A stretch of DNA of 64,000 nt from Druceiella hillmani (taxonomy: Eukaryota; Arthropoda; Insecta; Lepidoptera; Hepialidae). The translations under genes were made by a program, and so were the position numbers. The stretch lies in NCBI GenBank assembly GCA_039881145.1, contig JAYKKI010000077.1:3976501-4040500 (forward strand). Direction: 5' to 3'. Positions 1-64,000 of this stretch are shown here, piece by piece; position 1 is the stretch's first letter, and each line of letters begins with the position of its first letter. The notes beneath the pieces were generated by a model. That model did not search any database, was not told the origin of the DNA, and saw nothing but the letters and a program-made list of their open reading frames with translations.

Positions 1-330
1 CTGGTTGGTATAACACGCACATGTATTTAGAATCACACATTCAATAAAATCTAGAGAATCGACGCCTAAACAACAACATCTAGCACACCAGCGGAGGATA
101 TAAAAGGTCCCCCACCACATGCTCGTTTGAACATTCGATCGTAGTCTCCGGATTTTCTGTCGCATCTCGACACAGATTTGTTATCTTACTATTATATCAG
201 ACTATTTATAATTTATTTAAAGCACATACAATTTAATAAATTTAACTTCAATCAATTTAAATTTTGCAGTTCGTTGTTTACCTTTATATCTATTTGTTAA
301 AATATTTAATGTTAATCTTTCATTATATAA
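1..330 (+). promoter_or_regulatory. TATA-containing promoter-like or solo-LTR-like stretch at the window edge
   Basis: A clean TATAAAAGG sits at 99-107 in locally GC-richer DNA, with a plausible start site about 30 bp downstream (ACATTCG at 131). An AATAAA follows at 235-240. A TATA box and poly(A) signal about 135 bp apart is what an LTR R-U5 region looks like, but a host core promoter fits too. No open reading frame follows in the next kilobase that I can recognise. The left part may be cut off by the window edge. Confidence 0.35.
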
Positions 331-3300
331 TGTACTCACTAATTATAAAATATTATATTGTAACTTCGTTAAAGTAAATAAAGTATAGGTTGATATCCGG
401 CTTCACTGGAATAAAGATTTTGGTTTTTAAAAAGCTTTGTACAGCAAGGAGAGACATAATTCGTGTTTATACAAATATTTTTTTTGTATTATGGTTACAA
501 ATTACGGGAAACAAAACAAGTTTAATGATCTTCTCTTTATGTTTCTGTAGCTTAAAATATTTAAAATGTAACTGTTAACAGTCATTTGTTTGCCTGTCTG
601 ACTATTTGTCCAGGCCCACATAACTTTCGAGTTGAAATACATCATTGTACTGATTTAAAAATATTGATTACATATTCTTGAAATACTGATAAATGAACTA
701 GGTATTTCCAAAGTGACTTAAAAAAAATGAAAGAAGTTATTACCATAAAAACTGATAATATACCGGTTCTTAAACAGGATAATTTATTATATATGTTACT
801 GGAATTTAATAACAACAACTAGTAAAGTGCGACGATAAGTATTAGTAGTAAATTCCAAGGAACCGTCAGTGTTATGGGCCAAAAATTCTTTTTTATAAAT
901 TTTACAAGATTGTGCGCGCAAAACCTTTATGCCAAATTGGAAATTAGTGAGGTGTAATCTTTTAAATGGAGCAGATTTTAGCACATGTAGGCTGACTGTG
1001 ATGGGGAAAAGTTAACCAATGTGATGGGTTTTTTCACGTGACTACCTCTTTAAATTCGTTATCGTAGTGGGGAAAATCCAGAACACTCGATACTAACAAA
1101 ATTAGGAGACAAAGTTGGCAAAGCAGCTCAGAATCTATCGTCTACATGTAAAATCTAATTTAGCTAGGTCCCCGCTATTTTAGATCTATTTTCGCGCGTC
1201 TGGGAACTTACGTGCAGTTTAAATTTTAATTCGATGAAGCTACGACGCTTGTCTAATTCTCAATCAACAGTTAGTCTTCGATGGTCTATAGTTAGGGCAC
1301 CCACTTTTTTTGAGGAATTCCTGTTCCTTTTCTGAAATTTCCATTACAAAAAGCACATATGTTACTTCATATAGACAAATTCTTTATGAACACCGACCTT
1401 TTTTTTATTTTAAAACTAAAAAAAAATTATTTTGGAAAAGAGATTTTGTTTTGTAAACGATTTGATGATATTATGTGGTTTGACACACCTAAAAACTTTG
1501 GTTTCATAGAACGGAATTTTGTTTTCAAGAAAAATTCGGTTGTTATACTGTTTGTAATATAAAAAATACACCTACCCACTATGGATCATTTTATCAAGAA
1601 AGAAATCGTGTTTTTACATATGAGTGATGGTCCACGGGGACTTATAAGGTCATTCGCATGCTATGTAATGATTATATTTATTTCATGCTATTTCATATTA
1701 CGTGAACGCAAGTTGAGGGCACACTGACAAGACTCAGACAAAAGTCAGGCCAAAGATTATGCAGCATTAAACATTTATCAAAGATTGATCGTTGGGAAAA
1801 GCGTCAGAATGCGGTCAAAATTATCCTGACAAATTTAAATTGCGTCATGCTCCAGGTGTCTAGTTATGGGTTAGTATGTGAATTGATCATAATATTCATG
1901 TTATAATATATATCTTATAAAAGGTGTGATATATATATGAGAATTGTATACTAAGGGCAAAATTTGATGGTGACACTGATAGTTCTGTGAGATGCCTATG
2001 TTTTTCGGGGTATAATAATAGTGGAAATTGTAATACTTATATAGTTTGCAAACATGCTGGTATCTGCTGAGACTTGTTTTAGGGATTATTGATAGAATTG
2101 ACATCCATTGAACTGAATGCCCTATTTGTTTGGCATAGGCTACGTCTATACATAAGAGACATGGACTTAGGTTAAACAATTCTCTAATTGATAGCGGGCT
2201 CGCTGTTTCCTCGTGTGACCAAGCTATTGTCGTATTATTTAGGTAAAGACGCTTGTTGGCATTTATTATTATCCTCATGGCTATTGTTAAATTGTTATTA
2301 TTGTTAGTCCGACTTACATGCAGAATTTCCCTTCCATAGAATTTAAAAAGTGTCGCACGGAAAATTAGAGACCTAAGTTTGGCTAATGCAATACGCTGAA
2401 GAGCTCGAGCAATAGAAAACAATAAACAAAAAGAAAAGTTAAAAAATAGACAAAGGATTAACATTATGGTTTATGTGTCATTTATCAGACATTAAAGAAA
2501 TTTGATAGACAGAAGTGAATACCATCAGGATTGTAAATTCAAAAATAGCCAAGTTTCTTTTTGAAATGTTAGCCGTAAAAGTTAAGTTCTCCCAGCACTT
2601 TGCTAAAAAAGTGTAATGGGTAAGTTAGAGCTTTGCTTTTAGATTCAATGAATGTTATGTACATATTTAACATGTCATTTTATTTAACAGTGTTGAATAG
2701 CTCTCCGATATATTGTCATTTTAGCAATCAAAAATGTCTAAAGGAAAAGTTCTAGTGGTTTCATAACCTTATCATATCGGAAATTAATAGAGTGATAAGA
2801 ACTTATCGCGGTCAAGTTCAATGTTATAATAGATATGTAATAATATTAAATCAACTCGGACTCACAGTTCTAACTCATCGATCTACACTTCTCCAGTAAA
2901 GTTCTTCATGAACTCGGCTGTTTCTACCTCGCTACTTTCTACGACTCACTTCTTAAAGAGGAATTTGACCCTTTTTGCAGTAATGTATTTAATGGGGTTG
3001 ATCCTTAATAACGTATATTCCTACCAAATTTTGCAATAATTCATTAATTAAGCAAAATAGCCTTTTTGGGCCTGTCATAGTGACGTTCCCCTAAGTGTAC
3101 GATTTTAATTCTTCTTTCAATTATGTGGTTCTTTTTGGAAATTAAAATGCTTTTAATCAGAATGTATTGAATAAAATAAAATGCATAAAATTGAACAACT
3201 TTCAAAGTATAGATATCGATAATATATTTCAATTAAAAAGGGGAAAAAATAGTGATGTAAAATAATGAAAGAAACTGTAGTAATGAGTGAAAAACTAAAG

Positions 3301-4469
3301 TAAATAAAAAAAATCGTTCTCGTATATGTTGGGTTTGAAAATAAACAGCTTACAGGAAATACCCGTCAAAACTTTTAAAAGTGTGAGACGTGTTCGGACT
3401 CTTTTCCTCTCCATCATCAACATCTACTGTGTATTGTAGTAGGTGTTACCCTCCCTCGCTTCGTACGTAATATATTTTTTATTGCGGAATTCCATAACTG
3501 GGGGTATTCAACTCGTTCAACTCATTTGATTCCGAATAAATAAATAAATAATAGAGGCATCACGTTCTATATATTTATTGAGTTAAAAATTGATTAAAAC
3601 TTGTTGATTTTCCTTCATACTTTACAACTTTAAGACCCGTATAGACTAGGACACTAATTACGACACAAATGTCTGACACTAATGTCCGGGTCACACAAAG
3701 GCGATTTCCTTGTCGCGATACTAAACTAGTGTCGTAATAAATGTCGCAAGCGCAGGCACTGGTCTTCACACACAGACACTCGATGTATATACTGAATATA
3801 TACACCAAAATGTCGCAGTCTAAACATACCTTTAGGATTGTCAATCAAATGTACTTACGTAATTGTGCACGTAACATTGCAATATTAGTATTACTACATC
3901 ATTCATTACAAGAATGTGACGTACTTACCTAATACGGTGGATTAGATACTTTCCACTATCTCTGCATGATTCTATTTTATGAAATTAGAAAGGAATGCGT
4001 CGAATATGAAAAATGTGTGCGTGCAATACATTAAAAAATAGTTTCATTAAGTTGAATGCCGAGCAATCCAATGTGTCATAGATTCAATGGAATGCAAGTT
4101 GCAAGTCCTTTATTAGCTACGTTGAAACGTTTATGAATTAAGGATCAAATAAATCAATAAGGTTTTATGTCAGACCTTTAGCTTAGTTAATCAGTGTACT
4201 GTATTAATTCTTTTGATTCATTCAGTCACTTGTCACCCGCGCCTACGGGCTAGTACCATGCTCGGGTACAGTTATTAAGGTGTAGAGAGTTGGTTACATT
4301 CTTTTTAATTACCATACTATTCTAAATGGACAGTTTACATGAATTTGTACCTGGCGTACGCCAGTTGTTGTTAACCTGATGTAACAAGCCGGTTTCTATT
4401 GGTTCCTGGAAACAAAATAATACGACTATAATCAATATTTTTTTTCGTATTTTATCCCGTTTTCAAGAG
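331..4469. other. AT-rich DNA without a recognised gene
   Basis: Short frames only. The longest is a minus-strand frame at 1901-2464 (187 codons). It has no recognisable domain and its residue make-up is that of translated AT-rich DNA, so I do not call it. A weak foldback lies at 3650-3745: ATTACGACAC near 3656 pairs with GTGTCGTAAT near 3730, and GACA..AATGTC motifs repeat around it, which suggests an old MITE. Confidence 0.5.
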
Positions 4470-4640
4470 ACACTATTTCAAAATTAATGCAACGGTTAAG
4501 AGTCCTGCAGTGTTCGCTCAGCGGGCGCGGCGATGTTATCAAAGCGATATACGATACGTCGGTCTATCGCACGGGCGACTGCGCGCTCTGCTGTCCTCCA
4601 CTGCACAGCGTCGCCGAGAGGCATGGCCAAATAATTTGAG
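4470..4640. other. CpG-rich, GC-rich island
   Basis: About 170 bp of strongly GC-rich sequence packed with CpG (clusters such as GCGGGCGCGGCGATG, GGGCGACTGCGCGC and GCGTCGCCGAG) in surroundings that are about 70% AT. There is no open reading frame of note and no splice sites I would trust. It could be a conserved regulatory element or promoter, or a fragment of a GC-rich transposon. Confidence 0.5.
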
Positions 4641-6015
4641 AATTTGAAACTGTATTAAGTTCGAAAGACATTGCTTAATGCCGGGTACACTTGGAGTATG
4701 AACACATTACTTCGGAATAAATAAATAGCGATATTAATAAGCATAACGGAATTTAAGTTTATTTGAACTTTTCTGTAGTAAATTTAAAAAGAGTAAATTA
4801 ATTTTGGCCAGGCTTCGTCTGAGTAGGTGTCTATTCTGGCGCTGTTAAATACTAGGGGTTGTCAAAAACCAATAAATAGTTGAAGGGTTAATGGCAAAGA
4901 CATCAAAATTGGTCGGTAGATACGCTAGATATATAGATAATTTAAAAAGAATTATTATAAAACGGGGCGTTTATTTTTCAAGTTTTCGGGTCAATTATAC
5001 TGTAGACGAACATTATCGTTGGTCCCAATAAATAAATATATAAAAGTATTCACAGATAATATGGAACAATAAGTAATCTATGTTAGTTTTTAACTAGAAA
5101 AAGACGGTATTGATCCGAAAAGTTTAAAAAAATAATATTACTGTTGCCCGATCTTCAAGATTTATTCTCATAATATTTTTCGAAATAAGTTAAAGGCGGT
5201 GGTAGTGCGAGATGAATAATTTTTACTGATTACGTGGCTATTCAGAGGTACAATGGTGAAGTCTAGCGATACACCCTTCAACTTGTTTGCTAGCCAGCTC
5301 TCGGACTATAGGGTAAATGGTGATTTCTATAGTGGAAATAATTTCTAACACGTGCGTGAGGTACAGTGTGTCGCTGGTTCAAGAACTTTTGTCATAAAAA
5401 ATGTCTGGGTGCTAATCGCTTTATGTATAGATAAAAGTCCCATTTGTATTGTGTCTTTGGATCTAGGCATGAGAAACGCTATACTCACATGAAAAATAGA
5501 ATTATGCGGGACGATAGGCAGTAATCAGTTGCCGGATTGAAGGAATTTATTCTACGTTCACCAGATCTTTCGCTGTTCACTTTAAAGTCTGGAGAGAGAG
5601 AGCTGGGACTATTACCAATGAATACTCCTCGTTAATTGTAAGGCAACTTTTATTAGTTACAATAACTGTTTACAAGATTGACTGTATCACTGTTGAACTA
5701 CAGACCGTTCGAACTGATGTGCACTGTTGATGAGTGAACTGTAAACTGCTTGATCGGACAGAACTGGAACTGCTGAAACCGCAAACCTATTGTTGCACTG
5801 TCATACCGTTGTTTATATACCTTTTTGATCCTTTTGTTCTGCCACCGTTTGCCATGCCAGGGGTGGTAAATCACGGTCGCCCGATCGTCGCGTCGGCTGC
5901 TGCGATTATACGAAACGTATACCAAGCAGCATCGAGCATAAACTACGAGGAAAACTGTACACAAAATAATGTTTATAAAAAAAATAGTCATATTGAAGAT
6001 GAGACAATTTACCTC
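4641..6015. other. No recognised gene
   Basis: The two overlapping opposite-strand frames at 5698-6024 share one mildly GC-rich segment and show no domain in either direction. The segment ends exactly at the hairpin at 6016, so it may be part of a transposon rather than a gene. Confidence 0.4.
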
Positions 6016-6072
6016 CACTTTTAGGGGCCATTTTATAACGCTGATGGCGTTATAAAATGGTCCCTAAAAGTG
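6016..6072. repeat. 26-bp inverted repeat, 5-nt loop (long hairpin)
   Basis: The left arm 6016-6041 and right arm 6047-6072 are complementary at 25 of 26 positions (the exception would be a G-U pair in RNA), separated by TGATG. The arms begin CACTTTTAGGGGCC and end in CCCTAAAAGTG. It may be a foldback transposon remnant, a templated-insertion scar or a small-RNA hairpin. The near-perfect pairing implies a recent origin or selection. Confidence 0.9.
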
Positions 6073-9000
6073 CACGATGTCCGGGAATAGATGTAGGACA
6101 AAAAAAGATGCTATTCGTTGGCTATAAAGAAATAAATTGTCGTTGAAATAAAACGTAAAACAGGGCCTTTTTCTAATTGAGTGGAAAAAAACATTATTAC
6201 ACATAATTCTTTTTAACACACACAAGACTAATCGACATATAACAGTATTTCGATATTTCTTTATCTCCGTCTAGATAACGGTTTTTTTGCTCTCGAAGAT
6301 TATCTATCCTGTTAGTGAGAATATTTTTGGTTTAATTTTACACCGAATTGTGTTACGTGGAATGGTGCAAATAAAATCGTTTACACGATTGAAAATGTGT
6401 TAAGATAATGTATAAAAGAGAAACATATTTACATATATTTTTGGGATTCGTGAACAATTGGCAAAAACGGCATCCCTATTGTTTTATCATATCCGTCTGT
6501 CCATCCTGTCTATCATGCCCTTGTACTTTTAAACCTATGTGCATGAAATTTTGCAAGTATATTGGTGCTCAACTATGGGTTTGAAAAATGCGTGAAAATT
6601 CCAGTTACTAGAATTTTATTAGAATTCAAATTAAATTATTTCGGTTGATTTATATCAATAATTTAAGATTTGGACAGGTACGAAACTTTACGTCGTACGA
6701 GTTCCGTCGCAAGCTTGACCGGTTTATTAAAATTACTCTTTTACATAATAAATAACAAATAAAAAATTGTGATTATTATGAGAATTTCTTAAATAAGATT
6801 CATATTTTTATGTCAATAAAAAGAATAATTGAAGGAGACATAAAGTGAATCGAATAAATGAAGACTCAAAAGTCTAAAAAAAATGCAAAATAAAGCATGA
6901 TCGAAGTAACTTATAGTTGTTAAAATAATAATAAAAATTGGTTCCGTACCTAAATAAGATTTAATATTTGTAATAGCTGTATCTTTAATAGCTGTTCCAA
7001 AATAAGATTTAATATCTGTAAATAATTTAATAGAATTACTCAAAGCGCGAGTTCTGTTCGTCGTTAAGTTTTTTCAACAGCAACATCAAATTTTTTTATA
7101 TTTTGCTGATGCCGACAAAACGAAATGTTTTTATTAATTTACCTAAAATTATAATTTCTTTGGTGAGAACATGAAACTTCTATTAATAAACATGAAAAAA
7201 AATTCAATACATGTCGTAGAATTCATTAGAAGTTAAAACTAGTGCAATAGTTAAATATAAATTACTCTACGTACGTATAAATAAATAACTTGCGCCGAGG
7301 GTTTCATGAATTGTAATTTACATCTTATCATTTTATCACTCACTGAAACATAAAAAACATATCTATATGGCTACATATAATAATTATATTCAAATGTAAA
7401 AGTGAATAAATACATCCCAATACATAAGTACATACGTCACTTTTAGTGATTTTCTAGGTTATTACCCGTGGGGCATAGATAATATAAAACAGTCTATGTT
7501 GCAGGCAAATAATATAAATTTGAAAATCCGTTCGCAAAAAGCTGTACGAATAAGAATATCAAAAAATAAATTATTTATAAGTAATTTTTTGATTATAATA
7601 TGCAGTGAAAGTAATAATACCTCAAGTTAGAAAATTTTACTGCGTTTCAACGCTTCAACGCTACTAAATATTAAATAAAATTATATAAATATTTACTAAT
7701 CACCACTTTGCTTCAGAATAAATTTAGAATAATGAAAACAGCCTTATCATACATGGGGCATTAGGTTTAATACTGTGTATTCAAGTTCTGAGTTATCGGT
7801 TTACAATATTTATTTTCTTTATTTACTATATTTAAGTACTCAATTGAAAATTCTTTAAAAATACTTTCAATTGTACGGAAAATAAGCTAATTTACAAATG
7901 TTTAGGTCATACATTATGTTATTTTGTATAAATAATATATTATTTGTACTACGTGTGTATTCCAGTAAATCAAAAATATGAATAAAACAAAAATATCAAA
8001 TAAAATTATTTAATAGTATTTCAATATAAAAATGTAAATTGAAAAGTTTTTAACATAGTACTTAGTTGTCAATAATAAAGCCAAGGTTTTAAATAAAATA
8101 CGGTCTAAAAATTGTCATTATAGATTACTTTATAAATGGATGAGGCCTTTTGATCTAAGTAGCAGAAATATAATTAAAACATGTTTAGAATTTTAAGTGT
8201 TACAACTAAACCCTGTTACTGAAATAGCATATTCACGTGTTCCTTCAATTAAATAACCCATGTTGTCCTTCAACGAAATAAAATTTGTTTACATGGAATT
8301 CTTATTTAATATTGCAAATATCTCGTATTTAAACAATAAAAAGATAGATTATTAAATTATATCGGTATTTTACGATAAAACGTTAAACACAATGTAAGTA
8401 AGAATTATCATACTCTTTAAAATAATAAAAATACACATCTTCACCAATGTTTTTGTTCCTTTAAATAGTGGACGCATTTAATATTTATAGAACAAATTAG
8501 ACTTACCGTCGTTTCTTTTTTTTCTGAAAATGAAAAGAATGAGAACCGCTTTATACCAATATATAAAAATAAATCGTGTAAATCTTTATTCGAATAAATG
8601 TTTAAATAGCAATAATATTGAAATTTTAGACAATAAGTATATTATATTGATGTGCAAAAATTTAAAGAATATTCGGTGTTAATAATTTTTTTAATGAAAA
8701 AACATATTTGATTAATTCTATATCGGAAATTATATTTAAATTAAAAAATGTTATTTGACTTGAATTGCAAAAATATTGTCCTTTTAGAAGTAGAATATTA
8801 AAATTTATTATTATAGATAATAATAGGAAATTCAAATCGATTTACAAGCTATTATTAGTCCGTAATAGTTGTAATCATTATACTTTTTAATGAGATATCT
8901 TGGCAAGTTCACATTGAGCGGTGTAAACAAATATCTTTTTAAATATAGTTATAGCCATTATGTGAAAACGATACATAAATTAGTGTTTATAAATTAAATG

Positions 9001-9725
9001 GGTTTGTATAATTTGTGATACTAATTTGAAACTAATAACAATTACGTTTCAGGTTCAATTTTACAAGTTTTTTGAAATGTTATTCTCAGTTTGATCTAAT
9101 TTTACTGTTTAAAATTATTGTGGATTTTAAGAATTTAACAACAGTTTGATTAAAATATTTGAATCAGTAATTCAGATATACCTCCAATGATGTATTTTGC
9201 ATGCTACTTTGTAATGCTTTCAAGGCAGATACCATGTTATACTTATATATACATACATATATAGAGGTATCAGGTAAAAAAGAGATAGAGATATATGAAC
9301 TCTACTTGTCCATGAATGATTCCACCATTTTATCTTTTACACAGCAAGCTGTCAAAAGCAATACAGCGTGGGGGATTACCCTTCCTCTCAGTTAAAAACT
9401 AACTTTTTTATGTGAAGAATGTAATAAAAATTTGTTCACAATTTAATTTATATAAATTAACCAATATTAAGTGTGAATTTAAAGTTATCCTTTAATTGAA
9501 AACCGCAATAAAGTGTTATTATTACGAGTGCGTCACGCTGGGGAATTGCCTATATTATATTGTTTACGCATATTTGAAACGTATTGAACTATACTAATTA
9601 TAAAGTTGCCTCTACATATGAAAAGCTCGGGACAGTTATAAATATTTTACATATGAATTATTGAAACAATTGAGAGTGTTATTTGAAAGTTTGTTTTCAT
9701 TATAATATTTTCAAATTCTTTCATT
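6073..9725. other. AT-rich upstream flank of the IkB-like gene
   Basis: Very AT-rich with no convincing open reading frame. Around 6480-6600 there is a stretch with TATCCGTCTGTCCATCCTG and ATGAAATTTTGCAAGTAT, of the kind found in dispersed insect repeats. The promoter and any 5' noncoding exon of the gene starting at 9726 must lie here, but I cannot place a TATA box or initiator with confidence. Confidence 0.4.
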
Positions 9726-11392
9726 ATGGAGGCTATCAAAATAACAAACGTAGATAAGTCACTCAGTCGTCATCCGTCGTCCGCTCAAGCAGGTAGTTGC
9801 GTCGCTTCTAATCTTATCAATAGTCAAACAATCGCAAGTGGGAATAAAAGTGTCGTGTTTAAAAAACCATTTAATATTAACGGTACTTCCCTATCGTCAA
9901 GTAAAAAAATAATAAAAAATGGTCCAATCGTGGTCGGCAAATTCAGAAAATTAAACAATTTTAAAATAGTGCCACAGAAATACCTGAAAATTAACAAAGG
10001 GGACTTTAATAAAACTGCCAGTTTTTCACCAATAGTTGCGCATCGAGTATCATCTAGAAACATTTCACGCGTCGAAGATATGCACGCAACATTCAATGAG
10101 GTTACAGGGAATGTTAAGTTAACTCATTCAAACATAAACGGTAGTTCTTTACCATTAAAACCAAACTGTGATGTGTTTAACATTCACCAGGGAGCGAACG
10201 ATGATTCCCTCGCAATGACCATTGTCAACCAATACAATGGTTTGAATCAAAACTCTAGGACAGTTGCTACATTGAATACTGGAATGGAAAGTGGCGAGAG
10301 TGAAAGCTTCACTTCAGATAATTTAGTTAATTTAATTGGTCAAGAAAACTATAATGTGCTTTTTGCAGCATTATGCACAATATCTAGTGCTGACCTGAAA
10401 CGAAAAGCTATTCGTACGCTGTTAACGAAACAAACTGCCAATAAAACGTACAGTGAAATTAGCGTGCAGACTCCGAACTGGGATCGTCAATATATTTTAA
10501 CACACGACGTATCATGTCAGACGATGAGTAAAACTCTGAAGGACAAATCGGTGAACACAAATTTTGACCAAAACTTCCAAATGAACTCATTAAGCTTTAC
10601 GTCTAGACAATTTAAAAAAAGGCGACGGTGTCCTACAAGACGACAGTCGCCTTATGTAATAGATACTAGAAATATGTTTAACAGAATTGATAATAAGAAA
10701 ATAATATCTGAAGATGATGAGAAGCTTGGTTATCATAAGAATATTATTGTCCATAAACGAAAAATATCATTGCCACCACCGTTACCACCGAAGTTGTTAG
10801 AAGAAAGTGATTGCAGTAGTTTGAAATCTGCACAAGTTTATGATAATAAAATTACTCCTTGCAACAAAGAAGCTTTTAAAAAGGATAATATGAAAAATCT
10901 TAAAGTTACATCAAACTCAATGGTAGGAAAGCATTGTATAAATAAATCCAATACAACTACTGAGAAAATTAGCTCTTTCAATATACTCGCAATAGATAAT
11001 GGGACTGAATTAGGATCGGTGACTGGTACTTCGATCTGTTCAGATCCGTTGGATATCTCTGAATCTATTTTAAATGATCCAATGAGATTACTACTAGAAA
11101 GTTGTTTACAATCTTCGACAAAATCAAACGAATATGAGACAAACGATGATGGTGTGCCACCCAGTCAAGCAGTGCCTGAATCAAGGACTCAAGAATCATT
11201 TAATTTTGGAAATCCAACTTTAACATCAGAGATCCTAGAATTAACAAATGGAGTAAAGCCTGAAGATAAATTTCATCTCCTTACAAAGGACATTGTAAAA
11301 TCCTTGAGCCCAGATAAGTTGAAACAACTTATAAATCTTCAGATGATTATAGACTGGAATCATTGCATGGATTACGATGAATTTGGATTTGG
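9726..11392 (+). CDS. IkB-like ankyrin-repeat protein, coding exon 1 (N-terminal half)
   Basis: First coding exon of a five-exon gene spanning 9726-34024 (4038 nt coding, 1345 residues). The start is the first ATG of the long open frame (ATTATGGAGG). The exon ends inside codon 556 at a consensus donor (GG|GTAAGT); reading through the donor gives an immediate stop. Residues 1-555 are largely low-complexity and rich in Asn, Ser and Thr. A basic patch KKRRRCPTRR at about residues 297-306 looks like a nuclear localisation signal, and a proline run PPPLPP lies near 350. The last residues (DYDEFGFG) run straight into the first ankyrin repeat encoded by exon 2. Known: IkB proteins bind Rel-homology dimers through ankyrin repeats, and the nuclear type (BCL3, or Pickle/Charon in flies) act as transcription cofactors. 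Inferred: this is such a nuclear cofactor. It is much longer than classical cytoplasmic IkB/Cactus. Subfamily not certain. Confidence 0.85.
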
Positions 11393-12897
11393 GTAAGTGT
11401 ATTATTAAAAAGCAATTGTAGATTTACTTTAATATGTTTATTTTACATTATCCAAGTTAAAATTAAACATTTCTTTCATATGTCAATGGTCGATTTGTTA
11501 AATTTTCTTAAATGTAATATATATGACAATTATTATTAACTTTAATATTTTGATGACTGAAAGTTTTCGTTAAGTACCTATATGATATTTTCTTTAATAC
11601 ACATGTTTTGTGATCTATATTAACCAAAAAGAAAAGTTCGGCTCCAAATTTCATTTTATAATTTGATGCTATTTTCATACAATGTTAGCAAACTATAGAG
11701 AAACTATATAGTTCAGACTATAAATTATTAAAAGAATCGCATCTAACATTAAGGATATTCTATTTGTGTAAATTTGAAAAGGTTTACTAGCTGTGTCTTT
11801 GACTTCGTTTGTAGGGGAAAAACATTTTTTTGTTTGAAAAAGAAAAAGTATTCATTCCGTGTCCAGTGCTGTACATTACACAAACTACTTAAGAGAGCGA
11901 AGAAATAAAGGTATATATACCATATACTTTTTCACTTGTTCTAATTTTAAGTTAATTAGCTAAAAAACTAAGAATATATTTTGATTTTTCTCATTTCTGG
12001 AACTCGTGTATTACCAGTTTCAAGTTTCTCTCTCAACTAAAAGTGCCCAAAAATATAATTACCTAATTTCCTAAATAAATATTCCCAACGTTAAAATATT
12101 TCTATTGACGAATTAATTTTCTAGATATCTGCACTCTACTAAGGCAGACGGTAGATGTAAGGTAGATCTAAGGAAGACGTATGTAACAATTTTTTTTTGT
12201 CAAAAAATATTCTTACAGTGTTGTATTTTTAGACTTAGTAATAGATCCAAATTTTTCATCTAAGCTAAGACACGAATTTAGGAATATGTATTTTTTGTTT
12301 ACAAAGAGATCAACATTTTCGTTTAATTCTGCCAATATTCTTTCTAAGCTCAAATTGCTCTTTTTTTTACTGTGCTAGCTTTCATCGGAACTAGAAGTCA
12401 TAACATGGGTCTTAAAGTAATTAAACTTGAAGTGTCATAAAAGAGTTAGGAAGGAGACATCAATACAAGTAATTATTCCAATTAATCGTGACGTAGTAAA
12501 AGAGATTTGATCATCTTTTTTTTAGTGAATAGATTTGGATTATTTACTATGGTAATATAATGGTGATAATTTTATCTTGAAAAAAATTCCAGCAGATTCA
12601 ACGGTAGTGGCACTATTATTTAGCCTGCATTTTTCTTTGAAATATGAAAACATTAATAATCTTTGTCTGTTTACATTCAGTAAAATCGATACCTTCTTGT
12701 GACTTTTGTTGTCATCACTAAGAAAATAATAATAATCAGCTTAGTAGCTTTTGAGTTACTCGTTGACCGGATGAAGAAATTTGAAACTCTAAAATAATTC
12801 TGAGAATAAAATTGTAGAATTTACATGTATTGGTTTATTCCAAAGTAACTCGTCCAAAAAATCTGGCATGTCATTTCATCTAATTACTGTGATGCAG
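11393..12897 (+). other. Intron 1 of the IkB-like gene
   Basis: Bounded by donor GTAAGT and acceptor GATGCAG, 1505 bp. AT-rich; I see no transposon, RNA gene or open frame in it. The phase (two bases of the codon before, one after) matches the exon 2 reading frame. Confidence 0.75.
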
Positions 12898-13009
12898 GCC
12901 AATTCACAATGCGGTCCAGAACAATGATATTCCGTTGCTACAAAGACAGTGCTTAGTGCTCAAGTCGAAGGGAGAGAATGTCGACTTGGGTGATGAAGAC
13001 AAGGATACG
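12898..13009 (+). CDS. IkB-like ankyrin-repeat protein, coding exon 2 (ankyrin repeat 1)
   Basis: A 112-nt exon, acceptor CAG at 12895-12897 and donor ACG|GTAAGC. It encodes residues 556-593. The translation GPIHNAVQNNDIPLLQRQ continues as an ankyrin helix pair and ends in VDLGDEDKDT, the finger that leads into the next repeat. The pattern xPIHxAVxxNDxxxLxRQ is close to the first repeat of IkB-family proteins. It ends in phase 0, which fits exon 3. A 14-kb intron follows. Confidence 0.8.
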
Positions 13010-13426
13010 GTAAGCGAATTACCTAGAAATATTAGTATTCTCATTCTGCCGATGTGGTTTTGTAATCGTACCATTAAGTGCGCCAAATTAGAAATTAAAA
13101 AAAAGGAATACCACAGAAGTGCAAAGCATGTTTGTAAAAGTCATTTATTACGTGAATTACCTAAGCACAACGAAGCTTTGTTTTATAAATATTACTGTAA
13201 ATATTTCAGTTTTTAAAATAAGGAATTAAAATTACTTTCATTTCTATTAGTGTTTGGAATCTATAAAATGATACTTCCCACAAATCCATAATGATAGGGG
13301 TCATTAGAGTTACTGTTTAGTTTGGTACCATTAATAGGACTGTATAGCAGAGAAGATATTACTATTAGTCCTTTTACTTCAGCATGGACAAAGTTTGCAA
13401 TCGGATATTGTCTATCGGCTGCAGGC

Positions 13427-13462
13427 AGCTCAGCAGAAGTTATAAATAAGTTCTGCTGAGCT
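13427..13462. repeat. 12-bp perfect inverted repeat, 12-nt loop
   Basis: AGCTCAGCAGAA (13427-13438) and TTCTGCTGAGCT (13451-13462) are exact complements. The stretch around it (13261-13473) is GC-richer than the intron and has an uninterrupted minus-strand frame of 70 codons with no domain I recognise, so it may be part of a repeat. Confidence 0.8.
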
Positions 13463-14439
13463 TCATATAACATTGGGATATAAAAAATTCAAAGTTTTTA
13501 AAAACTTAATGGAAGAAATTTCGTGCTTCCAAGAGAGACTGTATATCACTAAAGTCCATAAATAATGTAAGGATAATGAGATATTTAGGTGCAATAAACA
13601 ACTAACATTTGTCAAAATCATAGATTTTTCAAATTATCTCTAAGTACTAATATAAAATTTTCAGTTATTTTCCAGAAATCTATGTATAAATTTCAAGAAC
13701 ATTTTTTCTGTTAATTTCTATCTGATTTAACTTTTTTATGGACTAATGGCTGTGCCAATGTATTCAAGTTGACTGTCTCGGGCGCCTACTCTCTGCACAT
13801 TTCATTATTGTTGGCGTACAGTTTTAACCCTATATTTATTCAAATTTGATTTCTTTGTAATTTGCATCGCTAATAATTTGCACTCATGGATGAGGATTAT
13901 ATTTTAATTTTAAGATATGTTGTGTATTGTTAATTTATAAATTAGTATTTGGCCTTTTATGATTTTACTCATATGTACACACAGAAATACATAGGAGTTT
14001 TTGGGTATAAGGAAAAGTTTTAGTTATAATTTATGGTGGATATTTTTGTTGCGAAAAAATAAATTTTTTCCTTAAATATGTGGTGCATTTCTATGAAAAT
14101 GAATACTTATAAAATTCCCTATGTACCCCTACGTCTAGTCACTAGTATGTTCATGATGGATAAATTTGGTATTTTATTCCGTGACAAAATTTACCACACT
14201 TTTACTTACGGCCTTAATACATACTTACGGCCTGTCAGAAGTGAAACTCGCATTACAAGGGTTTCGTACACATTTAGGCATTTATAAACATCTAGTAGTA
14301 CATAATATTCCTATTAAATTATTTACAAAATTTCAATATTTTAGGCTAAATATGTTGCCTACTTTATTTTCCACAGGTGCATATTTAAAAAAAAAATTTT
14401 TTATTTGATTTAACCACAAATTAACGATTTTCGAATTTT

Positions 14440-14565
14440 TCCCTTTGTTAGTGTTGTGAGACTCTGCTTTTTGTCAAATTTCATGATTCTAGGTCAACGG
14501 GAACTACCCTATAGGTTTTGATTTATTTGCGAGTGTCAAAACTGGGCATAATGTGGCATAAATGG
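14440..14565. repeat. Fragment of a dispersed repeat
   Basis: The stretch with ATGATTCTAGGTCAACGGG and ACCCTATAGGTTTTGAT reads like a dispersed repeat that I recall from other insect, mainly lepidopteran, sequence. No coding capacity. The family cannot be named from sequence alone. Confidence 0.4.
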
Positions 14566-15639
14566 CCACGCAATTTGCAAGTTCTTAAAAAATACGCAAC
14601 AAAGACTTGTTTCCATATGAGACTTTATCACTGCCATTTTATTTGATATACAGACACAAAATTAATTGTAAATACACTTCAAGATATTTAGAATCCCCAT
14701 ATTTGGATAATAAAATGTTTATTTGAAAAAGAATGCCGTAAATTGCCTATATTTTTAGTCGATGGAGTGGCGTTACCCTTTTAAACTGTTGTCCAAAGTC
14801 AATAAGAAACTGTACGGGTATCGAGTCTGTTTTTACAAAATGGTAGGATGTTCAAGATTTAAAATACGAATCTTGTCTATTATTAGTTATATGATTATAG
14901 AATTTTAATATATCGGTGACTCTGCAATGCCGCGAAACTAACGATTGCAATAAGGTGCAAACTCAACTAGACTAATATTGAAAATTAGAGCTTAAGGCAG
15001 TTGTTATTTACGCGGTATTGCATTAGAGATGACGATATGCAAATTAAATCATTTTTGTTTTAGAGAGACTAAGTTATATTTACCATAAACATTAGTTGAC
15101 AATAGTAAAAATATTATAAAACTTTAATTACATATGTATATGTATGTAAAGCTGTATATATAAGTGAACTAGAATTGTACTGAACATTGACCAAAAAAAT
15201 TAATACAATCAAGTGGTATATTCACATTTATAGTCTCTTTAAAAGAAAAGTCAAGTGACATAATCAGAGATAAAATAAGGCTAATTGGTAATATTCCAGT
15301 TAGCTTGGACAGTTTTGAACAGAAATATTTTGCCACCAGTATTTTGCTACAGTTATCAAAAGGAAAAACCTAATTTCTTTAATCTTGTACAGAAGCCTGT
15401 TATCAGAATGCAAATAGGTTGACAAATATGTACACAGCATTAAAAGAACTCAATATACACATAAGATGCAGAATGTATTTTATGTGAACGTCGCCTCGTT
15501 TACTATTTTACCTTGCTAAAATTGTCTAATCAAATTCTTAATTTTTCATTGTTTGTGACATTACATTATTTCTCTTTGAGTTGCACAAAGAATAATGTCT
15601 ATGAGCGAGACTGATGCTGCATACTGCCCCTTCTTTGGT

Positions 15640-16215
15640 CTTGGTTCGTTTGGTTCTTTACACTGAATGGATTCTTCACTTTGCTTCAAACGTTAACTAA
15701 TTCTAAACGCTAATAAAAAACTTATTTGTAAACATTGCATAAAATTTTTCGCATTGTATTTAATTCTACACATTGCACTTAATTTTTTTTACACAGCATT
15801 ACATTTTTTGTACTTCACTTTATTATTTATACTATAAAATATTTTTCCATTTTTCTTGCTGGTTTTTTTACTTTTTACAACATATTTTATTTTTCACGGT
15901 ATGTTTGATAGTAAATGTTGATTCTTATATTTCATTTTTAATATTGCTCATTTACTTGGTTCTCTGATACATCATATAGCATCACAACTTTACCTGTTTA
16001 TTCATAACAATTGATTTTACACATTGCTCTTCATACTATCTTTGGTAATTCACGTTTCACTTTAATTCACTTTGCACTTGATTCTTTAAATTGCTGATTC
16101 TACATACTACACTTGAATGTTTATTTACACTATACTGTATTTTATTATTCCATACAATACTTGATTTTCCACATTGCATTTGATTTTTTGTTTTTCACTT
16201 ATTAATTGTATATTA
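15640..16215. repeat. Degenerate short tandem repeat, TTCACATTGCACTTGATT-like
   Basis: About 570 bp in which variants of a 20-25-bp phrase (an AATT or GATT core, then TTTACACATTGCACTT) recur with heavy drift, for example near 15765, 16015, 16065, 16090 and 16165. It looks like an old minisatellite. It lies just 3' of the Helitron helicase relic in that element's orientation and may be part of it. Confidence 0.45.
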
Positions 16216-16529
16216 CACTATCTGTGATACCTGGAATTGCCGGGTCAAAATATATTGCACGCTTAATGGTATAAAGATCAGTTTTTCATCTTATGTATAC
16301 AGATGTTTATTTCATTAAACGTATGATATATATAATATATATGAAATTAATTAATTATGTAAATAATGGAATTAAAACACAGGTTAGAATTAAAAATACT
16401 TATTTCAATAAAAAATTTGCTTTTTTAAAAAAAAAATTATGTTAAACATTTAAAATTTTTGTCACAATACCTGCTTATATATACATAACATATTGACATT
16501 TTTTAGAGACAGTTATCTTTTATTAATTT

Positions 16530-17600
16530 TTACTCACAGCACTTCTTTGTACACAATATTTAGAGTTTTATGGTCTGGGCTGTAAATGAACAAATTTTGA
16601 AGTGAACCAACTCGCAAACACGCAACATACAATTGGCCGTGTGAAAAGCATGTTTTCTTTAGATTAACACTGCAATATTGAAATGTTTGACCCTGTGATG
16701 GTCATGCTGGAAGCTAACTTAATTCGGAATTATATTACCTTAAAAGTGAAGGCAATCCAGTTGATATTAAAGGTATTCACGGTATAAATACCATCTGCCC
16801 TTTTCCTTTACCAGTCAATATATTGGCTTCGATAATATGATTCTGTAATTGCTTGATGCAGAGTCTTGTACCGTTACACTGTTTTGGTGAATTTAAATTC
16901 CACAGTAAAATTGGTGAGTCAACTTTCAATTTGAGGCAATGTAATGGTATTCCTGAAACATTCAGTGAATTTAAAAACTCAGTTTAAAAAAGAATAAAAA
17001 GAAAGAGAGGAAAGTTGACACTCTCATCTTCATCTTTCATTGGATCTATCGACATAACTTTTCTCTTCGCCAAGAATCATCTGTTGGACGGTCCTGTTGA
17101 TGTCGTTAACAGTATCATTTTTTGTCGCTAGAATAACTCTCTCCCATAACCATTCTGAATTGATATAATTTTCGACAATGTTCGGATATATTTCTGTTAT
17201 GAGTTGTTCAGGTGTTTCAACAGTGTTGCACAGTTCATTTGTCAGTACGATTTGGCCAAAATTTGCATCTATAGGATAGGTGCCTTCACCTATTTGTAAA
17301 AGTTTTTCAGAAAATTCTTATGCTTTTTCGTCTCTTGAAATTTGTGCTCTCATATTTGTTATTAATTTAATTGTTATTATGTGTTGCCATATGACTGACT
17401 TTTTCATTAATTTCATCCGCTGGTGTCGATTTTCGAATGACAGGCAGCATTTGACGAAAATTGTCTGACAATATCAGCGATACACCTCCCATGCTGATAA
17501 TTTGACTTTACTACTCAAACAACATATATTTTCAGTTTCTTTCAATTTTTTTGGCATTGCAATCTTACATACTTCGCTCGATTTTCTGACAACGATATTC
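16530..17600 (-). pseudogene. Helitron helicase (Pif1-like) C-terminal relic
   Basis: Minus-strand translation of 16535-16715 gives QGQTFQYCSVNL, then CFSHGQLYVACLRVGS, LFIYSPDHKTLNIVY and a stop, which is the C-terminal signature of Rep/Hel Helitron proteins (the KSQGQT helicase motif onwards). Further upstream on the same strand are LKVDSPILLWNLN, CNGTRLCIKQLQ, ILTGKGKGQMVFIP, then ERVILATKND and LILSDNFRQMLPVI, in the order expected of Helitron helicases. Stops and frameshifts break it (for instance just before the QGQT motif), so it is dead. The Rep (HUH nuclease) part was not found. The Helitron termini (5' TC, 3' CTRR with hairpin) could not be fixed. Confidence 0.85.
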
Positions 17601-17627
17601 GGATGTTTATCGTATTTTTTCATAGGA

Positions 17628-17890
17628 TCATAATTGAACGCTGGTAATTCTAAATTGTAGTTCGTTCGTCATACGTTTTTGGGGTGGAGACCTGCTTTGT
17701 TTATTTCGTTCATTTACTATTTGTTGTTGATTAACTAATTGATGATTTGTAATTGATCGTACTCTAATTCGTGTTTCTCCTTTAATGTTTGCTCTTCGTT
17801 CTTCACTTTGATTTTCTCTTAATCGTTGCACTCCTTTTCAAATTCTCGTAAGTCGATCTGTTCTTTGTTTTTCTCTTTCATTTTTACGTG
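17628..17890 (-). pseudogene. Helitron-type N-terminal basic-repeat remnant
   Basis: A minus-strand frame reads RLRENQSEERRANIKGET and similar Arg/Glu-rich text. It resembles the R-Q-R-R-A-N-E-T-E-E-Q-R-type repeats that precede Helitron_like_N domains. It is followed, after a gap where Rep and most of the helicase should be, by the helicase relic at lower coordinates. I read this as the 5' coding end of an internally deleted Helitron. Less certain than the helicase part because the composition is simple. Confidence 0.5.
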
Positions 17891-17966
17891 CTACTCCATT
17901 GTAAATCTACACGGAATTTTGTTGCGTTTAGGTATCTTACTTAAATAAAATATTATTATTTAGAAA

Positions 17967-18340
17967 AGAACATTCACTCTTGACTTTTAGAAAAATTTCT
18001 CGTTGACCTACTCTTGACCGCTGCTGAAAAACACTGTGACGAAAAGACGCAGAGTTCAAATTTATATACCATTGACGATCGAAATTTCTGGTCCCAGAAT
18101 AATTTCTGATTCCAGAATATTCGGACGTATTCGATGCTAAGCTCTTGATAATCACTTGAATTCACTGATAGAATATTCAATCTTGACTTTTAGAAACATT
18201 TCTCATTGATCTTCTCTTGACTGCTGCTGTGAAAACACTGTGATGGAAACATGCTGAGCTCCAATTTATATACCATCGATGATCGAAATTTCTGATTCCT
18301 AAATAATTTCTGATTCCAGAATATTCTGTTTAAGATTCAA
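17967..18340 (-). promoter_or_regulatory. Two tandem HSE-TATA promoter-like units (minus strand)
   Basis: A ~203-bp unit is repeated twice (17967-18169 and 18170-18340, the second partial). Each copy holds, on the minus strand, a perfect three-block HSE TTCCAGAATATTC (18110-18122 and 18314-18326; GAATATTCTGGAA on the minus strand), then 42 bp later a TATATAAA box (18061-18068 and 18265-18272). A leader with a CACAGTG motif about 30 bp further on follows. This is the layout of insect heat-shock promoters. It points into the Helitron remnant at 17890-16530. Confidence 0.7.
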
Positions 18341-18835
18341 ACTATTTTCAAATAATTTACGACATTTGAAAACATTTTAGAACTTTCCAGAATGTTTTCA
18401 AATTTTGTAGAATATTCCAGAGCATTTTAAAATGATCATATTCAATTTTAAGTGATTTACAACATTTAAGAGTAAATTAGAACTTTTCAGAATGTTTTCG
18501 AATGTTTTAGAACATTCCAGAGCATTTTAGAACGATGAAATTAAATTTCAAGTGATTCACAACATTTAAAGTAATTTAGAACTTTTTAGAACGTTTTCGA
18601 ATTTTTTAGAATATTCCAGAAAATTTTAGAATGATCAGACTCAATTTCAAGTGATGATAACATTTAAGAGTAATTTAGAACTTTTCAGAACGTTTTCAAA
18701 ATTTTTAGAACGTTCCAAAGCATTTTAGAATGATCAGATTCAATTTTAAGTGATTCGCAACATTTGAAAGTAATTTAGAACTTTTCAGAATGTTTACAAC
18801 ATTTTTTACTTTGTATCATTTGGGATTTATTATTC
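18340..18835 (-). repeat. About five ~100-bp tandem repeats rich in HSE-like blocks
   Basis: The phrase AACTTTNCAGAAnGTTTTC recurs at 18381, 18481, 18580, 18679 and 18779, a spacing of 99-100 bp. Each unit holds several GAA/TTC blocks in 5-bp register, for example GAACTTTCCAGAA and GAATATTCCAG, which are drifted heat-shock elements. The units differ by scattered substitutions and small gaps, so the array is not young. Confidence 0.85.
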
Positions 18836-18941
18836 TAAATCATTGTGGAACATTAAAGAATATTTTAGAACATATTAGAACATTCTACACCACAGCAGAC
18901 CATCATCGAACATTTTAGAAATATGAGATTATCTTAGGTTT

Positions 18942-18989
18942 TTCTAGAATATTCTGGAATATTCAAGATCGTTCTCGAACATTCTAGAA
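18942..18989. promoter_or_regulatory. Ten-block heat-shock element, nine blocks perfect
   Basis: Alternating TTC and GAA triplets at exact 5-bp spacing: TTC 18942, GAA 18947, TTC 18952, GAA 18957, TTC 18962, GAT 18967 (one mismatch), TTC 18972, GAA 18977, TTC 18982, GAA 18987. A functional HSE needs about three such blocks for one HSF trimer, and this could hold three. It lies distal to the HSE-like tandem array and the two TATA units, in line with an upstream enhancer for a minus-strand promoter. Confidence 0.9.
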
Positions 18990-19014
18990 AAGTGTTAGAA
19001 AAGGATAAAAATAT

Positions 19015-19165
19015 TTTATTACATTTTTGTCACCCACCATTACATTTTTGGCACACACCATTTCCACCCACCGGGACCAAACTCCCTTACGCACACCAGG
19101 AGATCAAGGGGCATCTACCACGAAAACCTCGAGTGGGTGGCAGTAGGTGGTCATTGTGGAAAGTC
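19015..19165. other. GC-rich insert with CACCCACC / GTGGGTGG inverted motifs
   Basis: A short block with base composition unlike its surroundings. It has CACCCACC near 19031, CCACCCACCGGGACC near 19065 and the complementary GAGTGGGTGGCAG near 19131. It may be the subterminal part of the neighbouring Helitron or a separate captured fragment. No gene seen. Confidence 0.4.
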
Positions 19166-19199
19166 TTACAGTCTTCTTTTATATATGTATATGTATATT

Positions 19200-20475
19200 G
19201 AATTAATATTATTGACATTTGTGGCAGAAATTATGTAATAATATGAAGAACACATGATTCATATAAGCAACCATATATAGTATGTAATGAACACATGATT
19301 TTTTAAACTTTTCGCATTGGCTTTTTCTCTGGATCTTATGATGGGTGTTTTGGAAAATTTCATTTTGATGGAGATTTTACGTGATGTTTTTCACCAGACA
19401 CGAACCTATAAAAATACATTTTTAAGTACATAGTGGTATTTCGACGTTGGTATTCAATGTGAATGGAGTAATATGGAATTATTTTAATTTTATAAATTGT
19501 AGACAGTCTTACAGACCTTTATTTAAACATTAGCTTTAATATCTCCACTCAATTTGGAAAAATTAAATCTAGATGTACTATAAACCTTAATTTTTTTTTA
19601 AGTTGGTACACTTAACCCAGTTTTAACATTAAACACATTTTTTTGGTCCACATATAATCTGTACTTTTATCCACTATAATTTCTTTGAGCCTTTTAATAA
19701 TCTCTTTTAATAATCATTTATTTATCTATCTACCTTTGGCAGTGGAAACCCTAAATCTCATCTTCACCCCATTTCTTGATAACGCTTTTGAACAAATTGA
19801 TTTCAACCATTGCTTACCAGTTTCGACTGATAATATATGGGATAACGATATTTTTATAGTGTTTCATAAACAAAATACAAATCAAGTGTCAATGACGGGA
19901 ATTACGATGACCGTAATGCTAATCTCTGAGTCAGCAATTCTCTGTAGCATTTGTGAATCACGTAGGTAGGCTGTGACCTATGTTAATAAAGTTTCCTGTT
20001 TCATATTGATTTTTTTGTTTCTAATGGCTGTATGCTTACTGGGACTATCTTTTGGTACCTACTACGAGTTTAAAACTGATTAAAAGAGTAATTTTTATTT
20101 GAAAGTAGCTTTATATTATTAAACATGTCGAAATTTAGAAATGACATGTTTGTTAATGTACCAACATAATTGATCCATTATCCGAAAAACCTATGCAAAT
20201 TATCCAATGCCGTATAGGAGTATACGCGGTTACTCTGCCTTATTAAACCAAGGGTACACCCACGACACTTTATACTAGCGAACTGATTTAATTGCTTAAA
20301 CTATTTATTACATACATACTCGCCTATCCATATCTGTATTCTTTACGCCTATCCATATTCTTTACGCAGTAATAGTTAATATTCTTTGCCAATGGTCTTT
20401 CATCAACTTCCAACATGCAATAAGCTGCATGCAATAAGCTGATGATATCTTCATACATCATCCTTCATGCTCCAA
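19200..20475. other. Mostly featureless; one coding-like patch at 19740-19850 (minus)
   Basis: On the minus strand 19740-19850 reads LSVETGKQWLKSICSKALSR and continues for about 12 residues before stops. Its composition is coding-like, but I do not recognise the family. The rest is AT-rich and unassigned. Confidence 0.3.
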
Positions 20476-20479
20476 TCAT

Positions 20480-21010
20480 TCTTGTGAAAAAATAGAAGCA
20501 AATATTCTTCTCCGTGACATAGCACACCAACACCGATTTTTTTGGGGCGGAGAACACATGTGGGTTTTCCGCTAGATCAATACTGACAATTCCGAGTGTT
20601 GTTGATAGCCTGTGTGACTGAATCAAACTTCATCAGCTACGAACACATTATTCATTATTCTAACACAGTGCATGCTACAAAGTTAACTAACCACTGACAG
20701 AACTTACTGCATCATAGAGGGTCTAGCGGTTTCAACTATTTCTTGGTATACACATAGCTTTAGTGCTATAAAGCCTAGAAATGCACTCGATCGATGAATT
20801 CCAGTTTGGCTAGCTTTTTCACCAATGTGGACAATTTTACTTTCATTTTAGTCTAAGTTTTGTCTGGGTTTATTGGAGTAATACTAGCTTTTCATTCAAT
20901 ATTTTTTCTCAATTCCATGTAATTCTTTTTGAAAATGGTCAATGAGATATTTAATTGTGCTTTTATTATGCACAGGCGAGTCCAAAAACGCATAAGCAAA
21001 TCTTCTGCTA
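20480..21010 (-). pseudogene. Decayed DDE transposase (Tc/mariner-superfamily type)
   Basis: Minus-strand translation near 20500-20660, over shifting frames, gives FVADEV (the SDEAHF-like catalytic motif), GYQQH, ENPHVFSAPKK and CWCAMSRRRIFASIF. This order matches the central DDE domain of transposases in which DEAHFxLNGYVNKQN..ENPH..VWCAVSRRRIIGP occurs. Stops and frameshifts are frequent. The upstream part (20660-21010) is too degraded to align by eye. It lies in intron 2 in the same orientation as the Helitron relic. Confidence 0.6.
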
Positions 21011-24000
21011 ATGGTCTTGTGCAACTATGAACGAAGATAAATGCTGCTCTGCATGTATGTTATCTTCAGATCTGTGCAGCATGATGGGGTTCTATTAAAC
21101 TGTCTCACTTGTCGTGCGACATTCATGTTGGTTTTTCCTACACTAGACATACAGTACGCATGCACATAGTAGGCATGCCCGTATAAGTGCGGTTTAGCTG
21201 CTGGTGCATGTACAGTTCGGGTTGCAAAATAAATGAGACAGCTGAAAATATTCAAATCAATTCTAATAAGTAATGTTCATAAGTAACTTAAATTAAAATT
21301 TTTTTAAGAATATAGTAAAACATGTATGTGCATGAGACCTGTTTGTGCTTTCGGGTCTTATTTGGATGTAATAATATTGTTCGTGTTTCTCTAGTAATTC
21401 CAGAAAGTTGAAATTTGGGACGTATGCAGTTCTTGCTTTTTCAAGGTACAAGGGTAGAGAGATATATAACCTCACTGTAGCAAGCTATGTCGCATACTTT
21501 ATATTTCCGAGCATCTCGTCGTATGTGAGGGCGAACCTAAAAATAATCGAACCGAAAGCGCGCTTTGTGTGAGTGTTGAAGACCACGCTCGTTCTGGGCA
21601 CCTTCGACATCTCAAATTATTCCCCCTGGCCAGAGTGTTAACCGGCACTTTTATTTAACGGAGAGTACTTTGAAGAGTAATGGAGAGTATCACATCTAAT
21701 GAAGAGTACGTTGAAGGTGACTGAAGGAATTTTGTAAAAAGGTTATAAAATTTTTTATAACAAAAATCTGTTTTTTTTGGCTCCCTCGTATGTTCTAAAA
21801 ATAGGTTATCTTTTAATGCCATTCTTTCCATTTATTTCTTACTGATAGAATTTCTTTATGTAAAACTTGCTCGAAATTGTTGCTTTAATTGTATGAATAT
21901 CATTAATTAATTACTCACAAGTGATTTTGAGTAAATTTAATTGTATATTAATAACTTTATTTCTTTGTGTTAATCACTAGTGATGTGAAGTCAACTTAAT
22001 TACATATTTTGTTACTAATATATAACACTACCATTTGTGGTAGACAGGATAGGAACTAGACACAGCTGTCATCAGTAATTAAATGCATTAATCGTGAGGC
22101 TGAATAGAATTATTCTAATCATATTTTGAAAAATAAAATGAAAATGATCCATAACCTTTTAACAAAGTAGAGCAGGTAGAGAAATAATTATTTTCAAAGG
22201 ATAGTAAAAGTATTATACACACATATGTAAATATATTTATGCGAAGAGTCTGTGTGATGATTGATTAATGTAAGAGTAACAATTTTCATCCGTAAGGGTT
22301 TGTCTGAGCAGACAATTCATGCATTTATTCTTTTCATCTCATGAATGTTTTCTTATTTATCAATCACCTTATTTAATGTACATCTACATATTGCTACCCA
22401 ACAATCTTTTATTCATAAAATGGTTTTAGTAATTTATATACTTAAGAATAAGAGAGAAGAAGAATAAGTAGTTTGAACAGCCCATTGTTCAAAGAAAAGC
22501 CCCTCTTTACTTTCCCTAAGTTATCGACATTACATTTTTAATCAGTTCAGTGTTTGACATGTATTAATATTTATTTTATCTAAGTTATAATTTACTAGTG
22601 CCAGGTCATTGTCCTTTACCAAATCAAATCATTGTCCTTTACTTTAAGTGAATCAAGTTTAAAGACGCATTAAGTGAATGAAGTTTATAGATACGTCACT
22701 AAAATTAAGAAAATAAAATGAAAAAATATATGTAACTTCTTTATAAAGCAGGGTAGTGCTGCAAAATTTAGTATAAAAAAGCACTACTTATTTGGGGCTA
22801 ACTTTATACTCATTGAATCAATAAAAAGAATTTATATTCATAAACAATTTACGAATACAAAATCTCTGTACGAATTCACAATTGAAAATCCATTCCATTA
22901 ACGTCCAGTGTCATGGTATAGTAAAAATATATCAATCTCTGATCTTAAACATTCTAACATACAAGCATTAAAGTAACGCATGATATTTTTAGTGTTCCAT
23001 GGAAAAATTGCCAGTAGTGTGGCAAATGGGTGGAATGCATTACAATGTTTAATTTTTTTATATTTATTAACTCCTTATGTAACATATGTCTACATATTGC
23101 GATGGGATAATCTGTTATTAAGAATCTTATTCCATGACAAAGTCTTAATAATTTATGTACTTTGAATCAAATTGTTACTGAATAAAAAACTCCTCACTAC
23201 TTTTCACTGATATATTAATGTTAAATTTTTAATGATACCAGTTTTCATGCATACATATTTTTCTATAGGCTGTATATCAAAACTTATCACAGGCTTAATT
23301 TACTACAAAATTGGGGCATTGCTCTTTACCAGACAAATGGGAGAACTTTTAATGATGAATTTTATATTGATAAAATCCACAGGCCATTCAAATTCGGTAA
23401 GTTCTCTCATTTGTTTAGTTTTTGACCATTTTATAAAAATATGTGTTCATATTACGTGTTATATAGTCAAAATTGATGTGTTTAATTACAGTAGTGATAA
23501 TCAAAAAGTAATGTTATCTTTCGATACTATTCGATATAAGGGCTATGGTAGTAAATCATGAAGCAATAGCAAAAAAAGTACCTCAAATGAGACAATTGGG
23601 TTACTAAATTCCAAAGATACCTTATCAGCAGTTTGTTTATGAGAGTGCGTTATTCCCCTGTCCCCTCTCTGACTGCTGACATTATCTACAGAAATGGTTA
23701 GTACAAAATACATGACACAAAATAGTGTTTCATGCCGTTACATTAAAGTGAATTATTACCCTATAATTTTACTTTTTAAGGAACATCGTTGGCTTTATTT
23801 AAAAATACTCATCACAATATAAAATATAAGCAAGACTGTAATTACAAATATTTATAGATTTTTTTGCTTGTTAAGAAACATTGATCATTAATATTATGAT
23901 ATAATAATGGGTTCGACAATAATAGTCATAAAAACTGAAATGTTTATTGAATTAGAAAAAAAAATCCATTTTATTACACAGTGCCTCAATACTATTCATT

Positions 24001-24229
24001 AATGTAAAAATATGACAAGTATGAACATTGTATGAATATGATTGTATTTGTTTATATTATATATGCATATATAAGACATGACTATAATAAATACACGTAT
24101 CTTCTTTATAAAAACTACTGAGAATTACTAAAAAAATGAACTGCTTAAAAGGAATCGGTGAAATTATTTTTGTCAAGTTGGTAGAACTTTCCTTAAATAC
24201 CAAGCCAAACTTGAGGGTGATCTGTCAAC
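21011..24229. other. AT-rich intron sequence, no recognised gene
   Basis: Short frames on both strands without domains. A small direct repeat (CATTGTCCTTTAC twice) is at 22600-22640. Nothing else assigned. Confidence 0.4.
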
Positions 24230-24870
24230 TAGTGTGTTTACAGCAGCGGTAATAGGTCGACCTCAATGTTGCTCCCTAAATTTTATTATGAATAAATTTG
24301 AACAAAGAGTTTGCCTTAAATTTTATGTTTCAAACACAATTTCTTTTGCCGAATTGTTAACAATTTTAAAAGCGCGTTATCGTTATTCGATATATGTAAA
24401 ACACAGCCATACGAGTGGTATAAATCGTTCAAAGAGGGCTGTGAAATGGTGGAAGATTTGCCTCATCTCGGACGGCCTTCAACGTCTGTGTGCATGAATA
24501 TCATCATTTCAGTATTAGAGAGTAGGCTCCAGAGTTGAACATTGATAAACTGACCACCATTCACATAGAATTTTAATCAATATTTTGCGCATCGGACATG
24601 TAACCGTAAGACTGGTTCCGAAGGAGCTTAATTTCTTACAAAAAGAGCATGGAATAATCCGTTTTGACTCTATCGAGACATCAAACATTGGAATTAATGG
24701 TCACACCACTTTGGCTATGAGAAATGTATGAAAGAATGGGTCTGATGTTATCGCAGTTTTATTGCAAACAATGGGGTTACTTTGAAGATTACAAAATAAA
24801 TTATGATGAATAAACTTAAATTTGTGTGTTTTTTTAAAAATGCCGGGTAGTTTTTATATAAAAAGTATAA
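24230..24870 (+). pseudogene. Internally deleted mariner transposase
   Basis: From about 24285 the + strand reads FEQRVCLKFYVSN, then with frameshifts the helix-turn-helix text KTQPYEWYKSFKEGREVVED, LPRSGRPSTSV and ELNIDKTTIH, a mariner N-terminal region. By about 24690 the text is that of a mariner C-terminus (YFEDYKIN just before the end), so the catalytic DD34D core is largely missing. The 3' flank ATGCCGGGTAGTTTTTATA resembles a mariner inverted-repeat end. Not functional. Confidence 0.8.
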
Positions 24871-25914
24871 TATAAAAAATACAGTCATGTATGATTGTAT
24901 TTTTTAAGTTATATATGTATATATTATGTTATACAAGGGGGATAATGGAAAACATTTTATTTTTGCAATCAATACTTAGAATCGCTAAAATAAAAACAAC
25001 CAAATTCCTTTCGTAAGATGGATAACAAAAATACAATAAGAAAAAAGGACTTTATTTTTAGTTGTTAAAAAGACATACTATAAATTGATCAGTTTTGTTT
25101 AAGAAAAAATACCTATCTGCCAGAAAACGTAGATTATGTTTTTATCTTTGTGGGAATTTATTACTTTCATATTGTTATCTATAGGGTGATCAAATTTAGT
25201 TAACACCTTTTAGTAATAAAAATAAAACTAAAAACATTTCGATATAAAATAACCTATTTATAATTTTAATTTTTCAAAAATGTTATTTTTAAAGAAATTA
25301 TTTCTGCCTGCCTGCATTTAGTTAGGTTGCCATGATTAATTTTGAAACAACAAAGATACTTAGGTGAATTGTAATGAAGGTGGATCTTGTTATAACAGTG
25401 GTAAATGTTCATCGAACTGGTTTGATCCACTGGGTGTTCAAGCAAAATGTCTAGGGAAGATTAGTAAGAAGAGTTCTCGGTGATAGTCTTGACGTGTTGT
25501 GTTATATGTAAAAGCATTCTGATACATGGCGCAATGGTTATGACAAATATATAATGATTGCTCATGAAGAAGGTCACGATGAAACTACTGAAACTGGTCA
25601 GATGTCCTTTACCGCTCTTACTGCGTAAAATATACTCACACACCACCCAGCATGCTATTCTAAAGTTGCAGGAATTATAGTTGGAAATCCTATATGACCA
25701 GTTATGCTTATGGAATTTTCACCAACAAAAATTTAATTTTTTTCACAATCTGGAAGTTTTTATAAGACAAAAAATGAAATTTTCAAGAGATGAGGCCAGA
25801 AAGCCAATCCTTTAAAGAGTTCGACAATTCCTTTTCAGTATAGACTTTTACACTAAAATGGCAAAACTGTGTTAACAAGATAATAGAATATGGATTATTT
25901 AAAGTAGGATTATT

Positions 25915-25998
25915 TCTATGCATATACATAGTATATACATAGTTATGTGTATATGTGCATATACATAGTGTATACATAGTATATACATAGTGTATCTA
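25915..25998. repeat. Interrupted TATACATAG-type microsatellite
   Basis: Variants of CATATACATAGTATA recur with small changes over about 80 bp. It sits immediately beside the 3' end of the minus-strand LINE relic. Confidence 0.75.
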
Positions 25999-26350
25999 TC
26001 TACCTACGAACTTGTAGCATCAATATCCATGTCTCAGCTCCATATAGGAAGATGGGAAATGCAAACAATCGCATCAAGTGAACTTTAGTGTTTTGGTGAT
26101 ACATCTGTCCCTCCAATTTTTTCTACAGCAGATCTAGTAACAGCACACCATCCACGATTCTCCTCGCAATCACAGACTTTTGTTACAATAGAGCCTACAT
26201 ATATATGTAGTTTTGTACCATTTCGCAAACATTGTTATTTGCTCAGTCTTTAATAATCATTTTGGTTTTTTCACAATTTATTACGAGACCAAAATTCAGT
26301 GCAGTTTTTTCTTACTCAGTTGATGCAACAAGAGAAGAACTTTAAACGTA
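25990..26350 (-). pseudogene. LINE reverse-transcriptase C-terminal relic
   Basis: The minus strand reads EQITMFAKWYKT, then YVGSIVTKVCDCEEN, and further on HLMRLFAFPIFLYGAETWIL. YLGS..T....CEE followed by YGAETW is typical of the thumb and post-RT region of insect non-LTR retrotransposons (the family of elements often misannotated as craniofacial development protein). A frameshift separates the blocks. No endonuclease or palm domain lies upstream, so it is 5' truncated, as usual for LINE copies. Confidence 0.75.
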
Positions 26351-27214
26351 TTGCATGCAAAATTTTATTTAAAAGTATGGATAATCAGTTAATTTAGAAA
26401 GAACAGCGGTGAAAATAGTCTGGCATTATGGAAATAGAATAGAATTTATTTACAAGTAAAATAATATCAATTGATGAAAAAAGTACATTTTACTACATTG
26501 GTATATTTGCTAATTGACATATTTTAGTTAATGAGACATAATAAGTCATTACTGAGACTTAATTAGACTTAAATCATCATAATTATTTATATTAATGTTA
26601 CAATTTATACCCCACATGTCATTTCACATTCTTTTTTGTAATAAAATTCAAATTTGAATCATGTAGAAAAATGCAACGACAACATTTTTTTTGCATGTTT
26701 ATTGTGTGAAGATTATTTTATACTTCAGGGCATATTTCTCCCTTTTGATTCAAAAAAATCTATTTTCACTTAAATATATTTATTTGAAACATTAAATACT
26801 TGAAGGATTTTTGGAATGAGTCAGGAATTTTTATCACGAGCATCTATGCATGTACCGATAGTGTCTATATTGAATTTAAGACTATATATGGGAATATTGT
26901 CAATTGGGTAATAAAAAAGTAAATAACAATGAAATCCCATCTTATTTTATTGTGTCAAGGTAACAGAACGGGAAAAATATAGTTTCATTTGTTTTGATGA
27001 GTTTTCCTCATTAATAAAAAAGTACACTTAAAACTCATAAACGCAATCATCAAATTAAGAAAGTAATTAAATTAAAATTTGAAAATGGATAGAAGAATAC
27101 GATTACAAATTAACACGGTAGCTTGAATAGAATCTAGGTAGATTATATTATCCAATATATTCATATTAAAATATAATGATTATTAAGACTATGCATGATT
27201 AAATTTTTTTCCAG

Positions 27215-27494
27215 TCTCCTCTTCAGCTCGCTGTGACTGAAGGCTCCAATATTGACTGCATCAAAATCCTACTTAAACATGGCGCAAACATGCTCTATAA
27301 GGATGCTACTTCTTCCACCGTCCTCCATTATTGCATCAACTCTGAGGATGAGCAGTATACTAATTATTTCATTATATATATGGAACAAAATGCCGAGGCC
27401 ATATTGGAAGCAGCCGGTCTGAAGTTACATGAGAACAAAGAAGACAATAAGCAAAAAGTCTTGAAAGAGGCAAATTTGGTTAAGAATGAGGATG
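27215..27494 (+). CDS. IkB-like ankyrin-repeat protein, coding exon 3 (ankyrin repeats 2-3)
   Basis: Encodes residues 594-686 and the first base of codon 687. It opens at a strong acceptor (TTTTTTTCCAG) with SPLQLAVTEGSNIDCIK, then LLKHGAN, a textbook second ankyrin repeat, followed by a diverged third repeat (TVLHYCIN) and a charged insert (HENKEDNKQKVLKEANLV). The donor that keeps the frame with exon 4 is GATG|GTTGGT, a weak site; a better-looking GTAAAT four bases on would shift the frame. If the intron is retained, translation stops at 27500-27502 after GDGW. Confidence 0.8.
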
Positions 27495-29441
27495 GTTGGT
27501 AAATTTTGAAAACTCTTTGTAATTAATTACTTAGATTAATTTATTGAGCACATTCATGATATGTTATTGCTAAGAATGAAATTTTCTGATAAATTTGAAA
27601 AAGGAGAATCAAAATTTGACATTTAAATATGTGAAAAATTATTGAAACAATATGAATATCATCAAGAACAAAAATTTGTCTTTGGTAAATTAAAATTTGA
27701 AGTACAAATGTCCTTTTTGTCTCCTTTACGCCATTTAGAAAAATGCCACAGAAATATGATCAGAAATAAAAATTTCATTGTATAATTGTGTTGTTGTTAC
27801 TATAGGGATTGTTTATGGATTTTTATTACGTATGTAAAAAAAATATACGTTATATCAAATTTTCCTGCAAAATATTGTGCGAAACCCCAATTTGTTACCC
27901 TTGAAACCACTGTATTACTGATATTTCTGTTTTTATGAACGATGTTCCATCCCTGAATGAAAAGTTTGGGCCGTTTATTGTATAGAATTGTATGTCTAGG
28001 AGTTATTTTCCAATATGGATAACACATATTTTAAATTGTTTAAAGTAAATAGATGGAATGTTATTCATGTGTAATAGACTTATTACGCAAACACTTGTAA
28101 TATTGCATAGATACAACTTTACAATCAGCAGACAAGAAAAAGTGAGAGTATTAATAGTAAAAAACAAAATATGACAAATAATTTTTTTTAAGTACTATTA
28201 TCGTGGACTTGACGGACGGTTGGATGGTCTACCTGACCATCTGTCCGTCTGTCTGTCAAGGCTTTATAGTTTCTACAGTTTTGTACTTATATAGGTGGGA
28301 ATGTTAATTAATAAGAGACAAAGTATTTAAAAAATGTTTTTTTAAATATTTATTTAGAACATTTTTTTTCTTACATCCCATTGTGCAGGGTTGCTTACAA
28401 TGAAATTGGAAGTCTTATCTATGCTCGTAGACTGACTGCAATTTTTCTTTCTCTGAATATTCTCCAATTAAGACTATATTCTTTGATTTGAAGCCAATTA
28501 ACAAAATTCCTTTATTATCCAAAAAAAAAAACTATCAACTTTCTGACTGAATCCAAAACTAAGTTTCTTAATTGTTTGTTTTTAAGTTCAATTGGTGTAT
28601 CCATCTTTTGTGGTGCATCAACTCCTATTTATTTTTAAGTTCAAAGTGATGAAACAATTATTACAATTTAAAGGAGGGGTAAATTCTTTGCCACACAACT
28701 CCAGAAAGTGTTAGGCGCTTCTGTTCATTGTTGTTTTTGGGGTGGCATGAGTATTGTTCGCACCCATTTTTCTGATGCGGAAAGATGTTTGTTATTTCGG
28801 CGAATATATTTCCATATATATATATTTTTTAATTCTTCAAAATATCTGGCATGTTTTTTTCATTCCTATCTCTATCATGTTTCAAAAACAGTGTCGCTTG
28901 TGTTGATGGAGACATTGATTCCCGTATACAGTACCCTCTAATATGAGGAAGTTGATAAGTACACAATACTTGATTGCGCTATGGTACATGATTCTCAAAT
29001 AGTAAATGGGCTTACACCGAGGATATCTCTTCATTCTGCCGATTTTTGCCTTCATTATATAGAAAGTTCAAATTTGATTGTATATTTAATAAAAAAAATA
29101 ATTTTTCTCTAAATTATTCCAATTTTTAGTAAAATTTATTTGTAGCATGATATTGATTTTTACCATTAAAAATATTTTAGAAATAAATGCAAATATTTAG
29201 TCAATATGTGAGCATGCTTAATTAAATAGCTATTATAACATATTTTTCTACAAAAATTTAATCACAATTGTTTCACCTTATTACAATTAAACATAAACCA
29301 CTATAGAAAGATAAACGGAACAAAGTTATAAATAATCCTTATAAGAATTTGTCTTTGGTATACTTCTTATAGGAATCGTAAAACCTGCATTATAAAAATG
29401 GAAATTGAATTAAATTTTAAAATATTTTAATATTTTTATAG
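27495..29441 (+). other. Intron 3 of the IkB-like gene
   Basis: 1947 bp, weak donor GTTGGT, acceptor TTTTTATAG. It includes a GACGGACGGTTGGATGG...CTGTCCGTCTGTCTGTC stretch at 28208-28260 of the kind found in dispersed insect repeats. No coding relic recognised. Confidence 0.65.
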
Positions 29442-29600
29442 GACTAACTCCACTAATGTTGGCTGCTAACCTGGGTCGTCCGCATTGTATCGATTCACTT
29501 CTCGAGATGTTGAAAGATCCCAGTGAGTTGGTGAATGAGCGCTGTGTGAAATCTGGCGACACTGCTCTAATGCTGGCCATCAAGTCTGCCTGCACAGCTG
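29442..29600 (+). CDS. IkB-like ankyrin-repeat protein, coding exon 4 (ankyrin repeats 4-5)
   Basis: A 159-nt exon encoding residues 687-740 (both end codons split). Joined to exon 3 it reads DGLTPLMLAANLGRPHCIDS, the most canonical ankyrin repeat in the protein. KSGDTALMLAIKSACTA then starts the next repeat. The donor CTG|GTACTA is again not a strong consensus. Phases on both sides fit the neighbouring exons, which is the main support for these boundaries. Confidence 0.8.
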
Positions 29601-32204
29601 GTACTATTATTTACAGTGCATACTGCCGATATTTTTAAATGGATGCCCGTCGCAGATGCCGTGTTTCAGTAGTTTCTTATTAGTGTAGTGATATAATTAT
29701 TTCACAAACATTCATGTGATTTACTTTTAAGGCATGTAAATATGAAACAGTTGTTTATTCAGGTTAAGTTTGCTGTGTGCGTATAATTTAACATTTAAGG
29801 AAATAAATCTAATTCAATGACATAGTATGCAAATTGGGTAACCGAGCATAGTGTTACACCTGTTTTTATAAAGGTACTATTTTCATAAACCATTGAATCA
29901 CTTTTTAATTTTATTGTTCATCAAGAATACTGCTGGGGAAGATTAACATTTTGACAAAAAATAATTCAGTAGATAGAAGAAAACTGTAACTTTTGCCATA
30001 AACTGATTAGAAAGGATCAAATCACGAGTCTCTCATAGTTTGTAATGAGTTTACGGCAAAAGGTACCGTTAGGTTTCTTTGATTTAGTGAAATAAAAAAA
30101 CAATCTCTGTTACAAACGATGGGAATTGAAGTAAAACATGAAATGCTCATTAACACTATTCCGTCTGGTGACACCATCTTAGTTTCATATGACAACAATT
30201 GAATAAGTTCAAGTGGCACTGAGTAGGTGTGACAAGATTATATAATAATAAAAAATCTTAACTTATTTGAATACATCATAGAAATTTCACAAAGATAGGG
30301 GAGATATGATTAAAAACTATTACAATTTTTATATTTTACTAAGATGTTTTGCAAACCAAAAAATACTGGTGACAAGCGAATAAATCTATGCATTGGACAG
30401 CAAAGCATGCTCACCATGCGAATGTGAAAGTGTTAATAGCTACTAAAACTGTGACGGGCATCAGTTTTAAAAGATGGCGACTAATATAATTTAGTGTTGA
30501 TATTAGGTAGGAAGTAAGTGTATTTGATTTTGTAAATGACACCACATACAATTGATCTATGGAGTATTATATTCTATCTCAGTCATTCCATTCCATTAAT
30601 TGTTTTGACTCGAAGATTCCGGATTCTTTGTGAAAATATAATAGAATATTAAAAAAATTGTACACTATATAGAAACTATTATCTATTATGCCTTGCAGAA
30701 CCTTTTCTGTTACAAACAGTTAAAAGACTAAATGTTTTGTATCTTTAACAGAGTTGTCTTATATAATTTGCAGAGATCACGCGTCACAAATATCTGGATT
30801 TAGACAAATATTTTAAACAGAAACAAGTATTAACAATTATCGTATTTGTCATATAAGTAAAACAAAAATAGTTTTTTTGCTCAGGACATTAAAAAAAACA
30901 GAATTGATATAAATTCATATAAATAGCCAGTGTTGTTAAGTTAAACCTGCACGCTGCGGTTTTGTCACAGTGTGTCAAGAGAAAAATTATAATCCCAACT
31001 TTTTCCTTTGTATTCTTTTTTATTATGTACTTTTTCAAACCCTATATTGCATTAAATACAAGTTCAGTTTGAATTTCAAAAATTTGATTGATATGGAAGC
31101 CAAACACACAAAAACAAAAATCGGCCAAAATATGATTCTAACCCTTTTTCTGGAAAAATTCTTCCACTGAAACTACTCATCGTAGAATGAGGTTGATGAC
31201 CTTATGTGTAATAAAATATTTAGTCAATGAACTTTTGAAATTTCACAAAATTTCAAAGTAGCAATATTTTAACTAGAATTGTTATATAGAAATAAAAATA
31301 CTTAATTTTTTTAGAATCGTTATATAGAGTTAAAAATCAGTAAATGTTATGTTAATAATTTTTAATTGATGTATTGAACAGCATTACTACCATTATGTGG
31401 CCAAATTTTACAAATTGGATATATTTTGAAAGGTTTTAAAGTTAAATGTTTCAATTTAAAGTTATTTTTTTTCCTGATGGCGTAGGATTGCATGGTTTTC
31501 TATTCAAGTATTTTTGACAGTTTTTTAGTATTTACTCATTTTATTACAAATTTATTTTCACATTTTGTTTCTATGTTCACTTTAATTTCTCATCTTGTTA
31601 ATTTCTGAATATACCTTTGAGAAATATTCAGTTTGTTTCGGGTTTTTTAATCAAACAGAATAAATCCTTTACTTCTATTTTAAATAAATCGATAATTATA
31701 ACAAAGAACCTGTCTATTATTCATACAGGTGATTCAGTGTTTCAAAGTTAAAAAATATAAATTTTTTTGTTGAAATTGCAAATTTGAGAATAATTTTTTT
31801 CAAAAGTGGTCAAGAATTTTTATATAGTACCATAAAACTTTCTACTCAATTCGAAGCATAGATTCACATAATAGAGGACTGAATTTAATATTATTTCGAT
31901 AAATATTATATGGTTTTGAGAGGCCAAAATAACAAAAAACTTCACACAATTTTCTCTTTGCTTATTATTACTTGGTGTAAATTAATTGTTACATGTCGGT
32001 ATTCCTAGACCACTGCAACTGTCTATCTAAAGTATTACAGATGAAACTTTTATGTCTATAAATTGTTTCAAATAATCTTAACCGTCTTCTTTTAAACTTA
32101 AAAATATTTTATTTTCCATTTAATTGACTCGTTGGAAATTATTTAAAAAGAAATATTTAATAATAATTTGATTAATAATTATTGAAAATTTCTTCTATTT
32201 CTAG
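29601..32204 (+). other. Intron 4 of the IkB-like gene
   Basis: 2604 bp between donor GTACTA and acceptor TTTCTAG. AT-rich; no transposon coding relic or RNA gene recognised. Confidence 0.65.
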
Positions 32205-34024
32205 ATTCTAACAACAGATCCACAGTGCCTGAACAATATCTGAAAACAATCGAAAAGCTCTTCTCATATGGAGCAGATCCTGAGATAGAAAATTACGGTG
32301 GCCTGAACGTGGCTAGTCTTGTGAGTGAGAACCAGATACCGTGCCTTGTCAATGTCGTTTCGAGTCCTAAACATTTCAACACCCTCCCCAACGAATCGCT
32401 ATATCCTAATAATGTAGTTCATGTAAAAAACAATGTGCCGTTAAAGCAAATTAGTAATAAAGATGATACAATTGAAAACGGCAATGAACATAAAACTAAA
32501 AGTAATATTGCAGACTATCCTAATAATGCAACTTGGCCTGAAATAACTTTGAAGCTGAACAATAAACCCGAAGCGACTATCTTAAATTACAATATTGGTA
32601 AAAATTCTAATTCTTCTCAGAAGATGACGTCAGATAATTTGAATGCAGTTTCAGTTATCAGGATAGTTGATAAACAGATTCAAAAACCTCAGATAAACAA
32701 TGTTGTACGGGTCTTCACTAATGATGGCAAAATGTTGTTGCATAAAATTCAAAAGCCAATTGACAATAATGTAGCACAGACATTTGACAAGACGACTATC
32801 GGAGTGCAAATCTCCGATAGTCATCCTATAACGAAAATAAATAATTCAAATGCCAATAAATGTGTTGTAGTGGAAACTACCCAGAAACCTACAACAGATA
32901 TAGACGTACAAAAGGTAAACAGTAATGCCAAACCGGCCATTTTGCAAAATATCACAGTAAGTCCTCCCTTAATTACTTCCAATTTGAATTGCCCTCCTAG
33001 ATTTTTACCTAAAATAGTTCCTAAAACAAATTTGCCTCTGAATTCTGTTTCTAGTAAAATAATAATTAATTCAAGATCTGTTAGTACTTCTCAAAGTATT
33101 GTTTCTCAAGGATATAGTTTGGTTTTGAGTGGCCAAAACAGCGGTTCTAATTCAGACAGTAAAGTAAAAGTAGGTGAATTTATTGTGAAGGCAAATTCTG
33201 TAGTAATTCCCAATGTAAAGCCGGAACAAATAGAATGCAAAACTGCAGTTAAGTCAAAGAGTTATGATAATATTAATTTCATTAGGAAACATCAAACTGA
33301 TGCAGAGGTGGTCGTGGCAGTAAATGTTGACAGTGCCCAAACTAAAAACATCAATTCGATTCCTACATCTATTAATTCAGGTAATATAGAAAACGTCGGT
33401 AGAGACAAGCATTCTCAGGTTAGGGTGGATTATTCTAAATTAGGTAAAACAGATGTTGAAAAAAAATTAAAAGTAATGAAATCCTTTCCAATAGTTGCTA
33501 ACAGTTCAAATTCTGGAAACATGCAGAGTCAATTGAAGAATGCATCTGATACATTGAAAAATGTGTACGGGTTAACTTATGTGCAACCGAGCAAGACTGT
33601 CGTAACTGTGATGGAAAAGGTTGCAAGTAATACGTTGAGCTCTGAAATAATGGTAAAGCAGAATTCTACTACAGACATTTCTAGGAGTGAAAATCAAATG
33701 CAAAATAAACCTGTTAATAAAGATATAGTAAACGATAATATTAATCCAACAGATAATTATGGAAAATTTAAACAATTAGGTAAATTATTGGATGAAAAAT
33801 TAAAAATAAAAGCGATGGCTTTGAAAAGTGTAAGTGTAAAGAGTGCAGATAGCAATGTGCAAAAGTCTAAAGAATCGATAGTAGGGAATGTTGATAAAAC
33901 TGAAGTTTCCACCCGAGTTTTAGGTAAGAGATCAAAGAAGATGCCAAAAAGATATACACCTGATAATATATCTTCTCCTTCTCGTCCCAAGTATAAAAGG
34001 AATAGTAGTTCTTCCGATTCTTGA
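32205..34024 (+). CDS. IkB-like ankyrin-repeat protein, coding exon 5 (last repeat and C-terminal tail)
   Basis: Encodes residues 740-1345 and the stop TGA at 34022-34024. It begins DSNNRSTVPEQYLKTIEKLF, then SYGADPEIENYGGLNVASLV, which completes ankyrin repeats 5 and 6. From about residue 775 on the chain is low-complexity, rich in Asn, Ser, Lys and Val with no globular domain that I can see. It ends in a strongly basic tail (GKRSKKMPKRY, SRPKYKRNSSSSDS) that could be a second nuclear signal. The whole 1.8 kb is one open frame, far longer than chance in such AT-rich DNA. An 11-bp hairpin is embedded at 32794-32822. Confidence 0.88.
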
Positions 34025-34800
34025 AAAAGCCGATCTTGAATACAAGGAAAAGAGCTTCTGCGTATTCAAGATCATAAAATTTGGAAATATTTCAGTTTCG
34101 ACTCTGAAAACATGTTTGACTATAATATTCGTCAATGTGAATTGGTTTATAGGTTTACCCATATACAATGAAAATTTGTTAATGGAAAATGGATGTAATT
34201 TAGATTGAAGAGTATGACCCTTTGTTATGCCGTGTTTTGAGTGAGAATCTCTGTCAATCCTACTTATTGAAGTGTAAAACACCGTTACTTATGACTAACA
34301 TTTTTATGTTTTACGATTAACTTTATTTAAAAAAAATTTTGTGAAAGGGACAAAAATTTATTATATAATTCAAAATAATTAAATTTTACTAGAGAATATT
34401 CAATGCCTAGCAACACTGTACAAAGTAAATTTATTTACTTTTATTTTGTTTGCCATAATCAATTTGTATTTGTGTTATGTTTCATTAAATATGTTTGTAT
34501 AAAATTTATGTAGATATATTACAATGCTCATAATACAGTTATTTTCTCAAATCTTGCTATCCATAAATTAAGCTGTGCTATCCATAAACCTTTTAATGTC
34601 AACATTCCTTCGTAAAGTAATTTATTATTTATTTAGTACATGTTCGATAGTTATAACAGTTGGTTCCACATTTCAAACGTACAGAGGTGTATAAAGTTAT
34701 ATATGTTTTAAAATTATATTATATAGCATGAAATGTTTTGAATGAAATATTTTCAGCATTAATTTTTCCACATCTTCTGATAGTGTGATGAATTAATAAA
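34025..34800 (+). other. 3' untranslated region of the IkB-like gene
   Basis: It starts with a perfect 12-bp stem-loop eight bases after the stop (34032-34073). The first canonical AATAAA downstream is at 34795-34800, with another at 35404-35409, so the UTR is probably about 0.8 kb or 1.4 kb long. No frame of interest. Confidence 0.5.
34032..34073 (+). repeat. 12-bp perfect stem-loop just after the stop codon
   Basis: GATCTTGAATAC (34032-34043) pairs exactly with GTATTCAAGATC (34062-34073), with an 18-nt loop. As RNA it would fold at the very start of the 3' UTR. Confidence 0.9.
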
Positions 34801-35110
34801 TCCCTTTGCAAATATAAAATTGGCGTGATAGCAGTAATTTTTTTTCTATTACATTTCATTTGAAAGTCTAACAGTCATGAAATATTTCATTTATCAATTA
34901 GTATTTTTCAGTAAAATTTAATGCTGATTACTAAGTAAGAAATTCTGTGACTATGCTATTGCGATAGTTTGATGGATTAATGAAAAGCCCCATGCAAATG
35001 TAAAATTGATATAATGGTAACCATTTTTTTTTCTATATTATTTCATTTAAAACTGTAATAATCATAAAATATTTTATTTCTCGATTAGTATTTATTTGCA
35101 AAAATGTGTA
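34785..35110. repeat. Diverged ~183-bp direct duplication
   Basis: 34785-34925 and 34968-35110 share order and spacing of phrases: TGATGNATTAATNAA, then a GCAAATNTAAAATTG motif, a T-run with TTTCTAT, ATTTCATTTNAAA and a TTAGTATTT. Similarity is moderate, so the duplication is old. The poly(A) signal AATAAA is kept in copy 1 and changed to AATGAA in copy 2. Confidence 0.65.
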
Positions 35111-35552
35111 CTATACAATATTTTAATTAATTACAATATTTTATGACTGTGACACTCAAAGGAAATGAAGTCTAAGAGTCTCAGTAGAAACAACTTGATG
35201 TTATTTTAACAAAAATGAAAGTTGGTGATGTTTTAATATTTGGAATAGCACTACTCATATATAATTTTTCTGTTCAGTGGTACATTCAGACTATAAATGG
35301 AAATAGATACATACAAAAGAAATCATTTCTGCAGTATAAAAATATTTTTATTATTCATGAAATGTTTTTATAATGTATAATCGCTCATCTTATGTATGTA
35401 AAAAATAAATTTTCCAAAAAATTCATGGTTTATTAAATAAATTGAAATAATTGTTTGATAAATTCTACAACATTGAAGGAAGAACTATTTTTACACCATA
35501 TTAATTTATTGTATTAATATATAATGTTGAATAATTAAAGATGCCGGATATT

Positions 35553-35626
35553 GTTGATTAAAAAATAATACTACACGAGACTTGGTGCTATTATAGTTGA
35601 TTAAAAAATAATACTACATGAGACTT
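35553..35626. repeat. 31-bp direct repeat, period 43
   Basis: 35553-35583 and 35596-35626 are identical except for one C/T difference. Both begin GTTGATTAAAAAATAATACT. Confidence 0.9.
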
Positions 35627-35753
35627 AGGTGTTGAATTTATATTAAAAGTAAAAAATAATCCTAAAAACAAAACACTAATAATTTTCTTTTTGAAATTTC
35701 AAGGTATAAAATATTTAAAAGTATTAAAAAGTTACTGCTTTGTAAGTTGCCGC

Positions 35754-35818
35754 TATAAAAAAATTATCATCTTTAACATAAGCTTTAAGCTTATGTTAAA
35801 GATGATAATTTTTTTATA
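35754..35818. repeat. Perfect 65-nt palindrome (32-bp arms, 1-nt centre)
   Basis: 35754-35785 is the exact reverse complement of 35787-35818, with only T35786 between them. The centre is AAGCTTTAAGCTT. Such a structure can extrude as a cruciform and is usually unstable, so it is probably recent. Confidence 0.95.
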
Positions 35819-36355
35819 CAATATTTTTCTACATTGAAAAAAAATAATTTAGCCATTTTGTATTGCTTTTTAATAGATGATATTGTAATTTGCACCCCCT
35901 AAATGATTGTATAATCCATCGAATGTCTACCGCATTAGCGATTTACCTCTGGCTGACTATGAATACTTATGCAAAAACACCTTAGGAAATCTTGTACATT
36001 TGAAAATCAATACTGGAACATTGAATTTTTAGTAATATATTTTGATTAAGGTTATTAGTTTATAAATTGATTTGTTTATAAATCAGTATGTATTCTGTCA
36101 AATATTGGTTTAAAAGTTATTGTTAAACAAGCAATTAAAAAGAAGTTTTATTTTTTGAGTTATGTATTGGAATATTACATTTATGGTTTTTTTTTCTTTT
36201 AAACCAGTTAGCCTTGGTGACCTCTTGCAGAAATGAAGGGAAGATAAAATATACTTGTCAAACCAGAGTCTGTTATACTATTGAATTAAGTTGTAATCAA
36301 AAGACTGTTTTATTACTTTTATAAAAGTAACAATTTTAATATTTATTAACATTTC

Positions 36356-36460
<105 letters not shown>

Positions 36461-39400
36461 TTACATAGACTTAACATACAGACTGGCTTACATGCTTCGG
36501 TAAAAACCAAGAATCTAAAAAATATCATCACATATACATGTATCATCGTATGTAAAAAACATTCACGCAAACTGATAAGTTGTTATAGGAGAATTTCGCA
36601 AGGAAGACACAATGTGATTGAATTGTGATTGTATCAAGATGAACATCGGTGCCAACAATAATAAAAGCAAGAAAGGATTGAATAAGTTATATGGACTAAT
36701 GTGACACTTGTATGGACAAGGTTAAGCAGGGTTTACACTTTTTATTGTTCCGGCTTATTATTTATTAGCATAGGCTGAAACGAAACATGAATTCAGAATG
36801 GCTTTGTTGATTACCTAAAGAAAACAAAATAATGCCTGAAGAAAATAAACAACAAAGTTTTTTCATAATAATTATTTATATTTTTTATTTGTTCGTTTTA
36901 TTATACCGTAGTCTCCAAATACTTTAAACGTCTTGATGTTTATCACTATAATTTAATTTCCTTAAAATTTCAATTGAAATAGCAAATAGCAAACATTTAT
37001 GTATATACACTGTTGCATATACCCGTCAATCGTAGGCTGACTGGTGATATCACCGATGTCTTCATTTAGTTGCAGTTGTTTCTTCATTTAGTAGTACCGA
37101 GGAATGTTACGTGCATTAAAAAAAGAATACATTTTTGATTAATAATGCTATCATTAATACCAACAAAATCCACAGATGTTAGCATTAGAGTAACAAGTAT
37201 TAATTTTAAGTAAGTCTATTTTTCTTATGTTTAATGTGATTAAGCCAAGTAATTCTATTTTTGTTATTCGCTTTGTTTAATGTGATTTAATTTTTTTTTA
37301 AATAATATAAGATACAAAATTTTTTTTAAATGTTTGAAATCACGATTATGGCACTAATTTTGCAATGTTAACTGAATTACTTTTGTGATTTAAATTTTTA
37401 TTCAATAACATTTTTCAATAATTACAGTGTATGGAAATATCCAATTGAGAAAGTATATTTTCCGAAAAATAATAAGAAATGCTGTAAAATTCTATAAAAA
37501 ACTGAACAGCCTTTGATAAAAGACAATAATATTTCATGTAATGTCATAAAATTTTGCCCAGTTCAAGAATCTGTTTATTACAAACTATTTTTCTTTTGTT
37601 CCCAACTTGGCTTTTCTGGTGTATTACAACAATAATACATTTCACGCTTACTACTATACAAATTAAATAATCCTTTAAGCGAGTTGATTTCATTTGTCAA
37701 TTGAACAATTAAAATTATTTGTATGAGCTTACCTAATACATAAAAGATAATTAATTTAGTTTAATAAATGGCAACTAAAAACGCTGACAGTTATCAAAAA
37801 ACTGTGGAGGGAAGACTGCAGATACACATTGTGACAATTCGTGTCAATATTGCCGACCGATAGTTTTTATTATTAAGTATCTAAAATTTGTATTTATTAA
37901 TTAACTAAATTCTGTATTTATTAAGTATCTAAAAAAAGCCTTATTTGTTCACATTGATAAAAATTGTTTATTTGTGATAAATAAACTGACATATAATTAT
38001 TATTTTTATTGTTTTTCTTTTCCTACTAATATTGCTTGTTTTTAAATTAGATATAAGTTTCTATTTTACAAATATTTATTTCAGTGTTATCTATAATTAT
38101 ATTGCTATTAGTTGCGATGTTTAGAACACTTCCACTGTATTGCCCCTAAAAGTATTCAGAGCAGACTTGCTAATCTTTGACCTAACGATTAGCAAGTTTG
38201 TCCAGTTTTACATTCTTTAGTTTGAATTAAATCTTCCATATATAGACATAAAATGTTTGATTAATTTAACTTATTGTTATAATGGTGTGTTCCACTAGCC
38301 AAATGCAATGCGACCCACGTATTGAAGTAGGTCTTTATAGTCGTTCATTTATTAATTTTATTTTGATACAGGAAGTTTATCTTAACTAAATTACATTATG
38401 TATGATATGAAGATGGCGATGGAGAGAAGGATTGTTATGCAGTTCTGAAAAGTAATGGAAGTAGATGTTACAACAGACGATGTAAAACGTGCAAACCTTT
38501 ATCAAATCATACAAAAATTACCTTTTACAATTACTGTTAGCTTTAACTTTTTTATACATTAATCTACTGATTAATATATAAAAGACTACAATGCTATAAT
38601 ACTTTCTTTACTTGCCAATTCCTCAGAACTATAAATATCATGGTTCATTATTCGTTCCACTCGGATTTACTGTTGCAACGCGGACAAGCTAATGGAATGG
38701 GAATAATAACATGGCATGGATATAAGCATTGCGAGTGGCTAGTTGGAACATATCAAATATTAATTATATTGTTTGTTTTAAATTTAAATGTATCTACAGT
38801 TTTAAAATTATTAGTGCCCAAGCATTGAAACAAACGGTAATGTTAATGATGGAAGTATGATATAAATGGGGGATTGATAAATTATATTTTTTAAATAAAG
38901 TTATATTTTAAAATGGAAAAGTTGGAAAACCTGTCTCTCAGGGACATATAGTCAATATAGACAGAGCTTAGCCAAAAGTTAGGAAATTAAATTATGAACG
39001 TTACACATTATGCACGTTAGTTATGAATATAAAATGAAATTATGGCAAATAAGTACTTTTTTATAGTTCATTTATCAATTTTTGATTACATATACTTTAA
39101 TATTTATTACATATATATAATTATATAAATATATATGTAATAAATATTAAATAGATTACATATATATAATTTTTGATTACTATATCAAATATAATGGCCC
39201 ACCAGGTGAACGTTTTTAAATAGTTAGTTCTTTAAACTTTTTTCCATTGTATTTAATTCCTAAACTTTTTAGGCCGTGGTGTGGAAGGTCCGTGTACGGT
39301 TGGTAACATTATCAGCATAAAAATATAAACTATCAGCAAATATTCAACTAATTTATTCAATCCGTAAAGGCAAGTAGATAATGATCCAAATGTGCTGTCC

Positions 39401-40730
39401 AAAGTGACATTAAAAATTTTAACATGTTTAAAGCAGGTTGATAAAATACGTTCTCTTTCCCAAAATTTCATCTTTCTAGTATTCTTTTTTATTTTCTAAT
39501 ACTCAATTTTTCATTTGTACATCCCTTTCCCAATATCTTAAATACAATGTTCGGTTAATTTAATGCTCTTCGTATTATTCTGTGTCAGTTATAATTAATA
39601 AATAAAACATTTTCAAGTGTATTTATTTATTAGCGCAGGGCAATCAGAACTCGTCAATTTAAATTTAGTTAAAGTTATTGGAAAGTATAATAATTCTCCA
39701 CTTAACAGAATGTGGATCACATACTGACCCTTCCTCTCACATGAAAGTTTTTATATATATTTTACTATTATATGAAACTGAACGAAGTTTCATTAAGTCA
39801 GCAGTTACTTTAGTTTTTCGTTGCAAATATTTGGTTAGTAAACTTGAAAACGAGTTCTTGAAGTCCTAAGTAATGTATACTGATTTGTATATTTGTTGAA
39901 AGCACCTAAATTATATAGTAACATTAATAAACCTGTTGAATAGAACTCAAAATACAAGTGTTCCGTATCCACATATTAATTTCAATATTTATCTTTCAAT
40001 AAGTACATAAATATATTGTCTAGTATATATTTCACTGGCGTAACTTTATTGTGTATATTTTATACATGCATAACTAAAAGCATGTGTACACAGATATTAT
40101 TTGATATTTTGGAGACTCATGCCTAGTGAAGGAGATAATATATCAAAAAATGTACCTGTATCAAATGTTTTATTTTATGTAAATGATTCAGTGACTTTCC
40201 ACTGTATCTGCCAATCTGCTCTGTTCTGCTAAAAAACATTTTTTAAGTTTAATGTACAGTGAGGTGCATAAAAAAACAATTACAGTTTATTTTTATGCAT
40301 TAGTGGAGTTAATCTACGCATTTCTTAAAATTTTGAGAAAAACTATGGTCCCATAGCCAAATGACAAAAATGGAATACATATGTCACATATGTTGTGTCC
40401 ATACGCCGTAATATATGGTGCTGTGTTTTTGAGTTTAAGATCAATTGTGAGGAAATTTTACAGGAAAGCATAGTTGAATTATATAAACTTCTATGTTAAT
40501 GTAATTTACAAAAATATTAATTTTCTTAATTACCTTCTTATATATAGAACTTGTTGATGAACAATTTTTCTCATGGACTCCATCAAGTGGATGCCATTGA
40601 AGAGATATTTTATTGTACAATCAAAAATATTATATAATATTTTTTTGACACGGCATCATTCTTCACGAGGTATAATGATGCTTTGTCCAAAACTATTATT
40701 TATATATTATTTAATTTTCTCTAAAGCATT
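36461..40730. other. AT-rich intergenic DNA
   Basis: No gene recognised. The + frame at 38640-38828 and the minus frame at 39253-39471 have no domain. Two perfect inverted repeats occur: 38165-38175 with 38187-38197 (ACTTGCTAATC, 11-nt loop), and 39097-39118 with 39129-39150 (22-bp arms, 10-nt loop). Confidence 0.5.
39097..39150. repeat. 22-bp perfect inverted repeat, 10-nt loop
   Basis: The arms 39097-39118 and 39129-39150 are exact complements built around TTAATATTTATTAC. They are AT-only apart from one G-C pair, so weak as a regulatory argument. Confidence 0.85.
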
Positions 40731-41108
40731 TTGCTGTGTAATCACAGCTTAACTATATTAACATATAAAATTATCCCAGTCGTGTTTGTCAAAAACTTAA
40801 AAACTACTGAACCGATTTTTAATAATATTTTAACAAATATATTCCCTAAAATCTCAGCAATCTACTCTGAAAATCTGCTTCTTTTACTAATCTCCAAATC
40901 TACCAATCGTAAGTATCATACTAGCAAAAATCCCTTCACTGTTTATGCTGTCAAAATGTGGAAAAGGTTAGACACCTATACCTGGGGTACGCCATTGGTT
41001 CGCGGATTGAAAAGTTGTATGAAAAAAAATTCTTTTATAACTTCCCAACATTTCCTCCCTCCTAAACCCTGCCCTACTCCTATATTCTTGTTACTATATT
41101 TTTATTAA
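40731..41108 (+). pseudogene. Possible LINE C-terminal fragment
   Basis: A 125-codon + frame with phrases such as HTSKNPFTVYAVKMWKRLDT that recall the post-RT tail of non-LTR elements (FxVYAxKxWNxLP). There is no RT motif upstream. The frame starts and ends without flanking gene signals. Low confidence; it could be a chance frame. Confidence 0.3.
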
Positions 41109-41771
41109 TTACTTGTTATTTCTAACATTTTTAGGTTGCCATTTTATTTGTTATTGTTTTAACTTTTTTTGCAATTATATACGCAATCTGTTGCAGTCTT
41201 GCACAACACATTATATAATAAGTGCTTGGGTTGATTAGAAAAGATTGCTCCTGGAGTAATAAGTCCCACTTACGTACTTATACATTGAAGATAAATTAAT
41301 AATTTATTTCTCACGAGTAGCATAAAATCAATATCGTCGTCACGTGACTTGAAAAAGCTGAAGACTAAAACAAAGCTACTAGATTAGACGTAATGGTTTA
41401 CGTATTGCTGTTGTGCTAGCGTATAAGAGCATGGCGATTAATGTGTAGAAAATGGTGTTACATTTGTTAAGTTATAAAACTCACAATGTAGTTGCATAAA
41501 ATTTATAATTATTACGCTTAAGTCGTACACACCACGCAGACGAAACTGCGGGGGTCAGTTGGTAGTCTGTTTATGACGTAAGGAATTAAGAAAAACAAGT
41601 ATTAAAAATGATGTACTGAAGCTTCCAGAATTAATTATATATCTTTTAAATCACAGTTACGCAAAGTGGAATGATGTATATGTGTCTCTTATCGTACAAC
41701 TTTTCTCGAAACTAGTTTCTTTGATTAGATATATTCTGCTGGAGAACTATGTCATATACATGTATTATTAC

Positions 41772-41990
41772 CGGCGATTTATTTATTTATTTATTTATCT
41801 ACTTTAAAGTATCTTAATTGATACATATGGCGGACTTATTGCTACAAGAGTAATCTCTTACAGCCAACCACAACACCAGGCCAGCCCCGTTCGACGAACG
41901 GCCGGGAATCGAACCCGTCGCCGCGGTGCGTCGCATCGTCAAAGGCCGTATGCCTTGTGATCAACCCAACACACCACGGCGACGACGATT
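41772..41990 (-). mobile_element. tRNA-derived SINE (minus strand)
   Basis: On the minus strand, near the 5' end, is an A-box-like TGGTGTGTTGG. About 50 bp on is a perfect RNA polymerase III B box inside CGGGTTCGATTCCCG (41889-41903). The tRNA-like head is GC-rich (GCACCGCGGCGACGG). The body ends in a (TAAA)n tail at 41780-41798. CGATTTA flanks both ends (about 41775-41781 and 41988-41994), a likely target-site duplication. Length about 215 bp. The family name is not known to me. Confidence 0.8.
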
Positions 41991-41994
41991 TAGT

Positions 41995-44900
41995 CTGCGT
42001 AAAATATTACCCAATTTGATATTCCCTAGGCGGTATTTTGAAATTATTAAGATCGTATAGTGAAAATACAAAGATTAAAAGTTACTATAAAGATATTAAA
42101 AAAAGGAAATTCACTGTGATGAAATTTTTTAAGAAGACCGTTAGCGTAGGCAGGCGTACGTGTGAGGTGCACCCTATTAATTGCCTCATTGTTTTTACCG
42201 ATATATTGTATACATATTGTTAGTACCTAACATATAATCAGGGATATTGTTTGTTGAATAAAGAAATTGCATTCTGTATATGTTTTTTGATTATTTTGTT
42301 TTGTTATTTACAGATATTACCTTGACTTCAGAACCATATGGACAAATAAAACAAAAAGAATTGAAAACATTTAATGGCAATCGAAACAATTATATACTTA
42401 GAGATGAATATTTATCGTTCAATCATTCATTTCATTTTCATTAATGAAAATATATAATATTAATTTTAAAATAATTTTAAATATAAAATTTGATATTAAA
42501 AGAATTTGATATTACTATAGGATTATAATATTAATATCAAAGTTTTCAAACTAAAAGTAAATTTAACTTCATTAAAAACATCTTTGCCTTCTAAAAATAT
42601 TATATAAAATTCGTATTTTTGTTTTTGTTAATCCGTAAATAAACGAATGCTATTTAACAGTAACTATACCTTATTATTAATTGGCCTAGAATTGACACTG
42701 AATCTAAAATAAGTACAATATTTTCGATTGACCTTGCTTTTGGAAAATATGAAACGTTAAATAAGGGATGAAACATGAATCGTATAATAAAAAATAGCCA
42801 ATAGTCCGTTTTGAAGCAAAAGACTCGAATGTGCTTTGGGAACGCGCCGAAAACTCACCCTCCAAAGCAAACAAGGAAAAGGGGTGGTAACAGTGAGTCA
42901 TACAACCCTCCTCTAACTATACAATACGTCGCGATATTTATTTTTATATATCAACACATTCATAATACATACAATATTCATTTGTCAAGTGATAACTTGT
43001 GTAATTAAATTACTTAGCAAAATAAAGCGATAATATAAATTAAATGCCCATGTTAAAAGAAATAAAATTGTATAATAATAGTCCCATCATGTGTCAAAAT
43101 CTTGTAACAAAAATGGCGTCGGTGAAAATCGATTTTAGCCGCAATTGACGTTTGAATAAAGCGTCACGGTAGTGAGTTTTTTTTTATATAATTTGAAACA
43201 TTTGTGATTTGTAAAGGCGAAAGTTAGGATAAATAACAAATTATATTCGTATTTTAATGTGATTTACAATTTTGTATACTGAAATTGTGTTAAACAAATT
43301 TATTTAATAAAAATAACATTGTATTCCGTGACACCAATTCGGCTTGCGAAAAAAAGAAAGCATTCCATTTATGAAATTAATATAATCTAATAAAAATAGT
43401 GACGTGTAGTTTTAGCCAGTATGTGTTTTTGTACCTCAAAAGCGAAATGTATTATCAAATTTATAAAATATGATCCTTTTGCAATTTAATATTTAAAATT
43501 GCTTCAAATAGTTTTTATGTAATTAATAAAATAATTTATTATCGTAATAAATAATAAGATGTGTACGTTATGTGTAATTCAATGCGGCGACTATACTTTG
43601 CAGTTTATGGCTCCTAAATCGTATATTAAATGTGAATAAGATAAAAACGTGATTAAAACAATAAATAAAATTATGCTTTTAGTGAATTTATACTGTCGAT
43701 CTCATTAGTTTGTTGTTAGGGACATGTGTAAGTATTTAATTTGTATTTTTCATAAATGTTTTGAGTGATGTTTTTATAAAATGTTCTGCATTAGGTCGGT
43801 TTTATTGATCCACTCGTAGCATAAGTAAGCGGCATTATGTGTTGACCAACATTATTGCGCAACTATTTCGGATTTTGGTCGAAATATCTTGTGTTTTGTT
43901 ATTAAATTTTATTTCATTGTTTTCCTAGATCATTTTGTTGGCTATGATTATAACTTTTTACAAGCGCCCTTAATATAGCAAGCCCTTATATAGATCCGAA
44001 ATAAAGAACATGTGTTTAATTTTTTCTGTGCATTGTTATTAAAATGTTACAAAAGTTATATTTTGCTATTTCGTTTCAGGAATATGTACTATACATTAAA
44101 CGCCAATGTTAGTTTAGGTATACCAAAGGTACCTAATCCATTTCCCTTTTAGTCCTTCGAGATTTTTCACACGTGGTTTTACCATTGTAAGGTAAAACCA
44201 CGTGTAGAAAATATCGGTGCAGTGTTAATTATTGTCTAATTTTTGTTATAAAAATAATCCCATAGGACCTTTGGGCTTTTGCTTACAATATTTTTATTTT
44301 TTTTTGTTTTTATCATAATTTGTAATCTTTACGGGTAGGATATATGTGTAGAATATCCTCTAATGCTTATATCAGTGATAATATTTACATGTGCGTACAG
44401 ATCGCGTTTTATTTTGTATATTTTTTTTATGAAAATTTCTCGCATGAGATGTAATTGTTGGAGCTATAAATTTCGCAAAATCAAATAGGCTTAAGAAATG
44501 TCTATGTCATTATTTATCCTATCAAATGCTTTTGTTACCTATCTTTAATCTAATGTTTAGTTATTACTACTTGGGGCCATCTTAATTTTGGTATCCTCTA
44601 CATATGTAACCACAAAAATCGCAACTGTATTTTTGAGAAAAAACGCCTGGGCGTATGTTCGTGACTGGCGCATTCAAGTTATGTATTCTTTCACTACAGT
44701 TCAAAATACTGAAATTCCTTATGGAGCATCTCACGCTTCGTCCGGACGTATACACCTATGTATAGATTTTATTTTACCATTTTTCGAGCAGCTATTGGAA
44801 GTTACTTGCTCGCTCTAATTTTAAATATTTCACAATATTTGCACCAGCAGTAATCGGCCACTGTTCACGATACCATATTGCAGGGAAAAAATGGGCTTCA

Positions 44901-45185
44901 CTTTTGACATTTAATAATTACGTTAGAAATCAAATCATCCTTTTCTAGTCTTGAAAAATTTAAGACTTATAATATTATATGAAATATTTAAGACTTATAA
45001 TTATTTATTGCGAATCATAAATTTTCAGGGTTCGTGGTCAAACTAGGCCGAGCCCTTATAATTTAATCACGTTCCAATGGCTGTTCATGCAGTATATCCG
45101 TCGCAGCGTATAGTTTCTAAAATTTTAGATCTTTTCTCATAACATTTTGCGGATAGGTGGAGGCATGTAGATTTGAAACATTAAT
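41995..45185. other. AT-rich DNA without recognised gene
   Basis: A less AT-rich patch at 43083-43175 has AAAATGGCGTCGG followed by an in-frame stop after 12 codons and then GTGAGT. It could be a 5' noncoding exon, but nothing downstream supports a gene. The + frame at 44588-44818 has no domain. Confidence 0.4.
44169..44205. repeat. 15-bp perfect inverted repeat, 7-nt loop
   Basis: ACACGTGGTTTTACC (44169-44183) and GGTAAAACCACGTGT (44191-44205) are exact complements separated by ATTGTAA. Each arm holds a CACGTG E-box. Confidence 0.9.
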
Positions 45186-45188
45186 GAA

Positions 45189-45278
45189 TGACATTTTCAA
45201 AGACTGCTTTCAAACACCTAGATATTCAATGACGTTGCATCGAGTGTCATTGTTTGTGACACTTTCAAAGACTGCTCT
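45189..45278. repeat. 22-bp direct repeat, period 68
   Basis: 45189-45210 and 45257-45278 match at 20 of 22 positions (core TTTCAAAGACTGCT). Each lies next to an ATGACNTT or GTGTCATTG motif, which suggests a decayed tandem unit. Confidence 0.75.
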
Positions 45279-46127
45279 CGATGACATTCCATTACGTGTC
45301 ATTGTATCTGTAGGTAAAATGACGTTTCTTTGACCATAATTCCTATCTTGAAGCCTTGGTTGCGACATATTAAACTTCAAAGCGGCATATGCTCTTCTAT
45401 GGAATATGGAAGCGAGGTAAAAAAATCCGAAAATATCTTGGAAATGGGCATATATATTATTTTAACGTTATAAAATAAGTTTTTTTCGTAGAATAATTAT
45501 GTTGCCTTACTTTTGCATATTCTGAAACTCACTTTACCCTTTTTAACATCTTTTTATTTATGAAGTGGATGGTCCACGAAAATATTGAGGAAATTCAGTC
45601 GTCAATTCAATTTTTTATCAGAAATAATACAGATTAGTTAACACACTTTCCGTATAGTTCTTCTCTGTATTTCAGGGACCGATAGTCGGGAAATCGGGCA
45701 ATTATAACACCGAATAAGATTCCGGATAAAATCTCAAATCTCGTACAGTCCAATTAATCCCCGGATGATCCGCCTTTCAGCAGACTTAGTTTAGATAAGA
45801 AAAGATATCTAGTTTACTTAAGAAAAGGTATCTATGTATAGCTTTGATTCATTCCTTTTTCCTAAATATATAGAAAGAATATTTTATCTTATGCATGGAA
45901 GGTTTGTACATAAAATGTTTTCTACGAATTGGTAAGGCAAACTGCCTGTACGCTACATTCTACTTTGTTCCCTACCTGCACTTGACTATTCCGCGGTCCC
46001 GAATTCTTCTCAAATATACTTTCAAGTCATAATTAACATACAATGTTGGAATTCATTTATAGCTTCCGCGATACACATCTTTGCTATCTTTGTATCGTAA
46101 TGTTTCGTAAACAAAAGTGGTTTGTGA

Positions 46128-46640
46128 TCCCAAATAGAGAAAGGATAAAACGTATTGCGAGGCTACCTTTAAATTATGGTTCCCTATCTCAAAATCAAAA
46201 GGGGGAAAAGAAGAGATAAAACGAAACAACCTATATTGTAAGACCCCGAATAGTAAAAAAATAAAACATTACGAAGATACCTTTATACTGTCGATTGTTT
46301 TATGACTCCGCATCTTAAAATCAAAACCGGGAAAAAAGCGACAAAAGTGAACCAGTTGTATGGTATAATACTGAATAGCAAAAAAAGGAGAACAAATTAC
46401 AAATGTGCCTTAAAACTATTGGCTGTTTTATGTCTTTGTACATCAAAACCAAAAGGGTAAAAGAAGAGTTAAAACGAAACCAGCTATATTGTAGGACACC
46501 GAACAGTAGAAAAAAATATTACAAAGATTCCTTTAGTTGTGTATTACATAACCTCGAATAGTTGATAAGAGAGAATACACTACAAATATATAATAACTTT
46601 AAATTATATCATTTTTTAGTTTTCGTGTTCCAAAATGCAA
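46128..46640. repeat. About four diverged ~125-bp tandem units (minisatellite)
   Basis: Units start near 46128, 46245, 46371 and 46499 and share, in order, CCGAATAGTAAAAAA, CATTACGAAGATACCTTTA, TGTTTTATG, CATCNNAAAANCAAAA, GGGAAAAGAAG and AAACGAAACCAGCTATATTG. The fourth is partial. The array runs into a GACAGACAGCCAGACGGACG stretch (46717-46745) typical of dispersed repeat ends, so it is probably the body of such an element. Confidence 0.8.
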
Positions 46641-46699
46641 AGAAGAAAAAGAAACTACACATTAAGTGTGCACTTGTAGTCCCAGTCTTATTTCGCTTA

Positions 46700-46830
46700 C
46701 AACTTTGAAGCCTCTGACAGACAGCCAGACGGACGGACGGACGACGTTACTTCAAAATATGGATCTCCCTTTGAACTCTTCGGATACGAACTCCTAAAAG
46801 GGTGATACTAAACTGAATGGGATTGGAATA
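46700..46830. repeat. Dispersed-repeat end with GACGGACGGACG tract
   Basis: GACAGACAGCCAGACGGACG, then GGATACGAACTCCTAAAAGG. Related-looking tracts occur at 28208-28260 and 59145-59235. The shared layout is a CAGACAGAC or GACGGACGG run followed by a GGTACGGAATCCTAAAA-like end. Confidence 0.5.
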
Positions 46831-47250
46831 TAATTATTACAGAATATCTGCCAAAAATTGTATGCGATGCAATTAAAAATGCAGATATTCGATAAGACCG
46901 CGATATAGAATACGATTGTTAAGATGAGAAAAGGATTGTTGAGAGGGTTTAGGTACATTGAAGCTATGGAAGGGGAAACGTAAAGAATTCTTTATATGGA
47001 AGAAGTTACTAGGAAATTAATATGTGACGATGCGGAAAGGACCTTGGTGAATAAAGTTGCATAAGTCTAAAAGACGGTAATATAAGGAGCCATAAGGTGA
47101 GATTCTGCGGAAGTAGTACGAGAATAGGTCAAGCATAATGAGTATGTCAGCTTGGAGGAATATAGCGTTCCACCATTGCTGCTTACCCTGCAGATTGTGA
47201 CGGCGTGAATGCATGTAGCACTTTGTCGAATATCTACATTTACTTATAAA

Positions 47251-47301
47251 TACGCGGAGAAGTCGCAAAATGTTTACGACATTTTGCGACTTCTCCGCGT
47301 A
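47251..47301. repeat. 23-bp perfect inverted repeat, 5-nt loop
   Basis: The left arm 47251-47273 and right arm 47279-47301 are exact complements (start TACGCGGAGAAGTCGC), with loop TTACG. It is unusually GC-rich for this window, so the pairing is strong. Confidence 0.95.
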
Positions 47302-47689
47302 AAAACTTTTTACAACGAAATTTGTTATTTCGTAAGGGGTATTCTGCAATTAATGATTATAACATTTTACGACAATATTAACAATTAGCTGCGACGGGAC
47401 AGAATTCTCAGTAAGCGCAATCATCCTTCAACGATATGCGCCCTCACGTGGGTGCTGGCAGTAGGCATAATTTGTAATGTATATGTGAATATGGGATTCG
47501 TCCAGTTTACTTTATTGAACATTGATGACGTCACATACTTTGTAGCCATATTAAGATATAAGGCTATTTCTCTGCTAAATTTAATTAAAAACTTTCATAG
47601 TTTAACTCTATAAAAGTTGCAAATTAGCAGAGAGGGAAACGCACTTTCATTTGCCTGTTTTAAAAAGTTCGTGGATATAAAAATAAATA

Positions 47690-48396
47690 AAGATGTTTAC
47701 GAAATTATTTTAATTTCTTAACGTAGTCGCGATTCAGCTCTATGTACTTCTTATTACTGGTTTTTGAAGGCATATATCACTTAGAAAACGTACCTCAATG
47801 TCTTCAAAACACACGGAGACTGCAGCTTCGACTTCTTCATTGATGTAAATTTAGATCCATCTAAATGTCTTTTTCTGTTATTGGGAAACAGATGAATAAC
47901 AGACTGTGCCAAATAAGGAGGGCGTGGCGGTAATTGGAATCCACGGTTATGGTTTCTAAGGATGTGTTTGCCCGTTGTCCTGATGAAACAAAACTCTCTT
48001 TGTTGACACTCACAGCCCTTTTTCCTTTATTTCACACGACCGACGTAAAAGGAATGTTATTACTTTATTTGCCGATAAAATCACTTTGGATTCTTCGGTC
48101 AGGTGATTACAGTTTCTTCAATATTTTAGCTGTTGTTTTGACTCTGGAGTATGATCTTGAATGCAAGTTTCATAAATAGTCCTACAACCCTAAAAATGTC
48201 AATGTCAACCCTAAAAATGTGAATGCGTGAAATCGTCAATCGGTTGCGTATTTGTTCATCTGAAAGGAGCCTTGGTACCTAACTCGTAGCCTTCATAGAA
48301 AATTTCAGTCCATTTTGAATAATGTTTTTAGTTCGCTCATATGTGATACCTATAATTGCAGATACCTCTAATTTTCAGGCTGTGATCTCCCATGAC
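47690..48396 (-). pseudogene. Mariner transposase relic, C-terminal two-thirds (split by a hAT)
   Basis: Minus-strand text in order from 48396 down: IGITYERTKNIIQNG (helix-turn-helix 2), VPRLLSDEQIRNR, HTPESKQQLK, KRVLFHQDN (the second catalytic Asp motif HQDN), LPPRPPYLAQSV (the HPPYSPDLAPSD block) and INEEVEAAVSVCFED. It ends in KYIELNRDYVKK. This is the expected order of a mariner-family transposase. Several frameshifts and stops. The missing N-terminal part is on the same strand at 55851-56105, on the far side of an inserted hAT element. Confidence 0.85.
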
Positions 48397-48792
48397 CAGG
48401 GTTGGCATCATTAAAACAAGTTGTTTTACAACACCTGTTTTAAATAATGTATAAAACAGTTTGAAATAAAACAATGTTTTACAAGTGTTTAAAAACAAGT
48501 ATTTAAAAACACAGTTTAAAACAACTTTTAATAGGCGAATGAACTGGAAATAAATGAAAGCTAATATATATTTAGGACTTAAAATACCTCATAAATTAAG
48601 AAAGTTGATTCTACATCATATTCGTGACTGTAATTAGGAATTATAAACAAACGTTATTTAGACTTGTAATTAAAACATCCACAATTTTTTATCATTTAAT
48701 TTATTAAAAAACTCAAACGGAAACAATTTTAATTATAAAAAAACTATTATTAATTAACACTCAAAATTTTGCGTGTCAGACAACTTCTATGA

Positions 48793-49096
48793 GATGGTTC
48801 GATATTGAGAACCTGCGGAATAGCACATCCAATAAAGGAACACTGGATAAAAGATGTACATGAGACAAGGAACAATATTAGTTCAAGTACTTACAGTACA
48901 GATATAAGTGTTGTCTTCTGCAGCACACATATTTTTATTACCGAAAACATCTTCTTTATTTAATAGGTCCGAATTTGTGTGTAAAGATTAAAATTCATGG
49001 CGTTCAAAAGCTTTGGGAATCTTTATGAAGGCCTAACACATAACTACCGACTGCGCTAGTTATGTTTCGGGAAATTTCGGTATTTAAAAAGAATTT
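48793..49096 (-). repeat. Left copy of ~310-330-bp direct repeat (U5 end, primer-binding site and leader)
   Basis: Strongly similar to 54577-54905 in the same orientation. The right copy has an extra ~20 bp (near 54710-54730). On the minus strand both copies contain TAGCGCAGTCGG (49047-49058 and 54855-54866). That is one base off the tRNA-Ser-type primer-binding site TGGCGCAGTCGG used by several insect errantiviruses. The repeat is therefore better read as U5 end plus primer site plus untranslated leader than as a complete LTR. Confidence 0.7.
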
Positions 49097-49106
49097 TAAT
49101 TAATAA

Positions 49107-49398
49107 GTCACGGCCTTAATTTCTGATCCAATTGCATGTATTAAGCCTCTTTTCGTTCGCGTAGTATGTGTTATTTGGTTAAATTTATCTTCTATCTTAA
49201 TTATTAGGTAGTCTATCTGGTGGTAGTGATTATAAATTCATCTAGATTGCCCGTCACCGACTTAATTTTTGATCCAATTACATTTATTAAGCCTCTTCGT
49301 CCGCTTAGTAGGTGTTATTTGGTTAAATTTATCTTCTATCTTAATTATCAGGTAATCTATTTGGTGTCAGTAATTATAAACTTGATTACACAATTTCA
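49107..49398. repeat. ~146-bp tandem duplication inside the probable 3' LTR
   Basis: The two units share GTCAC, CTTAATTT, TGATCCAATT, TATTAAGCCTCTT, GTGTTATTTGGTTAAATTT and ATCTTCTATCTTAATTAT in the same order with a few substitutions and short gaps. Confidence 0.85.
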
Positions 49399-49551
49399 TA
49401 TAAATATCTGTATTATTTCTAAATTCTAACTGAATATCGACTAAATTAAAACTTTGAATTAACGTCCACTGGTCATCCCTGGGTTATCGTTGACCTTGAT
49501 TACGCCTACGTATAAAACAGTTTGAAAGTTTGAGAGTCTCTAACGATTATT

Positions 49552-49830
49552 CTAGGATCGTCTTACATTTTGGCAGTGAACTCGTTTTCGTCTATTGTTC
49601 TCATTTGTTCCCAAAGTATTATCGTCATTTACTTGTAAAATTTCAAACGGTCCTTCAAATTTACTAGTAGTTTTATTTCTATTTGTCGAGGTAATGTTTG
49701 GTATGTTAATTGTCCTATTTCGCATTGAGTAGGTTTGAGTTTTCATTTCGTCTATTAATTGTACTTTCTTTACGTATTTTTTCGTATAAATATATGTCTT
49801 CCATTTAATATTGGTAGAATAATTTTTCAT
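49552..49830 (-). pseudogene. Integrase C-terminal (GPY-type) region of the Ty3/gypsy relic
   Basis: The frame contains SKFEGPFEILQVNDD and RRKRVHCQNVRRS, the GPF/Y module and the usual C-terminus of errantivirus-like integrases. It is separated from the integrase core by a later insertion. Confidence 0.8.
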
Positions 49831-49859
49831 AGTAAATATTAAATGGATCCCTAGATTGG

Positions 49860-49901
49860 TATCATCATCATCATCATATCATCATCATCATCATCATATA
49901 T
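49860..49901. repeat. (ATC)n microsatellite
   Basis: Two runs of ATC (six and seven repeats) broken by one ATATC, inside the integrase region. Confidence 0.95.
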
Positions 49902-50089
49902 ATTAATACGCTAAGGTTAAGATGTTACTCTCCCTTTTTAGAAAAAACCTCACAACTAATCCACATAAATTATATATCATTTTATAGATAATTGCTTGCT
50001 CTACCGGCATCAACAACTAAAATATTTATTATTGCTATTGTTTTTGCAAATTAATTAATTATTAAAATTATATACACAAAACAGCAATG

Positions 50090-50455
50090 CTGCCATCTAA
50101 CGGCTCAACGTCAATATGATTGACGGTCGGTAAAATTTTTGTTTAATTTCAACGTATAAATAAAGTGGCGCTTTAGCTCAATGCTTTTGATACTTGCGCC
50201 TCTATATGTCAATTTTAGTAAAATATTTGTTTGATCTATCATCTGAGCTTCATAATGGAATAAAAACGTAATAAGCAGTGTGCAAAATTAGAAATGAATT
50301 GAATACCTGCAATCAATTTTGATTTATTAAATTGACTCTAAACACTCTGTTGTAACTAATATGACAGCTGTGAGTTCATTTTCTCATGTGTAAATATTGA
50401 TAATCTACCACGCAAATTGATATAATGCGAAGACTTCGCACGGGTCACGCTAGTG
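50090..50455 (-). mobile_element. Dispersed repeat with CTGACCCGTGCGAAG-type terminus, nested in the integrase
   Basis: At 50425-50455 the minus strand reads AGCGTGACCCGTGCGAAGTC and continues TTCGCATTATAT. The same phrase occurs on the + strand at 60463-60491 (AGCTGACCCGTGCGAAGTC, then TTCGCACTATAT). Both copies have a GCCATCTA(A/G)CG motif. It separates the integrase core (50470-50910) from the GPY module (49552-49830), so it inserted after the gypsy element. The left boundary is approximate. Confidence 0.6.
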
Positions 50456-50469
50456 TCTTAGTAAATGTT

Positions 50470-50910
50470 GTAGAGATTTTTATCAGTTGAGCTATGTATA
50501 GTAATGTTATATGAAATTATTGCATAGCACATTAATGTTTCAATGTTGTCTTTGTGGTCTTGTTTGAGAATACATAATAACTCTAATAGGGTAGAATGAA
50601 ATCTTTCCACGAGACCATTAACGTTTAGGGTTATTAGGTGTGGTAAAAGTACTTAAAAGGTCTCCAAAGAGTTCAACAACGAAAGATCACAACGAAAACT
50701 TCGATGAAATCATTGAAGTTAGTTGTTATTTCCATTAGAATTCCATATATTGAAAAATATTTAATGAGGGCTTTCGCAACATGTATCGAAATTTTTGCTG
50801 TAATGCTTATAGCCTGACCTAATTTTGTAAATGCGTCTATTATTGTGAAGAATGTCTGGCCTTCTACTTGGTAACGTGTCGATATGAATTCGTTGTAAGG
50901 GTTTAGCAAT
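50470..50910 (-). pseudogene. Integrase catalytic-core remnant of the Ty3/gypsy relic
   Basis: The frame at 50673-50909 reads YQVEGQTFFTIIDAFTKLGQ (first Asp of the D,D-35-E core). After a frameshift, [17 protein letters not shown] (the Glu motif region) follows at lower coordinates. The segment around the second Asp is altered (TTNFNDF), so it is inactive. Confidence 0.8.
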
Positions 50911-51046
50911 CGTTTCGGTGATGATAAGCGAAACTGTTATTGGTTGTTGTCATATTTGGTCTTTTTACACTTATTGCAATTATTTATGAATATTTTTACA
51001 GTTTTACAGTTTCCTGCATATTGAGCCAATAATAGTTTCTTCTAAG

Positions 51047-51240
51047 TTACTTAACCTTCCCTATACCTCTGTGACTATTTTTTCCCTCATGATAATTTTC
51101 GACTATATTTATTTGTTTCTCCATGTCAGTGACATTTATCACACATTTTGTACATGTTATTAATTGTGGACCGTTTTGATTGAATAAGTCATTATAAATT
51201 ACGTTAAATTGTTTAAATAAGTCGTTATTTTCAAAGTGGC
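51047..51240 (-). pseudogene. Integrase zinc-binding N-terminal region remnant
   Basis: The minus frame contains VENYHEGKNSHRGIGKVK, which matches the H..H part (HxGxxxHRG) of the integrase HHCC finger. The CC half cannot be found in frame. Confidence 0.7.
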
Positions 51241-51292
51241 AATAGTATTTAAATTTACTTTTAGTATTTTCTTTGAGGAATTGTATAATGTG

Positions 51293-51366
51293 TTTACTTT
51301 TTTCCATTACGGGTATATATATATACATATACATATATATATATATATACCGGTAATGGAAAAAAG

Positions 51367-51422
<56 letters not shown>
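51293..51422. repeat. Hairpin around an AT microsatellite plus (TA)n run
   Basis: 51293-51310 (TTTACTTTTTTCCATTAC) is the exact complement of 51353-51370, with the ATAT-rich interval as loop. Pure TA repeats follow to about 51422. It lies between RNase H and integrase of the gypsy relic. The second arm looks like an inverted copy of the first made during microsatellite growth. Confidence 0.9.
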
Positions 51423-51423
<1 letters not shown>

Positions 51424-51541
51424 TATTTTTGTACTTTTGTTTATCGTTTGATACATTTTTCATTTTTAGGATATTATCGAACGAGTTTTTTATAAAAATT
51501 GAGGTGCCTTCATATCTATCTCTTCCTCTATTATAGGTATG

Positions 51542-52060
51542 CTACGAATACCTATTTCGTTGAAGGAATGGGCAGTACCCGTTTTTTTCAACTTCTTTTT
51601 GTATTTTCATAATTTGGTTGTTTGGATTATTAATTCTAGAACATTCAACTAATTCATTAAATTCAGCTTTATTCATTTGTACCAAATCCTCAAAATCTAG
51701 AGTCAAATCTAGGTTAACAGCTAAATATTGACCATCTGTATCTAATGCGTTTATTTGTACCCGCGATAATGCGCCCTCATTCGTGTTTTGAGATGTCTTC
51801 TTGCACACGATGTCGTACTCTTCTAATTTTAACTTCCATCTCGTTAGTTTTTAATTTTTTTTTTAATTGAGTAAAACCAAGTTAAGGTTCTATTTTCCGT
51901 ATAAATCGTAAATTTACGCCCGTTCACATATGGCCTGAAATATTTTGTTGACCACAATATTGCTAGCAGCTCTTTTTCTATTGCGGAATACTTTTGCTCT
52001 GTATCACTGAGAGTTCTACTGGCATATGCTATTGGTTTATGCATACCGATTGTACCTTGT
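51542..52060 (-). pseudogene. RNase H and connecting region of the Ty3/gypsy relic
   Basis: 51844-52044 reads PIAYASRTLSDTEQKYSAIE, then ELLAILWSTKYFRPYVNGRK and TENRTLTW (TDHxxLTW with the Asp replaced by Glu), a Ty3/gypsy RNase H. 51542-51808 continues with KKTSQNTNEGALSRV (the NxxADALSR motif) and the linker towards integrase. Confidence 0.88.
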
Positions 52061-52149
52061 GATAGAACTGCTTCTAAGGCGACATTCGATGATCTGTTGT
52101 GAGTATAAACCTTGTCTGAGATATCGTGCTCTAAATACGCTAATTCTTT

Positions 52150-52700
52150 CTTAGCTGTATTTTAAAATTTGTTTGTCTTAACCTGTTAAATACTTCTTTT
52201 AATTTACTTATGTGTTCTTATAATGACGTGGAATATACGATAATATCATCAAGGTAAACTAGCATTTTTCTGTCTGTAGACCACGTAAGATATTATCCTT
52301 AAGCCTTTGAAACGTGGTCGGCGCGTTGTTCAATCCAAACGGCATTCGGTTATATTCGTAATGGCCGCGTTCTGTTGAAAAAGCAAGTTTTTCCGAGCCT
52401 CCAGGGTCTATTTCTACTTGATGGTATCCTGAAAGTTGTAAAGTATTGACTTCTAAGTTTGTGAAGTATTGACTTCCGCCTAAGTTATCTAGGATATCAT
52501 TAATATTCGGTATAGAATATATGTCTTCAATAATCTTATCGTTTTTATTTCCTATAGTCTATTACCATTCTGTATTTTTGGTTTCTCGTCGCGTAATTTT
52601 TTTTTGGTACAATATGAACGGGAAACTCCATGGTGAGGATGATGGCTTTATTATATCACGTTATAACAGGTCTACTTGTTTCCTAATTTCGTAATTTTTA
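52150..52700 (-). pseudogene. Reverse-transcriptase relic of the Ty3/gypsy element
   Basis: The minus strand reads HYEYNRMPFGLNNAPTTFQR near 52310-52370 and MLVYLDDIIVYSTSL near 52235-52270 (the YLDD active site is intact). A stop follows, then EHISKLKEVFNRLRQTNFKI. Frameshifts break the palm and fingers at 52440-52700. Confidence 0.88.
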
Positions 52701-52845
52701 AATGGGGGTTGTCTGTATATTTTTTTACATTATTATTTAATCTGAGTTTATGCTTAATCTGATTCGTAAAAGTCAGTGGTAATTCTTCACAGTGGAAAAT
52801 ATCTCTATATTCAAGGCATACGTTTTTTATAGTTTTTTGGTCTTC

Positions 52846-53100
52846 CTAATTTAAATGATCTATTCTAAGTTTATTTAGGTTTTGTTTACGTATCTCATCT
52901 ACGTCGTAATTAATATTATTTTTTTCTTTTAGCTCGTAATTATTTATTTCGCAACTAATAAGCCTTTCTACTTCTAAAGGTTCATGCAATGTAATCTTCA
53001 TATATTTTTCCGTGCTATTAATTATAGTAGTAAAAGCTCTATAATTTTCAACTGACACTAACGCGGTAGCCATTATTAATCTTTGTGCGAACGTGGTCAA
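52846..53100 (-). pseudogene. Protease-RT linker remnant
   Basis: An 84-codon frame (TIINSTEKYMKITLHEPLEV) of the kind found between protease and RT in errantivirus-like pol. Assigned by position rather than by motif. Confidence 0.5.
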
Positions 53101-53467
53101 ATTAACAGTAGCTTCTCCTTTTTCATAATTTACAAGAACTTATGTTCTTTGTTCCATGCGTGGTAGTATATTTAAATTATAAGAAAATATTGGTTGTTCG
53201 TGCTGTGTAGGTATTTCTGCATGTGTTGTCTTTAATGATTTATTTTTTATGCAAATTAATGCGTCCATTTAAGTAAATCTATCCCAATGAGGCCGTCATA
53301 TTTTTCATTAAAAGTCAAACACATGAAATTGATATCCGATAGGTGTCCCATTTAATTGTGAATAATGAATTTCTACAAAATTAACGCCAAATATATTCAA
53401 TATCCGATAGGTGTCTTAAATGTTCGAGGTAGTGGTATTTCAGTAACGTACGAGTAGTTATGGTTCA

Positions 53468-54478
53468 TTATTTGGTGGGCCGATTGTATATGAAAGGGTT
53501 GAAAATACAGAAATTAGTCCACTTTATACGAAAATATTCATCCACTTTCTTGGGTCTTATAAAAGATTTGGTAGATCCCGTGTCGATCATAAATTTGGCT
53601 TTTATTTCAGGTAAAATTATATATGGTAATTTTAAACAACATCCGTTATTAAACTGAAGTATTTCTTTTCGTTTTGTCCGGTACTGCCATGAAAATCTTC
53701 GTGGTATTTGGCCCTCGTTATTGCACTCTGAAGTATTATAATTAGCGTTATTGTGGTAATTACAGTCGATGTATTCATCCTGATAAAATAACTCTTCTGC
53801 AGTAAAGTGTGGTTTATTAAAGGGCTGGCTAACCGATTGATTATAAAGATGTGGAAATCTGTTAAAAGTATTAATATAATTATCACAGTATTTTGGATTA
53901 AAATTATTTCGAGGCTTATTAAATGAATGGAAGTTTGGTTGCGAGGTCTTGTTTGTTAGTGTGAATTTAATTACCACTGAAAGTGCTTGCTCGAGCGTTT
54001 CAGGTTTTTGTAGCCTCACTGCTAGCCCTGTTAACCCTTCTAGGCAATCTATAAAGGTTTTTAATGCTAGCCCGTCACAAATCATTATTTTAATATTTTT
54101 CTGTCGCTCATTTACCGATCTTAGGCCAATTTTTCCAATTAATAAACTTATAATGTCTTTGACTCTTTCTGTAAATTGTATTAACGTCTCGAATTTGCGT
54201 AATTTTAAACACATTAATTCTTGTACTAGACAACCTTCATTGCGGTTGTCACTAAAATGATCAATTAAGATTTGTTTTACTTCCGATCACATTGGGTTAT
54301 TATTACGAGTACTAATAAGTGCCAATGCTCTGCCCACAAGTTTACTAATTATAAGCCTAATCATCAAGGCATCTATAAATACGGATAGCTTATCGGATTC
54401 ATCGTTAACACTCGCGATGGTATTTATTACGTTTCGAGCAATATCCTTAATCCCCATTATACTATAACTTATTCTCAC
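53468..54478 (-). pseudogene. Gag and protease remnants of the Ty3/gypsy element
   Basis: Two minus-strand frames (54478-54287 and 54214-53468) make a gag-like protein: helical N-terminal text (ARNVINTIASVNDESDKL), an ERVKDIISLLIG..GLALKTFIDCL capsid-type region and an Asn/Phe/Pro-rich tail. It is followed directly by AKFMIDTGSTKSFI, the DTG aspartic-protease motif. There is no CCHC zinc knuckle that I can see. Stops between and after the frames show it is defective. Confidence 0.75.
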
Positions 54479-54576
54479 AAAATAATTGTTTCACTATATA
54501 AATACGCCTCAACTAAAGCCTAATAATCATTTGATTTAATTATAATGCGAGAACAAGAATATTAAGAATATAAAAG

Positions 54577-54905
54577 GATGGTTCGATATTGAGAACCTGT
54601 GGAATAGCACATGCAATAAAGGAACGCTGGATAAAAGATGTACATGAGACAAGGAACGATATTAGTTCAAGCATTTACAGTACAGATATAAGTGTTGTCT
54701 TCTGCAGCACGCCCATTGATCACTGCTTTGCACACGTATTTTTTTTACCAAAATCATCTTGTTTATTTAATTGGTTCTAATTTGTGTGCAAAGAATTAAA
54801 ATTTACGGCGTTCAAAAGCCTTGGGAATCTTTATGAAGGCCTGACACAAAACTACCGACTGCGCTAGGTATGTTTCGGGAGATTTCGGTATTTAAAAATA
54901 ATTTA
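54577..54905 (-). repeat. Right copy of the ~330-bp direct repeat (leader, primer-binding site, U5 end)
   Basis: Partner of 48793-49096. The primer-site-like motif is at 54855-54866. Beyond 54905 the two copies diverge completely, so the rest of the 5' LTR is missing here. Confidence 0.7.
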
Positions 54906-55189
54906 ATATTATTTACATACAATGAAAATATTTGTTAACTCTACTAACGCCAGAAAAGTAATGAATTTATTATTATATGAATATATAAAAGTAAAGTCAT
55001 ACACAGTTTCATACTCCTTCGTGTTCGCTTAGTTATTGTTGAGGTGTCCCTGGTTCCCAGGCGTTATGTAGTTTGGTGCTGGTTCATCGTTTCCGTTTGG
55101 GTGTCGTCTAGCTGAGGCGTTTATTGTTATAATATCCGGTGAATGCTGATATCGTAACTCGGGGCCTCGTCAAGATTTGAATCAGTGTT

Positions 55190-55340
55190 AGAAATGTTGC
55201 TATATTTCTGAAAGTGTGCGTCCATTCTTTTCGCAAGTCCAACTAGTTCTTGATTACATTTGCTGCATTGTACCCTATCGGTCTTGAGGGCAGTATTTTA
55301 TTGAAGTATTGATATGAATTGTTGGATGCTTTTTGGCCCT
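55190..55340 (-). pseudogene. BED-finger-like remnant of a hAT transposase
   Basis: The minus strand reads VQCSKCNQELVGLAKRMDAH, then FQKY. C-x2-C then ARMxxH at the usual distance is the BED zinc finger found near the N-terminus of hAT transposases (the last ligand is Tyr here). It fits the hAT ends that flank it and gives the element a minus-strand orientation. The DDE and dimerisation parts were not found. Confidence 0.6.
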
Positions 55341-55850
55341 GGATTTGAAATTTTAATTTTTATTAGTTGCTACGTGATATGCTATTATCGCCACAAATTT
55401 TGTAAATGAAATGGAATATGACAAAGAAAATTCGTGTTATATATAATCTCAATCGTCAATATCCCACCGGTAAAATCCAAAACGCAGAAACGCGGCCGAG
55501 GAAGTAATTTCCCGCAATTTTTGTGGGTATTTATTCCCTTAATTAGAATATACTTTTAGGTATTTCCCCTACTATAAACGAACATCGGAACTTACAAGAT
55601 GTAATGGGTTCAGAATGAATAATATATTAAAGAAAAAATAAATATATATAAAATTCAGATCGATTTTTGGAAGTGGTTTTTCAGGCGAGCTTTAAAATAG
55701 TCTAAAAATTAATTATATTGGTCCGGTCGATTTGAAATTGATGACTAGGCAAAAGAAAAAAAAAACATAAAAAACGAAAACTCTTATTTAAAACATTTTG
55801 AACTTAACTTTTTACATAGTTTGAAAAAAAAACTGTTTTTTCCAACCCTG

Positions 55851-56105
55851 GCCATGACCAAATCTATAATTTTTCTAACGTTTTCTTCAGTAGTGGTAGT
55901 TGACGGCCGTCCTATACCAGAGTTACCTTTAATAATCTGTCGGCCATGTTTAGATTCAGCTGACCACTTTTTAAAATGTCCCATTTGTTGTTAGTCTTGT
56001 CCATGTTAATACTTTTTTCACCACTTGTCGGTTTTGCCACTGTCCACGTGAGTGTAACTTGGGCTTTACACAATAATAACTTGTATCTACCTACTCGTAT
56101 CATCC
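55851..56105 (-). pseudogene. Mariner transposase relic, N-terminal part (split by the hAT)
   Basis: The minus strand contains KKWSAESKHGRQIIKGNSG, then GRPSTTTTEENVRKIIDLVM, ending exactly at the hAT target duplication. GRPSTSTTEENVxKIxDLVM is the linker between the two helix-turn-helix motifs of mariner transposases. The continuation (IGITYERT...) resumes at 48396 on the other side of the hAT. Confidence 0.8.
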
Positions 56106-58089
56106 CAAATCACATTATATAGCATTTTCGCTGACTCATTACATCCGATGTAGTAGTTTTCCGTCTTAGGTTTTTTTTAGATATTTTACCAAATAGTCTT
56201 ATCCCAGTGGTATTTTTCTATTTTACGTTTAGGTTTTATTAAAATTAAGTTTTTTTTTATTAAAGTTTAGTTTTTTCAATAAATAATTAGTTAATGTCAA
56301 TATCCATTCGACATTGGTTAATATTTATAGTTAAACTGTTCGCTTTTCATTTGATGGCAATTTATATCAAAACATATACTTTTGAGCTCTGAATATTATA
56401 CCTACGTTAGCTGCTCTAGTTCTTCACTTTGGCAGTAGTTGAGAGTATTTTGCTGTTATAGATTTACCTCTACAATCTTTTAATATCTTAGTGGTATATG
56501 TTTATTTCAATAGATTCTGTACTACTTTATGTATTATTTGCGTCACAAGACTTCATAAATTTATATCATTCGGTGTTAATAAGATAACATTATGTATGTG
56601 CGTCAGCTAGGGTATTCTGGACTTGAATATAATATACAATATAATTGAAATAATCACGAGGACACGGATTGAATTGCAAAAAATGGCACTTTAGTGATGT
56701 TTAAAATCGGGCACTAATTGAAACATTACTTGATCATTGGTATCCATAATGGATCTTAAATTATTGTTCATATGTTAAGCACTAAGAATAGATAGCTAAA
56801 GAATCTTGACACTACAGGACACCGAAATACGAATTGAACAGCAGAAAAAAGGCATCAACAAAATTGAACGATTCAATTTTTCAAATATACTGGACATCGA
56901 TCACAAATTAGTATATTATTTGCGTCCAGTAAGATTCATTCTGAAATATTTAAACGTCAAGTTTTAACCAATAAATTAAGATATCAATTGAAATATGAAA
57001 AAGTAATCATCAAAATTGAACAATTTAATAAATATTTGTTTTTGTCAATATTAATATTGGACGATAGTATATTTCAGTAATAAGCATTATTTAAATATCC
57101 ATGTCTCCAATATAAAACATTGAAATTTGATAGAGAGTTAATAAAGTATTAGAAGTGTTACGAGTTGAGAAGACATTGGAATAATCATGTTACATCCAAT
57201 ATTGAGTTTACGTGTCTTAGCAATATTTTAAATTAGAATATTATTTTTAATGTCTTGTCGTAATTAACATGTAACGCAGATGATCGACAAGGATCGGAAA
57301 AAATAGAACATATGGTATATAATACGTTATTGCAAGCATCCTACAAAAGTCGGTACCACAAAAAAAAGTCGGAGCGACTCTGATCGACTCCCGCTGATCC
57401 AAACCTTTCGTGTGAAAAGGCGCTAATGGAAAGAACAGAATGTACGACGGAACATGCGCTGATGGTGACAGGAAATTTAGTCGGCTGCACGCCCGTCTTG
57501 ACGTATGCATTAATTTGATGGAAAGTTTGCTACCGATCTTTTTCGACAAAAGTCAGCAAGCGACTCATTACCTACAGTAGTCGGTCGTTTACGTTGTCAC
57601 CTATGCCGAAATTACTGAAGTGGCAACATTAATACATTCAAGAAGTTTGTGAGCTTTTCATTGAATCGATTTACGGATTTGTGACAATTTCTTACCTCGT
57701 TCATTGAGAATGGGTTTGAATCGTCCGTACGTTTAAATTTTGCAGTATTTCTGTAATATTTTTAAAAACTGGCAGCTCTCTCGGTGCTAAGTGGCTATCG
57801 ATAAACATGACAGTTCCACGCCCGAGACTATTGAAAGTGAACAAATATATAATAGACATTTACCTCTTTCTTCACAACCTTTTCGAAGTAAATATAATAA
57901 AACTGAATACGCACCGTTCCAGTTGATATCCATATCATGATATTTATACTAAAGGCAAGTTTTAAATTTATAGGAATTACAGTTATAGAAAAATGAAAAA
58001 TACACATTGCAAATAAGTCTGAAGCTTAATTTTTCGTAAATGAAGCTTAAAAATGTATAAACGTTTTAAGTACGAATGCTATTAGCATT
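56106..58089. other. No recognised gene
   Basis: AT-rich with loosely repeated phrases (TATTATTTGCGTC at 56533 and 56914; CAAAATTGAAC at 56859 and 57011). A GC-richer block at 57330-57640 (TCGGAGCGACTCTGATCGAC and similar) may be a MITE, but I could not define ends. Confidence 0.4.
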
Positions 58090-58245
58090 ACGAGGGTGTC
58101 ATATCCGCTTTAATACTAATAAGGTTTATACGGTTACTCATTAATATAATGTTACTTCAAAACCTTAAACCGGGCTGTAATTCCTTCAACGCCGACCGGG
58201 ACTGCTCTGGATCACGTTTTTGTTAATAATTATGCTTTATGCTTC
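58090..58245 (+). pseudogene. LINE endonuclease fragment
   Basis: The + strand reads LNRAVIPSTPTGTALDHVFV, then NNYALCF and a stop. The TxTxxTALDHVFVN pattern is the conserved block of the apurinic-type endonuclease of Jockey/R1/CR1-like LINEs. Upstream text is frame-shifted. Confidence 0.65.
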
Positions 58246-58893
58246 TAACTATTACGTAAGACAATCAGATGATTAATTCCCTTCAACTATGACGGGTAAT
58301 GCTTTTGATCAGAATTTTTTTTGAAGTAATTACTGGCTTTTGCGTATGAGCTGACAATTTTCTTCACCTCCAAGAAGACTGATTTTGATTATGCATCTTG
58401 TTAGTTGTTTAATAGTTTTAATTAATTGTAGGAGTTGTGTACAATTAACGATACGTACTATTTCTATTAAACTATTTGCACATCTTAATATTATTTTTCA
58501 CCATATAAATATTTTCCTCTTTACAGATTAGGCGTAAAAATATCGAATATTTTTCAAAAATTACCAGATTTAGAATAATTTATATAGATTTCAGATAAAT
58601 TTTAGGTAGTTTCATGAACCTGTTCTTTTCATAACATTGCCTTCAGCAGTTGCAAATCATCCCCCTCCCCACCTACTGGACGAGAACATGTTTTTTGTGA
58701 AAATTTTTAGCAATAGCTAGAGAATTTAAAAAATATTATCTTAGAGAATTTTTAAAACAAATATTTTCGTACCCCTATAATTAGCTTTTCCTATTTATAC
58801 ACAGGCAACGTGACATTAAAAACAAGTACGAGTTCTTTATTTTCCTCTGAAAGTTCAGTATAGTATTTTTAAGTGTTGAGATTTGTGTGGTAC

Positions 58894-59105
58894 TATTGAG
58901 ATTTGTGTGGGTTACCCAACATGTTTTTTTATTTAACTATTGAGATTTGTGTGGGTTACCCAACATGTTTTTTTATTTAACTATTGAGATTTGTGTGGGT
59001 TACCCAACATGTTTTTTATTTAACTCTTGAGATTTATGTGGGTTACTCAACATGTTTTTTTATTTAAATATTGAGATTTGTGTGGGTTACCCAACATGTT
59101 TTTTT
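58894..59105. repeat. 44-bp tandem repeat, about five copies
   Basis: Units start at 58894, 58938, 58982, 59025 and 59069 (lengths 44, 44, 43, 44, 37), built on TATTGAGATTTGTGTGGG then TTACCCAACATG and a T-run. A partial unit (TGAGATTTGTGTGG) sits just before at 58878. Copies 1, 2 and 5 are identical where they overlap; copies 3 and 4 have one to a few changes. Confidence 0.97.
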
Positions 59106-59139
59106 ACAATGTAAACTTTCAAGGTTCTTCAAACATTTT

Positions 59140-59240
59140 TTAGGAAAACTGCCCTGACAGATACACACGACATGTTAGTAATTTTCTAAGGGTTCGTTTT
59201 TCCTTTTTAGGTACGGAATCCTAAAATAGTAAAGGAGCCT
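59140..59240. repeat. Dispersed-repeat end with AAGGGTTCG...GGTACGGAATCC inverted motif
   Basis: CTGACAGATACACACGACAT, then AAGGGTTCGTTTTTCC and TTAGGTACGGAATCCTAAAA. The GGTTCG and GGAATCC parts can pair as a terminal hairpin. I recall close relatives from many lepidopteran sequences. Confidence 0.5.
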
Positions 59241-59991
59241 TAATTTTATATTAAAAAAACCTGTCAAATATGTTTTACTCGATGGGGCACGTGAAAAAAT
59301 CATTTTCAAAAGTGCATTAAAAATATTTTTTTGAAATATTTTGGAACGTATTAATTAAGAACTCCATTTAAAGTATCTACTTGGAAAATTTAATGCAAAT
59401 GGCTTACTTCAGAAATCGGGAAGCTGTGATGGATGGAACCTTAAAAAGTGTGCATACTTGTATGAAAGTATAAGTGTACGATTGGGTTTTCAACCGAAGA
59501 TGCGAACTCATAAGGATAAAAATAGGGGAGAAAAAAAAAGTCTTAAATAAGACAGGTTTGTTGTTTTTATTATTGAGAAATAAATCGATTCTAAAATTAA
59601 ACTAACCATTGATATAAAAAAAATTGTGCGTGTCAGCTCCTGGAGTTTACTCCTTAAGTTCGATTGCTTGGAATGTATAAAATAGGTAACACTATATATA
59701 AATATAAATATCAATGTCATTAAATGTAAATGGAAAATTCTTTAATAAAAAAATGCTGACAATATAATTATTTTCAAGTAAAACACCAATGAACAAGATC
59801 AAATTTACACAACAAAATTAAAACCGTTTAGTAACATCAGACCAAGAAGTTAAAATTAAAAAAGACTTTTTAATTTGATAGGATAGAAGACACCAAATGT
59901 TCACACATAATCACATTTAATGATTACAATTCAAAAATTTTTTTACTAAAATTCAATCTGACTAGCGACATGATTCCCTTTACCTATAGCT

Positions 59992-59994
<3 letters not shown>

Positions 59995-60055
<61 letters not shown>

Positions 60056-60065
60056 CATATATGTA

Positions 60066-60112
<47 letters not shown>
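59995..60112. repeat. (TA)n microsatellite
   Basis: Two long TA runs separated by TTACATATATGTATATATGT. Confidence 0.97.
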
Positions 60113-60113
<1 letters not shown>

Positions 60114-60460
60114 GACATTCAATTAATTTGGACTAGATGATATAAGCCAGTGACTGCTTTAGTTCAGGAAGTTAACAAATGATGACAGAAGCTGCATTAA
60201 GTAAAAAGTCTGTTGTTGAAATGCAATATATGATTTAATTTGTCCACAACTAAAACAAAAACGTGCATTCAATTAGATTGGATCAGATAATACAAACCAT
60301 TCTTTTATAGGGTTTCAGTATGAAAATCCTATTTGATCGGTCAATACACCATTTCATTGGACAGTTGTTTTACCAATCTCTTACCAAATTGTAATGTACA
60401 CTTGTAGACCCTTATTAACAAGTTTCGACAAAATAAATGCGATTTAACAATTAGTAAATA

Positions 60461-60600
60461 ACTAGCTGACCCGTGCGAAGTCTTCGCACTATATCGCCAT
60501 CTAGCGTGTTCCAAGTATACAATTTGGCTAAGATATTTGATGTGTCGCCCACAGATGGCGCTCATGCCAATTGTTATAAAAATTAATTTTTTTATTAACA
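60461..60600 (+). mobile_element. Second copy of the CTGACCCGTGCGAAG-type dispersed repeat
   Basis: It starts AACTAGCTGACCCGTGCGAA, then GTCTTCGCAC, with a GCCATCTAGCG and an AGATGGCGCTCATG motif. GTGCGAAG-T-CTTCGCAC is a near-perfect 8-bp inverted repeat, also present (as TGCGAAGTCTTCGCA) in the minus-strand copy near 50436. The far boundary is not defined. Confidence 0.55.
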
Positions 60601-60859
60601 AAAATATTTTTTTCCAATTTTTTTATATTTTTCGCCCAAAGTAGAAAACATAAGCTTTAAGTGGGTATTTTTTTTATTTTTTTTAATAATAACATGCAAA
60701 TGAGTAGAAAAATTTATAAAAATAAAAGTAATGAAAATAAAAATAGTGCAAAAAGTATATGAATATGGTGTATAAAAATAAAAATAAGAAAATAATATTT
60801 AAAAACACAAAAAAGAATAAAAGTGTATAAATAAAAAAATTATAGTCTAAAAACGTATT

Positions 60860-61697
60860 TCATTTATTTTTCAATTCTCTCTCTCCAACTTCAGCACGAG
60901 CCTTCGCTTCTCGAGCCTGACTTAAGAAAATTTCTTTGCGGATTTCATGGAGCTCGTCTTCTCTTCGTTGTTTCTGCTCTATTAACGCCTCATGCTATTT
61001 TTTTTTAATTATTCCGTTTGAAGTAATTGATGTTGGCCGAAAGTGAACCGGATATCCGAATACTGACTGCTGGTGTATCTCCTGCGTATTGGTACATTCA
61101 TTTCGAAGTTTAACATGGATGTTGGCAATGTTTCCGCGGCTACAGCAAAACCTTCACTTCTACTCGTCGATTATTGGTCAGTCTAGCACTAGTAGTAGTC
61201 TTATTACTCAGTAGACTCTAATTCATTCAATGTCAATTCATGAATATCACAATTTTAGAAAGAAAATAAAATAAAAGTCCAATCGAAAGGTTCTTAAATG
61301 AATTTTACAATTTTTAATTTTAAAGGTGATTAAATTACAAACTACTTTCATTTGCACAGTTCTCTTCAGTATTAAATATAAATTCGAATGAAATTCACTT
61401 CAACTCAAGCCCCGTTACTATATTAATCAGTTTCTAAAAAACACTATAAATAAAAGATTAATTCTACCCTTATTTACCTCGATTACACACGTTATTTACC
61501 TCGATTGAATTGCTGGGCAAAATGTTTGGACTTCCACAATTAGCCCTGGCGCTATTAAGGAAACCTCGGGGTCAATTTGGATGTTGCTAATCGCATTTTC
61601 CACCAGTGGCCATCCGCTTCTGCCTATCCTTTGCTAACTCTTTTCTCTGCTTGGCTTTTATATTAAGCCAAAGTCGGCACAGTTGACTTCCTTCTGC
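60860..61697 (-). pseudogene. Decayed Myb/SANT-like (MSANTD/Harbinger-ORF-type) gene relic
   Basis: On the minus strand an exon-like block 61697-61500 starts after TTTAG and reads LWLNIKAKQRKELAKDRQKR, then MATGG. After one frameshift it gives IDPEVSLIAPGLIVEVQ, and it ends at GAG|GTAAAT. A second block (about 61250-61020) reads TLPTSMLNFEMNVPIRRRYT. The third, 61002-60860, is a charged helix ALIEQKQRREDELHEIRKEI, then FLSQAREAKARAEVGE, ending in a stop. L-W-x-N-x-K..ATGGG..IDP followed by a coiled C-terminus is the layout of Myb/SANT-like DNA-binding proteins, many of which derive from Harbinger transposons. The SANT domain itself would lie upstream and was not found. Stops and frameshifts make it a pseudogene. 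Confidence 0.55.
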
Positions 61698-61789
61698 CTA
61701 AAGAAACAAATAAAGTACACGTTTCTTAAGCACATTATTAAAAAAAAAAGAAATTATATTCGTGACAACAAATTAATTATGTATTCATG

Positions 61790-62010
61790 AAACAAATTAA
61801 TTCCGACTTCATCATGGACGAGAGTATAGATCCTATAGAATCCAACTAAAGAGATTTAATTTGTCATCATTATCTGCACGGAGAGAAAGCGCTGATCTAT
61901 TATATTTGTATAAAATCATACTTTCGCATGTTGATTGTCCTATCTCTTCTCTCTACCCAATTTCAACACTCGACTCAGATCCCGTATACCATTACAAGTT
62001 TATAACAATA
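61790..62010 (+). pseudogene. LINE C-terminal fragment
   Basis: The + strand reads QLKRFNLSSLSARRESADLL, then YLYKIILSHVDCP and a degraded tail. The block RLKxxNLxSLxxRRxxxDLxxLYKIIxxxxDCP is conserved after the RT domain of Jockey-type LINEs. Same orientation as the endonuclease fragment at 58.1 kb. Confidence 0.75.
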
Positions 62011-64000
62011 ATACCTGTTTTATAACCCTATAATTCGAATGTGACGATTGCATAACGATATTGTGTCTCCACATCCGTCCTAGGATAATTTTTGAACCAA
62101 ACTTATTAACATTAGGAAAAATAAATAAAAAATATATTATTTATAAATTAAAACCAGCTACGATAGAATTAATATTTTGTTAGTGTGTAGAAAATAATAT
62201 AATTCTAAGTTAATACTAACTCTAATAATTGATCAATACATTTTGTAATATATTTAATAACGCAAATAACCATTGAAAAAGTATACAAAAATACTTTAAC
62301 CATTTTGTGCACACATAATTAGAGTTATAGTACAGTTTTATACTCTGTTTTTTTTATTATACATCAACGTGACTGTAATTTGTTTTGTGAGCCTTTCGAT
62401 AAATAAATTTTAATTTCATTATAAAGTGAACATTTCTGAACTTACCCTTTCATTAATAATACTTTTGTTAAACACAATACTTCCAGCCGAGCAGACGACT
62501 CCTACAACTGTCAGTAAATAATTCGATATATCAATTAAAGATGTGTGTTAACACTTTTTTTTAACGCTATGAACTTTGTACGCTCTGACCTTCTGATTTT
62601 ACTATTTATAAAATGTCATATCCGGCGCGAGATCGATTCTGAAGGAGTATATTCCAAAAAAACAATTTTACGCTTTCTTTTCAATATAATATCACATTAG
62701 TAAAAATGTCGGTTTTTATTTGTTGAGAATAAATAAAACAGTTTAAAGTAAATAATTTTGGCTTTGTTAGTAATTTTTGATCTGCGACGTGATGCAGTAA
62801 TTAAAGGTGGCATATTTTTCATAATTTCCCGGACACGGGAGATGATCAAAGTTAAGATATTAATTCTGGTAGAATCTCAGATCTCCGGGGGGTATAGCAA
62901 CCATATTTTCAAATCGACCGCACGAAGCGAGATTTACTTTGAATGTGATAATAATTATTCATATTAAATTTTGATTAATTTATTAACCTTACTGCGTACA
63001 TAAAGTGAATAATGTAACAGGGCTTTTTGTTAATTTTACTCTTATGTTATTATTGTGCATTATCTACTCTTTCATGGAAAATATTATGTACACTTCAATT
63101 TTATGTATATGATTATTAAATAAACCTTGAAACGTCTGTATTATATGTCTATATTGGGTTGGCAAATGAGTTTTTGGTTACCACTTCATCCATTACTTAA
63201 CTAAAAAGGTTGTGTGAAGTTCCAGAATATTTTGTTATAAGGTATAAAACGCTTATTCAATGACAGCACAAAACCTTTAATTGCGTTATATTAAGTAAAC
63301 ATCGAGTGAGTTTTTTTTACTTTTTGAGTTAGTGTCCGTCAATAATTGTTGACATTAAGACATAACTTTAATTGGCTTTGCAACAGATGATCACAGAAAT
63401 GAGAAATAATAATTAAAGATGCAAACGCTAACGTCTTAGTGCGGGACAAACAAAAGTTTTCTTACATAAACGTAAACTGACTATCGGAAAGGTAATGCTG
63501 AGCAGGTGGAATATAAATGGTGTTATTCATTGGGAGTCGCTTTCGGCGGAACCGACGGTTTGCTGTCAGTAATTTGATCAATTGGTTGACAAATTAGGTT
63601 ATCAACAGGATCGAGTCTATTTTCCCATAATAACGTCAGACCATATACTCGTCAAAAATTAAGGAGTTAGGCTAGCTGTTACTAGTATAGGCACCTATTT
63701 ACCCAAAATTACCCCATCTGCTTGTCACACATTCAGAGCTCTAAATATCATTGACAGAATAAAGATTCGACAGTCCCGTAGTGCTATTTAAACTGCGTCT
63801 TTTAAATACTCTTTTTAATTTTGTTTTAATCACAGTCACCTGAAGTTTACATTGAAGGTCTATTGTCAGTGCCAATCAGTAGGCGGCAAATAAATAAAGA
63901 TGCTGCATATATAGACTGATTTCTTTGGGACATTTAGATTTGAAAATATTTTTTGCAAAAAGCAGTGGGTTAACAACTTGTCATTAATGTCGGTTCAAAC
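62011..64000. other. No recognised gene; mariner-end-like motif near 63155
   Basis: AT-rich with short frames only. TATTGGGTTGGCAAATGAG at 63152-63170 resembles the TTGGGTTGGCAA... terminal repeat of mariner elements, but no transposase text follows that I can read, so this is a possible end or MITE only. Confidence 0.3.

Follow-up and report, generated by a model that had tools for sequence, protein, structure and literature searches.

Gene context and organization of the HSE block

The window, as we call the whole 64-kb stretch of DNA analysed, belongs to a genome (G000) of 2.586 Gb in 181 contigs. TTAGG, the telomere repeat that marks arthropods, gave 25,636 overlapping matches in this genome, those listed beginning at the start of contig C1, whereas the reversed control gave none. 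The plus strand of the window carries a host gene that was read as three exons, all with canonical splice letters, the first of which ends at about position 11392 (Table 1). If these exons are as read, a Helitron lies antisense in intron 2 of the gene (13,010-27,214), which is the placement proposed by the first-pass annotation. The same annotation described the gene as IkB-like. Ankyrin repeats are the sole domain found, so that the IkB identity is putative; the matches of a PDB search, too, were to ankyrin repeats, and the 60 best of the 383 included no IkB protein. A protein search with the host ORF at 32186-34024 gave nothing at E<=1e-3 among 8000 candidates scored. Elsewhere in the window, positions 24162-24538 (plus strand) contain what we take to be a fragment of a Mariner-like transposase with an EWYKSFKEGCEMVEDLPHLGRPSTS-type N-terminus, while positions 51542-54286 (minus strand) presumably represent broken Gypsy-type retrotransposon-like pieces with protease- and reverse-transcriptase-like frames.

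The HSE block covers positions 17967-18989. On the minus strand, a ten-unit HSE array is followed by four repeats of about 100 bp and then by two tandem 204-bp units, each consisting of an HSE, a TATATAAA box and a leader. Strict HSE runs, defined as at least three contiguous alternating nGAAn/nTTCn units, were counted six times within the block, against a mean of 0.066 and a maximum of two in 500 Markov-1 sequences of the block, which ruled out a chance origin; the remainder of the window contains three. In the ten-unit array 29 of 30 positions match, whereas 20 shuffles yielded a mean of three perfect units and a maximum of four. The repeats of about 100 bp start in register at 18362, 18462, 18561 and 18660, with 66-84% identity to the reference copy, and the two tool-paired parts of the 204-bp tandem duplication are 86% identical. 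The block thus displays the organization of an hsp-type promoter, namely an uninterrupted run of three or more inverted nGAAn units that a TATA box follows at a short distance. The ten-block HSE and the two pairs of a perfect HSE with TATATAAA reported in the first-pass annotation were both recovered, the two pairs at the same spacing (Table 1). Its HSE-like repeats of about 100 bp were also present, in the number of four in register and not five.

The Helitron copy that carries the block begins with TCAATAT at its 5' end (19201) and finishes with CAGATAG at its 3' end (16218), so that the block is located within the element and not on its 5' side, as originally described. The copy closes with GATAG, compared with CTAG at the terminus of the family. 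The Rep domain and the middle of the ORF are deleted, and a helicase remnant is retained, which matched Pif1_2B (E 1.7e-11) and, below Pfam's cut-off, PIF1 (E 2.8e-4). The N-terminal remnant gave no Pfam match above cut-off and was recognized through kindred coding in sister copies; both of these remnants had been named beforehand, and both stood. Judged from its sequence, this copy is dead as a transposon, with a predicted promoter that is nearly intact.

Table 1. Positions in the window of the host exons, the Helitron copy and the parts of the HSE block
Feature	Position	Strand	Basis or remark
Exon 2, host ankyrin-repeat (IkB-like) gene	12898..13009	+	Splice letters; donor opens the Helitron-bearing intron
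Exon 3, host ankyrin-repeat (IkB-like) gene	27215..27502 (end is that of the open frame)	+	PF00023 E 1.1e-6, acceptor letters
Whole Helitron copy, internally deleted	16218..19201	-	Shared-sequence boundaries among 21 copies and terminal motifs; 2984 bp
3' terminal hairpin and terminus	16218..16246	-	Family form GACCCGGGCAACGCCGGGTATCGCAGCTAG
Pif1-type helicase remnant (C-terminal part), frames broken	16533..17515 (borders approximate)	-	Pfam
N-terminal Rep-helicase ORF remnant, frames broken	17515..17900 (borders approximate)	-	Related coding in sister copies (tblastn)
204-bp HSE-TATA-leader unit, two in tandem	17967..18326	-	Direct repeats D4, D5
Promoter unit 2, TATATAAA box	18061..18070	-	38 nt downstream of its HSE
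Promoter unit 2, perfect 3-unit HSE	18109..18123	-	
Promoter unit 1, TATATAAA box	18265..18274	-	38 nt downstream of its HSE
Promoter unit 1, perfect 3-unit HSE	18313..18327	-	
Four tandem repeats of ~99-100 bp, HSE units in 5/10-bp phase	18362..18806	-	Direct-repeat analysis
Ten-unit HSE array	18941..18990	-	9/10 units perfect

Sister copies of the Helitron

At least 40 copies of the HSE block, including that of the window, were found in the genome, where 40 of the 207 candidates were scored. In the other copies the best-matching piece is 79-88% identical to the window block. Twenty sister copies were fetched with their flanks, 10 kb each, giving a comparison set of 21 with the window. In 18 of the 20 the shared sequence extends well beyond the block and reaches transposase remnants or the 3' end; L012 and L020 are the only copies in which it breaks off shortly after the block. 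The family begins with TCAATATATA...TATATAAAAGAAGACTG, and its retained 3' side ends at GACCCGGGCAACGCCGGGTATCGCAGCTAG, a hairpin followed by CTAG. Canonical Helitrons start with TC and end with a hairpin and CTRR/CTAG, and both signatures are present in the sister copies, as TCAATATATA at the 5' end and GACCCGGGCAACGCCGGGTATCGCAGCTAG at the 3' end. By a by-eye count, the terminal motif is legible at the 5' end in 15 and at the 3' end in 8 of the 21 copies. Helitrons insert at an A^T site without target duplication; in flanks read by eye, the base preceding the 5' TC is A or T and once G. The Rep domain PF14214 was detected in L015 (E 3.1e-16) and PIF1 in L018 (E 1.8e-18), and the family thereby possesses, in different copies, the Rep (HUH) domain and the Pif1-type helicase of Helitrons. 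Coding sequence like the N-terminal remnant of the window was found by tblastn in 15 of the 20 fetched copies, with a short match in L020; it is missing in L012, L017, L018, L019 and L026. Because the ends and the N-terminal coding are shared across copies, the block can be identified as the stretch between the Helitron 5' end and the transposase ORF. The first-pass annotation had left it to a genome search whether the block is dispersed with Helitron sequence: it is dispersed, and in the copies read it follows the 5' terminus and precedes the remnants of the transposase. Two of the copies, L010 and L022 (G000:C38), about 1.2 Mb apart, match over almost the whole 10 kb including the flanks; this pair is either a segmental duplication or an assembly duplicate carrying the Helitron.

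The best ten-unit block has five to nine perfect units in 20 of the 21 copies and four in L020, against a mean of about three and maxima of three to five in 20 shuffles per copy, and each copy bears one to five promoter TATA units when two mismatches are allowed. With nine perfect units out of ten, the window and L019 tie as the best of the 21. This rank would fit a co-option of the block by the ankyrin (IkB-like) gene, either as an intronic enhancer that responds to heat or as an antisense promoter, and its retention by selection; however, five other copies also keep eight of the ten units, and we regard such a co-option as highly improbable.

The copies of the window family are old (mean identity 79.7% over 351 pairwise matches of at least 700 nt), and the longest frame within the element among 14 copies screened, window included, is 216 aa. 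Over the 21 copies, the GAA/TTC positions showed a conservation of 0.920 versus 0.908 for the rest, without excess (circular-shift fraction 0.16). Since these positions are no better conserved than the others, the copies have the look of neutral decay, with no sign of selection on the HSEs after insertion, and purifying selection on the HSEs of dead copies was rejected.

In order to choose copies independently of the block itself, the genome was also searched with the 3' part of the element (40 scored of 178), and three of the places obtained were read upstream. L071 contains the entire block, with HSE runs of four, three and three units. L070 has one promoter unit with no match upstream of it, and L069 is cut farther down, ahead of any promoter. 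None of these three copies presents an intact 5' end devoid of HSEs. Of the 40 places, seven fall on contigs C1-C10 within the part covered by the HSE matches listed; in three of these seven (on C4, C7 and C8), a perfect five-unit HSE is located upstream at a distance of 3.1-4.1 kb.

HSEs in other Helitrons and at hsp70 genes

Perfect five-unit HSEs were found 413 times in the genome (both strands, overlapping runs being counted more than once) versus 25 times for the reversed-pattern control. The 100 matches listed correspond to 77 distinct places, of which every fourth from the second was taken, giving a sample of 19 loci. As these loci were chosen for their HSEs, only the sequence behind the HSE counts as independent evidence; the HSEs of families A and C, which were picked via the five-unit pattern, are likewise there by selection, which does not apply to the TATA box or to the start of the Helitron ORF behind them. 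Four sampled loci (L036, L041, L043 and L044) belong to the window family, four (L031, L038, L040 and L046) to family A and three (L032, L037 and L039) to family C, so that 8 of the 19 lie within two firm Helitron families, or 11 including family C.

In family A, L031 and L046 show an HSE array, a TATA box, a leader and a Helitron-type ORF start in this order on one strand, and PF14214 was detected downstream, in L046/L053, in two pieces (E 7e-23 and 1.6e-10). L038 was joined to the ORF of L031 by tblastn (E 5e-12), and L040 to the family by DNA and by a Rep-region-like frame that lacks a Pfam match. The sole blastn match to the window family among the sampled loci outside its own four is a stretch of 346 nt of L040, located in coding sequence. 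Family C is probably a third HSE-Helitron family with an array and a TATA box ahead of a transposase start, an assignment made by one 81-nt match between the ORF starts of L039 and L031 (72%, E 2.9e-6) and by-eye likeness; L032 and L037 match L039 in DNA. The ~2.6 kb following the L032 TATA box yielded neither a Rep or helicase domain nor a legible transposase.

Another four sampled loci (L030, L033, L042 and L047) contain a common dispersed repeat with perfect five-unit HSEs, pairs of them sharing stretches of up to ~170 bp, which is possibly another HSE-spreading element. L029, L034, L035 and L045 fit no group. The last of these (G000:C8:27194720-27196320) has a seven-unit HSE, a second HSE, TATATAAG and a short ORF starting MPKHKRIF, an arrangement that resembles one more HSE-TATA gene start, preceded by a (TA)n tract.

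The HSE-like array could also be a by-product of the tandem amplification of an AT-rich, 10-bp-periodic sequence within the Helitron, for example a structural satellite, to which HSF never bound. Such an origin would account for the 10-bp periodicity, for the tandem repeats of about 100 bp and for GAA/TTC positions without extra conservation, but not readily for alternating GAA/TTC in 5-bp phase beside TATA boxes in more than one Helitron family, nor for the excess of five-unit HSEs over the reversed pattern. We consider it very doubtful.

Other Helitrons are abundant in the genome, PF14214 having given 5330 candidates (150 scored) with several open frames above 1100 aa. In four of these long-frame Helitrons (L048-L051), no strict HSE run was found in the 2.5 kb read ahead of the Rep domain, which includes 1.1-1.35 kb ahead of the ORF start. 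This indicates that HSE control is confined to certain families, and an HSE promoter as a universal Helitron feature was rejected. One of the four, L050 (G000:C12:41576059-41578560), with a frame of 1164 aa, has three tandem repeats of ~309 bp upstream of its ORF and no HSEs, potentially another repeated promoter-like layout.

A search for the HSP70 family gave 33 matches in the genome, six of them long. The comparison with host hsp genes was made on five hsp70 5' regions (L064-L068), from the genes whose match begins with the first position of the profile or one adjacent to it. By eye, these regions have HSE-like sequence, a TATA box such as TATATAAG and an A-rich leader, as the Helitron block does. 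They differ from it in that strict HSE runs occur in only two of the five within ~1 kb, the longest having four units, so that the Helitron promoter has more and longer HSEs than the five hsp70 genes read. Perfect runs of seven or eight units are present in L032, L043 and L045. When compared by blastn with 20 window-family copies, the hsp70 regions gave no match at E<=0.01, and their matches to other HSE loci were of 14-50 nt only. A simple hsp70 relic was thus rejected, the block being dispersed with Helitron sequence and without such a match. The first-pass annotation had considered that its reading would fall if the block stood alone at a host hsp gene and was never linked to Helitron copies; with hsp70, this was not what was found.

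Helitrons are carriers of gene fragments, and a host hsp promoter might have been captured as passenger DNA without any role in transposase expression. The hsp-like layout of the block and the by-eye features of the hsp70 5' regions are consistent with such a capture, but the absence of a blastn match between these regions and the window family, the shortness of their matches to other HSE loci, and the fact that in the window family, in family A and probably in family C the block immediately precedes the transposase ORF and shares its strand make it unlikely. In a variant of this proposal, an ancient hsp capture, for which the tests covered hsp70 only, may have been followed by its use as a promoter. 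No match was found in viral contigs for the promoter unit or the 3' end; the helicase piece gave nine pattern matches there, none of which was confirmed, and the phage records searched gave no match. The perfect seven-unit HSE pattern occurs in nine viral contigs (L055-L063).

A putative heat-shock promoter of the Helitron and its known counterparts

As the best-supported account, we consider it likely that the block is an HSF-driven promoter of the Helitron's own Rep-helicase gene. The block is dispersed in the genome and linked to Helitron sequence, and its HSE-TATA layout together with the sister-copy linkage confirms what had been described at the outset as a heat-shock-type promoter architecture on a rolling-circle transposon. 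In the predicted promoter, the ten-unit HSE and the HSE repeats of about 100 bp would form an HSF-responsive enhancer upstream of the core promoters, these being the tandem HSE-TATA-leader units that continue into the transposase ORF. When the ancestral element was alive, heat or another proteotoxic stress would have loaded the host HSF onto the arrays, and transcription would have started some tens of bases downstream from the TATA boxes. Rolling-circle transposition would thereby be timed to stress, and every new copy would disperse an HSE array. Since the promoter of the window copy is nearly intact, it may still bind HSF and start a heat-induced RNA antisense to the ankyrin gene. If it works, this RNA could start near 18.03-18.24 kb and head toward exon 2, and an effect on the host ankyrin gene could follow. 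It is by analogy with the worm Helitrons that we propose HSF binding, heat induction and a timing of transposition to stress.

HSE-carrying Helitrons of Caenorhabditis, which the first-pass annotation had evoked, are indeed described in two reports as Helitron1_CE, HelitronY1_CE and Helitron7_CB, with 14 Helitron HSEs ahead of a Helitron1_CE transposase gene and 85 ahead of one of Helitron7_CB (PMC6927752, PMC6765114). In C. elegans, 10 HSEs are reported upstream of col-88 versus two at hsp-70 (PMC6927752), and the RNA of Helitron1_CE is described as heat-induced, HSF-1-bound and HSF-1-dependent (PMC6765114). These elements have dense HSE clusters inside them, upstream of Rep-helicase, and more HSEs than the host hsp-70; HSE clusters in this position were found here as well, in many Helitron copies. 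The present case differs in its arthropod host and in its duplicated HSE-TATA-leader core promoters, and it is described here at the level of sequence. ONSEN/COPIA78 of the Brassicaceae is reported to be similarly heat-activated, with heat-responsive elements in the transposon's own regulatory region, but is an LTR retrotransposon of plants and not a Helitron (PMC5059998).

A 2019 survey of UCSC metazoan genomes reported enrichment of HSEs in Helitrons for Caenorhabditis alone, and concluded that HSE-rich Helitrons may be restricted to this genus (PMC6927752). When the initial 1500 nt of 20 copies of the window family were scanned, the motif printed there, NGAANNTCCNNGGAN, gave no match, versus 99 for nGAAnnTTCnnGAAn. 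This difference suggests that the negative result of the survey may not hold elsewhere and merits a second look. A sea anemone study cites the worm Helitrons (PMC13104882). Our search of the open-access literature, by title and abstract opening, found no arthropod Helitron with HSEs.

A dead Helitron and its sister copies with an HSE promoter suggest that these elements use the heat alarm of their host to switch on. On balance we favour the view that Helitrons driven by heat shock are not confined to nematodes, and that two Helitron families of this arthropod at least, and probably a third, express their transposase from putative HSF promoters. Helitrons would then be a main source of long HSE arrays in the genome, and for this reason may have rewired the host heat response as in worms, possibly convergently. 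HSE-dense Helitrons were already known from Caenorhabditis, and the arthropod case is new relative to the literature found. If these Helitrons are heat-driven, it would become directly testable whether HSF-mediated, stress-timed transposition has more than one origin, and whether heat responsiveness can be spread across the genome of an arthropod by a transposon, with an immune-type ankyrin gene among the recipients.
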